From Dictyophora rubrovolvata (taxonomy: Eukaryota > Basidiomycota > Agaricomycetes > Phallales > Phallaceae), in the NCBI GenBank assembly GCA_029959195.1, contig CP114127.1, positions 1,364,001 to 1,428,000 on the forward strand: a DNA stretch of 64,000 nucleotides, given 5' to 3'. This document shows, in pieces, positions 1-64,000 of this stretch. How positions within the stretch are numbered: position 1 is the first letter of the stretch; every line of letters starts with the position of its first letter. A program made the translations under genes and the position numbers. Below the pieces are notes generated by a model. That model was not told where the DNA came from, did not search any database, and worked only from the letters and a program-made list of their open reading frames with translations.

Positions 1-1
1 T

Positions 2-1526
2 GCAAGAGCCGTTGCTATGCCGCTCATATGCGGAAACACCGTTATAATGCGTTCATCTGAGGTCTGTCCAAGGACGCATGAGCTGTTTGTAGATGGTCAG
101 TCGGTAATTTTCGTTAAAGTTCAATCCTGTCATTGAGCCGAAACCTTTTCCAGCGCTGCACGAGGTTGTATTCATCTCTCCCTTTAAAGGCGAGATGGCT
201 AAATAACTACACTGGCAGGCTGGACTTCCCAACGGTGTCGTTAATCTTATTCATATCGCTCCCGAAAGAAATCCAGAGCTTGTCCCTGAAATAATTGCCA
301 ACCCAGCTATTAAACATATAAATGTGAGGGAGAACTATCGATAAGGAAACTTTTCGCTGATTGAGAGTCGAATTGGGGATATCGGTCTATTAGTTCACAG
401 GCGGAGATCGAGTCGGGCGCATTGTAGCTAGAGAAGCCGGTAAGAACTTGAAGCCTGTAGTCATGGAGTTAGGAGGCAAGGCGGCTTCGGTGGTATGTTT
501 CCCCTAAAAGCAATACTTCTTTGAATTGTTGAGTCGAAGCAGGTTTTGAATGATGCAAATGTCAAGCTTGCGGCTAGGAGTATAATTTCGGGAGCAATGC
601 TCAATTCAGGGCAGGTCGGTTGAAATTTCAAGTTAGTATGACCGAAGACCGGTAATAATTAATTCTTTTTGAAATAGATTTGCATGTCATCGGAAAGAGT
701 AATTGTCCAAAGTGGGGTAGCTGACGAATTGATTTCCGAGCTCAAGACATTAGCAGAGAAACTCAAAGCAGGTCCCAACGGAACTGACGCTAACATAGCT
801 GGAGTGTACAACACTGCTTCAGCAGAACGAATCATTGGACTTTTGAAAGACGCTAAGGAGAAAGGGGCTGAAATTCTGCTAGGGGATCTGACCCACGATG
901 GACCTTATGTTCAACCTCATATAGTCCTCGGCTATACTCCAGAAATGCAGGCATGGACGCATGAGACTTTTGGTCCAGGTGAGTTTACGTTTCTCGACAA
1001 AGCTTAATAGTTCTTCACGTGGTGCATACTGTAGTTTTCGGCATTACGATTTGCGACACCGTTGATGAAGCTATAGACCTTGCTAATGCGACGGAATACA
1101 CTTTGACTAGTGCCATCTGGACCAACGGTATACATGCTCTGAAGCTCGCCTCCCGGATCCGTGCTGGTAGACTTCCCATATACTAACCTGTGATAAAGAC
1201 TTACTGAATATACATAGGTTCCGTAATGATTAATGGTATATTGAAAAATTATTATCAGCAAAAACGGTATAGAAAACTGACTTTCACTACTTATGTATGT
1301 AATATTTAGGGAGCACTTTCCATCCGGAACCTAACATCGAGATACATGGGATCGGGTGAGTACTTCGATTCATCCTTGATGACGCAATGACAATAGAATC
1401 GCATTCTCATGCAGAGGAAACAGCGGCTGGGGAAGGTATGACATCGAGAACTTTACACAAAGACAAATTTTGGTTGTGCATCCCGAAGGAGTCAAGTTTC
1501 CGTTGGTTGATGATTTAGGGCTCTAA
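2..1526 (+). CDS. NAD(P)-dependent aldehyde dehydrogenase, vanillin/salicylaldehyde type (5' end outside window)
   Basis: Aldehyde dehydrogenase superfamily; oxidises an aldehyde, probably aromatic, to the acid. Ten exons can be read in one phase-consistent chain: 2-95, 154-164, 219-323, 394-492, 543-614, 678-978, 1035-1166, 1218-1235, 1310-1355 and 1415-1526, all with GT-AG introns of 50-74 bases. The cofactor-fold segment GNTVIMRSSE, the general-base glutamate in MELGGKAASV, the nucleophile cysteine in GQICMSSERVIV and the ETFGPV motif are all present, so the gene looks functional. Two exons are tiny (11 and 18 bases). The C-terminus VDDLGL ends at TAA 1524-1526. The N-terminus lies before base 1. 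Assignment to the vanillin/salicylaldehyde subgroup rests on overall resemblance (ARAVAMPLICGNTV and MINGSTFHPEP style), so the substrate is inferred. Confidence 0.85.
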
Positions 1527-1559
1527 GTGCATGTTTATTAATATGTATTGTACCAAGGG

Positions 1560-2451
1560 ATTAGAAAGCGCCGAGCTTTTTCAAAGAAGAATTTGCTACG
1601 TGCATCGTTGGTATACAGTTACAGGGTGTTGTGGAGCATCTTTCCTGAAATTGAAACACCGGCATCTAATTTCGACGAGGAGGGAAAAATGAGATGTGAT
1701 CATCATAAGGGAAGAAAAAATTGAATGATGGATAGTATATTGCATCCACATCTCAAGCCGGGAGATAACAAAGGAGATAGATCCCATTGACAGTTGTTCG
1801 CCCTCGAGCACTTCACTGCAGTTGGATCCCGAAATTCTGCTTCTAGCAATATTGGATAACATAGCTGATTGTGATACGTACATCATCCATACTCCATTAG
1901 GAAAGCTGCAAAGGAGTGAGTCCGCTGAAGGTTTCCATACAACTGGTACCGCGTATAATGTTTGAAATTACATTCAATTTTAGTGGCTGAATTGCACAAG
2001 CACGCACCAGTTTGTAGTGCTTCTTGAGACTGTACAAACAAAGCATTTATGAATGATAAACAATATACATACTGAGTTTTTATCTGTCGGTGTCTGATTT
2101 GTCGATAATAATACACTTCTGCCCCTTAAGAAGAAAAAAATGAGTGAATTGTCCAGCCGGTATACGTATGGTTGCTTGTGCTTCTCCTCCCGGGCCTCGT
2201 GCCTGTGCATGCCCGCCTATCTGACGTAGTGATAACGTTTTCAAAACTTTAAAGCGCCTCCGGGGCCTGAGCAAAGGTTCTTTGATTTAAATTCGGCATT
2301 AGAAAGATTTCTAAGGGGTGGATTATCTGAGACAGGACAACCAGCTAAAGGCAAGCTAACGGACACCCGAAGAACTTCACTGAAAGGACCGCAAGAAGAA
2401 AAATCAACTTTTTCTAACATTGGGCGCTATTCTTCAGTTAACTCTTGCTAA
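1560..2451 (+). CDS. Unrecognised multi-exon gene
   Basis: Several plus-strand open segments look like exons of one gene. One is around 1607-1705 (reads YRVLWSIFPEIETPASNF). The next is about 1740-1915 (contains SLQLDPEILLLAILDN and DTYIIHTPLGKLQR) and stops at a GTGAGT donor. A short one from about 1982 reads VAELHKHAP. The last is about 2257-2451 (PPGPEQRFFDLNSALERF, ending SSVNSC then TAA). The minus-strand open frames here are shadows. I could not fix the start codon or every splice site, in particular across 2010-2256. I do not recognise the family. It sits 180 bases upstream of the exchanger gene on the same strand. A decayed gene is possible. Confidence 0.4.
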
Positions 2452-2631
2452 AACCCTAGTTTTTTAACCCGACTTTTCCTTGGTTTATCTTTTTTTCTTT
2501 GATACTTGAAACAGACAGAAAGAGTACGTGGAGCGCGGAATGAATGCAGCAAGCGCCGGGAGGTGCGCCGCGCTCACTTATATAAGGAAACCGCTAGTCA
2601 CTGCGTTACACGATTTCGGACATTGTCGTCA

Positions 2632-5208
2632 ATGTCGTCGACGATAGCCACTGTCTCCTCGACTCTCTCGCCTTCTCCGTCGCCCACATCTGGTATTCCA
2701 GAACCGACTGTAAGAGTTTATCTCTCCAACATTGATATTTACTCAGGCTGATTCTTTCCGTGTTGACAGATTGAAGAACACTATTCGTCATGGTCGCTCT
2801 TCATCGTTTGCGTTCTTCTCATTATATCTCTATGGACGTCGTATTACCTACAAATAAAAAAGATTCGGTTGATTCATGAAACAATCATATCTATTTTTGC
2901 TGGGATGTTTGTTGGGCTAATTGTCCGACTTGCACCTGGTACTCTTATCAGAGAAATGTTGGTCAGTTGTGTGGTTTCAATCTCCTTTTCCTTCAAACGT
3001 GGTTCTGATTGTTTTTGACAGACATTCAAACACACTCTATTCTTTAACCTCCTCTTACCGCCAATCATCCTCAACTCAGGGTACGAACTCAGACAGGACA
3101 ACTTCTTTCGCAACTTTTTCAGTATCCTCACATTCGCATTCCTCGGCACATTCATCTCAGCTGTAGGCCTTGGCGTCCTCGTTTATCTCTGGTCTTTCCT
3201 GGGCTTAGAATCACTCGACCTTTCCTTACTTGAATGTCTTATATTCGGCTCAACTCTAAGTGCAACGGACCCCGTTACGATCTTAGCCATATTCAACCAG
3301 TATAAAGTCGATCCCAAGCTTTATAGTGTCATTTTTGGGGAAAGCATACTTAATGATGCGGTCAGTATTGTTATGTATGACACACTATCGCAATTTCACG
3401 GAGAGGAAGTTTACCTTTCTTCACTTATTCATGGAATCGGATTGTTCCTACTTTCCTTTTCGACATCCATGGCACTAGGAGTCGCCTTCGGTCTAATGGT
3501 TTCTCTCACTCTAAAACATTCCCATCTATCTTTCTACCCTTCCCTCGAATCCTGTCTCGTCGCTCTGACAGCCTACACATCGTACTTTTTCTCCAACGCC
3601 TTACAAATGTCCGGCATAGTCTCACTCCTCTTCTGTGGCATTACCCTAAAACACTACGCCTACCACACAATGTCACTACGCACACAGCGCACGACCCGGT
3701 ACATCTTCAGCATGCTCGCTCAACTTTCCGAAAACTTCATTTTCATCTACCTAGGACTCTCAATATTCACAATCCCGCCACACGACGAGAAGCTGACAAC
3801 ATATATTAAACCTCTATTCATCATCGTTACATTGGTCAGCGTCGTGTTTACGCGCTATGCGTCTGTGTTTCCTCTGGCGGAGCTTATCAACTTGTTTCAC
3901 AGACATGTGCGAGGACAGCGCCAGGATGAGTTACCGCATTCGTATCAAATGATGCTGTTTTGGGCGGGTCTACGTGGAGCTGTGGGTGTTGCGCTGGCTG
4001 CCGGATTTCAGGGCCCCAATGCTCAAACGTTGCGGACGACAGTCCTAGTCGTTGTTGTCGCGACTGTTATCTTATTTGGAGGAACTACGGCGAGAATGCT
4101 TGAGGTACTGGGTGTACGTACCGGCGTAGAGGAAGCCGGTGGTGATGAAAGCGATCCGGATGATCATTATTATATCGCCGAAAGTGCATTTTTCGGAAGA
4201 CCTACGACTCCGCGCCATTCTTCAAGGGCATACCGACAGTGGGAGAATGATAATTATCTATATGGAAGATACACTGATAGCGAAGCTGATCAACACCATC
4301 CTTCCAGAGATACTACTAATGACCCGCATTACCCACTACACAACGACCTTCCTCGACGACAAGGCCGTGACAACAGGAACGAACGAATATTTTCAGCCTC
4401 TTTCTCACGTTCAGGCTCTTCAGCAAATTCTGATGATTCGGATATTGCTGAAGTTTTACCAATGTCTTCGCCAGTCGCGCGACAGGGCCCTTCGCCGCAA
4501 CACAACGGTGTCGGTGGCGGTGGGGAAGGAGGACATCAATACCCTGGCAATGGTATGACAGAGGAGGACCGTAATGCCAGTACGATCTCAATAAGTGATT
4601 CGAAATGGTTCCAGTCTATTGACGAACGATACTTGCTTCCCTTATTTTCGAATGCCACTGCCAGCCGCACGTTCCATGCTCGTCGTACAGCCAGTGGTAA
4701 CGTAGCACGGAGGCGTAACGGCGGTAATCCGAGCGTGACGGGCTTAGGAGTATCGGAAGAGTATTATGAGCATGAAGAGTTGGACGAGCACAATGACGGT
4801 GGGGAGATTCTGCAGCTTGGAGATGTTCGTCATGGACCGGCGCCACCTTTACCGCCCTCGTCAGGACGTGGACATGATCGTGATCGTGATCGTGATCGTA
4901 GAACGACAACGATATCATTGAGAACTTCTGACCATGCTGGGAGTTGGAGTGTTACAGATCTGCTTGGGCTTGGACGACAGCAGCAACGACAGCAACACCG
5001 GCAGCAGCGGTCTGAAGACAGATCAGCAATGACGGGGCAGTCTCAAACTCAGTCACAAACTCAAAATTTTAATGAACCTCTTCCCCCAAATCAGGGTGGT
5101 ATACAGAGGCGGATGACATCTCCTTCCTCACCTTCCGCTTCCTTTTTGAATACCAATAATAGTAGTAACCGTGTCCCTGGCTCGAATGCTCGTTCCTCTA
5201 CCACTTGA
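2632..5208 (+). CDS. Na+/H+ exchanger, endosomal/vacuolar (NHX/NHE6-9) type
   Basis: Monovalent cation/proton antiporter, probably in endosome or vacuole membranes, exchanging luminal H+ for Na+ or K+. Three exons, 2632-2709, 2770-2961 and 3022-5208, give 818 aa. Upstream codons in frame lack an ATG, so 2632 is the likely start. Family marks are the LLPPIILNSGYEL segment (amiloride-binding region), SATDPVT in the unwound TM helix, the ion-binding Asn-Asp in FGESILNDAVSIV, and FWAGLRGAVGVALA in a late TM helix. About ten to twelve hydrophobic helices occupy roughly residues 35-460. The cytosolic tail of about 350 residues is long and low-complexity, with a Asp-Arg run, a Gln/Arg tract and SQTQSQTQ, and is much longer than in yeast Nhx1 (633 aa in total). 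The tail has no domain I recognise. Confidence 0.93.
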
Positions 5209-5654
5209 AAATTATGCAGTAGTACATTGAGTTGTTCACTTACATCGATATATCTCGAGGACTATTGTTTTATAGAACAAGCTAACAAATGTACTGTTTA
5301 ATTACTCTCCCTTGCTTTGTTTTTCTTTTCTTTTTTAGAGCGCATTGTATTTTCATAAATCATTTAGAATTCATAATGCATATATTAAAAGCGCGCAGAA
5401 CCGGGCTAATAGTCTTTTCCTTCAAGACAAATTGAATTGCATGTTGCCACATAAAACTAGGTCCGGGCGAACCGAGTCAGAGTAGCTTGGGCGGCGCGCG
5501 CGCTACCGTACGGCTGTCGACTCCCGGGTATACTGTAAATGCGGTCAACACGAGTACAGAGTGGGCGATCTTCGGGTCGCAATATTTCATCTTTTTTACA
5601 TTATGTTTACAACGCAAGTTGTGCTGGACAGAGAGAAATTGTCCAAGTAAAGAC
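5209..5654. other. Intergenic, exchanger 3' flank
   Basis: AT-rich 3' UTR-like sequence followed by a short GC-rich patch near 5480-5530. No gene seen. Confidence 0.5.
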
Positions 5655-5748
5655 CAGGTTGTATAATCTGAGTTTCTGTTGAAACCAAGTTGAAACCCCT
5701 CGCATAATTGTGAACGTTTGGTATAAAATCTGTTTACCAGCCGTGAGT
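5655..5748 (+). repeat. Dispersed repeat, copy 1 (promoter-like)
   Basis: Shares the blocks ATCTGAGTTTCTGTTGAAACC, read in two parts, and TTTGGTATAAAATCT, plus an ACC(A/G)..CCGTGA end, with 17288-17393. The GTATAAAA block looks like a TATA box. The two copies differ by small indels. The family is unknown. Confidence 0.6.
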
Positions 5749-6489
5749 GCTATCACGTTCAAGCTGACTTCGGGTCATCGGATGTGATGAGACGTCTAGG
5801 CATACCGTGCCAAGCTCGACAAGATGATCAAAAACAAAGTGGTTATGGTACCGGGCCATAGCAGTCTCGCCAATCCGACCAATCCGAGAGCTGCTAGAAT
5901 CAACGTTCATCCATTCAGACCATACCATCAACATTTTGGACAACTCAAATTCGAAACCGCCCCGTTGCCCATGGGGTAGATGTTCGTTTGTTGCAGAAAC
6001 AGCTGTGTGCGAAAGATGATCCCATTCCCTCAATGCGCATGGTATGATTGTCTTCAGAAGTTTGTGAACTCACTACATGTTTTTTTTTCTTTCCAGTGTC
6101 GTCAGATAAGCACTTTCATGACATTGGTTTCCTCTACTGCAAGTCGCGCCGGAACCATCGTTGAGTCTGACTACTTGTTATCAGGAAAGTAATGAAGCAT
6201 TGTCTCACGGTGTAAGTACTCTCTCAACCCGCATCTTTATAAATTCTCTCTCTATGTGACATGGTTCAGTGTGTTAGACCATATAGTGGGGAAAAAAAAG
6301 AAAAGCAACGAGTCATCGCTTTTGTCACGAAACATACTCCTTTGCATGTTAATGCCAGGGCTGCCCCCATCTGATATTTATTTTTGTTTGTTTGTATTGG
6401 TATTATATGTCCATTCATGAGGCATTTATTTAGGTCTGCATGTGGTTAACATCGACAGGGGGTCCAAGGGTTGGATACACAAAAGAGAA
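5749..6489. other. Intergenic, no confident gene
   Basis: Open frames up to 99 codons occur on the minus strand (5734-6033), but none shows a domain or splice structure. The segment starts right after the dispersed repeat and may be decayed transcribed sequence. Confidence 0.3.
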
Positions 6490-6551
6490 GGCCGCGCCCG
6501 GATTTGAACCGAGGATTAACAAAGTGATTGTTGTAGTCAAGCTACGCGACC
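6490..6551 (-). tRNA. tRNA-like sequence without a normal D-arm (pseudo-tRNA or SINE head)
   Basis: Read on the minus strand, the ends GGTCGCG and CGCGGCC form a 7-bp acceptor stem with one G-T pair. CTCGG-TTCAAAT-CCGGG makes a perfect T-arm carrying the RNA polymerase III B box GGTTCAAATCC. AACA-ATCACTT-TGTT makes a 4-bp anticodon stem with a 7-base loop that would read CAC (Val). Only about 10 bases lie where the 15-17-base D-arm should be, so total length is 62. It could be a decayed tRNA or the head of a SINE. Confidence 0.4.
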
Positions 6552-6889
6552 GCGTAACGCCAATGATCTTATCCATATTCTAACACGTCAATCACTCCCA
6601 AGACCAAATAACCTCTAAACAACCTTTGACTATTCTCTTGTAGGTTTTTTTTCCAATGATTTAAACTCGTTGCATAGAGTAGCACGAGCCAGCGATTTGC
6701 AGCGTTCACCGCCCCATGATGAATAAAATGTTAGTCCACAACTCACCTTGGTCTCATATAATACGTAAACGACAGGGTTTTGCGCTATATTTCCCCCTAA
6801 ACACATTCATATTTGCAAGACTCCCTGCTCAAATAAACAGCGAGATCTTTAAAATTATTTGACTTTCAATCTTAGAGGATTCAAACGCA
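6552..6889. other. Intergenic
   Basis: AT-rich sequence with no open frame or repeat that I can name. Confidence 0.4.
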
Positions 6890-7594
6890 TGTCGCAAAAA
6901 TCCTTAGAGGATTATAATGCATTATAAACCTAAAAAAGGTTGTCAGACGCCGAGGGGGTTTATAATTGGTTTATAATCATTTCAAGGCTCCAATAAACCG
7001 CCAGCCATGTTTATAAACTAAATCAGTGGTTTTTTATACATTGTAAACTTTACTTAAATCATCTTACTCTTGTTTTTTTTAGCTTTGTTTTTTTTCAAAC
7101 TGAATCACAAGTCAGAGTAGCTTTCAAAAAAATTATATTGAACATATATATATGTACATAGTCTATATACACCATGAAAGAGCGTAATTACCACTGCTAC
7201 TAGACTAATCTACTGCTGCTGCTGCTACTAAGACTAAGACTACTACTAGACTACTACTACTGTACATATAACGAATACCACTAAGTGGGGCAACATGACC
7301 GACTTGAAAATGAACGAAGTCCCGAGTTTATATGGGAACCTGATCTTGCGCACAGACCATCCTCTTTTTTGTGCGATTCAAGACGTCCAGAGATTAGCCG
7401 ATGAATGAGTTTTTAGCCGATCACAACTCAGGCGAAGTTGCAGGGCATTCATTGGAGAAGGGACCCGAAAATAAAGGCACAGGGGAGAAAACTAAGCTCT
7501 ATACATCGTGAAATTGAAAATAAATGCAAAATTAATTTCACGTTGGGTAAATAAACCCGATTTGAATTATAAACCCCTTTCGATTTTTGCGACA
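6890..7594. mobile_element. Non-autonomous TIR element, TGTCGCAAAAATC family
   Basis: The segment begins TGTCGCAAAAATC and ends with its exact 13-base inverse GATTTTTGCGACA. The interior is AT-rich, has several TTTATAA motifs and no credible gene. The same terminal sequence is found on the palindromic element at 26191-26340, which supports a transposon family rather than chance. I see no clear target-site duplication. It contains a (CTA/CTG)n tract. Confidence 0.55.
7188..7262 (+). repeat. Imperfect trinucleotide repeat (CTA/CTG)n
   Basis: Runs of CTG, CTA and ACT triplets, with four CTG units in a row near 7213. Confidence 0.8.
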
Positions 7595-7936
7595 CATTAT
7601 CCGACATTCATTTGCCGTCTAATTTTTTGGAGCGGTTGTGCTTTCAAGTATGTGCTGTATCCGTTATCTCTCCTCTACGCGAACGATTTTGTGAGTGTAA
7701 GCAACCGACTAATGGCAACTGAAAGATCAAAAGGCGCGACAACCACAAGTTCACATCCACTACTTTTGACACCACAGATACAAATAATAATAGTCAACTT
7801 TAAAAGAAAGGTCAGTTGTAATGATCTTGCTAAGATACAAAGTTCAAAATAAACCGATACTCACCTCATTATTCAATTACACACCTCCTTTCCTCACAAC
7901 CAGAAAACAGCACCAAAAAATGAATGGGTCATATTT
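7595..7936. other. Gap downstream of the Set5-like gene
   Basis: AT-rich sequence between the TIR element and the stop codon of the minus-strand gene; probably its 3' UTR and terminator region. No gene seen. Confidence 0.4.
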
Positions 7937-9637
7937 TCACAGTCCAAACCCTTCTCTTAACTCTTTCTCAAGATCGGCTTTATCCAAACCACGATCGTCC
8001 TCCTCCACAAGTTGTTGAGAAGTGCCTGTCGTACCATTCCAATTTGAATCCCCATCCGTATTCTGACTCTCGGCATTTGTTTCGCTTTCCCCGTTTTCCT
8101 TCAACTTTTTCATCTCCGAAACACATCTTTCGCAATCGCAATCTCCAAAACCCCATTCCTTCAATGCACTTCTGCGACGGAGCACCGGAGCTTCTGGATT
8201 AACGTAGCTGACGAGTAACTCCGTTCCTGGCTGTTTTGTCCAAAAATACTATGCATTGAGTAGCCTGACGAAGAATAGATATTCCCTCACCTCAATAGGC
8301 GATAAGGCAACTACGGTAATTCGCGCAAGTGCTGTTCGTTGATCAAAATGCCGGATGGAAATATTTGGTTTACAGGAATGATTCAAGTGAGAATGGAGAA
8401 CGTATAATCCACCATGCGCTTCCAAGTCTAAATTCGTAAATCAATCAATTTAGTAAAAAAAAAAAGTTGTCCATGCCGTGCATAAAAGAATTAAAGATCT
8501 CACTCAAGTTCATTCTGCCCAATCCTCGCAAGAATCCTTCGTATTTGAAAAGTTCATCTTCAACGTCCGTTGGAAGAGGTTTCTTAATGAGTCGTGCTAG
8601 CTTTTTTTGATGTTTTTCGTCTGGCGGTGCTTTAAACGCGGCAGAATAGGCTTTGAATGCGCTCTTCCACGCTTGTCTGTCATTAGCAGAAGGGGTTTGT
8701 CTGTGAAAAAAGAAAGGAAACTCAGATCAACACGATCCCAAAAAAAGGACTGGACTTTTTTTTTCACCCGTTCTCCAAAACCCTGTCTTCCATCCCCATT
8801 TCGGCAAATCCTCTCAAAGTTTTCCATTCTTTCGGGAATTCTTCTTCGCTTTTCTCATAGCTTAGCAATATTCTTGCCGTTTGTTGAGCAAGAGCGTGTA
8901 ACCCCATCCACTGAGCACGTTTAGCCAAGTCCATCAGCGCGACCGATGCGGGATTCTGAGAAGGACATAGAAGAGGATGAATGAGATGAGATTTTTGAAG
9001 ACATAGTCTATTGCAGAATCGGGCTGGACATGGTTGGGCTGGACAAGAGACTGTCAAGGTGCTTTTGGTTATTGTAGTGGAGCAGTGTGCGCATGAAGCA
9101 GATGCTTGTTGGAAGGAGTAGATTTCCCATTCTGGGGCTAACACCCAGGGATCTATTAAAGGGTTGTTTTGGGATGTGTTGCATAAACACTAATGGAAGT
9201 ACAACACCTTCTTTCCAAACTGTTTCACCCGTGTCAATTCTTTCAGTCGCAACAAGACCTTTACCCTTCCGTTTGCCAAAATATCTGACTTCCACTTTCT
9301 TGGTCCACTTGGTTATATCCAAACCTTCTGAAATTCGGTACGTCGGATACACTTTGGCTCTCTTTCCTTCGGCATCAGGCTCGCTGGTTTGCGTCTCAGC
9401 GGGATCACCACTGTCCACGGCACCACCGTCGCCGCCTGCTTTGACGGCAGTCAGTCCATTAACGTGAATAACCCTCCGACATCGTTTTTCAGAGACAGCC
9501 CACGTGGAATAAGTTTTTAAGAGCAAGGCGTGTAGTTTGGCTTGACCGAGTGTAGGATTTTCAGTCCGGAGTGTCCGTAAAGCAACGAGCAATTCGGCTT
9601 CAGAAGGTGAAACAGCTTGTGGTGTGGTCGTCGTCAT
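7937..9637 (-). CDS. SET and MYND domain protein, Set5-like lysine methyltransferase
   Basis: Predicted S-adenosylmethionine-dependent protein lysine methyltransferase; yeast Set5 acts on histone H4. Five exons on the minus strand, 9637-9208, 9152-8768, 8700-8504, 8427-8291 and 8230-7937, splice to 480 aa with consistent phases (yeast Set5 is 526 aa). The SET domain starts near KVEVRYFGKRKGKGLVATE. It is split by a MYND zinc finger with ordered Cys/His (CAHC, then CPAQPC, CNRLC, H, C). It resumes with the signature LNHSCKPN, GTELLVSYVNP and the post-SET CDCERC. The tail is acidic. The start ATG 9637-9635 gives an N-terminal helical region SEAELLVALRTLR. All key motifs are intact. The histone target is inferred from the family. 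Confidence 0.92.
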
Positions 9638-10145
9638 GTTTTTGGGTTGAGTAAGTTAAGGGGGTTGGAGCTTTCTACGTGTCGGTTTGCGCAATGCTGC
9701 AAGAACGAAGAATAAAGAAAGAAACGAAGGGATGGTAAGTAAGTATATAAATTATGTTACACGCTTTTGCGGCTGTTTCCGGACCAAATGTGCGTCTTAT
9801 GATTTGCAGCTTCGCCTGACCCGCTGTCACTGGGACACCTTGGCTAGGACGGTAAAACCGGTAAGTAGTTCGTGACTGATGATCTTTTGGGAATTTTTAT
9901 TCATATTTAGAACAAATATGAGTGGGATAACATTTCCCCATGTGAACGTTGTTTGCTATTGACGTCCGGGAATCGTACACGTGGGTCATTCCACGAATCG
10001 TTCCGACCAGTGAAACGTTTGAAAACAAACAAAGGTGCCTACAAATCCATGGGGGTAATTCGGAGTTACGTTAATAGAAGAAGATAGACATATTCTCCGG
10101 AATCCAATTCAATCTATAGGTATGTAAGTAATACCTATTCGCTTT
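9638..10145. other. Intergenic between Set5-like and Nudix genes
   Basis: Probably the promoter side of the Set5-like gene and the 3' flank of the Nudix gene. No coding signal or repeat seen. Confidence 0.4.
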
Positions 10146-11011
10146 TTAAATTGATGTGCTATTTGCACTCTGCATCATTTCCACAGTCTCCTTCCAAAGT
10201 CGCCAAGCCCGACTGACAACAACCGCCTGCTGCATTCCCCACAATTTATCAATTGCCTCTGAGAACTCCATCAAATGCGTTTCAAATCCTTCTTCCCCTT
10301 CCACGCCGGTTCCTTCATCCCGGATGGCGTCTTCTTCAATATAGAGAACGTACCAGAAAGTGATGTACTCCAACCACTCGTTGTTGTCCTTGATACTCCA
10401 GTCTGTGGGGATCATGGCTTGTGTCGTTATATAAAAAGGTTCACAATTAAGGCTTGGTTCTGAATCCGCTGGCGTTGTCCCGTTTGGGCTTGGACTGGTG
10501 CCGGAACTGGGATTAGGTCTCGGAGCAAGACTTGGTATCGCCAAAGGTAAGAATTTAGCTCGATAGCCTGTCTACACGTACATTAATGGCCATTATTCTT
10601 CTAGAAAATGCTCAAATATTCCTAGTCAAACCTCTTCATATGCCTCTCTTAGCACCGCACTCTCAATCGATTCACCGAGGTCCTTTCGTCCCTAACACAC
10701 GTACACATGGCATTCCCAGACTAAGAACGCTTCTCTTCCGCGATCTACATATCACACACCTTTGGTAGCAGCCACCAACGTCCTTTACGATCGTATATCA
10801 GCACCATCTTCCCCGACGATGGCTGTATAATCACAGACCCCGTCCCGAGGATGAAATTTGAACTAAACCAAATGCTGTCAGGCACTACATTCGTCGAATC
10901 AGGTGAAGGTCGTGGATTCCGTAGCGAATAAAAAGAGATTGCGCTGCCTGGAGATAAATTATATTCGGATGGGATGTTGTGGTCGTGGTTTTGGTTTTGG
11001 TTTTGGGACAT
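10146..11011 (-). CDS. Nudix hydrolase
   Basis: Nudix-fold pyrophosphohydrolase, acting on nucleoside-diphosphate-linked compounds or diphosphoinositol polyphosphates. Three minus-strand exons, 11011-10760, 10691-10632 and 10571-10146, give 245 aa. The middle exon of 60 bases holds nearly the whole Nudix box: G(x5)E(x7)REAYEE, read as GRKDLGESIESAVLREAYEE, followed by TGY at the start of exon 3. Before it, the strand GRWWLLPK matches the W-x-LPKG lead-in. The second half has a Pro/Ser-rich loop and the WLEYITFWYVLYI strand. All metal-binding glutamates are present. The substrate cannot be told from the sequence. The N-terminus starts with a QNQNQNHDHN tract. Confidence 0.9.
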
Positions 11012-11159
11012 GTTTTATCGTTCGCCACAGAGTGAGCTCGGAACTCTTTATTTATCTGTAAGTCGTCCTACTAATCTGTCAATTGAATTCGGGACCGACT
11101 CTTATCAAGTCATTTTTCATTTATTCTCATATCACCACAGATGTCACGTGCGAAGGGGG

Positions 11160-11720
11160 TCATGATAATAACGTGTTCACTACACTACGCCAAGTCAAAG
11201 TACCTGCCTTAACCTTATAAGTAAGAACGAGCGCTGTCTTCTCCTCTGTCAACGGAGACATATTGAAATGTCCCAGCACAGCCAAAACAATCAGACCCGG
11301 ATACGCATCTTCAGGTATATTGGTATAAAGCTCTCTCCGTTGTGAAGCAGTCTCAGGCTCAAAGGCTGTTGCATGTTCGAAGCTTTCAATCGATCGCAAA
11401 GATTCATCAGGTGGTGCAAACCAGCGCGATGGATCGACCTTGAAAAAAATTGGCCGTCTAAGGGTTCTCCAGCGGCAGTGAGAGTTTCGTTCAGGTTCTC
11501 GCGACTCCTCAGAGACATGGGATGATTAACGAGTGGTCGAGGAGGTCGCTCTCGAAGGATGAACGATGACGTCGAGGATACCAGGTATATCGCGTGTTGA
11601 TAAGTAGGCTTGGGTGATGGGATCTGGTTGTGTTTAACCGGGGCGGTGGTGTTATCGGAACATTGAGTGTATGTGAACGAAGGCCTTTTTTCTGCTCGAG
11701 CATTAGCATTCTCACTTTTT
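11160..11720 (-). CDS. Hypothetical protein, partly resolved
   Basis: The minus strand from about 11519 down to 11160 is open in one frame and reads sensibly: RRPIFFKVDPSRWFAPPDE, then SFEHATAFEPETAS, then AYPGLIVLAVLGHFNMSPL, ending LLS at TGA. A further open stretch lies at 11720-11600 (EKRPSFTYTQCSDNTTAP). A GTATCC donor near 11582 and a CTCTGAG acceptor near 11517 would connect them in phase, but the start codon is unclear. I recognise no domain. It lies just upstream of the Nudix gene, same strand. Confidence 0.45.
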
Positions 11721-11734
11721 ATTTTTTATTTTGC

Positions 11735-12190
11735 GGCGTGTATAGGAATCTGTGGCACTTGCAACGCACCTCTTGTACCTTTCCTCTTTGGAAGCGGTAT
11801 GATTAAACGCGGGTCATCTTGCTTTGTAAAAGGTGGTTGGTGATTCCTCCTTCAAGGATGGAGACGCATCTGAAAGCATCTTTCAGTAGCTTAAAGGATA
11901 GACACTATCTTGGTTTCGCTGCACTTAGCGGTGGGCTGGACTGCTTCTGCGGTAACATTCTGGTTGGATTGCATGGTGATAGCACGAATGGTTGTGGCGG
12001 ACCTCAAGCAGACTCGGACTCCTTGCGTTTTATCGACTCCAGTGTTGAATGCTGTCTGCCCATGGCTTTGGTCATGTCTTTTTCACGTTTGTTGTCAACA
12101 AAGGATGGACTATTAGCGCTTCGTGCTGAGATGGTAACATCCCATTCGTGCAGACGGTCAGTAACATTCAATTGTTATATACGTAATTAA
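11735..12190 (+). other. Possible WSC-like (cysteine-rich carbohydrate-binding) fragment
   Basis: A plus-strand open frame contains LGFAALSGGLDCFCGN and, 15 residues on, CGGPQADS. This resembles the core of WSC domains (FAGL..G..CFCGN ... CGG). The other expected cysteines are not visible and there is no flanking catalytic domain, so it may be a remnant or chance similarity. Confidence 0.25.
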
Positions 12191-12472
12191 GATTGGGAAT
12201 AGAAGAAATGGTCTTAACCGAATACGACTTGAAGACTACCACAACACTCAAACACATAGTTATTTATAAACTTTCTTAAATTCTTGCTCTTTTACTTAGA
12301 ACGACATTGTTACTATGAATGATGATTTCCAAACAAAGTTATTTAATAAACATTCCTTTGACTAAGCTCCTTTGAAGCATTCGTAATGAAACTCAAGTAG
12401 TCAGCCAAGCTCTGATTCCAAACAGGTGGTCTAAGCCATTGGTACTACATGCAGACTCGGAGCACAGAGACG
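12191..12472. other. Intergenic, no feature
   Basis: AT-rich sequence with no gene or repeat seen. Confidence 0.4.
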
Positions 12473-12994
12473 TCACTGTCGTACATGCGCCCACTGAACC
12501 ATTCGTACTGGCGAGTTTCCGCGTTTCCGTTTAACACCTGCCACCTGATCGCTGGGACCAGCTGCATTCGCTGACGCATCTTCTGGTGGCTGATTTACTC
12601 GTCTTTCTTTTGTTTCGGTCGTGCTTGACTTTGAATACGGCACTGCTACTGGCTGTTGTACGACCGCTTGCTTTGGATCGACCGACGCTTTGTCACTTTT
12701 GTGGGAGTTCGACGGTAGTTGTTGAGTTGAGTGGTACTGATTGTTTGACATTCGTGATGTGCTGAAGGAAAAAAGAGGTATGATTTTGGGTATATATATA
12801 TATATATCAAGGCATTGTCTTACTCGTAAACAGACGTGGGTGGAGGATTCTCAGGTTTGTCCCAGGACCTTGTGCCAGATTGCATGTCCCTGTCCGGGGC
12901 TAACGGTACATTAGTCCTTTGAAAATGGTTGGGAGAGTGATCAGGAATCATATCAGGCAAATACTGCATTCCTCCCGGATGTTGGAAACGAGGA
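12473..12994 (-). CDS. Hypothetical Pro/Gln/Ser-rich protein (3' exons)
   Basis: Two minus-strand exons join in phase across a short intron near 12823-12755. The first, from 12994, reads SPRFQHPGGMQYLPDMIP and PENPPPTSVY. The second includes SNNQYHSTQQLPSNSHKSD, GVKRKRGNSPVRM and ends VQWAHVRQ before its stop at 12473. KRKRG could be a nuclear localisation signal. The protein looks disordered and I recognise no domain. An upstream exon around 13180-13050 (contains SSIYLLINIEDFYP) may belong to it, but I could not make the frames meet. The intron holds a (TA)n run. Confidence 0.45.
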
Positions 12995-13199
12995 CTAAAG
13001 AATTAGAGAAACGGAAGTCAGGCCTTGGGATTACGAGTGTGGATGTTCACCTCTATGTCTTGCGGGATAGAAATCTTCAATGTTAATCAACAAGTAGATC
13101 GACGAATGTGGTATAGGTGAGGAGGCAATGAAGAAGCTGGGATAACGACTAGTGTCAGGTTATGCAAACAGCACTGTAGATTCGTTCTTGCGTTGACGC

Positions 13200-13954
13200 G
13201 TTGCTTATCGTTGTTGAATGTTAAAGAGCCTAAGCCGAGTTGACATGCTGCATGTTACACGTATATATCCTGTCTCAGTCGAGGAACATCGTCGAACGCG
13301 AACAAAGGAAGCCTGAACAACAAAAGAAGGTAAATCCAAGTGCTATGATATAAATAGTAAAAAGAAGGGTAAAACTCAACAAGAAAAAGGGCATTTTGAG
13401 ATGGTTCGTTTATGTAGTGATTACGGAATGTCGAATGTCGTTCTCGAACTGGACTAGGGGCGTTCACGTTCAAGTTGACGCGTTGACGTTGATTGAAATA
13501 GTAAGCATTCGGATTACTTGCATCAACGCGTCTCGGTGTGCTCTACCTACTACCAAGATCGTACTTCATGTAGCATTGGACCGATTTGAGATATTTAGAT
13601 CAAGTCTTGCGCGCAATTTTCACTTTGCATGTGGCCGCAGGAGCATACCAAATACAACAGGCGCTCACGAGTGTCTATGCGTAGATGATTTGTAATCAGA
13701 GTCGACTAGGAACAGACGATGAAGAAGACATTTACATAGAGTGACTGCGTTTAAAGAATTATGTTTGACTTTAATTTGAAGCCCCGGTCTAGCGGGCGAA
13801 GTCAACGTACTCCTGTATTCTGAGAAGCCAAAGCCAGTGTATTAAGCCAGCCAAAAGCCAGAAAATCATCAATGCGCATTGCGAAGACGGCGAGAGCGAG
13901 TATTATCATAGGATTGGGGCAGAAGTTTGCGCATGCGATTTCCTATTAGGCTTT
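13200..13954. other. Intergenic
   Basis: Short open frames on both strands without domains. The last part is the distal promoter of the next gene. Confidence 0.35.
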
Positions 13955-14097
13955 TTAAGGGTATAAATTCGGAGTGGTATACGCGTTATATTCGCTCAGC
14001 ATACAAACATTCTGGTAAGTGTAATCCGTCTCCAACAACTTCTTGGAGCAGCTGTTGGACATCAAGTTGACTTGGAATTTATGCATGCAGAGTTGCC
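13955..14097 (+). promoter_or_regulatory. TATA box and 5'-UTR intron of the ADP-ribosyltransferase-like gene
   Basis: GGGTATAAATTC at 13959-13970 is a good TATA box. A likely 5'-UTR intron runs 14015-14090 (GTAAGT donor, TTATGCATGCAG acceptor), ending 7 bases before the ATG at 14098. Confidence 0.6.
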
Positions 14098-15255
14098 ATG
14101 AGTCATGAACTCTTCTGCTCGTCTCTTGTTGGCTGGTTCACCAACCCGAACGATGCTGAGGAAGTTATGCACAACATTGCCGAAGCCTCTAACATCGCCG
14201 ACCCCCATGACATGTTCAGGCCCGACCGTGTTGATGACGCAACCACACGCCGAAATGTCGGGACTGCCGCTGAGCGTCTACTTAGGTGGTCTACCGCCGC
14301 CCCAGAGGAGATCTTCTGGACTGGCTTTCTCCCGTCCATCTACCCTGGAGAAGGTGACTATACCAACCGCACCGCTTTCAACCTTCGTCGGTATGTAGCA
14401 GAAAATACTAACTCCATATTTGTGTCCACCGCCCGCTTTTATCGCAACGAGAGGGGTCGACTGACACGCTGGGAGCGCCGCCTTACTCAGGACACCAGGC
14501 ACCGTTTCGAGTACGAGATCTTCGCATATGGCGGTATCGACGTCAATTATGCCCTCGGACGGCACAACTATGAGAATCAACATGAAGTTGCCTTCCCTGG
14601 AGGCATTCGCCCCGAGTTCATCCGCGGTGCACGTGAATACTGGGACGGAGCTATCATCCGTATCTGGGAGAACACTCATTTCGACAACACAGTTAATGGC
14701 GGCCACACCCCGCCTCTTGCAGAGCTTCCTACTCCTCGTCGTCTCCCTCCGGACGTCCCCGACCCGAGGCCATACCCATCCCGTGACACCGATCCTCCTA
14801 GCGTCACGACTGATGAGCTGGAGCGTCGTCATCCCCGCTCAGTGAATAGCGGTGATGACGACCTCATGACTGGCGAAGGTGATGGTGTCGTTGATGAAAT
14901 GTATGACGTGGACCCCGTCCCACGGAGCAACGTTTCTTGTGTCCTTCACCCAGATGGAGGTGGTCGCGCCTACTTCTTTTGCGGGAACCGCTATGCCATC
15001 ATCAAGATCAACCCTGGCACGACAGATGACACCCTTGAGCATGGTCCACTCGATATTGTCTCTAACTGGCCATCGCTATCCCAAGCCCAATTCGCTGGCG
15101 GTATTGATGCAGCGCTGCCCAACCCCGAAGAAACTGGTGATTTGTACTTCTTCTCAAACAGAAAGTACGCACTCATCCGGAGCAATCCCGGCACAATGGA
15201 CGACTATATTACTAGAGCCGCCTTAGAGCGGCGATCCCTTGCACGAGAAACATAA
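14098..15255 (+). CDS. Enterotoxin-A-like ADP-ribosyltransferase domain with hemopexin-like repeats (toxin-like gene, appears interrupted)
   Basis: Residues 1 to about 205 resemble the heat-labile-enterotoxin/pertussis-toxin class of mono-ADP-ribosyltransferases. There is a WTGFLPSIYPGEGD loop, then IFVSTARFYR (the STx strand), then YENQHEVAFPGGIRPEF, which matches the catalytic-loop segment followed by GGI in cholera-toxin-type enzymes. A Pro-rich linker (about 205-275) leads to hemopexin-like repeats with AYFFCGNRYAIIKINPGTTDD and LYFFSNRKYALIRSNPGTMDD style strands. No signal peptide is seen. Hemopexin propellers usually have four blades; two are here and more lie at 16545-17075. The gene as a whole looks broken, by about one large interruption. 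The activity and any target are inferred from the fold family only. Confidence 0.7.
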   Translation: MSHELFCSSLVGWFTNPNDAEEVMHNIAEASNIADPHDMFRPDRVDDATTRRNVGTAAERLLRWSTAAPEEIFWTGFLPSIYPGEGDYTNRTAFNLRRYVAENTNSIFVSTARFYRNERGRLTRWERRLTQDTRHRFEYEIFAYGGIDVNYALGRHNYENQHEVAFPGGIRPEFIRGAREYWDGAIIRIWENTHFDNTVNGGHTPPLAELPTPRRLPPDVPDPRPYPSRDTDPPSVTTDELERRHPRSVNSGDDDLMTGEGDGVVDEMYDVDPVPRSNVSCVLHPDGGGRAYFFCGNRYAIIKINPGTTDDTLEHGPLDIVSNWPSLSQAQFAGGIDAALPNPEETGDLYFFSNRKYALIRSNPGTMDDYITRAALERRSLARET

Positions 15256-16560
15256 GCGCTCGTAAAGAGCAGAGAACGTCATTATGCTGCCCATGGCCGA
15301 GATCGTTTAGCCTGTACGAAATACGCAGAGATACAGATAAAATGAGTCGTCCAAAAAAAAAACAAAATCAATCATGTCCCGAAAAGCAGTTTCACAGGTA
15401 GAGCCTGACAAACATAGTATGGTCAATGACCATCAATTTGGACCGGACGAACAGAGCACAGTCACCACTCTACATGACCATCAGGTAGAGAGTGATAAAG
15501 TGGCACAGCTGTTGACATTGTTAACCTTTGTTTCGGTTGAACCAAGATACTTGCTGAATGAATCATACAACCACAGTGGTTATAGATGGATATGATCACC
15601 AACTGTTGAAGGTGGAGGTAAAACACTTTTCAAAGGGAACAAAACTTCACCCAGTAAATTCATTATAGTGGGACAGGTACTACCAGACGAGAACACAATG
15701 CCAGATTTCTTCTATTTTGGTTGATGTATTAAGATATTCTCACTAGCTATCAGGTTGACATTGCACCTGGATGGAACTCGAAGTTTAAGGAGTCTTTCGG
15801 ACAAGCTCATTACAAATTCACACTCGGTCCATTTGACGAGAGGCATTCCTTGTACTTGCCAAACGGCTATCACTTCGCAAGATTCTGTGACCTTTTTTCG
15901 CCAATATTCACGAAGTATTTTTCTTCATGCGACTTCAATGTAAAGAAGATTTTGTGATTAGTGGCTCTCAGTGCTTGTAATTTTTTTTTAATGTGAAATG
16001 GCCAGATTCTGATATGGACATCTACTGCTGGCCGAATACAGAGATGTCTAGAACAATAGTTTGCAAAAGAGTGATTACAGCATTTGGAAAATATGAGTGA
16101 AGGAGATTTTTGTGTTTGTATAACATTCCCATATCGTCTTTGCATGAGGAATTACACACAACAACAAGACATGTAGGGGATAAACATTGTCTAAAATGAT
16201 TTTAAGGTGTCAACGACGAACATTACGACTGACGATGCAGGCAGCTACACTTATTCTTGTTTGCCCACTGTTTATCTGCTCACGAAAAGCCAGTCAATGG
16301 AAGGAAAATCAAAACATGAGTTAACAGTTCAGAGAAAAAAAATGTTAGAATTGTGATTAATTTTTATACTGATTTGTTTAATGTGACCAGTGTGAACTTG
16401 GTAAAAACTTTAGAGATGTAGATGTACATAAGAGGGACAAAAAGGGCATAAGAATGATTGATAATTAACATTGTATTTTTTACATAATAAATTACATAAT
16501 TTGTTCGTTTCATAACTTTTTAGCATCCAAAAGCCATTCTAGAACCCTTGCAGGTGTGCA
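15210..16560. mobile_element. Putative inserted non-autonomous element between hemopexin repeats
   Basis: About 1.35 kb of AT-rich sequence separates two groups of hemopexin repeats. Small GC-rich hairpins lie close to each edge (GCCGC/GCGGC near the left, CCCTTGCA/TGCAAGGG near the right), and CCCTTGCAC near the left reappears inverted as GTGCAAGGG at the right. Terminal hairpins and asymmetric ends without a clear target duplication would suit a Helitron/Helentron-type non-autonomous element. No transposase is visible. Edges are approximate. Confidence 0.4.
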
Positions 16561-17075
16561 AGGGAATTAATGGCCCTAAGAGCATCTCAACAGAGTGGCT
16601 ATCTCTTTACAAGAGTGGGTTCGATATAGTTGACGCCGTGTTAACCAGTCCAGCCGATGACCATCAGGCATACTTCTTCAGTGGGACACAGTATGTGCTC
16701 ATCCACTATCAACCTGGTTTGTTTGTTCTTTTGCATTTTCTCTTTCAAAGACGCTTATACCTTAAGCTTAGGCACAACTGATGACTATATCATCAACGGT
16801 CCAAAGGACATCTGGGGTAGTTGGCTCTCGCTGAAGCAAGCTGGCTTCAGAACTGTTGACGTGATCCTCCCTCATCCAGAGAACTCCGATGTGGCTTACT
16901 TCTTCTCTGGGGACCAGTATGCTTTTATCCACATTTCTCCAGGTGAGAGGATTGATAAGTATGGATTTTCATAGTACTCATTTCTACCTCAGGCTCGACT
17001 GATGACTACATTATCAATGGCCCAAAGCTTGTTCGTACTGAATGGCCATCCCTCCACGAAGCAGGCTTCTGGTGA
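16545..17075 (+). pseudogene. Further hemopexin-like repeats (fossil part of the toxin-like locus)
   Basis: Hemopexin-like blades are read as INGPKSISTEWLSLYKSGF, QAYFFSGTQYVLIHYQPG, TTDDYIINGPKDIWGSWLSL, VAYFFSGDQYAFIHISPG and DDYIINGPKLV. Two intron-like gaps with GT and AG borders occur within this stretch. The repeats have the same spacing and wording as those at 14930-15210, so they are probably the rest of the same locus or a tandem relative. The stretch ends abruptly after EAGFW. Confidence 0.6.
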
Positions 17076-17287
17076 ACAAAATTAGTATCTGTAAAGAGCT
17101 TTAACACCAATTGGACTTGTTTAACCGAGTCCATACAGCTTTATGATTCAACTGGCAGTTGTCTGGTTCAACCCATGCACATCCTTTCTTGCGATTCATC
17201 CCTTTGTCCCATGTGCGTCGTAAAAAAAGTATAAAAACACATCACATATGCTACTTCTTCTTCATCTGTCGTGTTAGTATCATCTTG

Positions 17288-17393
17288 TTGTATAACAATC
17301 TGAGTTTCTGTTGAAACCGAGATTCATGTCACGCCTTGCATTATGCATAATCGTGAACATTTGGTATAAAATCTATTCACCAACCGTGACCTG
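17288..17393 (+). repeat. Dispersed repeat, copy 2 (promoter-like)
   Basis: Second copy of the segment at 5655-5748, carrying the same TTTGGTATAAAATCTAT box. Confidence 0.6.
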
Positions 17394-18170
17394 TTGTTCA
17401 CAACTTGGCTCTCAACCGGCATGCTCTCCTTGAATAAACATGCAGAAATTTGAGTCAGAATTGTGCCTGCAGCTCTCAAAAGTTTCTGTCAGTTCTGGTT
17501 TATGGATCTAAGAAGGATTGTTGCTGTAGGGAAATAAGGTGGATCGGACAGTTTATGTCCGGTGAGTCTGTACGCTCTCTTTAAATAATATCCATACTGG
17601 GCCATTGACAATTCACATTGCATGGCCCCACCCTTCTCAAGACTCTCAACGATCAAACCATCCAGCCATGATCAATTAGAAAGCGAAATGATAAGTGCCG
17701 TGTGTCCATGTCATGGTTTTGTTCCTGGAGTTACCCCACCCCATCCATAACAATTTGCAATATACATTGCTTCACCTAGTCACATATGGTCCATTCCATA
17801 TTCGATGACTTGTATTTTTGACCAGTTAACCATTAGCAATCGAACCAAGCACTGACTTGTGATGGGAAGCATCGGTCTTAGGCTGAGTGCCTGCCAAAGC
17901 ATTCTCAATTTTTTCAAGGTGATTTATGATGCCATAGGAGGTACTTACATCTCATCGTTATCTCATCATTATTCATCACCTTTTCAGCACATGAAAAGGT
18001 GTTAGAGCTAGGTGATCCTATGGTGCCAGGTCTTATGTCGAGTGCCCTTCAGGATATACATACCATCCTGCACGAATGTGCAAAGTGCAAGTGAAGCAGT
18101 GATCATGGCGCGAGAGCATTTGCTCCTAGAACAAGACAAGGCTTCTTCCTCCATTTCCTCTTCCTCGCGG
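17394..18170. other. Intergenic
   Basis: No gene, repeat or RNA seen. It ends at the left border of the A/B element, next to GCGG. Confidence 0.4.
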
Positions 18171-18303
18171 TGTCGCGCACCAAAATCTTCCTAATAAGGA
18201 AATGTTCTGATTTTTGGTTCAAAGCGGAGTGTCAAACTACCAAAAACTTAACCAATACACCACAGCCTCTCGAAATCAAAACCCTTACAAAAAAAAAAAA
18301 AAA

Positions 18304-18936
18304 ATGGCTGCATTTTTATTTCACTATACATCATCAATCTCTTTGCCCATTCCAGCATCTCCCACCGAGTCATTACCCCCCTCTGACGATGAATCTATAT
18401 CACCTTTTCGTTTTTCGCCTTCCAGTCCAAGGACATACGATTTGGATCTGCATACGACTCTTTATATCTATAGTTCCCAATATGCGAGTCTCAACATCGA
18501 TGAAGAAACGTACCTCCCGAAGTTCCCTCCACCTCTTATTATTCGTCAATGCAGAAGTTCGGATTTGGTTCACCCCGGTCTCATGTTTGGAGAAAAGGTT
18601 TATATCGAGGAATGATTAGACTGGTTTACAATTATCAACGTTTATTCTACACCCGAATCAGCCATTAAAGACTCATATCGGATTTGGTTAGTGACACAAG
18701 AAGGGTTCGAATTTACATTCCTGGTTCTAGATATGCCAAGTCGTTGGGTTGTCATGAAAAACATAAAAACGCAAAAACATAGCCCATATAGACCAGCCAA
18801 TCTTGTTCCTGTAGATCCTCAAATGTCTCGTTTTTCACCCCATTCGCCAGAACCAATATCTCTCCCCTCTTCTCCATCCAAACGATCCTTCCGAAAGATC
18901 CGACGCGTTTGCTCAAACCTTCTTGGACGAAATTAG
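18304..18936 (+). pseudogene. A/B element copy 1, part A (unknown family)
   Basis: Encodes a protein of about 200 residues nearly identical to part A at 62683. It has a Pro/Ser-rich N-terminus, then LDLHTTLYIYSSQYASL, the motif IDEETYLPKFPPP, RQCRSSDLVHP, FGEKVYIE, a WFTIINVYS strand and VLDMPSRWVV. The C-terminal tail is basic (KRSFRKIRRV). No known domain is recognised. It reads as a broken coding part with about one break. Confidence 0.6.
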
Positions 18937-19041
18937 GACAAAAGGCTTGATTAGGATAAGCGATTAGATTTGTATTTCATCTCCTTCTTTCTTTTTGGAC
19001 ATTTCATTAGTGCTTGAAAATTTTGGTTAACTCATATCATC

Positions 19042-19620
19042 ATGTCGGACAATAACGATACTCCTACTTCCCCTATTCCCCTTTTTTCAACTCCCTTTCT
19101 TCCCTTTTGAATATCGTTCTTCTCTCAGATTCGGACCCAACCCTAATTTCCTCTCACGACTTCGCGTTTACAATACTCTTGTTTCTGAAATTGATGTCGA
19201 CCCCTCCACAATGCTTCCGATTACTCCACAGCCACTAATGGAGATTACTATTCCTTATGACGATCTGGAGATAGGATATCCACGAGCTTTAACCCTGTAC
19301 GAACGAACCAACGTCAATGTCATGGATGAATTGTATGAGTTTGTCGAGTTCCTTTCAACAAATCATCAAGAAGAATCAATCTGGAGACTGGTCTTTCGTC
19401 ATCAATTTTGAAGTTATACTCAATTCTTATTCATAGACGCACCCCTATCTGCCATCCCATCCCCTCCCGACTACTCTGTTGGAAATCAAACCCTCCCTTC
19501 CTATTCCAATCTCCAATCCAATCTCGTTCAAGATCTGGTATTGTTAAGCATTGCCATAGCCATTATTATTGCGCCACAGCCACGAAGAAGCAGATCTCGT
19601 CAACAAGAACCAGATCAGTA
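19042..19620 (+). pseudogene. A/B element copy 1, part B and short third part
   Basis: Begins MSDNNDTPTSPIPLF. It carries the same motif class as part A (VSEIDVDPSTMLPITPQP), followed by ALTLYERTNVNVMDELYEF and a short stretch starting IDAPLSAIPSPPDY. The matching parts in other copies are at 29597-30184 (minus), 59504-59998 and 63833 onward. Function unknown; looks broken, with about two breaks. Confidence 0.5.
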
Positions 19621-19929
19621 AGAAGTTTGGGATGCTAAGATTATAGTTTTGGGTAAGAGGTAGCGCGAGAAGTGCCAGATGGTGATTTTGGTAAAGATAT
19701 GCTGGGAATCCGGTTTCATTGTTTTCTTTTGATCTCTTTTTGTTTCTCTTTTGTTTCTCTTTTGTTTCAACATACTTCCCCTATTCCCCCTAACCACATA
19801 TGCGATTCCCCTTTTTCTGTAATTGTATCCTCCATCGTTTTCTCCTTTTTCTTTTGTTTCTTTGTTCTCTTTTTGTTTCCTTTTGTTATCATGGCGAATG
19901 ATGAGTGATCATTCTGCTTTCCTTTATAT

Positions 19930-20130
19930 TTCCAAATGGTATATATACTGCATGTAAATAATTGTAACAGCAGCAATCTACCGGAACGGTTGTCTCAAGT
20001 TTAGTTCAGTTTAAGTCAAGTTCAAGTCAAGTTTCGTCTCTAGTCTATTTCTACGCTCACGTCTATTTCTTTGGATTACTCTGAGTGAGGCCTTGGAGTA
20101 TAAACTCAACGATTCGTATTGTCATTGAAG
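19930..20130 (+). promoter_or_regulatory. TATA segment and start of leader inside the A/B element
   Basis: GGTATATATACTGCATGTAA is followed after about 20 bases by a well-conserved leader (AACAGCAGCAATCTACCGG, TTTAGTTCAGTTTAAGTC). The same block lies at 60298-60500 and, more diverged, at 29040-29210 on the minus strand. Its conservation outside the coding parts suggests a promoter, or an R-U5-like region of an LTR. Confidence 0.55.
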
Positions 20131-20447
20131 CCTTACTAACTTTAAAAACAGATTATCATCGCTGTATTATCGACGGCGTATTGACTCACCATTTTTATCG
20201 CAACTCACATTTATCGTCCCCCTCACACACACACGATCTTAGGATCATCATTTTTTTGTTGTTGTTGGTTTTATATCGACGCACACACACTCTCTAAATA
20301 TCATATTATTCCCCCACCCTCCTCCTTACGAAATCAGCACCAGGACCCGCTCCACGGAGACTAGACGGCCTCAAACAAAATATCTTCGTAGTTTTTCCGA
20401 TTGTACATATAGCTACGACATTTAGCTATTATCTTCGGATCGTTACA

Positions 20448-21383
20448 GCGGGCCCTGAGTTCCATGTGCAATTCTGCTTCTGCACAGTGCAAGTGTCGCA
20501 GGTGCGGCTCGCTTTATACTGCAAGTCTACTTTGCAGGGCCATCCTCTGCCTCTACCTTTGCGACAGCTGTTGCGACGCACACCCAATGGAAGTGGTGTC
20601 TCCCGGATTGCGTCCATATCAGTCTCCACTTCCTTTTTTCCTTGGGCTTTTTGACCCAACTCCGAACTATTATGGACTGTTTATCAGACTTGTCAATTAT
20701 TCCGAAACAAAGCCATTGTGTATAACATGCAGCTGAGTCTCACAGGTGAGATTTATGTGAGAGGGACAAAATCTTGACTTTTGCGCAGATATTCGGGAGA
20801 TAAGTCAATTTGATATCCCATTTGTTCTTTCAATGATCTTTAGCAACTATGGTTGTAATTTGTCTTTTGACTATGGATTCAATGCCGTCGAGCCTGAGAT
20901 AAATTAATTTGGTTTTTACAAACTCACGTTTTTTTTGGCAAATATCTTGGCAAACAGGATAGTAGATAATGAAAGTTGTTCACTGCCATCAGATTCAGCA
21001 GCCAAGCAGGCTTTGATGGTACATTTGAGATGCACCAGGAAGAGTCCTTGTTCAGGAAGGGAGAACGAGCCAAGTTTGAATGTCAGAGTCCTAGGGGAGG
21101 ATGAGAATTAGTTGAGCAAGAGCCTCACTGCCAAAGGAAATGATCTTGATTTAGTCAATCAAGGTACCTGAGTTGACTAAGCTGACTAGTGAAATCCTGA
21201 GCACGATGACTTTGAATTCAGATATAGTTTTCTTTTGTCGGGTGACAAGATCTTGCCATCGACATGCACTGAACAATACAGTAAGTTATATTTGTTAATG
21301 CTAAGGGTACGAATGGTCATGAGCGAGGGCAAAGTCAAACGGTCCATCTCGATTCTTTTCTTGTTCGGTATAGGTGCTCCCCG
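20448..21383. other. Spacer between the A/B element and the Copia element
   Basis: No clear gene. A minus-strand open frame at 20659-20429 contains CDTCTVQKQNCTW, reminiscent of small cysteine motifs in Agaricomycete proteins of unknown role, but it is too short to call. Confidence 0.3.
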
Positions 21384-21541
21384 TTATTGAAGATAGACAG
21401 CGCCACTAAGTGTGAGCACTTGTGTAGTTAGTCTTAGCTTAGTCACACACTCGCCTAAAGGTTCAAGGCTTCGCCTTGAACTCTTTAGCTATATTCTGCT
21501 GCTTGTAATATAAGCTATATTACTCTAGCCGTTGTTAGGTT

Positions 21542-22520
21542 ATGGGCCCCACTAGTGATCCATCCAGTTCTTCTAATGACCTGTGTCAAGCATTTAAGTT
21601 TCCGAAGTTGAATGGTCAGAACTACACCTTGTGGGCAGGCTATATGAAGTCAGCCCTTCAAGCTCGATACTTGTAGCTTGTAGTCCAAGGGATAGAGACA
21701 TGTCCAAAAAAGCCTGCAAGCTCTCAGCCTGACAAAGTAACTGAGGCTGCCTGGAAAGCTGAAAAGAAGGAGTATCTGGAGTGGATGCAGAGAGATCAAG
21801 TGGCACAGGGTATGATGCTTGGTGCGGCCGATACATCACAGTGGCCACATGTCAAGAACAAAGCGACGTCGAAAGAAGTGTGGGATGGGTGGGAAGATCT
21901 ATATGTTAAGAACCAGCAGAGGATCAACATACATTACCGTTTCGAGGAATTGTACACCTGAAAATATGTTGATGGAGAATCAATGCCTGAACATGTTGCC
22001 TCCATTCTTGATTTGGGTCAGAAGATCACAGCTGCAGGTGAAAACCTCCTGAATATCCACATTGCTCGAGCGCTGGTATTATCATTACCCAGAGAAGCCT
22101 CATGGGATCTAGTCAAGATCCAACTGTTCAGCCTGGATTCGTCGAAGCTAACAATGGACTATGTCGGGTCTGTGTTAATCGGCAAGTACAATCGATGGCA
22201 AAAGGAGAAGGCCAGTGAAACAGCCCTTCTCACGATGAAAGACAAAAAGCGCAGGAAGAGGGGTGAAGGTTTCGGACCCAAACCTGATGACGAATGCCAT
22301 TATTGTCATGAAAAGGGACATTGGGCCAGGCAGTGTCCAAAGAAGGACAAGAATAAAACCAGGACAAGCGGAACTGTAGGCACAGCGAATCACACAGCAG
22401 TGGTGCAGAACCTTGGTGTGCGTGAAGTCAGACAGCTGTTCATGGTCCAGGCCAGTCCATTTTTGAAGTCTGATCTCGTTCTTGATACCGTAGTGACATC
22501 GCACATGTTTCGCAATTGAA
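21542..22520 (+). pseudogene. Copia 1 gag part (broken)
   Basis: Gag-like sequence of the element, with a CCHC zinc knuckle read as CHYCHEKGHWARQC near 22290. Fossil with about two breaks. Confidence 0.75.
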
Positions 22521-22537
22521 AATTCTTCAAGAACTAC

Positions 22538-25500
22538 ATGAATGTATCTGGCGAGTTCGTGTCAGTGGGAGATGTGCGGAGTGTGCCAGTTGTCGGCCGA
22601 GGATCCGTTACCTTCAAGAGTAGATTGCCGACAGGCTCTTATGAAGTGGTTTTGCATAAAGTGTTGCATGTTCCATCATTAGCTGTCAACCTTGTCAGTC
22701 TCGGGCAATTACAGAAGAACGGAGTCACTTACAGCAGCTGTGATGGTGGAATCAGTGTCTGGCAGGGTGGTGATGAGATTTTCAGAGCTTCACTAGCAGG
22801 CAGCACCGGGACATTGTACCACATCGACTGTTTGGAAGACCAGAATGAAGCTGCACTTGCTGCGACGAGTGGGAGCTTACGAGTCTGGCACTGTCGCTTA
22901 GGTCATCTTCACCTTGATGCGATCCAAGAGATGACGCGCAAAGACATGGTGAAAGGTCTGCAGATTTCAGCGATGAATGAGTTTGATCATGTGTGCGAAG
23001 GATGTGTGACTGGAAAGTCTCACCGATTGCCATTCCCGAAAGCAAGTGATACCGAGCATGCCAAGATGGATTTAGTCATGGTTGCTCTGACTGGTCCATT
23101 CCGTGTCGAAACTTGGTCCAGGATGAGATTCGCGCTTCTAGTAGTGGAAGCAGCTACAAGATTCCCAGTCGGTCGATTGCTACGCACAAAGGGCGAAGTG
23201 ATACAAGCCCTACAAGAAATAATCGCCATGCTGGAGTGGCAATCTGGCATGAGATTGAAACGTTTGCGGTGCAATAATGGTCAAGAGCTGATCAATGATG
23301 AGCTTAATGAATTCTGCAAGAAGAATGGCATCATTACTGAGATGACTGTACCTTATACACCAGAACAAAACGGCATCATCGAGCGTGCAATTGCTGTTAT
23401 ATTTGCCATGGTTCGGTGCATGTTGCATTCTGCGAAAATGGACCTGCGCTACTGGGGTGAAGCATTCAATTATGCTGTGCACATCCAAAGCTGCACGTAT
23501 ACCTCGAAGTTGAAGGATAAGGTGCCGTTTGAGGCATGGTACAACCAGAAGCCTGACATTTCGCATATCCGCATGTTTGGTTCTGTTGCGTATGTCAATA
23601 TTCCTAAGAAACTCTGTGGCGGAAAGCTGGAGCACACCTCTACCGGGTGCTGGTTGCTCGGTTGGTGGGCCGATGAAACAAAAGGCTACCGACTTGAGGC
23701 AGTGGGAGAGGACAGCCATAACATCATCACAGCTCGAGACATGACATTTGCTGAAGATGATAGCCCAGGTGATCTAGCCATCATAGAGATGAGAGGCAGA
23801 CCACCAACCCGGGCTGAATTAGATGTGCTATTCCCAGACAAGGATGCTGAGAGTGATGCCAATAAGGGAGAGAGTGGCGTTGCTGAAGAAAATGGTGGTG
23901 GAAATGTGGAAGTGCCTGTAGAGAGGCAAGCCAAGGTGGAACCCCCAGAGGTGAAGACCCATCAACCACACGGGAGTAGATGGGCAAACATACCACAACA
24001 AGACCATCCACAAAGAATAAGAAGACCACTGGCTCCACCTGGAGAAGCTGCAACTGAAGAAGAAATAGATGTGGCTTCTGAAGTAACACCTGATCAGCAT
24101 CATGCTTTCCTGACTGTTGAAGGTGACCCGGAAACTTACCAAGAAGCAACCGAGTCACCTTACTCGAAGCAGTGGGAGGAGGCAATTCAAGTTGAATACA
24201 AAATGCTGAAGTCAATGGGAACCTTTGAGTGGGTTAAAAAGGTTCTGGAAGGTCGAAAAGCCATAGGTGGCCGCATAGTATTCAAAACAAAGAAAAACGG
24301 CAATGGTGAAGTGACAAAGCGCAAAGCAAGAATTGTTGCCAAGGGCTTCTCACAGGTACCTGGTCTTGATTTCTCAGAAACGTTCTCCTCCGTCACAAAA
24401 TTCACAACCCTTTGTGTTTTGTTGTCAATTGTTGCGCATGAAGACTTGGAGCTGCATCAAGTGGATGTTGTTAGCACCTATCTTCAAGGTGAACTGGACG
24501 AAGAAATTTATATGAACGTACCTGATGGAGTGAAGGAAGAGGGAAGAGAAGGCTGGTCATGGCGACTTAAAAAGGCGTTGTATGGATTGAAACAAGCCGG
24601 ACACCAATGGAAGCAGAAGCTTGATGGAATACTCTCAGAGCTTCAATTTGAAAAAAGCACTGCAGATGACTGCCTGTACATTTTGAAGGAAAGTGGGGAA
24701 GATGGTGTTGGTTTAATGGTCCTTGTTTATGTTGATGACATGGCCGTTGCCGGAAAATCAACCTTGAAAATCAAGCAATTCAAGATGGACTTGGGCGCCC
24801 ATCTTGACATCACAGACATGAGAGAACTAAAATATATTTTAGGCCTCCAGGTTGAAAGAGATAGAGAAAAACATACTATCTCACTGAACCAAACGGCCTA
24901 TATCCATAAGATGCTCAAATGTTTCAGCATGTCAGACTGTAACCCCGTCAGCATGCCACTAACTGTTAAACACAACCTATGCAAATCTGAATGTCCATCG
25001 ATGGATGAGGAACGCAAAGCTTACCTTGAATACACCGGCAACATCAAGTTCCTCGAGTTGGTCGGCTCTTTGTTGTTTGCAACACAGACCCAACCGGACA
25101 TCCAGTTTGCAGTTGGTTTGGTCTCTCAGTTCAGCAGTAACCCTGGAAAAATACATTTAGAAGCCACAAAAAGGATTTTGAGGTATCTGAAAGGGACCGC
25201 TGAATTTAGACTAACCTTTGGATCCAACACTGAGTCCACTGTTGATGTTGTAGGGTGGAGTGACTCAGATTGGGCTCAAGATCCAGATGATTGCCGCTCA
25301 ATAGCAGGCTTCATTTTCAACATAGCAGGTGGTGCCATCTCCTGGTCATTGAAAAAGCAACCCACTGTCGCTTTATCAACCGTTGAAGCTGAATTTATGG
25401 CCGCATCAACTGCCACTAAGGAGGCCATCTGGTTGCGTACCCTACTTGCGGATCTCGGATACCCACAGTTGAAAGCATCAATCCTGCACATCAACAACCA

Positions 25501-25717
25501 GAGCTGCATTGCCCTTGCACGAAATCCAATAATGCACAGCAGAGCAAAGCACATCAACATCCAGTATCACTTCATCAGAGAGCGGGTGGAGATGGCAGAG
25601 ATTGCAACCAAATACATGTCGACGAAACACATGCTGGCGGATATATTCACAAAGCAACTGCCGCGTGAAACGTTTGAAAGGTTCCGGAGTGAATTGGGAG
25701 TGGGAGCAACGAGTTAG
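22538..25717 (+). CDS. Copia 1 pol part
   Basis: A 1059-codon reading. It contains the GAG-pre-integrase HCRLGHLHLDAI with its zinc-binding pair CEGCVTGK, integrase (PYTPEQNGIIERA), reverse transcriptase (AKGFSQVPGLDFSETF, LYGLKQAG, LVYVDDMAVAG) and RNase H (WSDSDWAQD, AEFMAAS). Part of a fossil retrotransposon; activity not implied. Confidence 0.93.
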   Translation: MNVSGEFVSVGDVRSVPVVGRGSVTFKSRLPTGSYEVVLHKVLHVPSLAVNLVSLGQLQKNGVTYSSCDGGISVWQGGDEIFRASLAGSTGTLYHIDCLEDQNEAALAATSGSLRVWHCRLGHLHLDAIQEMTRKDMVKGLQISAMNEFDHVCEGCVTGKSHRLPFPKASDTEHAKMDLVMVALTGPFRVETWSRMRFALLVVEAATRFPVGRLLRTKGEVIQALQEIIAMLEWQSGMRLKRLRCNNGQELINDELNEFCKKNGIITEMTVPYTPEQNGIIERAIAVIFAMVRCMLHSAKMDLRYWGEAFNYAVHIQSCTYTSKLKDKVPFEAWYNQKPDISHIRMFGSVAYVNIPKKLCGGKLEHTSTGCWLLGWWADETKGYRLEAVGEDSHNIITARDMTFAEDDSPGDLAIIEMRGRPPTRAELDVLFPDKDAESDANKGESGVAEENGGGNVEVPVERQAKVEPPEVKTHQPHGSRWANIPQQDHPQRIRRPLAPPGEAATEEEIDVASEVTPDQHHAFLTVEGDPETYQEATESPYSKQWEEAIQVEYKMLKSMGTFEWVKKVLEGRKAIGGRIVFKTKKNGNGEVTKRKARIVAKGFSQVPGLDFSETFSSVTKFTTLCVLLSIVAHEDLELHQVDVVSTYLQGELDEEIYMNVPDGVKEEGREGWSWRLKKALYGLKQAGHQWKQKLDGILSELQFEKSTADDCLYILKESGEDGVGLMVLVYVDDMAVAGKSTLKIKQFKMDLGAHLDITDMRELKYILGLQVERDREKHTISLNQTAYIHKMLKCFSMSDCNPVSMPLTVKHNLCKSECPSMDEERKAYLEYTGNIKFLELVGSLLFATQTQPDIQFAVGLVSQFSSNPGKIHLEATKRILRYLKGTAEFRLTFGSNTESTVDVVGWSDSDWAQDPDDCRSIAGFIFNIAGGAISWSLKKQPTVALSTVEAEFMAASTATKEAIWLRTLLADLGYPQLKASILHINNQSCIALARNPIMHSRAKHINIQYHFIRERVEMAEIATKYMSTKHMLADIFTKQLPRETFERFRSELGVGATS

Positions 25718-25802
25718 TGTGCTGAGTGGGAGTGTTGAAGATAGACAGTGCCACTAAGTGTGAGCGCTTGTGTAGTTAGTCTTAGCTTAGTCACACACTC
25801 AC

Positions 25803-25910
25803 CTAAAGGTTCAAGGCGAAGCCTTGAACTCTTTAGGTGAGCTATTTCTTTTTCATTCTTTTTTCTGTACATATCTAACATTCAAGGCTTCGCCTTGAAC
25901 TCTTTAGCTA
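25803..25910 (+). repeat. Hairpin-forming segment in the Copia 1 3' LTR
   Basis: CACCTAAAGGTTCAAGGC pairs with GCCTTGAACTCTTTAGGTG across a tiny loop, and a second TTCAAGGC/GCCTTGAA hairpin follows about 75 bases later. The 5' LTR has only one of them. Confidence 0.7.
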
Positions 25911-26190
25911 TATTCTGCTGCTTGTAATATAAGCTATATTACTCTAGCCGTTGTTACCCATGGGCAAAACCACTTCCGCTTTATGTAATCAAGATGGGAA
26001 TTTTTCTTTGACAAAGTGGCCTATACAGTATGTAAGTCTGATTGAATGAACTCAAACAACTTATCATGGATATAGCAAAATCTCCATCTGGCGGTCTGAC
26101 AACATACACGGTTGCATTATCTAGATCAATATGAAGCGAGTCGGTGGATCCTATAATTACCAGTCTCTCCACGCACCAAGTCACAAGGTG

Positions 26191-26340
26191 TGTCGCAAAA
26201 CTCGAAATTAAATTTTTTTGTTAAGCGAATGGATCAAGGCTCTAACTTGCATTATAAACAGTTTATAAACCCTTTATAATGCAAGTTAGAGCCTTGATCT
26301 GTTTGCTTAACAAAAAAATTTAATTTCGATTTTTGCAACA
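26191..26340. mobile_element. Palindromic MITE, TGTCGCAAAA family
   Basis: Nearly the whole 150 bases form one hairpin. The left arm reads CGAAATTAAATTTTTTTG...AAGGCTCTAACTTGCATTATAAA and the right arm is its inverse, with a small loop around 26260. The ends TGTCGCAAAA and TTTTGCAACA match the termini of the 705-bp element at 6890-7594. Confidence 0.75.
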
Positions 26341-26939
26341 TTTGCACAAGGGCCTGGGCTCCTGTGTCCCAGCGACAGTGTGCCTGACTAGGCTGGAGCT
26401 GCATGAGATGTAGAAAAAAATAACAGCGGGACAGTAAAGGGGAAAAGATATATACTCAGAAAATACCATAAACAGGAAAATATTACTTGAGTAGTGTAGA
26501 TACTAAGTCGTTGCTGTCTGGCGTCGACCTAATATACTGCAATGATCTCTAAGATGGAAAGATGATTTAATTCGAATGAAAAATGAGGATTAAATACAAA
26601 AGGTCTGAGGACCACAATGTAAGCTAAGGACATAATGGAAGGACTAAAAATGAGGACAAGAAAGGAGTGTCCATACAGACAAACGAACGATGAGGACAAA
26701 GAACCTAAATATACTCTAAATGGGCGCTAGGGACCTCATGTAGGGAGCTGCGCTCCCTTACAGTAGGTATAATCCACTTAATCCACTCCCAAAAGTTTGT
26801 CTAGCCACATGGAATATAAGAGTTGTCCGGGTAAGAGACCGTGGACAAATATGGTGGCTTCAGCCCGCTGTTGTATAATGGCAAGTTTAGCCTTTTTTCT
26901 ACCGTTTGTAGTCCTGGATAGCCAGAATACAAGCTCCGA
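26341..26939. other. Intergenic
   Basis: No gene or named repeat seen. Purine-rich, with several GAGGA motifs. Confidence 0.35.
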
Positions 26940-27078
26940 GTCAGCCTGAGTAGGCTGGATTAATATTTGGCATGCCAGAAGTCACTCAGTGAGCAATCAC
27001 AATGTCGATATGTACGCATAAATATTCATAATAACTAATAAGTGATATAGGGAGAAAACTGACGATATAATCCGTTCT

Positions 27079-28008
27079 CTATACACTAATCCCCAATGCG
27101 CCCAGAGTATCTAAGAAGGAATTGACTACATCGAGAGCAGTAGACTGTAGCTGTTGTACTATCTCATCCTTTAGAGGAAAAAATGCATGAATGTGAGTGT
27201 CTAGTGTTCATCAAAAACATACCGAAGCAACTAATTCCTTGACGTCCGCTTCATACTGCTGTAAATCATCGTCATTAAGGATTACTATTAGCGAGCTAAA
27301 CTATCTTACACCAACGTCCAATGCAATGGTTAAGAGCGAATCCTGAATAATGGCGTGTTGAAATAAACCGAGACCGGCTATAACACCCACCTGTTGAGCC
27401 AAACTTTTGGCGGTGTCGTTAAGGCTGGCTAGGAGCGGCATGAAATTGCTATTCGCGAATGTTCGACCATCATCCTCATCAAGAGTCTCATTAAATGACT
27501 TTGTTGATATTATTCTCAGTTTCTTTCAACTATTATTAAAACCCAAATTCTCTTACCGTCATAACGATAGACAACTATGTGTTTCAATTACATAAAACTT
27601 TTTTTGGATGAGAATAGGGGGTGTTTCTTACTGAGTCCAGATTGATTACGGAAATTGAGAGGCTATCGAAGAAATTCTGAAACACAATGAATTTCTCAGA
27701 CAGCACATAACAACATAATCTGCTAAGTAACTTATTTGGCTTTCCGATCCGGTTGAAGAAATACTTTGAATATTATTGTTGACATTTTGCTTATCCGGAC
27801 AAAGAATGAGTTCATGTGTAGGAAGCAGAATAAAGATGTAAGCGAGACTTATGACAACCGTATTTGTTTGATTAAACGAATCAGCTAGGATCGTTAGAAT
27901 TGCAGCATTATTAGTGCTGTCTCACCGAATGTAACCATTCATGGGAGTTGCCAAAACAGCGATGAAAGTCATTGCCAGGAGTACAAGAGGAGCCCTGAGA
28001 TAGTGCAT
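27079..28008 (-). pseudogene. Decayed copy of the secreted-protein gene at 48732-49684
   Basis: Starts MHYLRAPLVLLAMTF like the intact copy. An in-frame TGA (27922-27924) follows PMNGYIR, and the first donor site has changed from GTAAGT to ATAAGT. Later exons are recognisable (KFFDSLSISVINLDS, DEIVQQLQSTALDV) but diverge more than the upstream region does. Upstream, 28031-28440 is still close to the other copy. A host-gene duplicate, not a transposon gene. Confidence 0.75.
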
Positions 28009-28099
28009 GTCCGAATGAACGAGGATAATGTGTCGCAAATGTTCCGATTTTTATATGCAAAGACCCTGCAAATTCGGCGTGAATTTGACCGGGTGCGAG

Positions 28100-28235
28100 T
28101 GTGATATTCAATATTGCGGTGTGGGCAATGTGTAGTATTGCGATGCGTAATACAATGCAGAATGCTCATCAATATTGCGATGCAGAATACAATGTGGATT
28201 GTTCAATATTGCAGCGTGGAATGGCCAGGTTTTTT
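28100..28235 (+). repeat. Iterated CAATATTGCG motif upstream of the decayed gene
   Basis: Degenerate units of the form CAATATTGCG(A/G)TG(C/T)(A/G)GAAT with ACAATG spacers occur about five times. The same kind of segment, shorter, lies upstream of the intact copy at 48540-48610. Confidence 0.6.
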
Positions 28236-29596
28236 TCTATTCATTGTACAGGCATGCCACAGGTAATTCTGAAGGGAGCCTCTCGGAGTATCTTGAGCGT
28301 TGTATCCATCTAAATGTCTACAGAATCAAGAAAAACTTTTCTTGGCTCACATGTTATGCAGTGAAAAGACAGGGATTTTATGATCCAACATTCCAGTTAC
28401 ACGGTCATACACATGGTCATAGTTGACCGGACCATGACCGTTGATTGATGATGGACACTGCATGAAGCATATAGAGAAAGATACCGTGAGCCTTTCGAAT
28501 TAGAAACCCCAGCACAAAGATAATTATATTCGAGCTGTGTTCCGCACACTCGCGAGTCTAGCCGGACCTAGTAGACACTGGAAAGGCCTAATTTAATATT
28601 AATATTTAAATCCGACTCGAGTTCAACAACTCAGCCTGAGGTAAACATAAGCGACGGTCCCTGGTGCAAAATTGGGAATTGGGAGATGTTAGATGATGAA
28701 GAGATGAGAAATGTTGTAAGGGTGTTTTGAAAAGAGGCTTGAGAGTTAGACGTGTCATGAATCGTGATGTGGAGAGGGTTTTTGGTAGCAGTGGTCATAG
28801 CAGTGTAAGCTTCACTATGCACAAAGGGAAAAATAATATGCCTAGTGAAATACACAAGAAAAGAATGAGTGAGGTAGTCAATCTCCGCGGAGTGAGTCCA
28901 GGTGCTGCTTAGTGTGAAATAAAAAAGGGGGAGGTGATGGAAACAACAACAAACAACAACAACCAAAAGATGGTTACTGTTAACAAATCAAGGGTTGCTT
29001 GTGAGGCAAAGTATGATAATTGCGATAACTCAGATCGCAAGTTTATACTCCGAAATGTACGGTCTCAGAGTTTTCCAAAGGTAAAGACGTGAGTGTAGAG
29101 ATAGACAAGAGGCAAAACCAAAAACACTAAACAAAAACCACAAACTTAAACTTGAGTCAAACCAACGTAGGTATTGCTGCTGTTACAGGTATTTACATGC
29201 AGTATTTATACATTTTGGAACAATAAGAATGTTTTTGGGCTTTGAGTGGCAACACAATTAGTAATTGTGAGTCAGATTTGTAATAAGGAAGAAAAGAAAC
29301 AAAGAGAAAAGCAAGTAAATAAAAAAAGGGGCATATGAGTCAGTGAGACTATACTATTATAAAGAGCGAACAAAAGAATTTCAAGGCGATGACAAAACAA
29401 AAAGAAAGAAAGGAGCAACACAAAAGAATGGATTTAGAGTCAATACAAGTACAAAAGGAAAGAAAAAGGAGCAAACAAGGAAGGAAACGATGAGAATAGG
29501 AGGTCATTTTATTCATCCTTACTAATTTTCCCAAAAATAGACATCACCATCGATAAGCGCTTCACAGCCTCAGATTTCAATCTTCATCTCCTTCCT

Positions 29597-30184
29597 TTAA
29601 CCTCGGAAACAATGTGCGTTTGCCACTGCCATATGTATCTGCGTATTTCGTTGTTGAACTCTTGTTAAAGAGCTCCAATTGTACGGAACTAAAGGTCTCC
29701 GCTCAAGGTACTCGGGAAGCGGTTGGGAAGTATCAACCTCTAGCGGACAGTAGTCAGGGGCAGGATGATTGTCGATCGCATTAGTGGGAGCATCCATGAA
29801 AAGAAATTCATCATGATAAAGAAGTGGTCAATGGAATATGAACCGCCAAACAGGTTGTTCGCTACGATGAAACTGGCAAATCCAAACCAATTCATATGAA
29901 CGAGCGAGTATGTTAATATGGATTATTTTGTTCACTTTTGGATTCTCTGGGAATTCCAGTTTCTCATAGGGTACCTGGTATTCTTGAATGGGGACTAGAG
30001 AATGCGGCCATAACGTACTTCTGTCTACCTCGATGTTTGTACCAGAGATGCGATAAATCCGTATTGTTGATTCAAAGTTGGCATATCGTTCGTCCAAAGT
30101 TATCCCTGTGAAAGGATAAAAGGGGTAAGGAAGGAAGGAAGTGGGGGCAAGTGATTTGTAGCCAAGAGGTTGTACGAGGCTCAT
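29597..30184 (-). pseudogene. A/B element copy 4, part B and third part
   Basis: Part B reads STIRIYRISGTNIEVDRST then LWPHSLVP, again the (I/L)(D/N)xxTLLP-type motif. The third part starts MDAPTNAID, as in IDAPLSA and FLDAPLD of other copies. Fossil. Confidence 0.45.
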
Positions 30185-30327
30185 GATGGAAGAGAAGGAT
30201 AAGAAAGGGTGGAATTAATTTAGACTCCGAAAGAAAAGAAACGAGACAACAAAAGAGGGGAATAAAAAAATAAAGAAGTCCTTGTTTTTTGTTTTAATTA
30301 GTCCTGATTATTCAAATGAAGTACTTC

Positions 30328-31073
30328 CTATAGTGTTATCCCAGATGTCTTAAATATAGCCGAACAGAATTTCCGAAGCCGATGTAGCTTGGGGACAGTA
30401 GAAACAGGAGTCGTAGGACGAAAAGAAGGTGATGAAGGTTCGGTGGGAGGATCAAAGGTGGAGATAGGAGGTTTTGGAGTCATGGGAAATTGTGGAGTAC
30501 CAGAATCGTAGAAAGGAAGGAAAAATTCAGGTTCTGGCATGTGCTGATATCGACAATGGATCCATGAACAAGGGACATCAAATACAATGTGCCAGAATGC
30601 ATGTCCATGTTCAGCAGTAGCCCATATCCTAGTAACCATGTCCAGTAGACCTATGTGAATTGTGTACATATTCACCACAACGAACCATTCTTCATATCCT
30701 TCTAACCATAATCGTGTTCCAAAAGAAACCTTCTTATCACCCACATCTGAATATGAGATCAGATCCGAAGCTTTATGTCAACCGATAATAATGGGGTTCG
30801 GGTATAGTGGTAATAAAGTGGAGGGATTGAGGTTGAGGCGCGCATAGGATGTGAAGTAGACGTAGTACTGAGTGTCCAAATCACAGAGATTGACATCAGG
30901 AGTAGGAGGGACAAAACGAAAACAATCAGAGTCATTGATAGAAGGAGCGTGAAGGGACAGCAGGGAACGAGAAGAGCGAATCTGGAGTGAGGACATATCT
31001 TTTGTATCAATGTTTTTGGGATAAAAAAAATGTTTTGGACATGGGTTTTGGGTAGTTGCAAAAGTGAATTCAA
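30328..31073 (-). pseudogene. A/B element copy 4, part A
   Basis: Contains LDTQYYVYFTSYARLNL followed by NPSTLLPLYPNP, the same motif class as the other A parts. Then come VSFGTRLWLEGYEEWFVV (compare FGEKVYIE...WFTI), a VFDVPCSWI strand (compare LDMPSRWV) and a basic tail. Fossil. Confidence 0.5.
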
Positions 31074-31157
31074 GCTCCGAGGGACATATCATGGGATTAG
31101 GGAATCTTCAGAACATTTACCCTAATTTTTGCCAAATATAGATTTTGGTGCACGACA

Positions 31158-32185
31158 GTGGGAGCGGGAAGATATAGATCTAGTTGAGTTGCATACTTGA
31201 TTGAAATTACTAGAGGCGTCTCGGACACCAAACCCCTTGCATGCCCCAAATCATTGGTTCATGTCAACCAAGTATCATTATTCACAAACTGAAATACATG
31301 ATCAATTACGATACACCCACATACATAGGTCTTTTTTCCATAGCCCTATCCGCTTTTCAGGTGTTAATTGGAGATGCAGTTCACCAACATCAACACAGCA
31401 TTTCCAGCATTTCCGGGGAATCCCAATGCCCTAGAGTGACCCCCCAAGAGAAGTTCGGACGTCGAATGTGACAGCAGTAAAATCTAAAGGAGCGGCATAG
31501 AATAAGTGAACAAACAGCCAGTGTAGTGCAGGACTTGTGTAGAAATATTAAATGCTTTGAACTGAGAACGGATGAATGGCTTACCGCTGTGGTCAGAAAA
31601 AATCTCGCGCAATAGGGTGTTTGTGAACTACTCGAGTCATTGCTGACTGGACGTTTGAGATTCAGACCTTCCAATCGATTTTTTCAGACACAGAGGTCTA
31701 GTTCATGATTAGAGCAGACGGACCGGTGTAGTACATATGTGCAATGTGGAAGCATGACTAGATATGGACTGTTGGACTGCAGGGTTGTGATTGCACCTGC
31801 AATCTGGTAAATAACAGAAGCACATGAAGAATTGCTCTCATTAATGTTAATTATAAATATAACATAAGGACGAACCCCGATACGCTCAGTGCTCAGTGCT
31901 CAGTGCTCAGTGGTTGAAGTTGTTTGTGTAACATTTCGTCCTTGAATCTGCCAGTGAAAAGAGGTACTGGTCTATTCTTTTGAGGTAGAGCTTGGGATAT
32001 AGTCATGGACGCTGTGTGCAGTAAATCAAATTGGAATTATCCGAATAATTTACAAGAGGTTTCGGAACCGCATTTGAATATACAAACAGGATGGGGAGAT
32101 CAAATGGCTAACCCACAGGTGCCCAGAGTGAATGTTGTAAGACGGCTCAAGGGACAATTTGTTCTTTTGACGTTATGCTCACCTT
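31158..32185. other. Intergenic, with a short tandem repeat
   Basis: No gene seen. A 7-bp unit GCTCAGT is repeated about four times near 31886-31914. Confidence 0.4.
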
Positions 32186-33046
32186 TGTCATGATCCGATT
32201 CATGACATCACTAGCAATACGGATTCCTTATTATATTCTCTTATCTTATCATACTTAAATGTTATCTTATCACAATCACTTCATAGACGCCACAACCGGA
32301 AGTCTTATCAGACTTCATCGCCGTTTTTACGAAGTCCTAGAGGCCATTGTCTTCCTAGGACTTACAGTAAGCCGCAGATAGACCTTTGGTATAAATTCTA
32401 GTTCCAAACCGCACATGAGATCATCTATGATGGTCATAGGTCCTTATGTGCTTTCCCTTTGTTCTTGTTGCCTCATGTTTGCGACATGGCAAACTGACCC
32501 TGCATATACCTATGATACTCACGAATTGCTATGACATGTATACATTCTCAAGTTCGTTATCTATTTCGAACTGAGATTCAAACCTCTAGCGTACTTGTAT
32601 ATAAAGCCTCCTATACTTTGTAGCTAGACTTCTCTTCAGACTTAATATCGAACCTAGTTCAATATCTCAATATAGTCTTCATTTCCCAATAGCGCTTCAG
32701 TCATTTCCAAATACTTTAAATCTAAACTGTCTGTAGCGACAACGCCGTTCCGGTGTTGGATCTGCTACTTCTTCCATCTCTTGTTCTTCTGCTTTCTAGT
32801 CGATGATCTATTCTACCAGATCGTTTTAGACTTCTTAGAGCTTCGGCTCAACGAGATTCTACGACGACTCAAAGATCCCGAATGACGTCAAGACAAGTAG
32901 AGCCAACATCCAGAGGACTGTCGTGGTACAACCCACTCAGGTTGAGACTGCGCTCTACGACATTATGGTGACGTTTGTATCATCATTAAATACAATTATT
33001 AACGTTTATACATTCGTCACCGATACCCGAGAATCAGTACTTAACA
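32186..33046 (+). mobile_element. Solo LTR, 861 bp (TGTCATGATCC...ACTTAACA)
   Basis: TG...CA ends, flanked on both sides by ACCTT (32181-32185 and 33047-33051), a 5-bp target duplication. TATA box in TTGTATATAAAGCCTCC near 32596. The same LTR family occurs at 53154-54016 and, in inverse, at 52715-54648. Gypsy or Copia membership is not decided. Confidence 0.9.
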
Positions 33047-33770
33047 ACCTTTTCGGTAATAATTGATTTTTTCATGGGATGTACCTTTAAGCAGCAAGGA
33101 AATGTGGGGTAGAAGCTCGATAAATCAATCATACTTTCAATTCCCCACTTTAACGATTCATCTGCGACAAATTAAATTAGCTTATGACTTGTTTAGTTTA
33201 CTTATACGCACTTTGTGTTCTAACATATTAGAATGTTCGCGTTCTAAAATTATGTTCTTGATCGTACTTTTGCGGTGCTGGAGTCAGCATTTGTAATCGA
33301 TCATCGGTTGAGCGGTTGAGCGTATTTGGGTGGAGAAGGTCAAAATTTCACCCTACCTACATAACCGTAACGGAACTTGTTTCTGTCGTCATTGGGATAC
33401 AAGGTAATTGGGGCAGATATAAAATGTGAGAAGAAATGCTGCATCAGTCATGTCAGCCCTGAAACTGCAGTCGCATCAGCTCACTCCAGTATTTTCCGAC
33501 CTGTCAGATGGTCTGTTTCTTGAACAGCTGACCACATTAACAAATGGTTTAGGGATTTGAAAACGCCTTTGGACTCAGTTAAAATAACTCTCCGAGCATC
33601 AGCTGGTCCGTGAAAATGGTAAAAGGCAAATGGCGTGAGATGTGCCCCTGTAAGAAATTTTTGATAGAAAGCAAAGGCATTTTGAAAAAGAAAACAGTAA
33701 AAGCCAGAGCAGAACAGGTTATATTTCTCTCGTCTCTTTCACTGGTTCCAAGCTTGGACACGAGTAAAAG
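33047..33770. other. Upstream region of the GH115 gene
   Basis: No other gene seen. A TATA-like GATATAAAATG lies near 33416, about 350 bases before the ATG; whether it is the GH115 promoter is uncertain. Confidence 0.4.
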
Positions 33771-36700
33771 ATGCGTTTGACCAGGGGCTTCACCGTGTTG
33801 GCGTGGCTCATCACGTCCACACTTGGCTTGTCTTCTTCTTCGGGCTGTGTCAGCACGACCTCTAGTTCATCGTCTATCTCTCTCGTTTCCAAAGACAAAA
33901 CAGCTCCAGTTTTCGTCAGTCAGGATGAATCACCAGCTGTGTATCGCACTGTTACCGACTTCGTGAAAGACGTGAACAGGGTCACAGGTGTCACTCCGAC
34001 TGTTACGAATGTTACTTCATCCTCTGGTGTCCATTCGCGCAGTGGGACTCCAGTGCTCGTCGGAACATTGGGAACTTCGTCACTAATTGATGCTTTTATC
34101 TTGCATGTGAACTCTTCTGTTGCAGCGCCATTTGTGGCTTTGAACGGCTCTTGGGAAGCTTACCATGCTCAAATCGTTTCAAATCCTTTGCCTGGTGTCG
34201 ATCAGGCCTATGTTATAGTCGGCGCAGACCGAAGAGGAACCATTTTTGCACTTTACAAGATTTCTGAACAGTCTGGTGTTTCTCCCTGGTGGTGGTACGT
34301 TCATCTGCTGTTTACTTCATTTCTTGGGTACATGCTAACATTGTGTGAACTTTCAGGTGGGCAGACGTCCCAATCAAGACCTCCAAAGATCTTTTCTTGA
34401 CTTTGACTCCTTGTGCTCATGGTTCACCTAGCGTCAAATATTGTGCCATTTTCCTGAACGACGAACAACCCGCTCTTCAAAACTGGGCTCAAGAAAAGTT
34501 TACCAACAATTTTGGAGGTTCCGGCACTGGAGAAGCCGTGGGTGGAGATCCATCTTTTGGAGCTGAAGGAGATGCTACATCCCCATCATCTGGGACAAAC
34601 GCAGCCACTCCATTTAACAGATTCTTTTACATCAAATTATTCGAATTAATCCTTTGACTTAAGGCTAACCACCTCTGGCCTGGTTAGTTTTACTATTGGT
34701 ACTTTCAATATTTCTTTCTTATATTCTCAACTCAGCTCAATGGGGTGCCATTTTTGCTGTCGATGACCCTGAAAATCAGCATTTGGCCGACTTGTACGGG
34801 ATCATTATGGGAACTTCACATGAAGAACCCATGATGCGAAGTATTCCAAGTATGTTTTTAACCTGGACCCTCACCCTGCTGTAGAGTTCGTTGATACATG
34901 ATTACAGACGAATGGAATGCATTCGGTCATGGAGCTTGGGATTTCTCAGTTAACGCTGATAACATTACCCAATTCTGGATTAACGGCACGGAACGAGCCA
35001 AAGGATATGAAGAAATTTACACTATTGGAATGCGTGGTGATGGTGACGGTATGTAACCTCACCACCTAATGGCGCGTCGTGGCATCTAATGGTGGGGGCG
35101 TAATTCGTGCAATAGAGCCGCTCACCGAAGGACAAGATATTCAACTTTTGGAAAATGTTGTGTCCGTTCAGCGTAGCATTATTTCTCAAGTTTACAACGT
35201 TTCCGATCCTGCCCGTGTTCCTCAAGTATGGACCTTGTACAGTAAGGATTAAACAAGTTCAAGCTCCAAGTTGGTTTCTCATGATGTTATGTAGAAGAAG
35301 TACAGGGATTTTATGGTAAAAGACTGCTTTTAAAGAAAAACTTGAACCTGTACTCATTGGTGTTATAGAATCTGGCATGCGTGTTCCTGATGATGGTAAG
35401 AGAGAGCCCGTCTTTAGACATTGTGTAGAGGCTTTTGATTAACACGAGTTTTTTTGCAGTTGTTCTTTTGTGGACTGATGACAAGTAAGTTATCTACCTT
35501 GTTCAATATAGTCTTCATATTTACATATTTCAAAGCTGGGAAAACATGGTTCATTTTCCAAATGCAACTGAAAGACAACGAGCGGCTGGTTCAGGCGTTT
35601 ACTTCCATGTAAGCACACAACCTTGTTATGCATAACTGCTAACAAACCATGCCAAATAGATTGACTATGTAAGAAAGGTGTACTCTCTGGTTTTTCCCTG
35701 ATATTGATAGTTTTTTTTTTCCTTTGGTAGGTTGGTGATCCCCGTGACTACAAATGGATTCAAGTATGTACCATATCCACATGCTTATTTGGAGTTTGTC
35801 GATTCAATGAGAAAACTTACAATTGCAGAGCTCGCAACTGGCCAAAATGTGGCAACAGCTTTCGCTAGCTTTTGAACGAAATGCTTCACAGATCTGGGTT
35901 CTCAACGTAAGCGCCCGACGTATTACCCCCCAATTCCTGAATTCAAACCCTACTTTTCTATTTTTTATAAGGTTGGTGATTTGAAACCCAGCGAAATGGC
36001 TACCGAGTTCTTCCTAAGCCTTGCCTACGATGTCACGCAATTCAACCAAACTAACGTGAATGGTTTCATGGAACGGTGGGCTAGTTGCGAGTTCCAGCTA
36101 CCAGCTGACAAGGCCGCGATTGTTTCTGATATCATGAACAATGTTACCCGGGCTAATTACAGACGAAAACCCGAGCTTATGAATTCGACGATGTACAGTC
36201 TTATCAACTACCGAGAGTGAGTAAACAAGCCAAACCCATGTAGAGTTCGTGTAAAATTTATCCTTTTTTCTTTGAATGTGATGCAGAGCCAATAACGTTC
36301 TGGCTATGTGGAACGCGACGGTTCAAAGCTCAACAGACATTTACAACTGTCTACCGGAAAAGATGAAGCCCGCTTTTTTTGAGCTAGCACACCATCCTGT
36401 CTTGGCGTCCGCTACTCTTCAAAAGATGTGGATTACAGCCAGGAAAAATAACTTATATGGAAGTCAGGCTAGGTTGAGTACTAACGCTCTGGCGGATCAG
36501 GTAAGCTGATCAACCTGAGATCGGGAGAGAGCACATGCACATGTAACAAACAAAACAATATATTAGGTACAAGACTTGTTTGAACAAGACTACGACCTTG
36601 AAGCGGAATATCATAGTTTGTTGGGAGGTAAATGGAATCAGTAAGCTTTCCCCCTCTTTCACTTTATTGTCCGTTTTTTTTAAAAAAGAAAAAATGTTAT

Positions 36701-38151
36701 TGTTTAGCATCATGGATCAAACACATGTTGGGTATGCCTACTGGCAACAACCCATGCAAAACATGTAAGTCCATTATCGTCCACACACATCTTTGAAACG
36801 AGCAGATGCACTGACATATGTTTAAAAAAAAGTATGCCTATGATCACCCGTGTTCCCGCGAAAAAACAAGCTCTTCCCGGTCCGATGCGAATCAGATTAG
36901 AAGGCTCAATGGGTGCATGGTAAGTGGTTTGCTTTATTTTTAAAAAAAAGTCTGTCAAAATAACCTCAATTATGTATTATGTAGGCCCGGAGATGACATG
37001 TTCGACTGCACACAAATGTTCAGCTGTTCACCACCAACAATGCCAGCTCTCGACAATTTCACACCGGGCAGTGCACGATGGATAGACGTCAGCACCAGAG
37101 GTCCGCACAATTTCACATGGGCAGCCACTTCAAACGTATCATGGCTCATCATTTCTCCGTCAAATGGGTCTATTTCTCCATTGAATGCTGAAACATGTTT
37201 GGAGCTCAGCGTTAATTGGACGCAACTTGAGCTTGGAAATTCAATTGCAAGCATTCTGCTCAGTGCTAATGCGACTGGACAACCTACCGAGACCCAGCAG
37301 ATATTCTTTGTTGCTAATAAGACTGCTGTCTCTCCTGGTTTCAAGGGTATGTTATTGTATTATCATTGGTTCCCATTTATCTTTTTTTTTCAGGTTTCAT
37401 TGAAGGAGATGGGTCTGTCACTATGGAAGCTGCGCATGCAACACGAAACATAGCCGTCAACAGCATCCAATGGACCAAAGTTCTGAATTACGGAAGAACG
37501 TTGCCCGGGATGACACCAATGCCCGCACTGGGCAACAACGATGCCAATTTCTCAATTGGAACAGGTCCTAGATTGTAAGCCATCTCAAAAAATTTACCAA
37601 GTCTTCTATATGTGTGTATCTCGAAAATTAACCAACCAGGGAATTCGATTTTTACAACTTCAACAATGTCAACGGCTCAGTGAACGTTCACGTCATGGTT
37701 TCACCTATACTGAACTCATATGGAGGCGACCAACCCGTAGGTTTTGCTACACAAGTAGACAATGATCAGCCTCAAGCACAATATTTCATTCCGCCGGCTG
37801 CTCCTGGTGCTTTACCCGATGGGTGGGATGGCACTGACGGATGGGTTGCGAACTCGATTATTAGTGTTGTTAGCACGCATGTTGCTAATCCTGGTAATCA
37901 TACTCTTAAGGTGTGTACTATTGAACATAAGTTTTTCTGAATGAATTGGTTTTTGAGGTATTGACGATGGCTTTAACTTTTAGATTTTTATGATCGAGCC
38001 TGGGATTGTTGCTGAGAAAGTTATTATCAGTATGTTGCACCGATTTTCAGCGCGTTACAGTATTTTCCTTACACATATAAATTAATCTTTTCAGATACCG
38101 GAAATGTTCGTCTGAGTTATCTTGGTCTGCCTGAAAGTGTTCAAGTCTAAA
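33771..38151 (+). CDS. Glycoside hydrolase family 115, xylan alpha-1,2-glucuronidase
   Basis: Secreted enzyme that removes (4-O-methyl)glucuronic acid from glucuronoxylan. About eighteen introns of 50-70 bases cut the gene. The N-terminus MRLTRGFTVLAWLITSTLGL is a signal peptide. GH115 landmarks in order: AYVIVGADRRGTIFALYKI, SEQSGVSPWWWWADVP across the first intron, FYIKLFELILRLKANHLWP, AQWGAIFAVDDPENQHLADLYG, IPNEWNAFGHGAWDFS, then IGMRGDGD, YVGDPRDYKWIQ, WVLNVGDLKPSEMATEFFLS, RKPELMNST and WNHIMDQTHVGYAYWQQP. The C-terminal part has the beta-domain PGSARWIDVSTRGP and FDFYNFNNVNGSVNV. Stop TAA at 38149-38151. Many N-glycosylation sequons. I saw no break, so it looks functional and fits a plant-cell-wall-degrading lifestyle. 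Confidence 0.93.
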
Positions 38152-39115
38152 AGTGTATGATACTTATGATGCTACATTACGCAGTGTTATGTCGTTTTTT
38201 TACGTTCTTAGATTTGGATTAAACTGCGTTTATTTTCGTGTATCTTTTTACATAAACAAAGAACAAAATCGATTTCCAATTCGCGGTCACTAACCGTAAC
38301 ATCGTCTCTGAAAGCTTTTCTAGAATTTATTGACTGATGAGGCAGTATATATGCGTATTTTCTTTAATGTGTGGTTTTGTCTGGGTCATAGGTTCTGCAC
38401 GTTTGGCACGTTTGGGTCTTTTTGTTGGTGATGCATGACACTTAGGCATAGTTCTATGAAAATGGTAGTAAGAAGAGCGAGATAGGTGCAAGAATGAAAG
38501 GAGATTGTGATGCTTTTGGCTGTAAGAGGGCTTTTTATATAATATGCTGCGGGTCACATCTCCCGCTGTTTGTCGCCGACAATATGCTCAGGAAAATAAA
38601 GGGTTTGCTTTGGCCTCAACAGTTATGGGGGTGATAAGAGCAAGATGAATACAGAAACGAAAGGGGAATGTGATGCTTTCGGTCTTTATCAAAGGGTTTA
38701 AATATCGGCATCAGCCCCCTGTCAAGAGCCAGTGCCATATGTCAATAACTTATGCTAGTAAGAAAAAAAACTTGACAATAATAGCCACCGTTGAGCACAA
38801 AGTTTGGGTGACAAAATTTCATAGACATCCACGTTAACACCTATTTAGGCGTCATTCATCAGTTTTGCATACACTCATCCAACCACATCGCCAGTAGATG
38901 CCCATACACGAATGGCTTGCCCATAACAAGCCTTTGTCTCTTCTTTCTTTTCCTTTCCTTTGTTGCAAAATCATTAACATCAACTATTCTTTCGAGGAGC
39001 CCAGGAAAAATACAAGAGCCTGGTGTTGATTGGTGATTCAGATGTTGTTATTACCTGTTAAAGAAGAATTTGAATTCACGTTTACAGGAGTATGATACAA
39101 TGTACGAACGAAAAT
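38152..39115. other. Intergenic downstream of GH115
   Basis: No confident gene. A segment of about 60 bp containing TGATGCTTT(T/C)GG(C/T) appears twice in direct orientation, near 38500 and 38660, a small local duplication. Confidence 0.4.
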
Positions 39116-39137
39116 ATAATAGTGGTGCCTGACATTC

Positions 39138-39200
39138 CGTAAGCGGATTTTCACTGTCCGTAAGGGGATTTCAACTGTCCGTAAGGGGATTTCAACTGTC
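39138..39200 (+). repeat. Tandem repeat, 3 x 21 bp
   Basis: Three units of CGTAAG(C/G)GGATTT(T/C)(A)ACTGTC at 39138-39158, 39159-39179 and 39180-39200. The first unit overlaps the terminal inverted repeat. Confidence 0.85.
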
Positions 39201-39878
39201 CCTGAATGTCTCAGTCTTCGGCACCACCTGTCTGCTTATCAACCATTTCCGTCTCCAACCCTGAAGTCCATCTGTCTCGTTCTGAACTGAGAAGAATCGA
39301 GACCATCCCTTGAAATAGACTATTGGACCATAACGGTCTCAATACCCAAACATAACTGACCCAAGTTTCGATTTCTCGACATTTTCTTGATGGATTTAGC
39401 TCATTTTTTGTTCAAAATATAGTGGCTGATTAACACAATCTATGAAAATTATTCGGAAGCTTGAAAACGCGCAATAACATTCATTTTTCCATGGATCAAT
39501 AAACAACTGTTTTCAGCACGCGACGCATCCTTTGTTGGAATATGCACTTGTGACCCACAAGCGCCCATAGTCCCCCGCCGTCGGGTAGTTAGCCGAACCT
39601 CTGAGTCACTAGTCTAGTCACACCTGTTGGAATCATTGGCCTTGGGCGTCAACATGCAGCGGTTACACCCACAACAGTCCATTCCAGCCTTGATGGTTAA
39701 CACTGGTTGACACCCCAGATTTATCATCACCGCATTTAATTATATAGTGCTCTAAACAATTTATTGTAGATTCCACTCATGTTATGTATCCTTCCATGAT
39801 TTTTTTTTATGAATTTTATCATGTGGTCATCGAGAGAATGAAAGTTGGGACAGTTCCGGACTAATTAGGGACAATGCA

Positions 39879-42800
39879 TGTTGGTATTGGAGTCGCCGGC
39901 TAACAGTCAAATTAATATTGCATCGTCGCCGACAACGCATTAGTTAAGTCTTAGTAAAATATTATAAATCCCAGTAGTTAGTTTTTACCTTTTTCATATT
40001 TATAATTTTGTATATAAAGCTCTATATTTCGAGCACTAAATAACAAGTTCTATCTAAACCATAACCGCTAGTTGCGACAGGTTATGGGCCCCGAGCCCTA
40101 CTAAAATTAAAAGAACTTCACCTCGTATTCGCATCTTCTTGAACTCTTAATCTACCCCTTACTATTTTCTATCTACCGGCATTATGTCAACTAATGACCA
40201 TGCTTATAGAATCGAGCCGCTTAAAGGTGAAAGCAACTTCCCGGTATGGAAGATCAAGATGCAAGATATTCTAACCGACCTCGGCCTATTTGATTATGCC
40301 ATGAGAAGGTTAGTCAGGCTGGATGATGCAACTGCAATGGCATGGGACACGAATGATCGAAAAGCGCTCACGGCCATACGGCTACGCGTTTCCGATCCAA
40401 TCATCACTCACATTCGCGCGGCATCAACTTCTGCTGCTGCATGGGCACTTTTGATTAGAAGATTTGAGCCCAAAGGAGTATCTGCCGTGGTTGTGATCCG
40501 GCGGAAGCTATTATTAGCGTGTTGGGACGAAGGGACCGACATCTCCGAATTTATTAATACCATGCTCAAATTTAAGGACCAATTGGCAGTCCTCGGCAAA
40601 CCGCTAGCCGATGACGAATTTTCGTTATTAATTCTTACTGCATTAGGCGAATCATGGGATTCTTTTATTAATACTATTAAGGACTCCGAGTTGGCAGATT
40701 CCGAATCGATTATTAATCGCATCATCGAAATAAAGAATCGCAAAGCGTCAACTACTGCCGACACGGCATTACCAGCCAAATCTGGTAAAAAGGGTAAATC
40801 CAAATATAACCCTCATGTCACTTGTCACCATTGCGGCAAGAAAGGACATATCAAGCCGGAATGCCGAGCCCTTAAATCCCAAAAGGAGAACTCCACTAAT
40901 ATAGCCGAAGATAATTTCGCGTTCATGGTAACGGGAGCAGATTCAATCGCCCTGCCGGCATTGAAACCGACAGACTGGCTTGCAGACTCTGGAGCGGCTT
41001 CCCACATGGTCAGGGACCGCAATTTATTCCATTCTTATTCAGGAACCCCCGGCACGGTCATTAACGGCATCGGCAGTACGCCATGCCTCGGCAAAGGAAG
41101 CATTGTGCTTACCTTTCATCACAATAATAAACCAACAACAGTCACACTCAGGGACATATTACATGTGCCGAGCCTTCCTTACCAATTAATCTCCATATCG
41201 AGATTCACCTCGGTTAACCCGAGCCATCAAGTCGTTTTTATCAAAAACAACGTCTATTTTAAACGCGGCCAATCAACATTCGCGGCCGGATCACAGGCCG
41301 GACGCTTATATAACATGAATGTTACCCCTGTATTGCCGACCCCAAAAACTGATATTGCCTTATTTGGAACAACAAAACGTCGCACATGGGATGACTGGCA
41401 TAGGATAATGGGACATATCAATTTTAAGTCACTTAAAACTCTAATCAGAATGTCTACAGGCATGGAGGTTGACAATCCTGATAAGGAAATGTCACAATGC
41501 GAAGCTTGCATCCAAGCCAAACAACATGTAGAGCCCTATCCTAAGGACTCCCATATTAAGGCCAATGCTATTGGCGACTTGGTCTGCGCCGATGTTTGGG
41601 GACCGGCAAGAATGACTGCACTTGGCGGATACCGCTATTTCGTCTCATTCACAGATGTTTTTACTCGTTGGTCGCTTCTCTATTTAATTAAAGACCGGAC
41701 AGAGGTCCGATCCCGATTCAAGCACTTTGAAGCGCTTATTGATACCCAATATGGGAAGAAGATCAAAGCATTCCGCGTTGACAATGCAAAAGAATTCACA
41801 GAGGATCGCGAATTCATTAATTACCTAAAGGAGCGCGGAATCAAACTCGAAACGACGGCTCCACATTCATCTGCCCAAAACGGGATAGCCGAACGTTTAA
41901 ACAGGACGATAGTCGAGAATGCCAAGGCGATGATTTTTGAGAAAGAATTATCTAAACAATTGTGGGGTGAAGCGGTACTCTATGCTAATTATCTCAAGAA
42001 CAGATCACCCACAAGAGCCCTCGACGGCAAAACGCCAGAAGAAGTCATCACGGGAAAAAAGCCAAATTTAGAACGGCTCCAAGAATTCGGTTCAGAAATT
42101 TATGTGCTGGACCAATCCACCAATCGTGACAAGCTGGACCCAAAGTCCAGACCTTTCATTTTCACTGGCTTCTCTGACCAATCACGCGCGCATCGCTATT
42201 TTAATTCCGCTTCTCGCCAAATTAATACCTCGCATAACGTTATATTTTTAGATAACAAAGTTGAGGAAGACCGGAGTATTCCTATTAGTCTACAGGAATC
42301 AGCTACAATAGAAGCAGCAACCGACGTTCCGGCGCCAGCTGAGGGGGAGAGTATGACACAATCCACCCAAGCGCCCGTCACTCCAGCTACTCCAAATATA
42401 GTCACACCCTCGACTCCATCACAAATCCCTCGGTTATGCGAGAAACAGCCAATCAACTATCACCAATTAAATAATCCAGCATCACGATCCGTACCAAACT
42501 GGCGGGACGCGCACTTAGCCGAAGAAGAAACACCATCAATTCCCCTATTGGACAATGACGATCTAATCGCGCTTCTCAGCGCTGATTCAGAACCAATCAA
42601 TTTAGCCGAAGCCAAAACGCGCGATGATTGGCCAGAATGGCAAAAAGCGATGATAGAGGAGCTTACCACTCTGGAGGCCAAAGGAACCTATGTGAAAGCA
42701 ACCTTACCTGATGATAGGAAGGCCATAGACTCTAAATGGGTCTACAAAATTAAAAAGAATATGGAGGGAGCTATAGCTAAGTACAAAGCTAGACTAGTGG

Positions 42801-44337
42801 CCAAGGGATTTTCCCAAGTTCCCGGCGTCGATTATGAGCTCACACAAGCACCCGCACTAAGATTAGAATCACTCCGCGTCGTGCTATCTATAGCCGCACA
42901 TTACGATCTAGAGCTCCATGGCATTGACGTCAAAGGCGCTTACCTAAACGGCTACCTCGATAAAGAAATCTATATGAATCAACCACCTGGTTTCAGTGAC
43001 GGATCAAAAAACATTTTATTACTCAAGAAATCCTTATATGGACTTAAACAGTCCGGACGCGCTTGGCGAACGGAACTCGACAAAGCCTTCACTAATATTG
43101 GCTTTGCAAGGACCAATGCGGACCACTCTATTTTTACCCGATCAAATGATCTCGGCATCACCATCATCGCCGTCCATATTGATGATATGGCAATCGCCGC
43201 ATCAGCCATTCATTTGATATCACAGACGAAAAAGGAAATTTCGTCGCATTTCGAAATCACAGACTTAGGTGAATTAAAGCAGATAGTCGGACTGGAGATA
43301 CACCGGGACAGGGGGAGAAAAAGTATTTTTCTTTCTCAAAAACAATTTATTAACAAAATTATCGAGAGGATGGGTCTACAAGACGCAAACCCATCTCCTA
43401 CTCCGGTGGACACTCACTCCAAACTCCAACCGATGGACCCTGCACTCGACCCAGAAATCGAGCCACATCAATATCAAATGGCTATAGGATCGCTTATGTA
43501 CGCGTCACTAGGCACACGGCCCGACATTACCTACGCGGTACAGCACCTCAGCCAATTTTCATCACGGCCCTCCAAAGCTCATTGGACAGCCGTTAAACGC
43601 GTTTTCCGGTACCTTAAAGGCACATTAAACGCCGGAATTACTCTTGGATCGACCAATCAGCTCACACTAGAAGGTTTTTGCGACGCTGATTGGGGCGCAA
43701 ATTTAGCGGACCGGCGCTCTGTTACCGGCTATATTTTTAGATTAGGCGGACCAATCAGCTGGTCATCAAAGAAACAGCCAACCGTCGCTTTATCAAGCAT
43801 GGAGGCTGAATACATGGCTATTGGCCATGCAACCCGCGAAGCCATTTGGCTTAGGTCACTAATTTCCGAATTAGGTTTATCTATCGCGGAACCAACGGAA
43901 ATCAATGTAGATAATCAAGCCGCGATTTCATTTGCTAACGACGAGACACTTCACTCGCGCACCAAACACATCGACATCCGACATCATTTCTGCCGAGAGA
44001 AAGTTAATTCAGGCGAAATTCGAACCAATTATATTTCAACAAATGAAAACACCGCCGACTTATTCACCAAGCCGATGAATGCGCCGAGGCACGCCGACTT
44101 ATGCAAACTCGCCGGCATGCTCTCGTCGAGGGGGAGTGTTGGTATCGGAGTCGCCGGCTAACAGTCAAATTAATATTGCATCGTCGCCGACGACGCATTA
44201 GTTAAGTCTTAGTAAAATATTATAAATCCCGGTAGTTAGTTTTTACCTTTTTCATATTTATAATTTTGTATATAAAGCTCTATATTTCGAGCACTAAATA
44301 ACAAGTTCTATCTAAACCATAACCGCTAGTTGCGACA
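39879..44337 (+). mobile_element. Ty1/Copia retrotransposon 2 (looks whole, young)
   Basis: LTRs at 39879-40079 and 44137-44337, both 201 bp (TGTTGG...GCGACA), differ at about three positions (about 1.5%), so insertion was recent. Flanks ATGCA and ATGCG suggest a 5-bp target duplication with one change. The primer-binding-type block GGTTATGGGCCCC follows the 5' LTR. One long gag-pol reading fills the interior. No break seen. Confidence 0.95.
40184..44161 (+). CDS. Copia 2 gag-pol polyprotein
   Basis: A 1325-residue reading. It holds gag with zinc knuckle CHHCGKKGHIKPEC, protease DWLADSGAASHMV, GAG-pre-integrase HRIMGHINFKSL, integrase with HSSAQNGIAERLN, reverse transcriptase (AKGFSQVPGVDYE, SLYGLKQSGRAW, VHIDDMAIAA) and RNase H (FCDADWGANLADRRS, AEYMAIGHA). 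Element fossil entry; looks whole. Confidence 0.96.
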   Translation: MSTNDHAYRIEPLKGESNFPVWKIKMQDILTDLGLFDYAMRRLVRLDDATAMAWDTNDRKALTAIRLRVSDPIITHIRAASTSAAAWALLIRRFEPKGVSAVVVIRRKLLLACWDEGTDISEFINTMLKFKDQLAVLGKPLADDEFSLLILTALGESWDSFINTIKDSELADSESIINRIIEIKNRKASTTADTALPAKSGKKGKSKYNPHVTCHHCGKKGHIKPECRALKSQKENSTNIAEDNFAFMVTGADSIALPALKPTDWLADSGAASHMVRDRNLFHSYSGTPGTVINGIGSTPCLGKGSIVLTFHHNNKPTTVTLRDILHVPSLPYQLISISRFTSVNPSHQVVFIKNNVYFKRGQSTFAAGSQAGRLYNMNVTPVLPTPKTDIALFGTTKRRTWDDWHRIMGHINFKSLKTLIRMSTGMEVDNPDKEMSQCEACIQAKQHVEPYPKDSHIKANAIGDLVCADVWGPARMTALGGYRYFVSFTDVFTRWSLLYLIKDRTEVRSRFKHFEALIDTQYGKKIKAFRVDNAKEFTEDREFINYLKERGIKLETTAPHSSAQNGIAERLNRTIVENAKAMIFEKELSKQLWGEAVLYANYLKNRSPTRALDGKTPEEVITGKKPNLERLQEFGSEIYVLDQSTNRDKLDPKSRPFIFTGFSDQSRAHRYFNSASRQINTSHNVIFLDNKVEEDRSIPISLQESATIEAATDVPAPAEGESMTQSTQAPVTPATPNIVTPSTPSQIPRLCEKQPINYHQLNNPASRSVPNWRDAHLAEEETPSIPLLDNDDLIALLSADSEPINLAEAKTRDDWPEWQKAMIEELTTLEAKGTYVKATLPDDRKAIDSKWVYKIKKNMEGAIAKYKARLVAKGFSQVPGVDYELTQAPALRLESLRVVLSIAAHYDLELHGIDVKGAYLNGYLDKEIYMNQPPGFSDGSKNILLLKKSLYGLKQSGRAWRTELDKAFTNIGFARTNADHSIFTRSNDLGITIIAVHIDDMAIAASAIHLISQTKKEISSHFEITDLGELKQIVGLEIHRDRGRKSIFLSQKQFINKIIERMGLQDANPSPTPVDTHSKLQPMDPALDPEIEPHQYQMAIGSLMYASLGTRPDITYAVQHLSQFSSRPSKAHWTAVKRVFRYLKGTLNAGITLGSTNQLTLEGFCDADWGANLADRRSVTGYIFRLGGPISWSSKKQPTVALSSMEAEYMAIGHATREAIWLRSLISELGLSIAEPTEINVDNQAAISFANDETLHSRTKHIDIRHHFCREKVNSGEIRTNYISTNENTADLFTKPMNAPRHADLCKLAGMLSSRGSVGIGVAG

Positions 44338-44605
44338 ATGCGCAAGCATGTAATTAGGGCCGCATTTTATTATTTTTGATTTTGTGATGCCAAAAATATT
44401 TTATTAACAATATACACTGAATTACAAATTTTTCTGTCTCTGAACGACCCCATTCGGAGATGTGGCAATCGAGAAAACGAATGTTGGGACGGTGCAGGAC
44501 AGCGGTGGAATGAGATGGGTCAAGCCGGCGGGACACCGGCTGTTCAAGTCCGTTGGATATCAGACTGTTGAAATCCGCTTACGGAATGTCGGGCGCCACT
44601 ATTAT

Positions 44606-44998
44606 GGCATGCATGTACGAATACATAAAATAATACATAAAATATTAGGTGTATATCATGACAAAGAAGAATGTTGAGAGGCTCCAAGTTTGCACAATGA
44701 AGATGAAATCGGCGGCCCTATTATGCTATCAAATCACAATTAAATAGCAAGTAAAAGTATGCGGGCGTGATTCAATAATCAATTATGAATATACCTTATC
44801 CATACTAATACAATGCCGCTATTGGGACGAGGAAGAAAGAGGAGACCAGGCGACGAAGAAGGGAGACAAAGCAAAAACCTCTCAGTTCGACACATAGGGC
44901 TAGGTCCCACGAGACCTATATGATGCAGATGCACACACGCTAACAGTGTAGTGAATATGAAGAAACAGAGTGAATAATATTATGTACAAATGTGGCTA
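44606..44998. other. Intergenic
   Basis: AT-rich; contains the 3' side of the next, minus-strand gene. No other feature seen. Confidence 0.4.
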
Positions 44999-46613
44999 TT
45001 ATTGCTCGGAATACGTTGGAGGCATTTCGACAACAATTTCGTTAATAACAGGCTGCAATAAGCGAACACCACTATCTTCATGTTGAATAGAAGTTATTGT
45101 AGGTGTTATACCTGATACTGGTGCAGATCTTTTTCTTGGTGGAGATGGAGATGGAATCAACTGAGAGGGAGGAACTGGAAGAAGCCGCCGCGTTGGCCTA
45201 CTGAATGTTTCATCGGTCGCGTAGGGTGAGACTAAAGTGTTTGACAACGAGGCTGAATTAGAGGGTATACTCGTACTTAATTGTGAAGGATGATGAGTAT
45301 ACGAAGTACCCTCACATTCAGGAGTCTGATTTGGCGGTGCCAACTCGAATGGGGCTACTTGAGAGACGAACCGCGTCAGCTGTATGGAAGAGGGCTCCAT
45401 ATTAACGCTACGTCGAATTACTTCATTATCACGATTGCTTCTTCTTCGTTTGCGCGATCTCAGCCAGAAGAAAACGATGATTGAGCATAATACCACAACG
45501 CCCCCAATCCCTCCTACGGCACTTCCAACAATGCTCCCGACGTGTGATGATGATGAACTCTTGCCAATATTGTTTGTTATTAGCGGTGCTGGACTTGACG
45601 TTACAGTGGAACTTCTACCAGCCCGTCCGCTAGAATTATGGGGCGAGGAATTTGTGGATGGAAAAGAGCCATTCGTCACGATAAGAAAATCCAATGTGAA
45701 GGGAGTTTGTCCTGGGCTTCCTGTATATCTAGCGGAAAGCGTGTGAGACTCCATATCAAGAGTTGGAGTCGTGAAGAAAAGCTGGTTGTATAACGAGGGG
45801 GTAGAAAATTGTGCAGGTAGGCCAGGTAACTGGAAAGATGAGTAGGGTTGACCATCGATTGAATATTCTCCCGAAGACGCGTTATGCGGCTCGTCATTAG
45901 AGACAAATCCGTACCAAGACAGTTGAGTCCCTGAATTTATTTCAAAACAAAAATCGAGCAAAATGTGTTGGACTTTTCGTACCGACGAAGGTCACATTGA
46001 CGAGGCCCTTAGGATCTGTTGTTTGGTTTGCTATATCCACCAAAGCGTCCCATCCTGAAATATAGTCAATTTCGGAATCGTCATTTTGGATAACTATAAA
46101 TGAATTCTCAAGGGAGACACCCGATGATGGTCGATATTCAATATAATCCAGATAGAATGGCATTCCTTGTGAGGTAACGTTAACGACGAGTTCATGTGCG
46201 CCATCTGGAATATTTCCTTGACTGCACAACGACCAATTATTTTCAGGAGAACTGACTATATTTGGTGAACCTAGACTAAAGCCATCAACGGAGCATTGCC
46301 AAGTAGGGTTCGGATTTGTCGATGGATTCGCGATATTGGCGGTGCCAAATACATTTATTGAGGAGCCTAATATTGCCAAAACAACAGTAAGTAAAAGTCC
46401 TATGCAAATAAGGCGGTTTTAGAAATTCCGACCATGAAATGGAAAGGTAAAACTGCTTGTCGTTGTCGTACTGTGTAACGTGGGGGAAAACGCTGAACCC
46501 AAGGCTCCAAAATTATTGACCACGGATGCCTGCGCAGTTGTCCAATTACCACCGACGTACGTTATATTTGTACCGTCATTTCTGACAAGAATCACTCGAT
46601 CTTGAAGAAGCAT
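44999..46613 (-). CDS. Single-pass membrane protein with extracellular beta-domains (Agaricomycete family, unknown function)
   Basis: Three minus-strand exons, 46613-46433, 46366-45983 and 45930-44999, splice to 498 aa in phase. The outer part has two beta-rich modules: SSINVFGT with TWQCSVDGFSL, and TQLSWYGFVSN with GEYSIDGQPYSSFQLPG. This is a pattern common in Agaricomycete membrane proteins. A Ser/Thr-rich stalk leads to one TM helix (IVGSAVGGIGGVVVLCSII), a basic stop RSRKRRRS and a Pro/Ser-rich cytosolic tail ending EMPPTYSEQ (PPxY motif). No classic signal peptide follows the chosen ATG at 46613; a start at 46691 would add 26 residues. Role unknown, perhaps cell-wall or surface sensing. 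Confidence 0.8.
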
Positions 46614-46699
46614 TGAATAAACGCTTGAAGAGGCAGAGTATAGTAGGCTAGTAGAACGTAATAAAGGAGTAGTATGCTGTCGTTTGATCAATGATGGGC

Positions 46700-47639
46700 T
46701 CTAGGGAAACGTCATCCATGGCAATAGAACCTCATTTCATGCTATTTGGATTCTATTAGTGAGGTAGGTTGTGTGTTTGAATACCAAAGAGTTTATGGTC
46801 GCCCGTCATCACTGGTATTTGAGATCCACCAACTGATCCTCCCTTAGGTACATATTCCGAGCGACCGATTGTTCGGGAAGATTCAGAATCCTATAACGTG
46901 ACATCACTGATAGTTCTATAAGAAAGAGCGAGAAGAAAAAGAATTGTCAGTTGAGATCGCGTCGTGGCATTGGTCCGTGTGAGATCATGGACAATCCATT
47001 CATCTTAGACTTCGTCGCTTGGAATCGATGCCGCATTCAGTCACCAATTGTTGAGGCCATGAGGGTTCATCAGCGCCAGCTCGCAGTGTTGACGAGCTCA
47101 GTCGTTTGATTGAAATGCCCCCGTCTCGGTTGCTGGTACACCAAAACTCCGAAGTGCACAATGATGATGATGTCGCGCAGCTGTTCGAAGTGACGGTGAC
47201 ATTGAAAATTTTGGGAAATTCTAAAAAAAAAGAGCGAGGGATTGAATCACGTGACGCTGAGACCGTTAAACTTCAATTTCGTCAATATACCTGTTTTCTC
47301 GGACCAATATTTCAGAAACTTGAATAGAATGAAGATGATGCTCTGTATTAAATTTTTTGGATGTGATGATTAGACTTCGGGGTTCGAGGAGAGAGAGGAT
47401 TGGATTTGAGTTGATTGCTTTCCGTCGGAGGGGGACTCTGACTCTGATTCGGGGTCTGGTTCTTCTGGCTGGCGAGAATGAGAGGGACGATATTTGTGAT
47501 AGGTGCTACTAGCGTGGCTTGTATTGAAGTATGACTCGGTACTTCAAAGCCATCCCTTTTCAAGCTTTAGAGCTTTCGCCGCGAACGCAATCATATTGTG
47601 TTCCCTAGGAGTCGTAGAACTACAGGATATGCGACATGC
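46700..47639. other. Intergenic
   Basis: No confident gene. A minus-strand open frame at 47563-47348 is low-complexity (QTPNQSQSPPPTES) and could be the tail of the CinA-like remnant. Confidence 0.3.
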
Positions 47640-47903
47640 TCATTGCTGCGAGTGAGGCATGCGACACGAGAGAAGTCAATACCGGAAGTTCGGATACCAC
47701 CCATGTGTCCGGAAATTCCGTTTGCGGTGTACGGTCAGTCCACCACGATAGTACGTGCACGCTCCGGACATGGCAAGACATGCTGAGATGAGACCGCCTG
47801 AGGCTGTTCCTATGACCGCAATGGTTTGTTCTATTTCTCTTAGGATGGCGCTGATGGCATCAAGGGTGGGGCACAGGGAATCTGTTGGGTTGAGCGTGGA
47901 CAT
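47640..47903 (-). pseudogene. CinA-like (nicotinamide-nucleotide amidase family) remnant
   Basis: Reads ISAILREIEQTIAVIGTASG then GLISACLAMSGACTYYRGGLTV. This matches the core of fungal CinA-like proteins (TIAxxETxxGGLISASLL..PGAS.YYRGGLT). The expected continuation YTANGISGHMGG lies in another frame right after GLTV, and I found no clean downstream exons, so it looks like a decayed gene. The catalytic Ser/Thr region is only partly kept. Confidence 0.5.
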
Positions 47904-48209
47904 GATGCCAGGATGACGCGGATAATAGTAGATCTTCTCGTAGTTATTTGAGTGTGTAATCTGGTTTTATTAGCAGACTATTATATATCAAATGAAATAA
48001 CTGAATTATCACATTATCACATGCATGTTGAACCAACTTATCTTACTCCCTAAGGATGCGAAGGGTTCGTGAAGACGGCAGCGCCCGGCCCAGCGTCTAC
48101 TAGACGCGGATATATTGCTCAGTCAATCTTACCTTGCAAGAACGTATAGTTAATGTTATCAGACACATCGCAGCTATTATACATGGTTTCAATCCAAAAG
48201 GATTCATTA
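47904..48209. other. Intergenic
   Basis: No feature seen; left flank of the duplicated segment. Confidence 0.4.
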
Positions 48210-49858
48210 GGCCGGCTAGACCCGCGAGTGGGCAGAACACAGCTCGAATATAATTATCTTCCCGCTGGGGTTTCTAATTCGAAGGCTCACGGTATTTTTC
48301 TCTTCCGTCATCAATCAACGGTCACTGGTCCGGTCAACTATGACCATATGTATGACCGTGTAACTGGAATGCTGGTATAATCCCTGTCTTTTCACTGCAT
48401 AACATGTGAGCCAAGAAAAGTTTTTCTTGATTCTGTAGACATTTAGATGGATACAGCGCTCAAGATACTCCGAGAGGCTCCCTTCAGAATTACCTGTGGC
48501 ATGCCTGTACAATGAATAGAAAAAAACCTGGCCATTCCACGCCGCAATATTGAACATTCCGCATTGTATTACACATTGCCCATTATATTCCACACCGCAA
48601 TATTGAATAACACCCCATCCTTGACCATTCCTCACCCGCACCCGGTCAAATTCACGCCGAATTTTCAGGGTCTTTGCATATAAAAATCGGAACATTTGCG
48701 ACACATTATCCTCGTTCATTCGGACATCATAATGCACTATCTCAGAGCTCCTCTTGTACTCGTCGCAACGACTTTCCTCGCCGCTGTTTTGGCAACTCCC
48801 ATGAATGGTTACATTCGGCGAGACAGCTTGAGTATTAGTAGTAATGCTACGATTCTAACGATTCTAGCTGATGCGTTTAATGAAACGAATACGGTTGTCG
48901 TAAGTCTCGCTTACACCTTTATTCTGCTTCCGTACACATGAACTCACTCTTCGTCCGGATAAGCAAAATGTCAACAATGAGATTCAAGGTATTTCCTCAA
49001 CCCCTGATGAATCGGAAATCCAAGTAAGTTACTTGGCAGATTAGGTTGTTATGTGCTGTCTGAAAAGTTTATTGTGCTTCAGAAATTCTTCGATATCTTC
49101 TCAAATGCCATAGTCGATGTGGATGGGGTAAGAAACACCTCCTATTCTCATACAAAAAAAGTTTTTATGTGGTTGAAACACATAGGTGCTTGTCCTTATG
49201 TTGGTAAGAGAACTTGGGTTTCAATAGGAAAAAGAAACTGAGAATAATATCAACAAAGTCAATTAATCAGACTCTCGACGAGGATGATAGTGGAAGATTC
49301 GCGAATGGCGATTTCATACCGCTCCTAGCCAGCCTTAACAACACTGCCAAAAGTTTGGCTCAACAGAGAAACGTTATAGCCGATTTCGATTCTTTCCAAC
49401 AAAGCATTCTTGCGGGATCGCTCGAAGATATTTTATTAGATTTTGATGTAAGATAATTTAGCTCGCTAATAGTAATCCTTGATGATGATGATTATTTACA
49501 GGTTATTCCATCGGTCATCGCGGGGGGATTAATTGCTTCGGTATGTTTTTGATGAATGCTAGACACTCACATTCATGCCTCTTCTCCTTTAAAGGATGAG
49601 ATAGCACAACAGCTACAGAATATTACTGATGGTGTATCCAAATCCTTCTCCGATACTGCTTTCGCTTTGGGGTTTACTCAATAGAGAACGGATTATATCG
49701 TCAGTGGAATTGACAATATGCAATAATTGGCATACACACTCGACTAGTTTTCTCCCTATATCACTTATTAGTTATTATGAATATTTATGCGTACATATCG
49801 ACATTGTGATTACTCACTGAGTGACTTCTTGTACGCCAAATCCTGCCTACTCAGGCTA
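48210..49858 (+). repeat. Inverted segmental duplication, copy 2
   Basis: Matches 26940-28565 in reverse orientation over about 1.65 kb, including the intact gene at 48732-49684, its promoter side and a flank ending at CTACTCAGGCTAG. Confidence 0.85.
48732..49684 (+). CDS. Small secreted protein of unknown family (intact duplicate)
   Basis: Six exons, 48732-48899, 48964-49023, 49083-49127, 49271-49447, 49502-49540 and 49595-49684, give 192 aa with consistent phases and GT-AG borders. The N-terminus MHYLRAPLVLVATTFLAAVLA is a signal peptide, with likely cleavage before TPMNG. The mature protein is helical and polar, with repeated patterns such as ILTILADAFNETNTV, FDSFQQSILAGSLEDIL and VIPSVIAGGLIAS. 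It resembles the many small helical secreted proteins of Agaricomycetes that lack a known domain. There are no cysteines. A decayed inverted copy lies about 21 kb away. Function unknown. Confidence 0.8.
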
Positions 49859-49859
49859 G

Positions 49860-50728
49860 GGGTTGACACCGTACCGTCACGGCGTCATCCGTACTGTATC
49901 CGTACCCTATTTTGACCAACCCGAGTCCTTTACGGTACTGTACGGTCCGTAATACGGCCGTATACAGACAAATACGTGTACAGATGTTGTATTTCGCAAG
50001 ATAAAGGAAATGCGGATGTGCAGAGCATGAAATCAACATTCTTTTGAGTAAATTCCATGCACGATGTCACAAAAACTCACATTGGGTACGATGGCGTTGG
50101 TACTAGGGGCGCGTAGCGCCAAACCCCTTGCATGCACGCTTTGGGATTCAAATGACTCCATTCATTCGAAACTTCAGTTTATTCTAGACAGTATGCCAGA
50201 GACATGTAGACTAGTGATACAAACTCAGTATCATCGGCGAAACGGTGCAAAACTTACGAGGGGGTTATATCGGGGTTCTAAGCCCCTTGTAAGTCTCGGA
50301 AGGGCCGGAAGGGAAGTAAGATGGAGACACGACATATAACCTTATTTAATCGACCTCACTTTCTGATAAGGAACGTGATACTCATGTGTATTGTAATTCT
50401 TTTGGAGCTTGTAAGTATTCGGAGGCCTGCCAGGCCTTCTATCAATATATAATCGACCTAACTTTCAGACAAGAGTGGCGGAAGCATATGCTATTTTGTG
50501 CGAGTTTTTCCGTCTTAGATATACTTTGCGAATGATAAGAATCATAATCAAATCCGATATATTATAAGAATCACAATCAAATTCAATATATTATATAAAT
50601 CATAATCGAATTCAATATATTCGGTCGGGTAACCAATTGTTTTGTAATTACATAAGAATTATGGAGAAACGACGCTGGCAACCGCGACACTATCAACTGC
50701 CTGTGACGACGCGCGTTGTCCATCTGAC
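49860..50728. other. Intergenic, with a CCGTAC/ACGG-rich patch
   Basis: 49865-49985 is dense in CCGTA and TACGG words in both orientations (e.g. TTACGGTACTGTACGGTCCG). Further on there are ATTCAATATATTA-type repeats near 50550-50620. No gene seen. Confidence 0.5.
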
Positions 50729-51994
50729 TCAGTTCAGAGCAATGGTTTGCAATGCCCTTCTCCTCGCCACCCTCTGCGCTTTCAGTTTGGCTAAGGTATC
50801 GACTTTGGGTTTGTGGCTGTGGGATTTGGGAGTTCCGGTAGTGTTAGGAAAAATTTGCCTAGGTGGTATGTCAGTATTTGTTTGTTCAGTTTTTGAAATA
50901 ACAGCTAAAGATTACTTCGTCCACCATTCCAGGAGCTCATCCACGTCCTCACAAAAATCCGGGTCTTCCAAATATTCTATGACTTTGTTGTAAAATCTTT
51001 CAAGGTTAAATGTCTCGTTTTCATTATTGATCTCCACTGATGATAATGCAAAGCGTGTCTACCAAGGCAGATTGGTCAAGATGGTTCAATAACTATTGAC
51101 AAGCACACGGTTTTACCTGAGCAGCAACATAGGCTATTTAACGTGCGGTAACTCTTTCCAGTCCAGCAATGCGCGCATTGCATTTCCGAGTTGCGCAGTG
51201 AGTAGAGTCTTGCCCTTTCCAGGTCCTAGGGCCAGTGAAGATAAACTTGTACACCTATTTCTTGTATGTGCGGGTATTGTCGACATTTATTGATAGTAAC
51301 GTCACTTACATATTTCTCCTTGTAACAACCCTTGGGTGGCATCCTCTTCTGGGTATTGATATTTCACCATATCAATAATACTTTCTTTAAGATGATTTGT
51401 ATCTGTGTGCCGAACCCCTTCCTGGCCAATTTTCATCTGCCGGAATGAACATGGGCAAGGAAACACACCAGATGGGGGGGCATACCTCTTGAGTAAGTAA
51501 TTTGAATGACGCGGGATTGGATTTCAATATAACTTCTCCAAGGTCAGGATATTGCTCCAACAACATCAGATATCCCCGGAGAAGTGCTGCATTCCTTTAT
51601 AAATGTGAGTGTAAATTAATGTGTATGAAATATGATTGGTACTCTGTCTTATATTTTTCTGTAGCTGTTGGCAGTCGCGTGCGTGCCGCTACTTGAAATA
51701 ATTTCTCTGGGTGAGTGAATGTGTCAACAAGATGTGCGTATCTGCATCCCCAATCATGGAAAGGGGCTGAGGGTTTACTTGGAAATGTTAGGAACTAATG
51801 TGTGGTGAAAACTAGGAATTACTTCTTCTTGTGACTAGGCCTTGGGTCTTCATCATCTGATGTATCAGCCTGTGCACCACGTTTGTGCTGTTGGTTCACG
51901 TCAGGTGTGTTACCAAAGGTCCGAGATGCATTGAAGAATGAATCAGAAGAAGGGATTTGTGTTGGTGATATGAGAGGAGGAGTGAATGCCATAT
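50729..51994 (-). CDS. DUF6698-like protein (Agaricomycete multicopy family)
   Basis: Minus-strand exons read in the family order. They are MAFTPPLISPTQIPSSDSF with QHKRGAQADTSDDEDPRPSH; then RNAALLRGYLMLLEQYPDLG; then VRHTDTNHLKESIIDMVKYQ; then VYKFIFTGP with NARIAGLERVTA and IAYVAAQVK; then ERFYNKVIEYLEDPD with DELLEWWTK. A last exon, QIFPNTTGTPKSHSHKPK, ends QTIALN with stop at 50729. DUF6698 proteins of mushrooms show the same NARIHGM / IAYVATQVRFAL / LLxWWNRQIFP signature. Some middle exon borders are uncertain and the KGQDSTHCATRKC region may be damaged. Function unknown. Confidence 0.6.
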
Positions 51995-52254
51995 GGGAAG
52001 GAGGATTTGGGGGGAGGGGTTATGAACGATTTTTTTTTGTAAGAGGCAACTTATATATTTGCATCGACCTGAATCTCATGTGACTGATACCAAGTTAGGT
52101 TTAAATGTTCATGTTGTTTGGAGCCCATAACACCTCATACAAATTAGTATAATAATAAACATACTGTGCTCAATCATAACCACCTGTGCTCCTCGTTCTA
52201 AGTGGAAACTTGCAATATCTGAGACAACTCTTGGACTGGATAACTGGCATGGTA

Positions 52255-52529
52255 TGCTAGCGACACTTTCCGTTTTCCCGTTTTCCCATTCTCCCATATT
52301 CACACACTCTCTGTGTTTATTCTGTCCTTTCTCACTTTCTCATATTTCTGTTTATTTCTCATTTTCAACTTGTTCTCTCGAATTCGGTCTTTGACCAAAT
52401 TCTTGTTCTCACTTGTTTTCATTCATCATCACTGCAGATCCCATGGGGATCAACTGAGTGCCTGTACTCATAGATATATAGTTGTTTTCCCTAGAGGAGG
52501 ATCCCTAAGCCTTTTCTCTTGGGTTTTCC
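52255..52529 (+). mobile_element. LTR remnant of the family at 56881-57239
   Basis: TATGCTAGCGACACTTTCCG to CCCTAGAGGAGG...CCTCTAG matches the minus-strand LTR at 56881-57239 along its length. Fossil, incomplete at one end. Confidence 0.65.
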
Positions 52530-52714
52530 CTCCTCTAGGTCCTCAATGTCAAAGTGGGGGTCCTGGAGTGTGCTCAAGAGTGAATCAAACAAGGGCCCAG
52601 ATACTGTCCCCGACTGAGCAGCAACAAACCAGTTTGCCAGTTGATATTGTGAGAAATTTTTAAAAGGATGGGATTGAGAATTCTCGGGTTCAGAGGCAAC
52701 ATTTTCTGAGTTGG

Positions 52715-54648
52715 TGTTAAGTACCAATACTCAGGTATCGATGACGAATGTATATATGTTAGAGTTCATATCTAATATTAATACAAATGTCACCATGTTG
52801 TTGTAGAGCGTGGTCTCAACCTGAGTGGGTTGTACCATAACAGTCCTCTGAATGTTAGCTCTACTTGTCTTGACGATGCTCGGGACCTTTGAGTCTTCTA
52901 AGAATGTTGTTGAGCTGAAGCTCTAGAAAGTCTAGAACAATCTGTAGGAATAGATCGTCGACAAGAAAGCAGAAAAAGAGGAGATTAAAGAAATAGTGGA
53001 TCCAATGCTGGAACAGCATTATTGCTACAGATAGTTTGGATTTAAAGTGTTTGGAAATGATTGAAGCATTAATGAGTAGGAAAGACTATATTGAGATATC
53101 GAACTAGGTTCGATATTAAGTCTAAAGAGAAGTCTAGCTATGATGTATAGAAATGTCATGATCCAAATTCATGACATCACTAGTGATACAGATTCCCTAT
53201 CTTATTTCCTTATCTTATCGTATTTAAGCATTATCTTATCACAATCACATCACAGACACTACAACTGGAAGTCTTGCCAGACTTCATCGCCATTTCACGA
53301 AGTCCTAGACACCGTTGTCTTCCTAGGACTTACAGTAAGCTGTGGATAGACCTTCGGTCTACATTCTAGTTCCAAACCACGCATGAGATCATCTATGACG
53401 GTCGTAGGTCCTTGTATGTGTTTTCCCTTTGTTCTTGTTGCCTCATGTTTGCCACATGGCAAACTGACCCTGCATATACTTATGATACTCATGAATTACT
53501 ATGACATGTATACGTTCTCAAGTTCGTTATCTATTTCGAACTGAGATTCAAACCTCTAGCATACTTGTATATAAAGCCTTCTATACTTCATAGCTAGACT
53601 TCTCTTCAGACTTAATATTGAACCTAGTTCGATATCTCAATATAGTCTACATTTCCCAATAGTGCTTCCGTCATTTCAAAACACTTTAAATCTAAACCGT
53701 CCGTAGTGACAATGCCGTTTCGGCATTGGATCCGCTACTTCTTCCATCTCTTGTTCTTCTGCTTTCTAGTTGACGATCTATTCTACCAGATCATTTTAGA
53801 CTTCTTAGAGCTTCGGCTCAACGATATTCTCCGACGACTCGAAGATCCCGAACGATGTCAAGACAAGTAGAGTCAACGTCCAGAGGACTGTCGTGGTACA
53901 ACCCACTCAGGTTGAGACCGCGCTCTACGACATTACAGTGACATTTGTATTATCATTAAATACGATTATTAACGTTTATACATTTGTCACCGATACCCGA
54001 GAATCGGTACTTAACACATTGGATCCGCTACTTCTTTAACCTACTCTTTTTCTGCTTCCTTGTCGACAATCTATTCCTACAGATCATTCTAGATTTCCTA
54101 GAGCTTCGGCTCAACAATATCCTCCACAGACTCGAAGGTCCTGAATGTCGTCAAGACAAGTAGAGCTAATGCTCAGAGGACTGTCATGGTACAACCCACT
54201 CAGGTTGAGACCACGCTCTACGCCAACCTGGTGAAGTTTGTATTACTATTAGATACAGATTCTAACACATATACATTTATCATTGATACCCGAGAATCAG
54301 TACTTAACAAGAAAGCTTTATATACAAGTATGCTAGAGGTTTGAATCTCAGTTTGAAATAGATAACGAACTTGAGATCATATACATGTCATGGCAATTCG
54401 TGAGTATCATAAGTATATGCAGGGTCGGTTTGCCATGTGGCAAACATGAGGCAACAAGAACAAAGGGAAAACATATACAAGGACCTACGACCATCATAGA
54501 TGATCTCATGCGTGGTTTGGAACTAGGATGTAGACTGAAGGTCTATCCATGGCTTATTGTAAGTCCTAGGAAGATGACGGCATCTAGGACTTCGTGAAAT
54601 GGTGATGAAGTCTGGCAAGACTTCCAGTCATAGTGTCTGCGAAGCGAT
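52715..54648 (-). mobile_element. LTR of the 861-bp family, minus strand, with a nested insertion
   Basis: 52715-53148 and 54310-54648 are the two halves of one minus-strand LTR related to 32186-33046. Between them lies 53154-54309, flanked by AGAAA on both sides. Its 5' side abuts the LTR at 54649. Confidence 0.8.
53154..54309 (+). mobile_element. LTR (863 bp) plus partial second LTR, nested
   Basis: 53154-54016 is a full-length LTR like 32186-33046. 54017-54309 repeats the last third of the same LTR and ends in the same ACTTAACA. AGAAA at 53149-53153 and 54310-54314 is the target duplication, so the pair inserted as, or collapsed to, one unit without an interior. Confidence 0.8.
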
Positions 54649-55053
54649 TGTCAGGATACACTAGCATCATCCCCTTCTTTTCCTCTGTTTATCTTCAGTT
54701 CTGGTCTATTTTATTCATTTCCATATTTCTCGTATTTTATCCCATCTCTTGTGTTTCCCTCTCCTTCCGTATTCCCATTTTCCCTTCAATGGGTGCTGAG
54801 TGCCCGTTCCCATCAGAGCCATGGCCTAGGCCCCGGCTAAAAGTCCAGGACCAGCCCATATCCGTGCCCAGTCCATGAACCGAAGGCCACGTGTGGCCTT
54901 CGCCGTTTTTCATAGTATATAGTTAGTAGCCCTAGAGGAGGGATCCCTAAGTTTGTTCTCTTAGGATCCCCTCCCTCTAGGTGAGTTAGTATCTTTCCCA
55001 AAATATATTTACTTAGAATCCCCTCTCTCTAGTCTGAGTGAGTAGCCCTGACA
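54649..55053 (+). mobile_element. Solo LTR, TGTCAGG family (copy L1)
   Basis: About 405 bp, TGTCAGG...CCTGACA. Shares GGGCACTGAG/CCATGGCCTAGGCC and the CCCTAGAGGAGGGATCC...CCCTCCCTCTAG pair with the other five copies. No target duplication seen, so it may be recombined. Confidence 0.85.
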
Positions 55054-55407
55054 CTGTCTCCTAAGATTGTGAGACATGAAGAATGACTCAAGGGGGATTG
55101 GGAGGTGATGTGTTACTGGAATCAGGTTCTGGGAGTTCATCTCTAAATCTCAAAGGCAAATGGTGATGGTGTTGGGGACACTTTGGATCATTTTCTTCAT
55201 TCCCAGCGAGAGGTAAAACTTCATTGTCGGGCAATAAAGGCATCTGAATGTACATCCCTTATATTGTATATGCAATATCTCCAATTTATCACTTACCTCA
55301 GGCTCGATATGCATTGGATATGACACACCTTCAGCAGTATTGAAATATGGAAATACTGCCAGCTCATCCAACTGTCTCCTTTTATAATCTCTGAGATCTT
55401 CTGATGT

Positions 55408-56646
55408 TGTTACGTACGGTGGCCCGAAGCTATTCCAGATAGTTCCGAAGAAGTCCGGACCACGAGGTCAGATGGGAGGTGGAGTACTGAAGTACAGGGT
55501 GAGGGACTTGGCTTCAACTTATATGTTGCGCCCACTCGCCCAGCTTACGATATCCCTCGATTTCAGAATACGAGGAAGTACGCAAGTATGTACAAGTCCG
55601 ATGATGGAGTACAAGTCCACGTCATCGAAGACAACGTGAACGATAAGTACGAGTTGACTCGAACATTAAGTCTGAGCCAACTACGCAATACGGATTAAGA
55701 GTACGAGACGGATTAGAGATGAGAGAGTAACTGATTAAACTGATTATATTCAGACTGAGGATCCATGTCATGAGCTGATTTTTCATGACACACGTTTTAC
55801 CGAACTCACGAATTAGTAATGTTTTACCATTATACGAATTACGACTGAACTTTACCGCGAATGATGTTTTCTATATTTACTTTGATTGGTAAAGTTCTCA
55901 TGATATATATAGAACACTTTTCTATCGCGTTCTATCTCCTTCTACGAAAACATGTTGTGTTCAAGAACTACTAAGTACTATTCTATTTTTGTACTTTCTT
56001 TGTTCTTGTCCCTGCACGACTTAACTAGTATTTAAACGCATTGTAAATATATAGTTATAGTCGTCTTGAAATCGAACTTTGATTCGATTAAATATCTTTT
56101 TCAATTAAGACTTCTTTTGTCTATAAACCATCTTTATTCTCGAACCTTCATTCTACATGAATTCTCGTTTCACTCGTCTTTGACGACTTCGTTGTCAAAG
56201 GCCTTGTTTCATTCAAACTCCGTATTTGCGAGTGTATGTTCATCACAATCTAAATTGAGGAACAATTATCAGGCCTTTGGAACGGGCGCAACATATAAGT
56301 TGAAGCCAGGTTCCTCATTCTCCGTATTATCGTATTCTCGAACTCGAACGTTTTCAGATCTTGACAATCCACAGCTGAGGGAGCTGGGGTTTAAATACAG
56401 GAGGGAGCGGAACTACGTAAATGGGGATAATGACAAATAAGGGAAAGTGGGAATTGACTAGTGCAAGCCAAGATAACAACCAGGTACCTTATTACTAAGC
56501 GACTGGAATACACATCCCCTTAAGAAAGGTGGCTGATACAGAGTACGGATGGAGTACAGGTCTCGGAGTTAAGGGGAAATACAGGGTATGTAGTACGGGA
56601 TTCGGAATAGTCCAGGTTTGGACTCTGGGGCACATGGAGCATGACA
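55408..56646 (-). mobile_element. Solo LTR, minus strand (TGTCATGC...GTAACA), holding a nested LTR
   Basis: Flanked by GATGT at 55403-55407 and 56647-56651. Related to 57902-58598 in the opposite orientation. 55766-56366 inside it is another LTR. It lies within the Plavaka-like gene. Confidence 0.85.
55766..56366 (+). mobile_element. Nested solo LTR (TGTCATGAGC...TTGACA)
   Basis: 601 bp, flanked by ATCCA at 55761-55765 and 56367-56371. It contains GCGCAACATATAAGTTGAAG near its 3' end, a block also found in the host LTR, so the two families are relatives. Confidence 0.85.
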
Positions 56647-56880
56647 GATGTGCCTTGTACTAGTTCTTGATACTGCAGCATATCATGATGAATACTATCC
56701 TGGTGGATTTCACATTTGTTCTGGTGTACTGTTAGCGAATGAGTGGACTTGGCCTTAAAGCCACAGAAGCATTGTAGCAAATCGGTTGACATGTTGATAT
56801 GAGTATAAGAATTCAGGCTGCAGATTCAAATTGCATATATAGAGTAAAAATCGTGGGAGGTCACATGAAGAGGTGGTTGT

Positions 56881-57239
56881 TGTTAGGGCAACTCAGGGCA
56901 CACACCTAGAGGAGGGAAAACCTAAGATCTATTCATGGGAAACGACTAGCTACTCACCTAGAGGAGGGAAAACCTAAGAGAAAAAGCTTAGGGATCCTCC
57001 TCTAGGGAAAATGACTATATATCTACAAGTACAGGCGCTCGGTTGATCCCCATGGGATCCACAGTGATAACGAATGAGAACAAGAATTCAGTCTTTGACT
57101 GAATTCAAGAGAATAAGTTGAAAATGAGAAATAGTTAGAAATATGAGAAAGTGAGAAAGGACAGAATAAATACAGAGAGAGCATGAATATGGGAAAACGG
57201 GAAAATGGGAAAACAGAAAGTGTCACTAGCATACTGTCA
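56881..57239 (-). mobile_element. LTR fossil, minus strand (TGACAGTATGC...CCCTAACA)
   Basis: TG...CA ends, and GAGGAGGGAAAACCTAAG occurs twice inside. Matches 52255-52529. No target duplication seen. Confidence 0.65.
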
Positions 57240-57355
57240 AGATCCGAAATTGTTTGAGATTGTGAAATCGATAAAATGAGTATAATGAGGAACCTGGCTT
57301 CAACTTGTGTGTTGCGCCTGCTCCAAAGACTTTGAAATGTTCCTCAATTTGAATT
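57240..57355 (-). mobile_element. Fragment of the 55766-56366 LTR family, inverted
   Basis: GAGGAACCTGGCTTCAACTT and TGTTGCGCC are the inverse of the 3' part of that LTR. Confidence 0.6.
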
Positions 57356-57763
57356 TGTCAGGGTACGCTAGCGTCGTCCCCTTTCTTTTCTTCCGTTTAT
57401 CTTCAGCTCCTGTCTATTTTATTCATTTCCACATTTCTCGTATTTTATCCCATCTCTTGTTCTCCCCTTTCCTTCTGTATTCCCATTCTTCTCTTCAACG
57501 GGTGCTGAGCACCCATTCCCATCAGAGCCATGGCCTAGGCCCCAGCTAAAAGTCCAGGACCGGCCCATATCCACGCCCAGTCCATGAACTGAGGGCCGCA
57601 TATGACCTTCGCTGTTTTTCATAGTATATAGTTAGTAGCCCTAGAGGAGGGATCCCTAAGTTTGTTCTCTTAGGATCCCCTCCCTCTAGGTGAGTTAGTA
57701 TTCTTCCCAAAAATATATTCTCTTAGGATCCCCTCCTTCTAGTCTGAGTGAGTAGCCCTGACA
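57356..57763 (+). mobile_element. Solo LTR, TGTCAGG family (copy L2)
   Basis: 408 bp, TGTCAGGGTACGC...GTAGCCCTGACA. No matching target duplication. Confidence 0.85.
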
Positions 57764-57901
57764 CTCCCCAACTTGGATTGAAGAGTACCATTGACTCCCA
57801 TTTATTCCTGGGTGCCAACTGGAAAGAGTGGTGGCACCACTCATATTCTGATCCAATGCAACTCATTTGACATCCTTTGGAACAGCCAAACTCTGGCCAC
57901 T

Positions 57902-58598
57902 TGTCACACCCCACATGCCCCGTAGTCCAAATCCAGACATATCCAAACTCTGTACTCTATTCTGTCTCATTCCCCCAACTCCACACTCCACATTCTTGTC
58001 TGTACCCCGTATCACAGAATTTCCTTATGGGGAATTCTGTCCCGCACACTTAGTAACAAGGTACCTAGATTATATTATCATCATCTTGGCTCACACTAGT
58101 CAGTTTCCACCTTTCCTTATTTGTTGTTATCCCCATTTCTGTAGTTCCACTCCTTCCTGTATTTAAACCCCAGCTCCCCAGCTGTGGATTCTCTGTCTGA
58201 ATATAATCAGTTATTCTCTGTCTGAATATAATCAGTTATTCTCTGTCTGAATATAATCAGTTATTCTCTGTCTGAATATAATCAGTTATTCTCTGTCTGA
58301 ATATAATCAGTTATTCTCTCATCTCTAGTCCGTCTCATACTCTTCCGTATTATGTAGTTGGCTCGGACTTAACATTTGAGTCAACTCGTACTTGTCATTC
58401 ATGTTGTCTTTGATGACGTGGACTTGTACTCTGTCGTCGTATCATATGTCATCAGACTTATATGTACTTGCATACTTCCTTGTATTCCGAAATCGAGGGA
58501 TATTGTAGGCTGGGTGAGTGGGTGCAACATATAAGTTGAAGCCAAGTCCCTCACCCCATACTTCAGTACTCCGCCTCCTGTCATACCCAGTGGCCCGG
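57902..58598 (+). mobile_element. Partial LTR related to 55408-56646, with internal minisatellite
   Basis: Starts TGTCACACCCCACATG and includes GGGTGCAACATATAAGTTG. Its 3' end is cut where A/B element copy 2 begins. Confidence 0.75.
58189..58313 (+). repeat. Minisatellite, 5 x 25 bp
   Basis: Five units of TTCTCTGTCTGAATATAATC plus AGTTA. The related LTR at 55408-56646 has a single unit, so it expanded after the two LTRs separated. Confidence 0.95.
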
Positions 58599-58723
58599 TG
58601 TCGCACACCAAAACCTTCCTCATTTGGTGATTAGGCTGCTTATCCAAAGCGGACATTCAAATCCTCCCTTCCTAGAAAGTGACTATCAACTTACCCAAAT
58701 TCCCTTATTCAAATAACAATAAA

Positions 58724-59215
58724 ATGTTCAATCTTCATCTCTCATCCACATTCATGATTAGAAATCCTACCTCTTTCCCAGACACCCAAGATTCTTCCCC
58801 AGAAGATGTTATCCCTCCGATATTTCGTTATACTCATGATAGTCCTTGTACTCATGATCTGGATATCGAGACTACTTTGTTCACTTATTATTCCCCGATG
58901 CCTATCCTCCAAATTGACCCCACGACTCTTCTCCCAGTCTACTCACACAAGGTTCCTAGAAGTATCCATAAATGTCGAAGTTCAGATATCATACATCCCT
59001 TCTTGGCGTTTGGAAGAGAAGTCTACATTGAGAAGGAATTAAGATGGTTTACAGTAACTCATGTTTATTCTATGCCAGAATCAGCCTTACAAGATTCATA
59101 CCGTGTCTGGTTAACGACACAAGTTGGGTTAGAATACATGATAATGGTTCTGGACATTCCTAGTCGATGGATCCTATCATCATACAATCACCAACCGGTC
59201 TTAGGATTCTATTGA
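58724..59215 (+). CDS. A/B element copy 2, part A
   Basis: A 163-residue reading from MFNLHLSSTFM. It contains LDIETTLFTYYSPMPI, the motif IDPTTLLPVYS, KCRSSDIIHPFLAFGREVYIE, LRWFTVTHVYSMPESALQDS and VLDIPSRWIL, all matching the order in copy 1. No domain recognised. Shorter C-terminal tail than copies 1 and 3. Confidence 0.55.
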   Translation: MFNLHLSSTFMIRNPTSFPDTQDSSPEDVIPPIFRYTHDSPCTHDLDIETTLFTYYSPMPILQIDPTTLLPVYSHKVPRSIHKCRSSDIIHPFLAFGREVYIEKELRWFTVTHVYSMPESALQDSYRVWLTTQVGLEYMIMVLDIPSRWILSSYNHQPVLGFY

Positions 59216-59503
59216 CCTGCCAATCCCCTTCCCAAAGAACCAACAAACTCCTCATCTAACCATAATTCACCTCCCCAATCTCCGACTTCTTCTGATTTAA
59301 CAATACACCCTCCTCGATATTAACAAACAATCCACACACTTCGACGTGTTTGTTCTGGATTCCTAGAATGAGCTTGATCAGTTTGGAACATAATAAAGAA
59401 CAAAAATAACGTATAAGGGTAAACATCTATTTTAATCATCTGGTCTCTTTTTGTTTTGGAGTTCCAAGTTTCTTCAGCCTTACTCTATCCCTTCGCTACC
59501 ATA

Positions 59504-59998
59504 ATGATCAACCTCACAGCCTCTTACACCATGTCATCATCCAATCGCCCACATGGCGATTTCAAAACGGTCATACAAGAATATGTCCTCCGTCGAAAAG
59601 GACTAATCAATATCAACGAAGAAACCTTGTTACCCTTTCACGATGGGTACATCCAACATATGCTCTACTACAATGATTTAAGGTTACCGCCAATACTTCG
59701 TCTATATGATCAATATCATATCAGAGTAAAGGGACATTCGTATGAACTTGCAGCATATCTACAGATGTATTGAGATGGACGGCTAGCTTGGTGACTCATC
59801 TTCCAATGATCTGTGCTTTTAGCCAGACAAGTCCTATTCCTTGATGCCCCTTTAGACGTATTCCCATACCCTCCCGGTTTCTACTCTAACCCTCCCAATC
59901 CTCTTACTCCATCCCCTCGTTACGAGGCAACTAATTCAGTAACATTTTATTTGCCGATGACTAGACGACCTCGACCGATGGAAGAAGAGGATGTATGA
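59504..59998 (+). pseudogene. A/B element copy 2, part B and third part
   Basis: Part B contains QEYVLRRKGLININEETLLP and RLPPILRLYDQYHIR, again the (I/L)(N/D)xxTLLP motif. The third part reads FLDAPLDVFPYPPGFY. Fossil. Confidence 0.45.
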
Positions 59999-60803
59999 CT
60001 CATAAAGAGGAGAAGAGTAAGAGATTAGGAAAATGGAGGAATTGTTACTGTAGGAGTATGGTGCAAAAATGGTAAAAAGGAGAGTATTGCTTTCTTCCAA
60101 ATTGGGACTGTTTATGTTTGTTGTACTTCTATTTCCTCCCTGAAAAATTCCTCATCACTTGTTGTTCTCCCCAAATGTAACTCTTCCTCTCTTTTTCTTC
60201 CTTTCTTTTTTCCTTTTATTGTTTCATGAAAATAGTTTACAATTGCTTATTGTTAAACCTCCTAAACATTCCAAAATTATTTCTTTTGTTCTAAATGGTA
60301 TAAATACTGCATGTAAATACGTGTAACAGCAGCAATCTACCGGAACGGTTGTCTCAAGTTTAGTTCAGTTTAAGTCAAGTTCAAGTCAAGGTTTCGTCTC
60401 TAGTCTATTTCTACGCTCATGTCTATTACTTTGGATTACTCTGAGTGAGGCCTCAGAGTATAAACTCAACGATTCGTATTGTCATTGAAGCCTTACTAAC
60501 TTTAACAGTTTACTATTGCTGTATTATCGATGGTATATTGTCATACCATTTTTATTGCAAATTCATATTCATCCCCCTCACACATACAAGATCTCAGGAT
60601 CGATTATTTTTTTTTGTTGTTGTTTAGTTTGATATTGACACTCACACTCACTATATCATATATTCCCCCACCCTCTTTTCCATGAAATCAGCACCAGGAC
60701 CCGCTCCACGGAGACTAGATGACCTCAAACAAATATCTTCGTAGTTTTTCTGATAGTATATTTAGCTACAACATTTAGCTTTTATCTTCGGATCATTACA
60801 GCA

Positions 60804-61044
60804 GCCCTTGGTTCATGGACTGGGCATGGATATGGGCCAGTCCTGGACTTTTAGCTGGGGCCTAGGCCATGGCGCTGATGGGAACAGGCGCTCAGTGCCT
60901 GTTGAAGAGAAGAATGGGAATATGGAAGGAAAGGGAAAAGCAAGGGATGGAATAAAGTACGAGAAATATGGAAATGAATAAAATAGACAGGAACTGAAGA
61001 TAAACGGAAGAAAAGAAAGGGGACAGCACTAGTATACCCTGACA
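60804..61044 (-). mobile_element. Truncated solo LTR, TGTCAGG family (copy L3)
   Basis: Minus-strand 5' part of the 405-bp LTR, abutting the end of A/B copy 2. Confidence 0.75.
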
Positions 61045-62148
61045 GTATCTCCTAAAAACCCCCCTCTCCCTATGCCTTCTTCTACACTGCCACCTCTATG
61101 ACTCTCGACTTCAAAATGGAAGTCAATACCCTCCAAATATTGACTTGCAGCCACCACCGGTACTCAGAAACTTGAAATCTCAGTAGAGCTCCAGAGTACT
61201 GATACAGAAGATCTGATTACCAGCAAAGCCATGCTTGATATGGGTGCTAGTGGTATGTTTCTGGACTGTGATTTTGTTGAGAGACATCGACTCCCGACTG
61301 TCAAGCTCCCAAAACCTATTCCCGTATTTAATGTTGATGGTACACCCAATCAGGCTGGTGTCAGGGCTACTCACTCAGACTAGAGGGAGGGGATCCTAAG
61401 TAAAATATATTCTGGGAATAATACTAACTCACCTAGAGGGAGGGGATCCTAAGAACAAACTTAGGGATCCTTCCTCTAGGGCTACTAACTATATACTACA
61501 AAAAATGGCAAAGGTCATACGCAGCCTTTGGTTCATGGACTGGGTGCGGATATGCGCTGGTCCCGGGCTTTTAGCCGGGGCCTAGGCCATGGCTCTGATA
61601 GGAACGGGTGCTGAGTGCCCGTTGAAGGGAAAAATAGAAATACGGAAGGAAAGGGGAAGACAAGGAGTAGGATAAAATATGAGAAATGTGGAAATAAATA
61701 AAATAGATAGGAACTGAAGATAAACGGAAGAGATGAAAGGGACGGCATTAGCGTACCCTGACAGCTGGTGCCATCACATATGTGGTCAATCTGGTTATGA
61801 GGTATCAATCCCACTCTGAATGTGTCCTATTTGCTGTCACCGCACTTAGGAAATATCCTGTATTACTGGGGCTACCTTGGTTCAAGGCCCACAACCTGGT
61901 GATTGACTATACTGATGCATTGTAGTCCCCAATGTCGTTCCTGTGCACCCAGCTGGCCTTTGGGTTGTCATACTAAATGTTCCTTCCGACAGATCTGAAT
62001 GTCTGCAGATGTGATGCTTGATAACACCAAGGCTGAAGATCCTGACATGCCTGATCTGGCAGATATGGAAGACAAGCTCCAACTGGAGGACGGTAATCGA
62101 CTCTTTGGTATTTCGATGGTTGACACTAGACCTCCATTGCGTTGGTGC
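61045..62148 (+). mobile_element. Ty3/gypsy interior fragment (protease region) with a nested LTR
   Basis: Aspartic protease-like sequence: MLDMGASGMFLDCDFVERH, PKPIPVFNVDGTPN, then after the LTR ECVLFAVTALRKYPVLLGL and PWFKAHNLVIDY. This is the retropepsin-to-linker part of fungal gypsy elements. Fossil fragment, interrupted by copy L4 and bordered by A/B copy 3. Confidence 0.8.
61359..61763 (-). mobile_element. Solo LTR, TGTCAGG family (copy L4)
   Basis: 405 bp with GCTGG duplicated on both sides (61354-61358, 61764-61768). Confidence 0.92.
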
Positions 62149-62181
62149 TGTCGCACACCAAAATCTTCCTAATAAGAAAAC

Positions 62182-62587
62182 TGTCAGGGTATGCTAGCGT
62201 CGTCCCCTTATTTTTCTACATTTATCTTCGGTTCTGGTCTATTTTATTTATTTCTATATTTCTTGTATTCTATCCCATCTCTTGCATTTCCCTCTCCTTC
62301 CGTATTCCCATTTTTCCTCCAACGGGCACTGAGCGCCCGTTCTCATCAGAGCCATGGCCTAGGCCCCGGCTAAAAGTCCGGGACCGGCGTATATCCGTGC
62401 CCAGTCCATGAACCAAAGGCTGCGTGTGGCCTTCACCGTTTTTCATAGTATATAGTTAGTAGCCCTAGAGGAGGGATCCCTAAGTTTGTTCTCTTAGGAT
62501 CCCCTCCCTCTAGGTGAGTTAGTATTATTCCTAGAATATATTTTGCTTAGGATCCCCTCCCTCTAGTCTGAGAGAGTAGCCCTGACA
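62182..62587 (+). mobile_element. Solo LTR, TGTCAGG family (copy L5)
   Basis: 406 bp nested in A/B copy 3; flanks AAAAC and GAAAC suggest a 5-bp duplication with one change. Confidence 0.88.
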
Positions 62588-62682
62588 GAAACGTTCCGAT
62601 TTTTGGTTCAAAGCGGAGTTTCAAACTACCAAAAACTTAACCGATACACCACAGCCTCTCGAAATCAAAAACCTTATGAAAA

Positions 62683-63253
62683 ATGGCTGCATTTTCATTT
62701 CACTATACATCTTCAATCTCTTTGCCCATTCCAGCATCTCCCACCGAGTCATTACCCCCCTCCGATGATGAATCTATATCACCTTTTCGTTTTTCACCTT
62801 CCAGTCCAAGGACATACAATTTGGATCTGCATACGACTCTTTATATCTATAGTTCCCAATATGCGAGTCTCGACATCAACGAAGAAACATACCTCCCGAA
62901 GTTCCCTCCACCTCTTATTATTCGTCAATGCAGAAGTTCGGATTTGGTTCACCCCAGTCTCATGTTTGGAGAAAAGGTTTATATCGAGGAACGATTAGAC
63001 TGGTTTACAATTATCAATGTTTATTCTACACCTGAATCAGCTGTTAAAGACTCGTATTGGATTTGGTTAGTGACACAAGAAGGGTTCAAATTTACATTCC
63101 TGGTTCTAGATGTGCCAAGTCGTTGGGTTGTCATGAAAAACATGAAAACGCAAAAACATAGCCCATATAGACCGGCCAATCTTGTTCCTGTAGATCCTCA
63201 AGTGTCTCGTTTTTCACCCCATTCGCCAGAACCAATATCTCTCCCCTCTTCTC
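62683..63253 (+). pseudogene. A/B element copy 3, part A (interrupted by an LTR)
   Basis: Open reading from MAAFSFHYTSSISLPIPASP through INEETYLPKFPPP, FGEKVYIEERLDWFTIINVY and LDVPSRWVVM. It is the best-kept example of part A up to the point where the LTR at 63254 begins. Confidence 0.6.
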
Positions 63254-63660
63254 TGTCAGAGCTACTCTCTCAGACTAGAGGGAGGGGATCATAAGAGAAC
63301 ATATATTCTAGGAATAATACTAACTCACCTAGAGGGAGGGGATCCTAAGAGAACAAACTTAGGGATCCCTCCTCTAGGGCTACTAACTATATACTATGAA
63401 AAACGGCAAAGGCCACACGTGGCCTTCGGTTCATGGACTGGGTGTGAATACGCGCCGGTCCCAGACTTTTAGCCGGGGCCTAGGCCATGGCTCTGATGAG
63501 AACGGGCGCTCAGCGCCCGTTGGAGGAAAAATGGGAATACAGAAGGAGAGGGAAATGCAAGAGATGGGATAGAATACAAGAAATATGGAAATAAATAAAA
63601 TAGACCAGAACCGAAGATAAATGTAGAAAAATAAGGGGATGACGCTAGCGTACCCTGACA
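63254..63660 (-). mobile_element. Solo LTR, TGTCAGG family (copy L6)
   Basis: 407 bp with TTCTC duplicated on both sides (63249-63253, 63661-63665). Confidence 0.93.
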
Positions 63661-64000
63661 TTCTCCATCCAAACGATCCTTCCGAAAGATCCGACGCGTT
63701 TGCTCAAACCTTCTTGGACGAAATTAGGACAAAAGGCTTGTTTAGGATAAGCGATTAGATTTGTATTTTATCTCCTTCTTTCCTTCTGGACATTTCATTA
63801 GTGCTTGAAAATTTTGGTTAACTCATATCATCATGTCGGACAATAACGATACTCCTACTTCCCCTATTCCCCTTTTTCAACTCCCTTTCTTCCCTTTTGA
63901 ATATCGTTCTTCTCTCAGATTCGGACCTCTCACGACTTTGCATTTACAATACTCTTGTTTGTGAAATTGATGTCGATCCCTCCACAATGCTTCCGATTAC

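Follow-up and report, generated by a model that had tools for sequence, protein, structure and literature searches.

The presence of protein genes in U3 is known from textbooks as a peculiarity of a few vertebrate retroviruses. The sag gene of MMTV and the nef gene of primate lentiviruses are accessory protein-coding sequences that lie inside U3 and are therefore present in both LTRs. Among fungal elements, the LTR subfamilies of crapaud in Podospora anserina (339-443 bp) differ in U3 upstream of the TATA box and share a conserved 3' half, and the available part of the published description reports no LTR-encoded genes (PMC10787394). Here, a repeated unit with two genes, A and B, was analyzed in a window of 64,000 nucleotides (the whole stretch of DNA under analysis) on contig C11 of a 28.24-Mb fungal genome comprising 11 contigs. 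We regard it as very probable that this unit represents a long LTR (2.2-2.35 kb) belonging to a Ty3/Gypsy retrotransposon, with genes A and B in its U3, insertion at NCGN sites and solo LTRs produced by recombination.

Copy 1 of the unit (subfamily A, 2277 bp, TGTCGCGCACC...ATCGTTACA) occupies exactly 18171-20447 on the plus strand and is flanked by the target-site duplication GCGG at 18167-18170 and at 20448-20451, as described in a first-pass annotation of the window. The four copies counted there were recovered, the three others being a solo LTR of subfamily B at 58599-60800 (plus strand, 2202 bp), a solo LTR of subfamily C at 31157-28804 (minus strand, 2354 bp) and an LTR of subfamily A running on the plus strand from 62149 past the window edge at 64000. 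The proposed start TGTCG(C/T)(A/G)CACC and end TTACA hold for the window, and the reversed control patterns gave 0 matches across the genome. Copy 1 has a duplication to itself and lacks an internal region, which makes it a solo LTR.

The copy at 62149 contains two insertions of about 406 bp (TGTCAGGG...CCCTGACA, at about 62182-62587 and 63254-63660). These belong to five TGTCAGG...CCTGACA sequences in the window, the remaining three being located at 54648-55055, 57355-57765 and 61359-61763. The five fall into two groups that align within the group, look by eye like one family in both orientations, and are perhaps short solo LTRs. At 39879-44337 lies a Copia element whose 201-bp LTRs are 98.5% identical and whose gag-pol is an open frame of 1325 aa; a second, older Copia element is present at about 21387-25956.

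Gene A is located at 18304-18936 and gene B at 19042-19621 of copy 1, both on the plus strand; the ATG of gene A is at position 124 in many copies and that of gene B near 862. Gene A encodes 210 aa in many open copies and has an in-frame stop in copy 1; gene B encodes 180-192 aa in open copies, and in copy 1 no frame from the B start stays open for 90 aa. Stops shorten both genes in the subfamily B copy of the window, and in the subfamily C copy both are present and interrupted. The first-pass division into A, B and a short third part stands for A and B as genes; the third part reads, by eye, as a CT-rich promoter region (19622-19939, plus strand) with a TATA box (19940-19947, plus strand) and a putative R-U5 leader (19964-20447, plus strand), not as a gene. 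U3 (about 1.75 kb) was assigned by position upstream of the TATA box.

The TATA-plus-leader block previously noticed near the end of the unit, which adjoins the TATA box, is common to subfamilies A, B and C, and its core had 163 genomic matches with up to 3 mismatches, 100 of them listed. The 3' block is the part best conserved between subfamilies (A vs B, 88% over 1760-2277; A vs C, 73% over 1754-1936), resembling in this respect LTRs with a rapidly evolving U3, such as those of crapaud. No ATG occurs in the 484-nt leader of copy 1, the window A copy, nor in that of the window C copy, and the window B copy has 4. Among 12 distinct copies, the leader had no ATG in four, one in four and two to four in four. 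Shuffled leaders were expected to hold 3-5 ATG, compared with 0-1 in 8/12 copies; the depletion is modest, with a shuffle P at or below 0.05 in 5/12 copies and of 0.29-0.31 for the older B copy.

Genome-wide, 98 matches to the start (1 mismatch allowed) and 95 to the end (2 mismatches allowed) were found, and unit ends are present on all 11 contigs. Pairing of the end matches gave 58 start-to-end copies with constant ends, spanning 2.15-2.35 kb, for subfamilies A and B together. The window copy, used as DNA query, matched at least 39 other places at 96-98% identity, 37 along the full length, with 40 of 195 candidates scored. For subfamily C, 20 matches, including the window copy, covered the full 2352-base query and 3 more lacked at most 7 bases, the other copies being 87-97% identical to the window copy. 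Subfamily C is nested in A and in B copies, and two long start-to-end spans on C8 (9.0 and 8.5 kb) hold such nested C insertions. Ordinary host tandem genes that only appear repeated would account for A and B being conserved coding sequences, but the spread of the ends over all 11 contigs, the constancy of these ends with separate duplications at each copy, and the nesting of C in A and in B make this explanation scarcely credible.

Several arrangements of copies were observed in addition. At C1:875538-900266, element starts are mirrored about 887902 in three pairs with equal sums, forming a palindrome of about 25 kb that is either real or an assembly artefact, and mirrored gene-A matches with equal scores also occur at C10:1383793/1399078 and C2:2360451/2367195. 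The inverted A-copy pairs C4:2490773/2498790 and C7:1931858/1938431 have an identical 1.5-kb 3' half, CpG sites included, and differing flanks, suggesting gene conversion between inverted repeats. Near-identical 3' flanks adjoin the A-copy pairs C1:3093446/C7:1374890, C6:902226/C11:800445 and C7:2127278/C8:899859, which may reflect preferred insertion sites within repeats, or else duplicated hosts. A 196-aa ORF on the minus strand of C9:748800-753200 resembles, by eye, a DDE/Tc1-type transposase.

The unit has TGT...ACA ends and a 4-bp duplication NCGN. In the 58 A/B-type copies with both flanks read, the 4-bp duplication was exact in 30 and had at most one mismatch in 49, compared with means of 2.8 and 18.9 of 58 for shuffled flank pairs; none of the other lengths from 2 to 8 stood out in these copies. 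The central pair was CG, TG or CA in 58/58 left and 57/58 right flanks (115/116), against a window background of 17.6%. Over all A/B-type ends read, covering the flanks of 93 of the 95 ends and 84 of the 98 starts, this CpG rule fits 90/93 3' flanks and 82/84 5' flanks. For subfamily C, flanks were read for 22 of the 23 copies (C8:742779 left out), and the central pair fits in 22/22 left and 22/22 right flanks, with 2/22 duplications exact and 17/22 having at most one mismatch. Mismatches between duplications concentrate in the central pair (29 vs 11 in A/B-type copies, Fisher p 0.003; 22 vs 4 in subfamily C, 4e-5), which together with the central pairs of the flanks indicates an NCGN target with later CpG decay. 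Once CpG transitions are allowed, the duplications are equal in 49/58 A/B-type and 19/22 subfamily C copies, in line with the mobility proposed for the unit; in 9/58 A/B-type copies they disagree even so.

Decay of CpG extends over the unit. Columns with CpG in any copy differ by 17% and other columns by 0.9% (25 copies, 5' half), a general pattern that fits methylated CpG. Outside CpG columns, the divergence from the nearest neighbour is 0.07-0.5% in 24/25 copies in the 5' half (median 0.2%) and has a median of 0.4% in the 3' half (28 copies, two diverged ones included); judged by these divergences, the A family is young. Retroviral-type integrases have weak target preferences. The NCGN rule is far stricter, and opens CpG- or methylation-directed integration to direct test.

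Ginger elements share TGT/ACA-type termini and a 4-bp TSD, and the unit could on this ground be a Ginger-like DNA transposon, cut and pasted by a retroviral-type integrase. Ginger and other TIR DNA transposons have terminal inverted repeats tens of bases long, but both-strand BLAST of the unit against the window found no terminal repeat (repeats under about 25 bases could escape). The Pfam search of the A and B proteins gave no match, and the junction on C4 described below is that of an LTR with a primer-binding site (PBS), so that we assign a DNA transposon a negligible probability. The first-pass statement that no mobility gene is recognisable is thus correct for the unit itself; it fails for the element, to which a gag-pol found elsewhere belongs.

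This gag-pol is on C4. The copy at C4:2498790-2501043 (minus strand) ends in CGTTACA and is followed by AAAG and then by TGGCTGCCCCAGTGAGGC, an 18-nt PBS, offset by 4 nt, with 18/18 complementarity to the 3' ends (CCA added) of two tRNA genes, on whose identity ARAGORN splits (one Asn gtt, the other Ile tat). The 13-base tRNA end CTCACTGGGGCAG has three exact genomic occurrences, namely the C4 junction (opposite strand) and the two tRNA genes. The copy has no duplication on the PBS side (GCGG vs AAAG), as expected of a 5' LTR, indicating that it is one. Downstream of the PBS, gag is contained in a 755-aa open frame, with a Pfam zinc-knuckle match below the cut-off, and pol has RVT_1, RT_RNaseH, Integrase_H2C2 and rve matches above the cut-offs and a protease match below it. 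The order gag, protease, RT, RNase H, integrase is that of Ty3/Gypsy, with the integrase cut short, and the best solved structural relatives of pol are Ty3 Gag-Pol and PFV integrase. Stops divide pol into several open segments. A solo A copy, oppositely oriented and flanked by a separate TCGG duplication, interrupts the integrase gene, and beyond this copy, by reading, a few integrase codons resume and unrelated sequence follows; the 3' LTR was not found in the stretch read, and the rest of the integrase is also lost.

A PBS match of at least 12/18 was present in one of the 93 A/B-type 3' flanks tested, that of C4:2498790, the other 92 having none, and almost every copy therefore resembles a solo LTR. 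Two other 3' flanks that break the CpG rule, C6:439859 and C8:1894754, have no PBS, the third such flank being the C4 junction. The two 5' flanks that break it were tried as 3' LTRs and rejected, since C2:2496576 cuts, by eye, a gag-like ORF of another element and C5:73282 has, by eye, no adjoining pol. Paired copies flanking gag-pol, raised as a possibility by the first-pass annotation, were not encountered: the assembly yielded no LTR pair in direct orientation around gag-pol and likewise no polypurine tract, and the 3' end is missing from the sole gag-pol that joins an LTR cleanly. Four pairs of same-strand neighbours occur among the 58 copies, three separated by 1.3-5.0 kb and the fourth by 12.4 kb. 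The 4,994-bp pair on C7 was rejected as a two-LTR element because separate duplications flank its two copies, exact at one and agreeing at the other once CpG decay is allowed for; its interior, the sole one of the four searched, held by eye no gag-pol-like ORF among those of at least 120 aa.

Further remnants of the element were found on other contigs. The C4 gag has 13 matches in the genome, namely C4 itself, five fragments on C7 (59-84% identity), one on C6 (28 aa, 89% identity) and six distant ones (19-29%), and the C7 fragments derive from at least two copies, as they overlap in gag coordinates. A decayed locus on C7 has, in succession, a fragment of gene A (aa 7-59 of the query, 55% identity), 7 bp, the leader and gag start (90%) and more gag; the order and strand of gene A, leader and gag match those on C4, and the 3' part of the LTR and most of the PBS are missing. 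RT remnants on C6 have 77-90% identity. A second Gypsy family with long open frames was noticed at C2:1423280-1429581 and C2:729061-732914 (RT 45% and gag 22-23% identical to the C4 copy), and its LTRs could belong to subfamily B or C.

The first-pass annotation had weighed very long LTRs with genes in U3 against a non-autonomous element with passenger genes. The former is supported by the LTR-PBS-gag-pol junction on C4, the C7 locus, the TG...CA ends, the 4-bp duplications and the TATA box with its ATG-poor leader, and renders the latter superfluous. A 2.3-kb unit moving by itself with an integrase supplied in trans, the C4 gag-pol being a chance neighbour, would agree with the 58 unit-length copies, most of which have agreeing duplications, with the recent origin of many copies by nearest-neighbour non-CpG divergence (medians 0.2% and 0.4%) and with gag-pol being reached from only 1/93 3' ends. 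A chance insertion would nevertheless not leave an LTR end precisely 4 nt from a PBS complementary to a tRNA and lacking the duplication on that side, gene-A sequence also lies upstream of the same leader and gag on C7, and some bursts of crapaud consist, in the part of the source available, only of solo or fragment LTRs (PMC10787394). We therefore consider independent movement of the unit improbable.

For the preferred reading, a Ty3/Gypsy LTR with genes in U3, the following course is proposed. Transcription would start at the TATA box and pass through the ATG-poor R-U5 leader into the internal gag, and reverse transcription would be primed by a tRNA bound to the 18-nt PBS that lies 4 nt beyond the LTR. 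The integrase would then put the cDNA into CpG-centred sites, giving the 4-bp NCGN duplications. Recombination between the two 2.3-kb repeats may delete gag-pol fast and leave mostly solo LTRs, a route suggested by solo copies with agreeing duplications. The solo LTRs would keep genes A and B, intact or decayed, and these genes may have an accessory role, sag- or nef-like and perhaps regulatory.

Both genes have the marks of coding sequence. Gene A is 45% identical between subfamilies A and B and 27-31% to C, and gene B is 31-34% identical between subfamilies, with codon position 3 the least conserved in 10/10 between-subfamily comparisons. For gene A of subfamily A vs B, dN/dS is about 0.29, with between-subfamily dS near or beyond saturation. 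Coding changes were counted in 25 copies, C11_1422599 (subfamily B) and C3_528205 (diverged) having been dropped from 27. Available CpG transitions were seen regardless of effect (56/60 in ORF A, 47/52 in ORF B), and the pooled pN/pS values of 0.34 and 0.44 were discarded as evidence of selection because CpG decay dominates them. The non-CpG test used instead gave 52 changes in 2507 nonsynonymous and 44 in 810 synonymous sites (Fisher p 5e-6), where the reference copy may itself have lost CpGs; transversions alone within subfamily A (nonsynonymous 13/1811, synonymous 1/448) made no constraint visible. The 100-aa core of gene A had no stop in 51 of 63 matches at 90% identity or more, by hand count with 150 of 187 candidates scored. 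Three database relatives are present in public assemblies, P0001 (83% to A), P0002 (32% to B) and P0003 (80% to B). The open frames, the conservation between subfamilies and the non-CpG counts argue for protein-coding genes in U3 under selection.

Fold searches of A and B gave no clear match. The two are predicted to be small, beta-rich proteins with a similar strand order and a C-terminal helix, and a weak alignment between them spans 53 columns (hhalign P 1e-4, probability 57-61%), so that they are probably paralogues that arose by duplication. Their basic tails allow the tentative view, which we hold at somewhat less than even confidence, that the targets of A and B are RNA, DNA or the promoter of the element itself. 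The main alternative is an env- or nef-like role against the host. A more specific and rather unlikely scenario would have selection maintain the two U3 genes as an accessory module working from solo LTRs in trans on a surviving element (e.g. in copy-number control or superinfection immunity), and the integrase recognise methylated CpG, which would direct insertions into silenced repeats.

With two genes inside U3, solo LTRs, usually deemed dead scars, would keep and multiply genes of the element, and a fungal Ty3/Gypsy lineage has here kept two probably paralogous U3 genes over deep divergence. The element agrees with Ty3/Gypsy in its gag, PR, RT, RH, IN order, TG...CA LTR, tRNA PBS near the LTR and solo LTRs, and differs in its long LTR (about 2.3 kb), whose U3 contains two protein genes, and in the NCGN target with a 4-bp duplication. 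With crapaud, as far as the available description goes, it shares the variable U3, the conserved 3' half and bursts left solely as solo or fragment LTRs, whereas the LTRs of crapaud measure 339-443 bp and those here 2.15-2.35 kb with genes. Retrosat2 of rice likewise combines LTRs longer than 3.2 kb with an additional ORF that has no assigned function, but this ORF0 is upstream of the gag-pol ORF and is not described as LTR-internal in the available part of the report (PMC3485330). LTR elements of bdelloid rotifers also have extra accessory ORFs and many solo LTRs, but there the ORF is ORF3 of the element, and the accessible portion of that report describes no LTR-internal ORF (PMC5408684). 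The likeness to MMTV sag and lentivirus nef is one of position, namely accessory-type coding inside U3, and the difference is that here two probably paralogous genes are found in a fungal retrotransposon.
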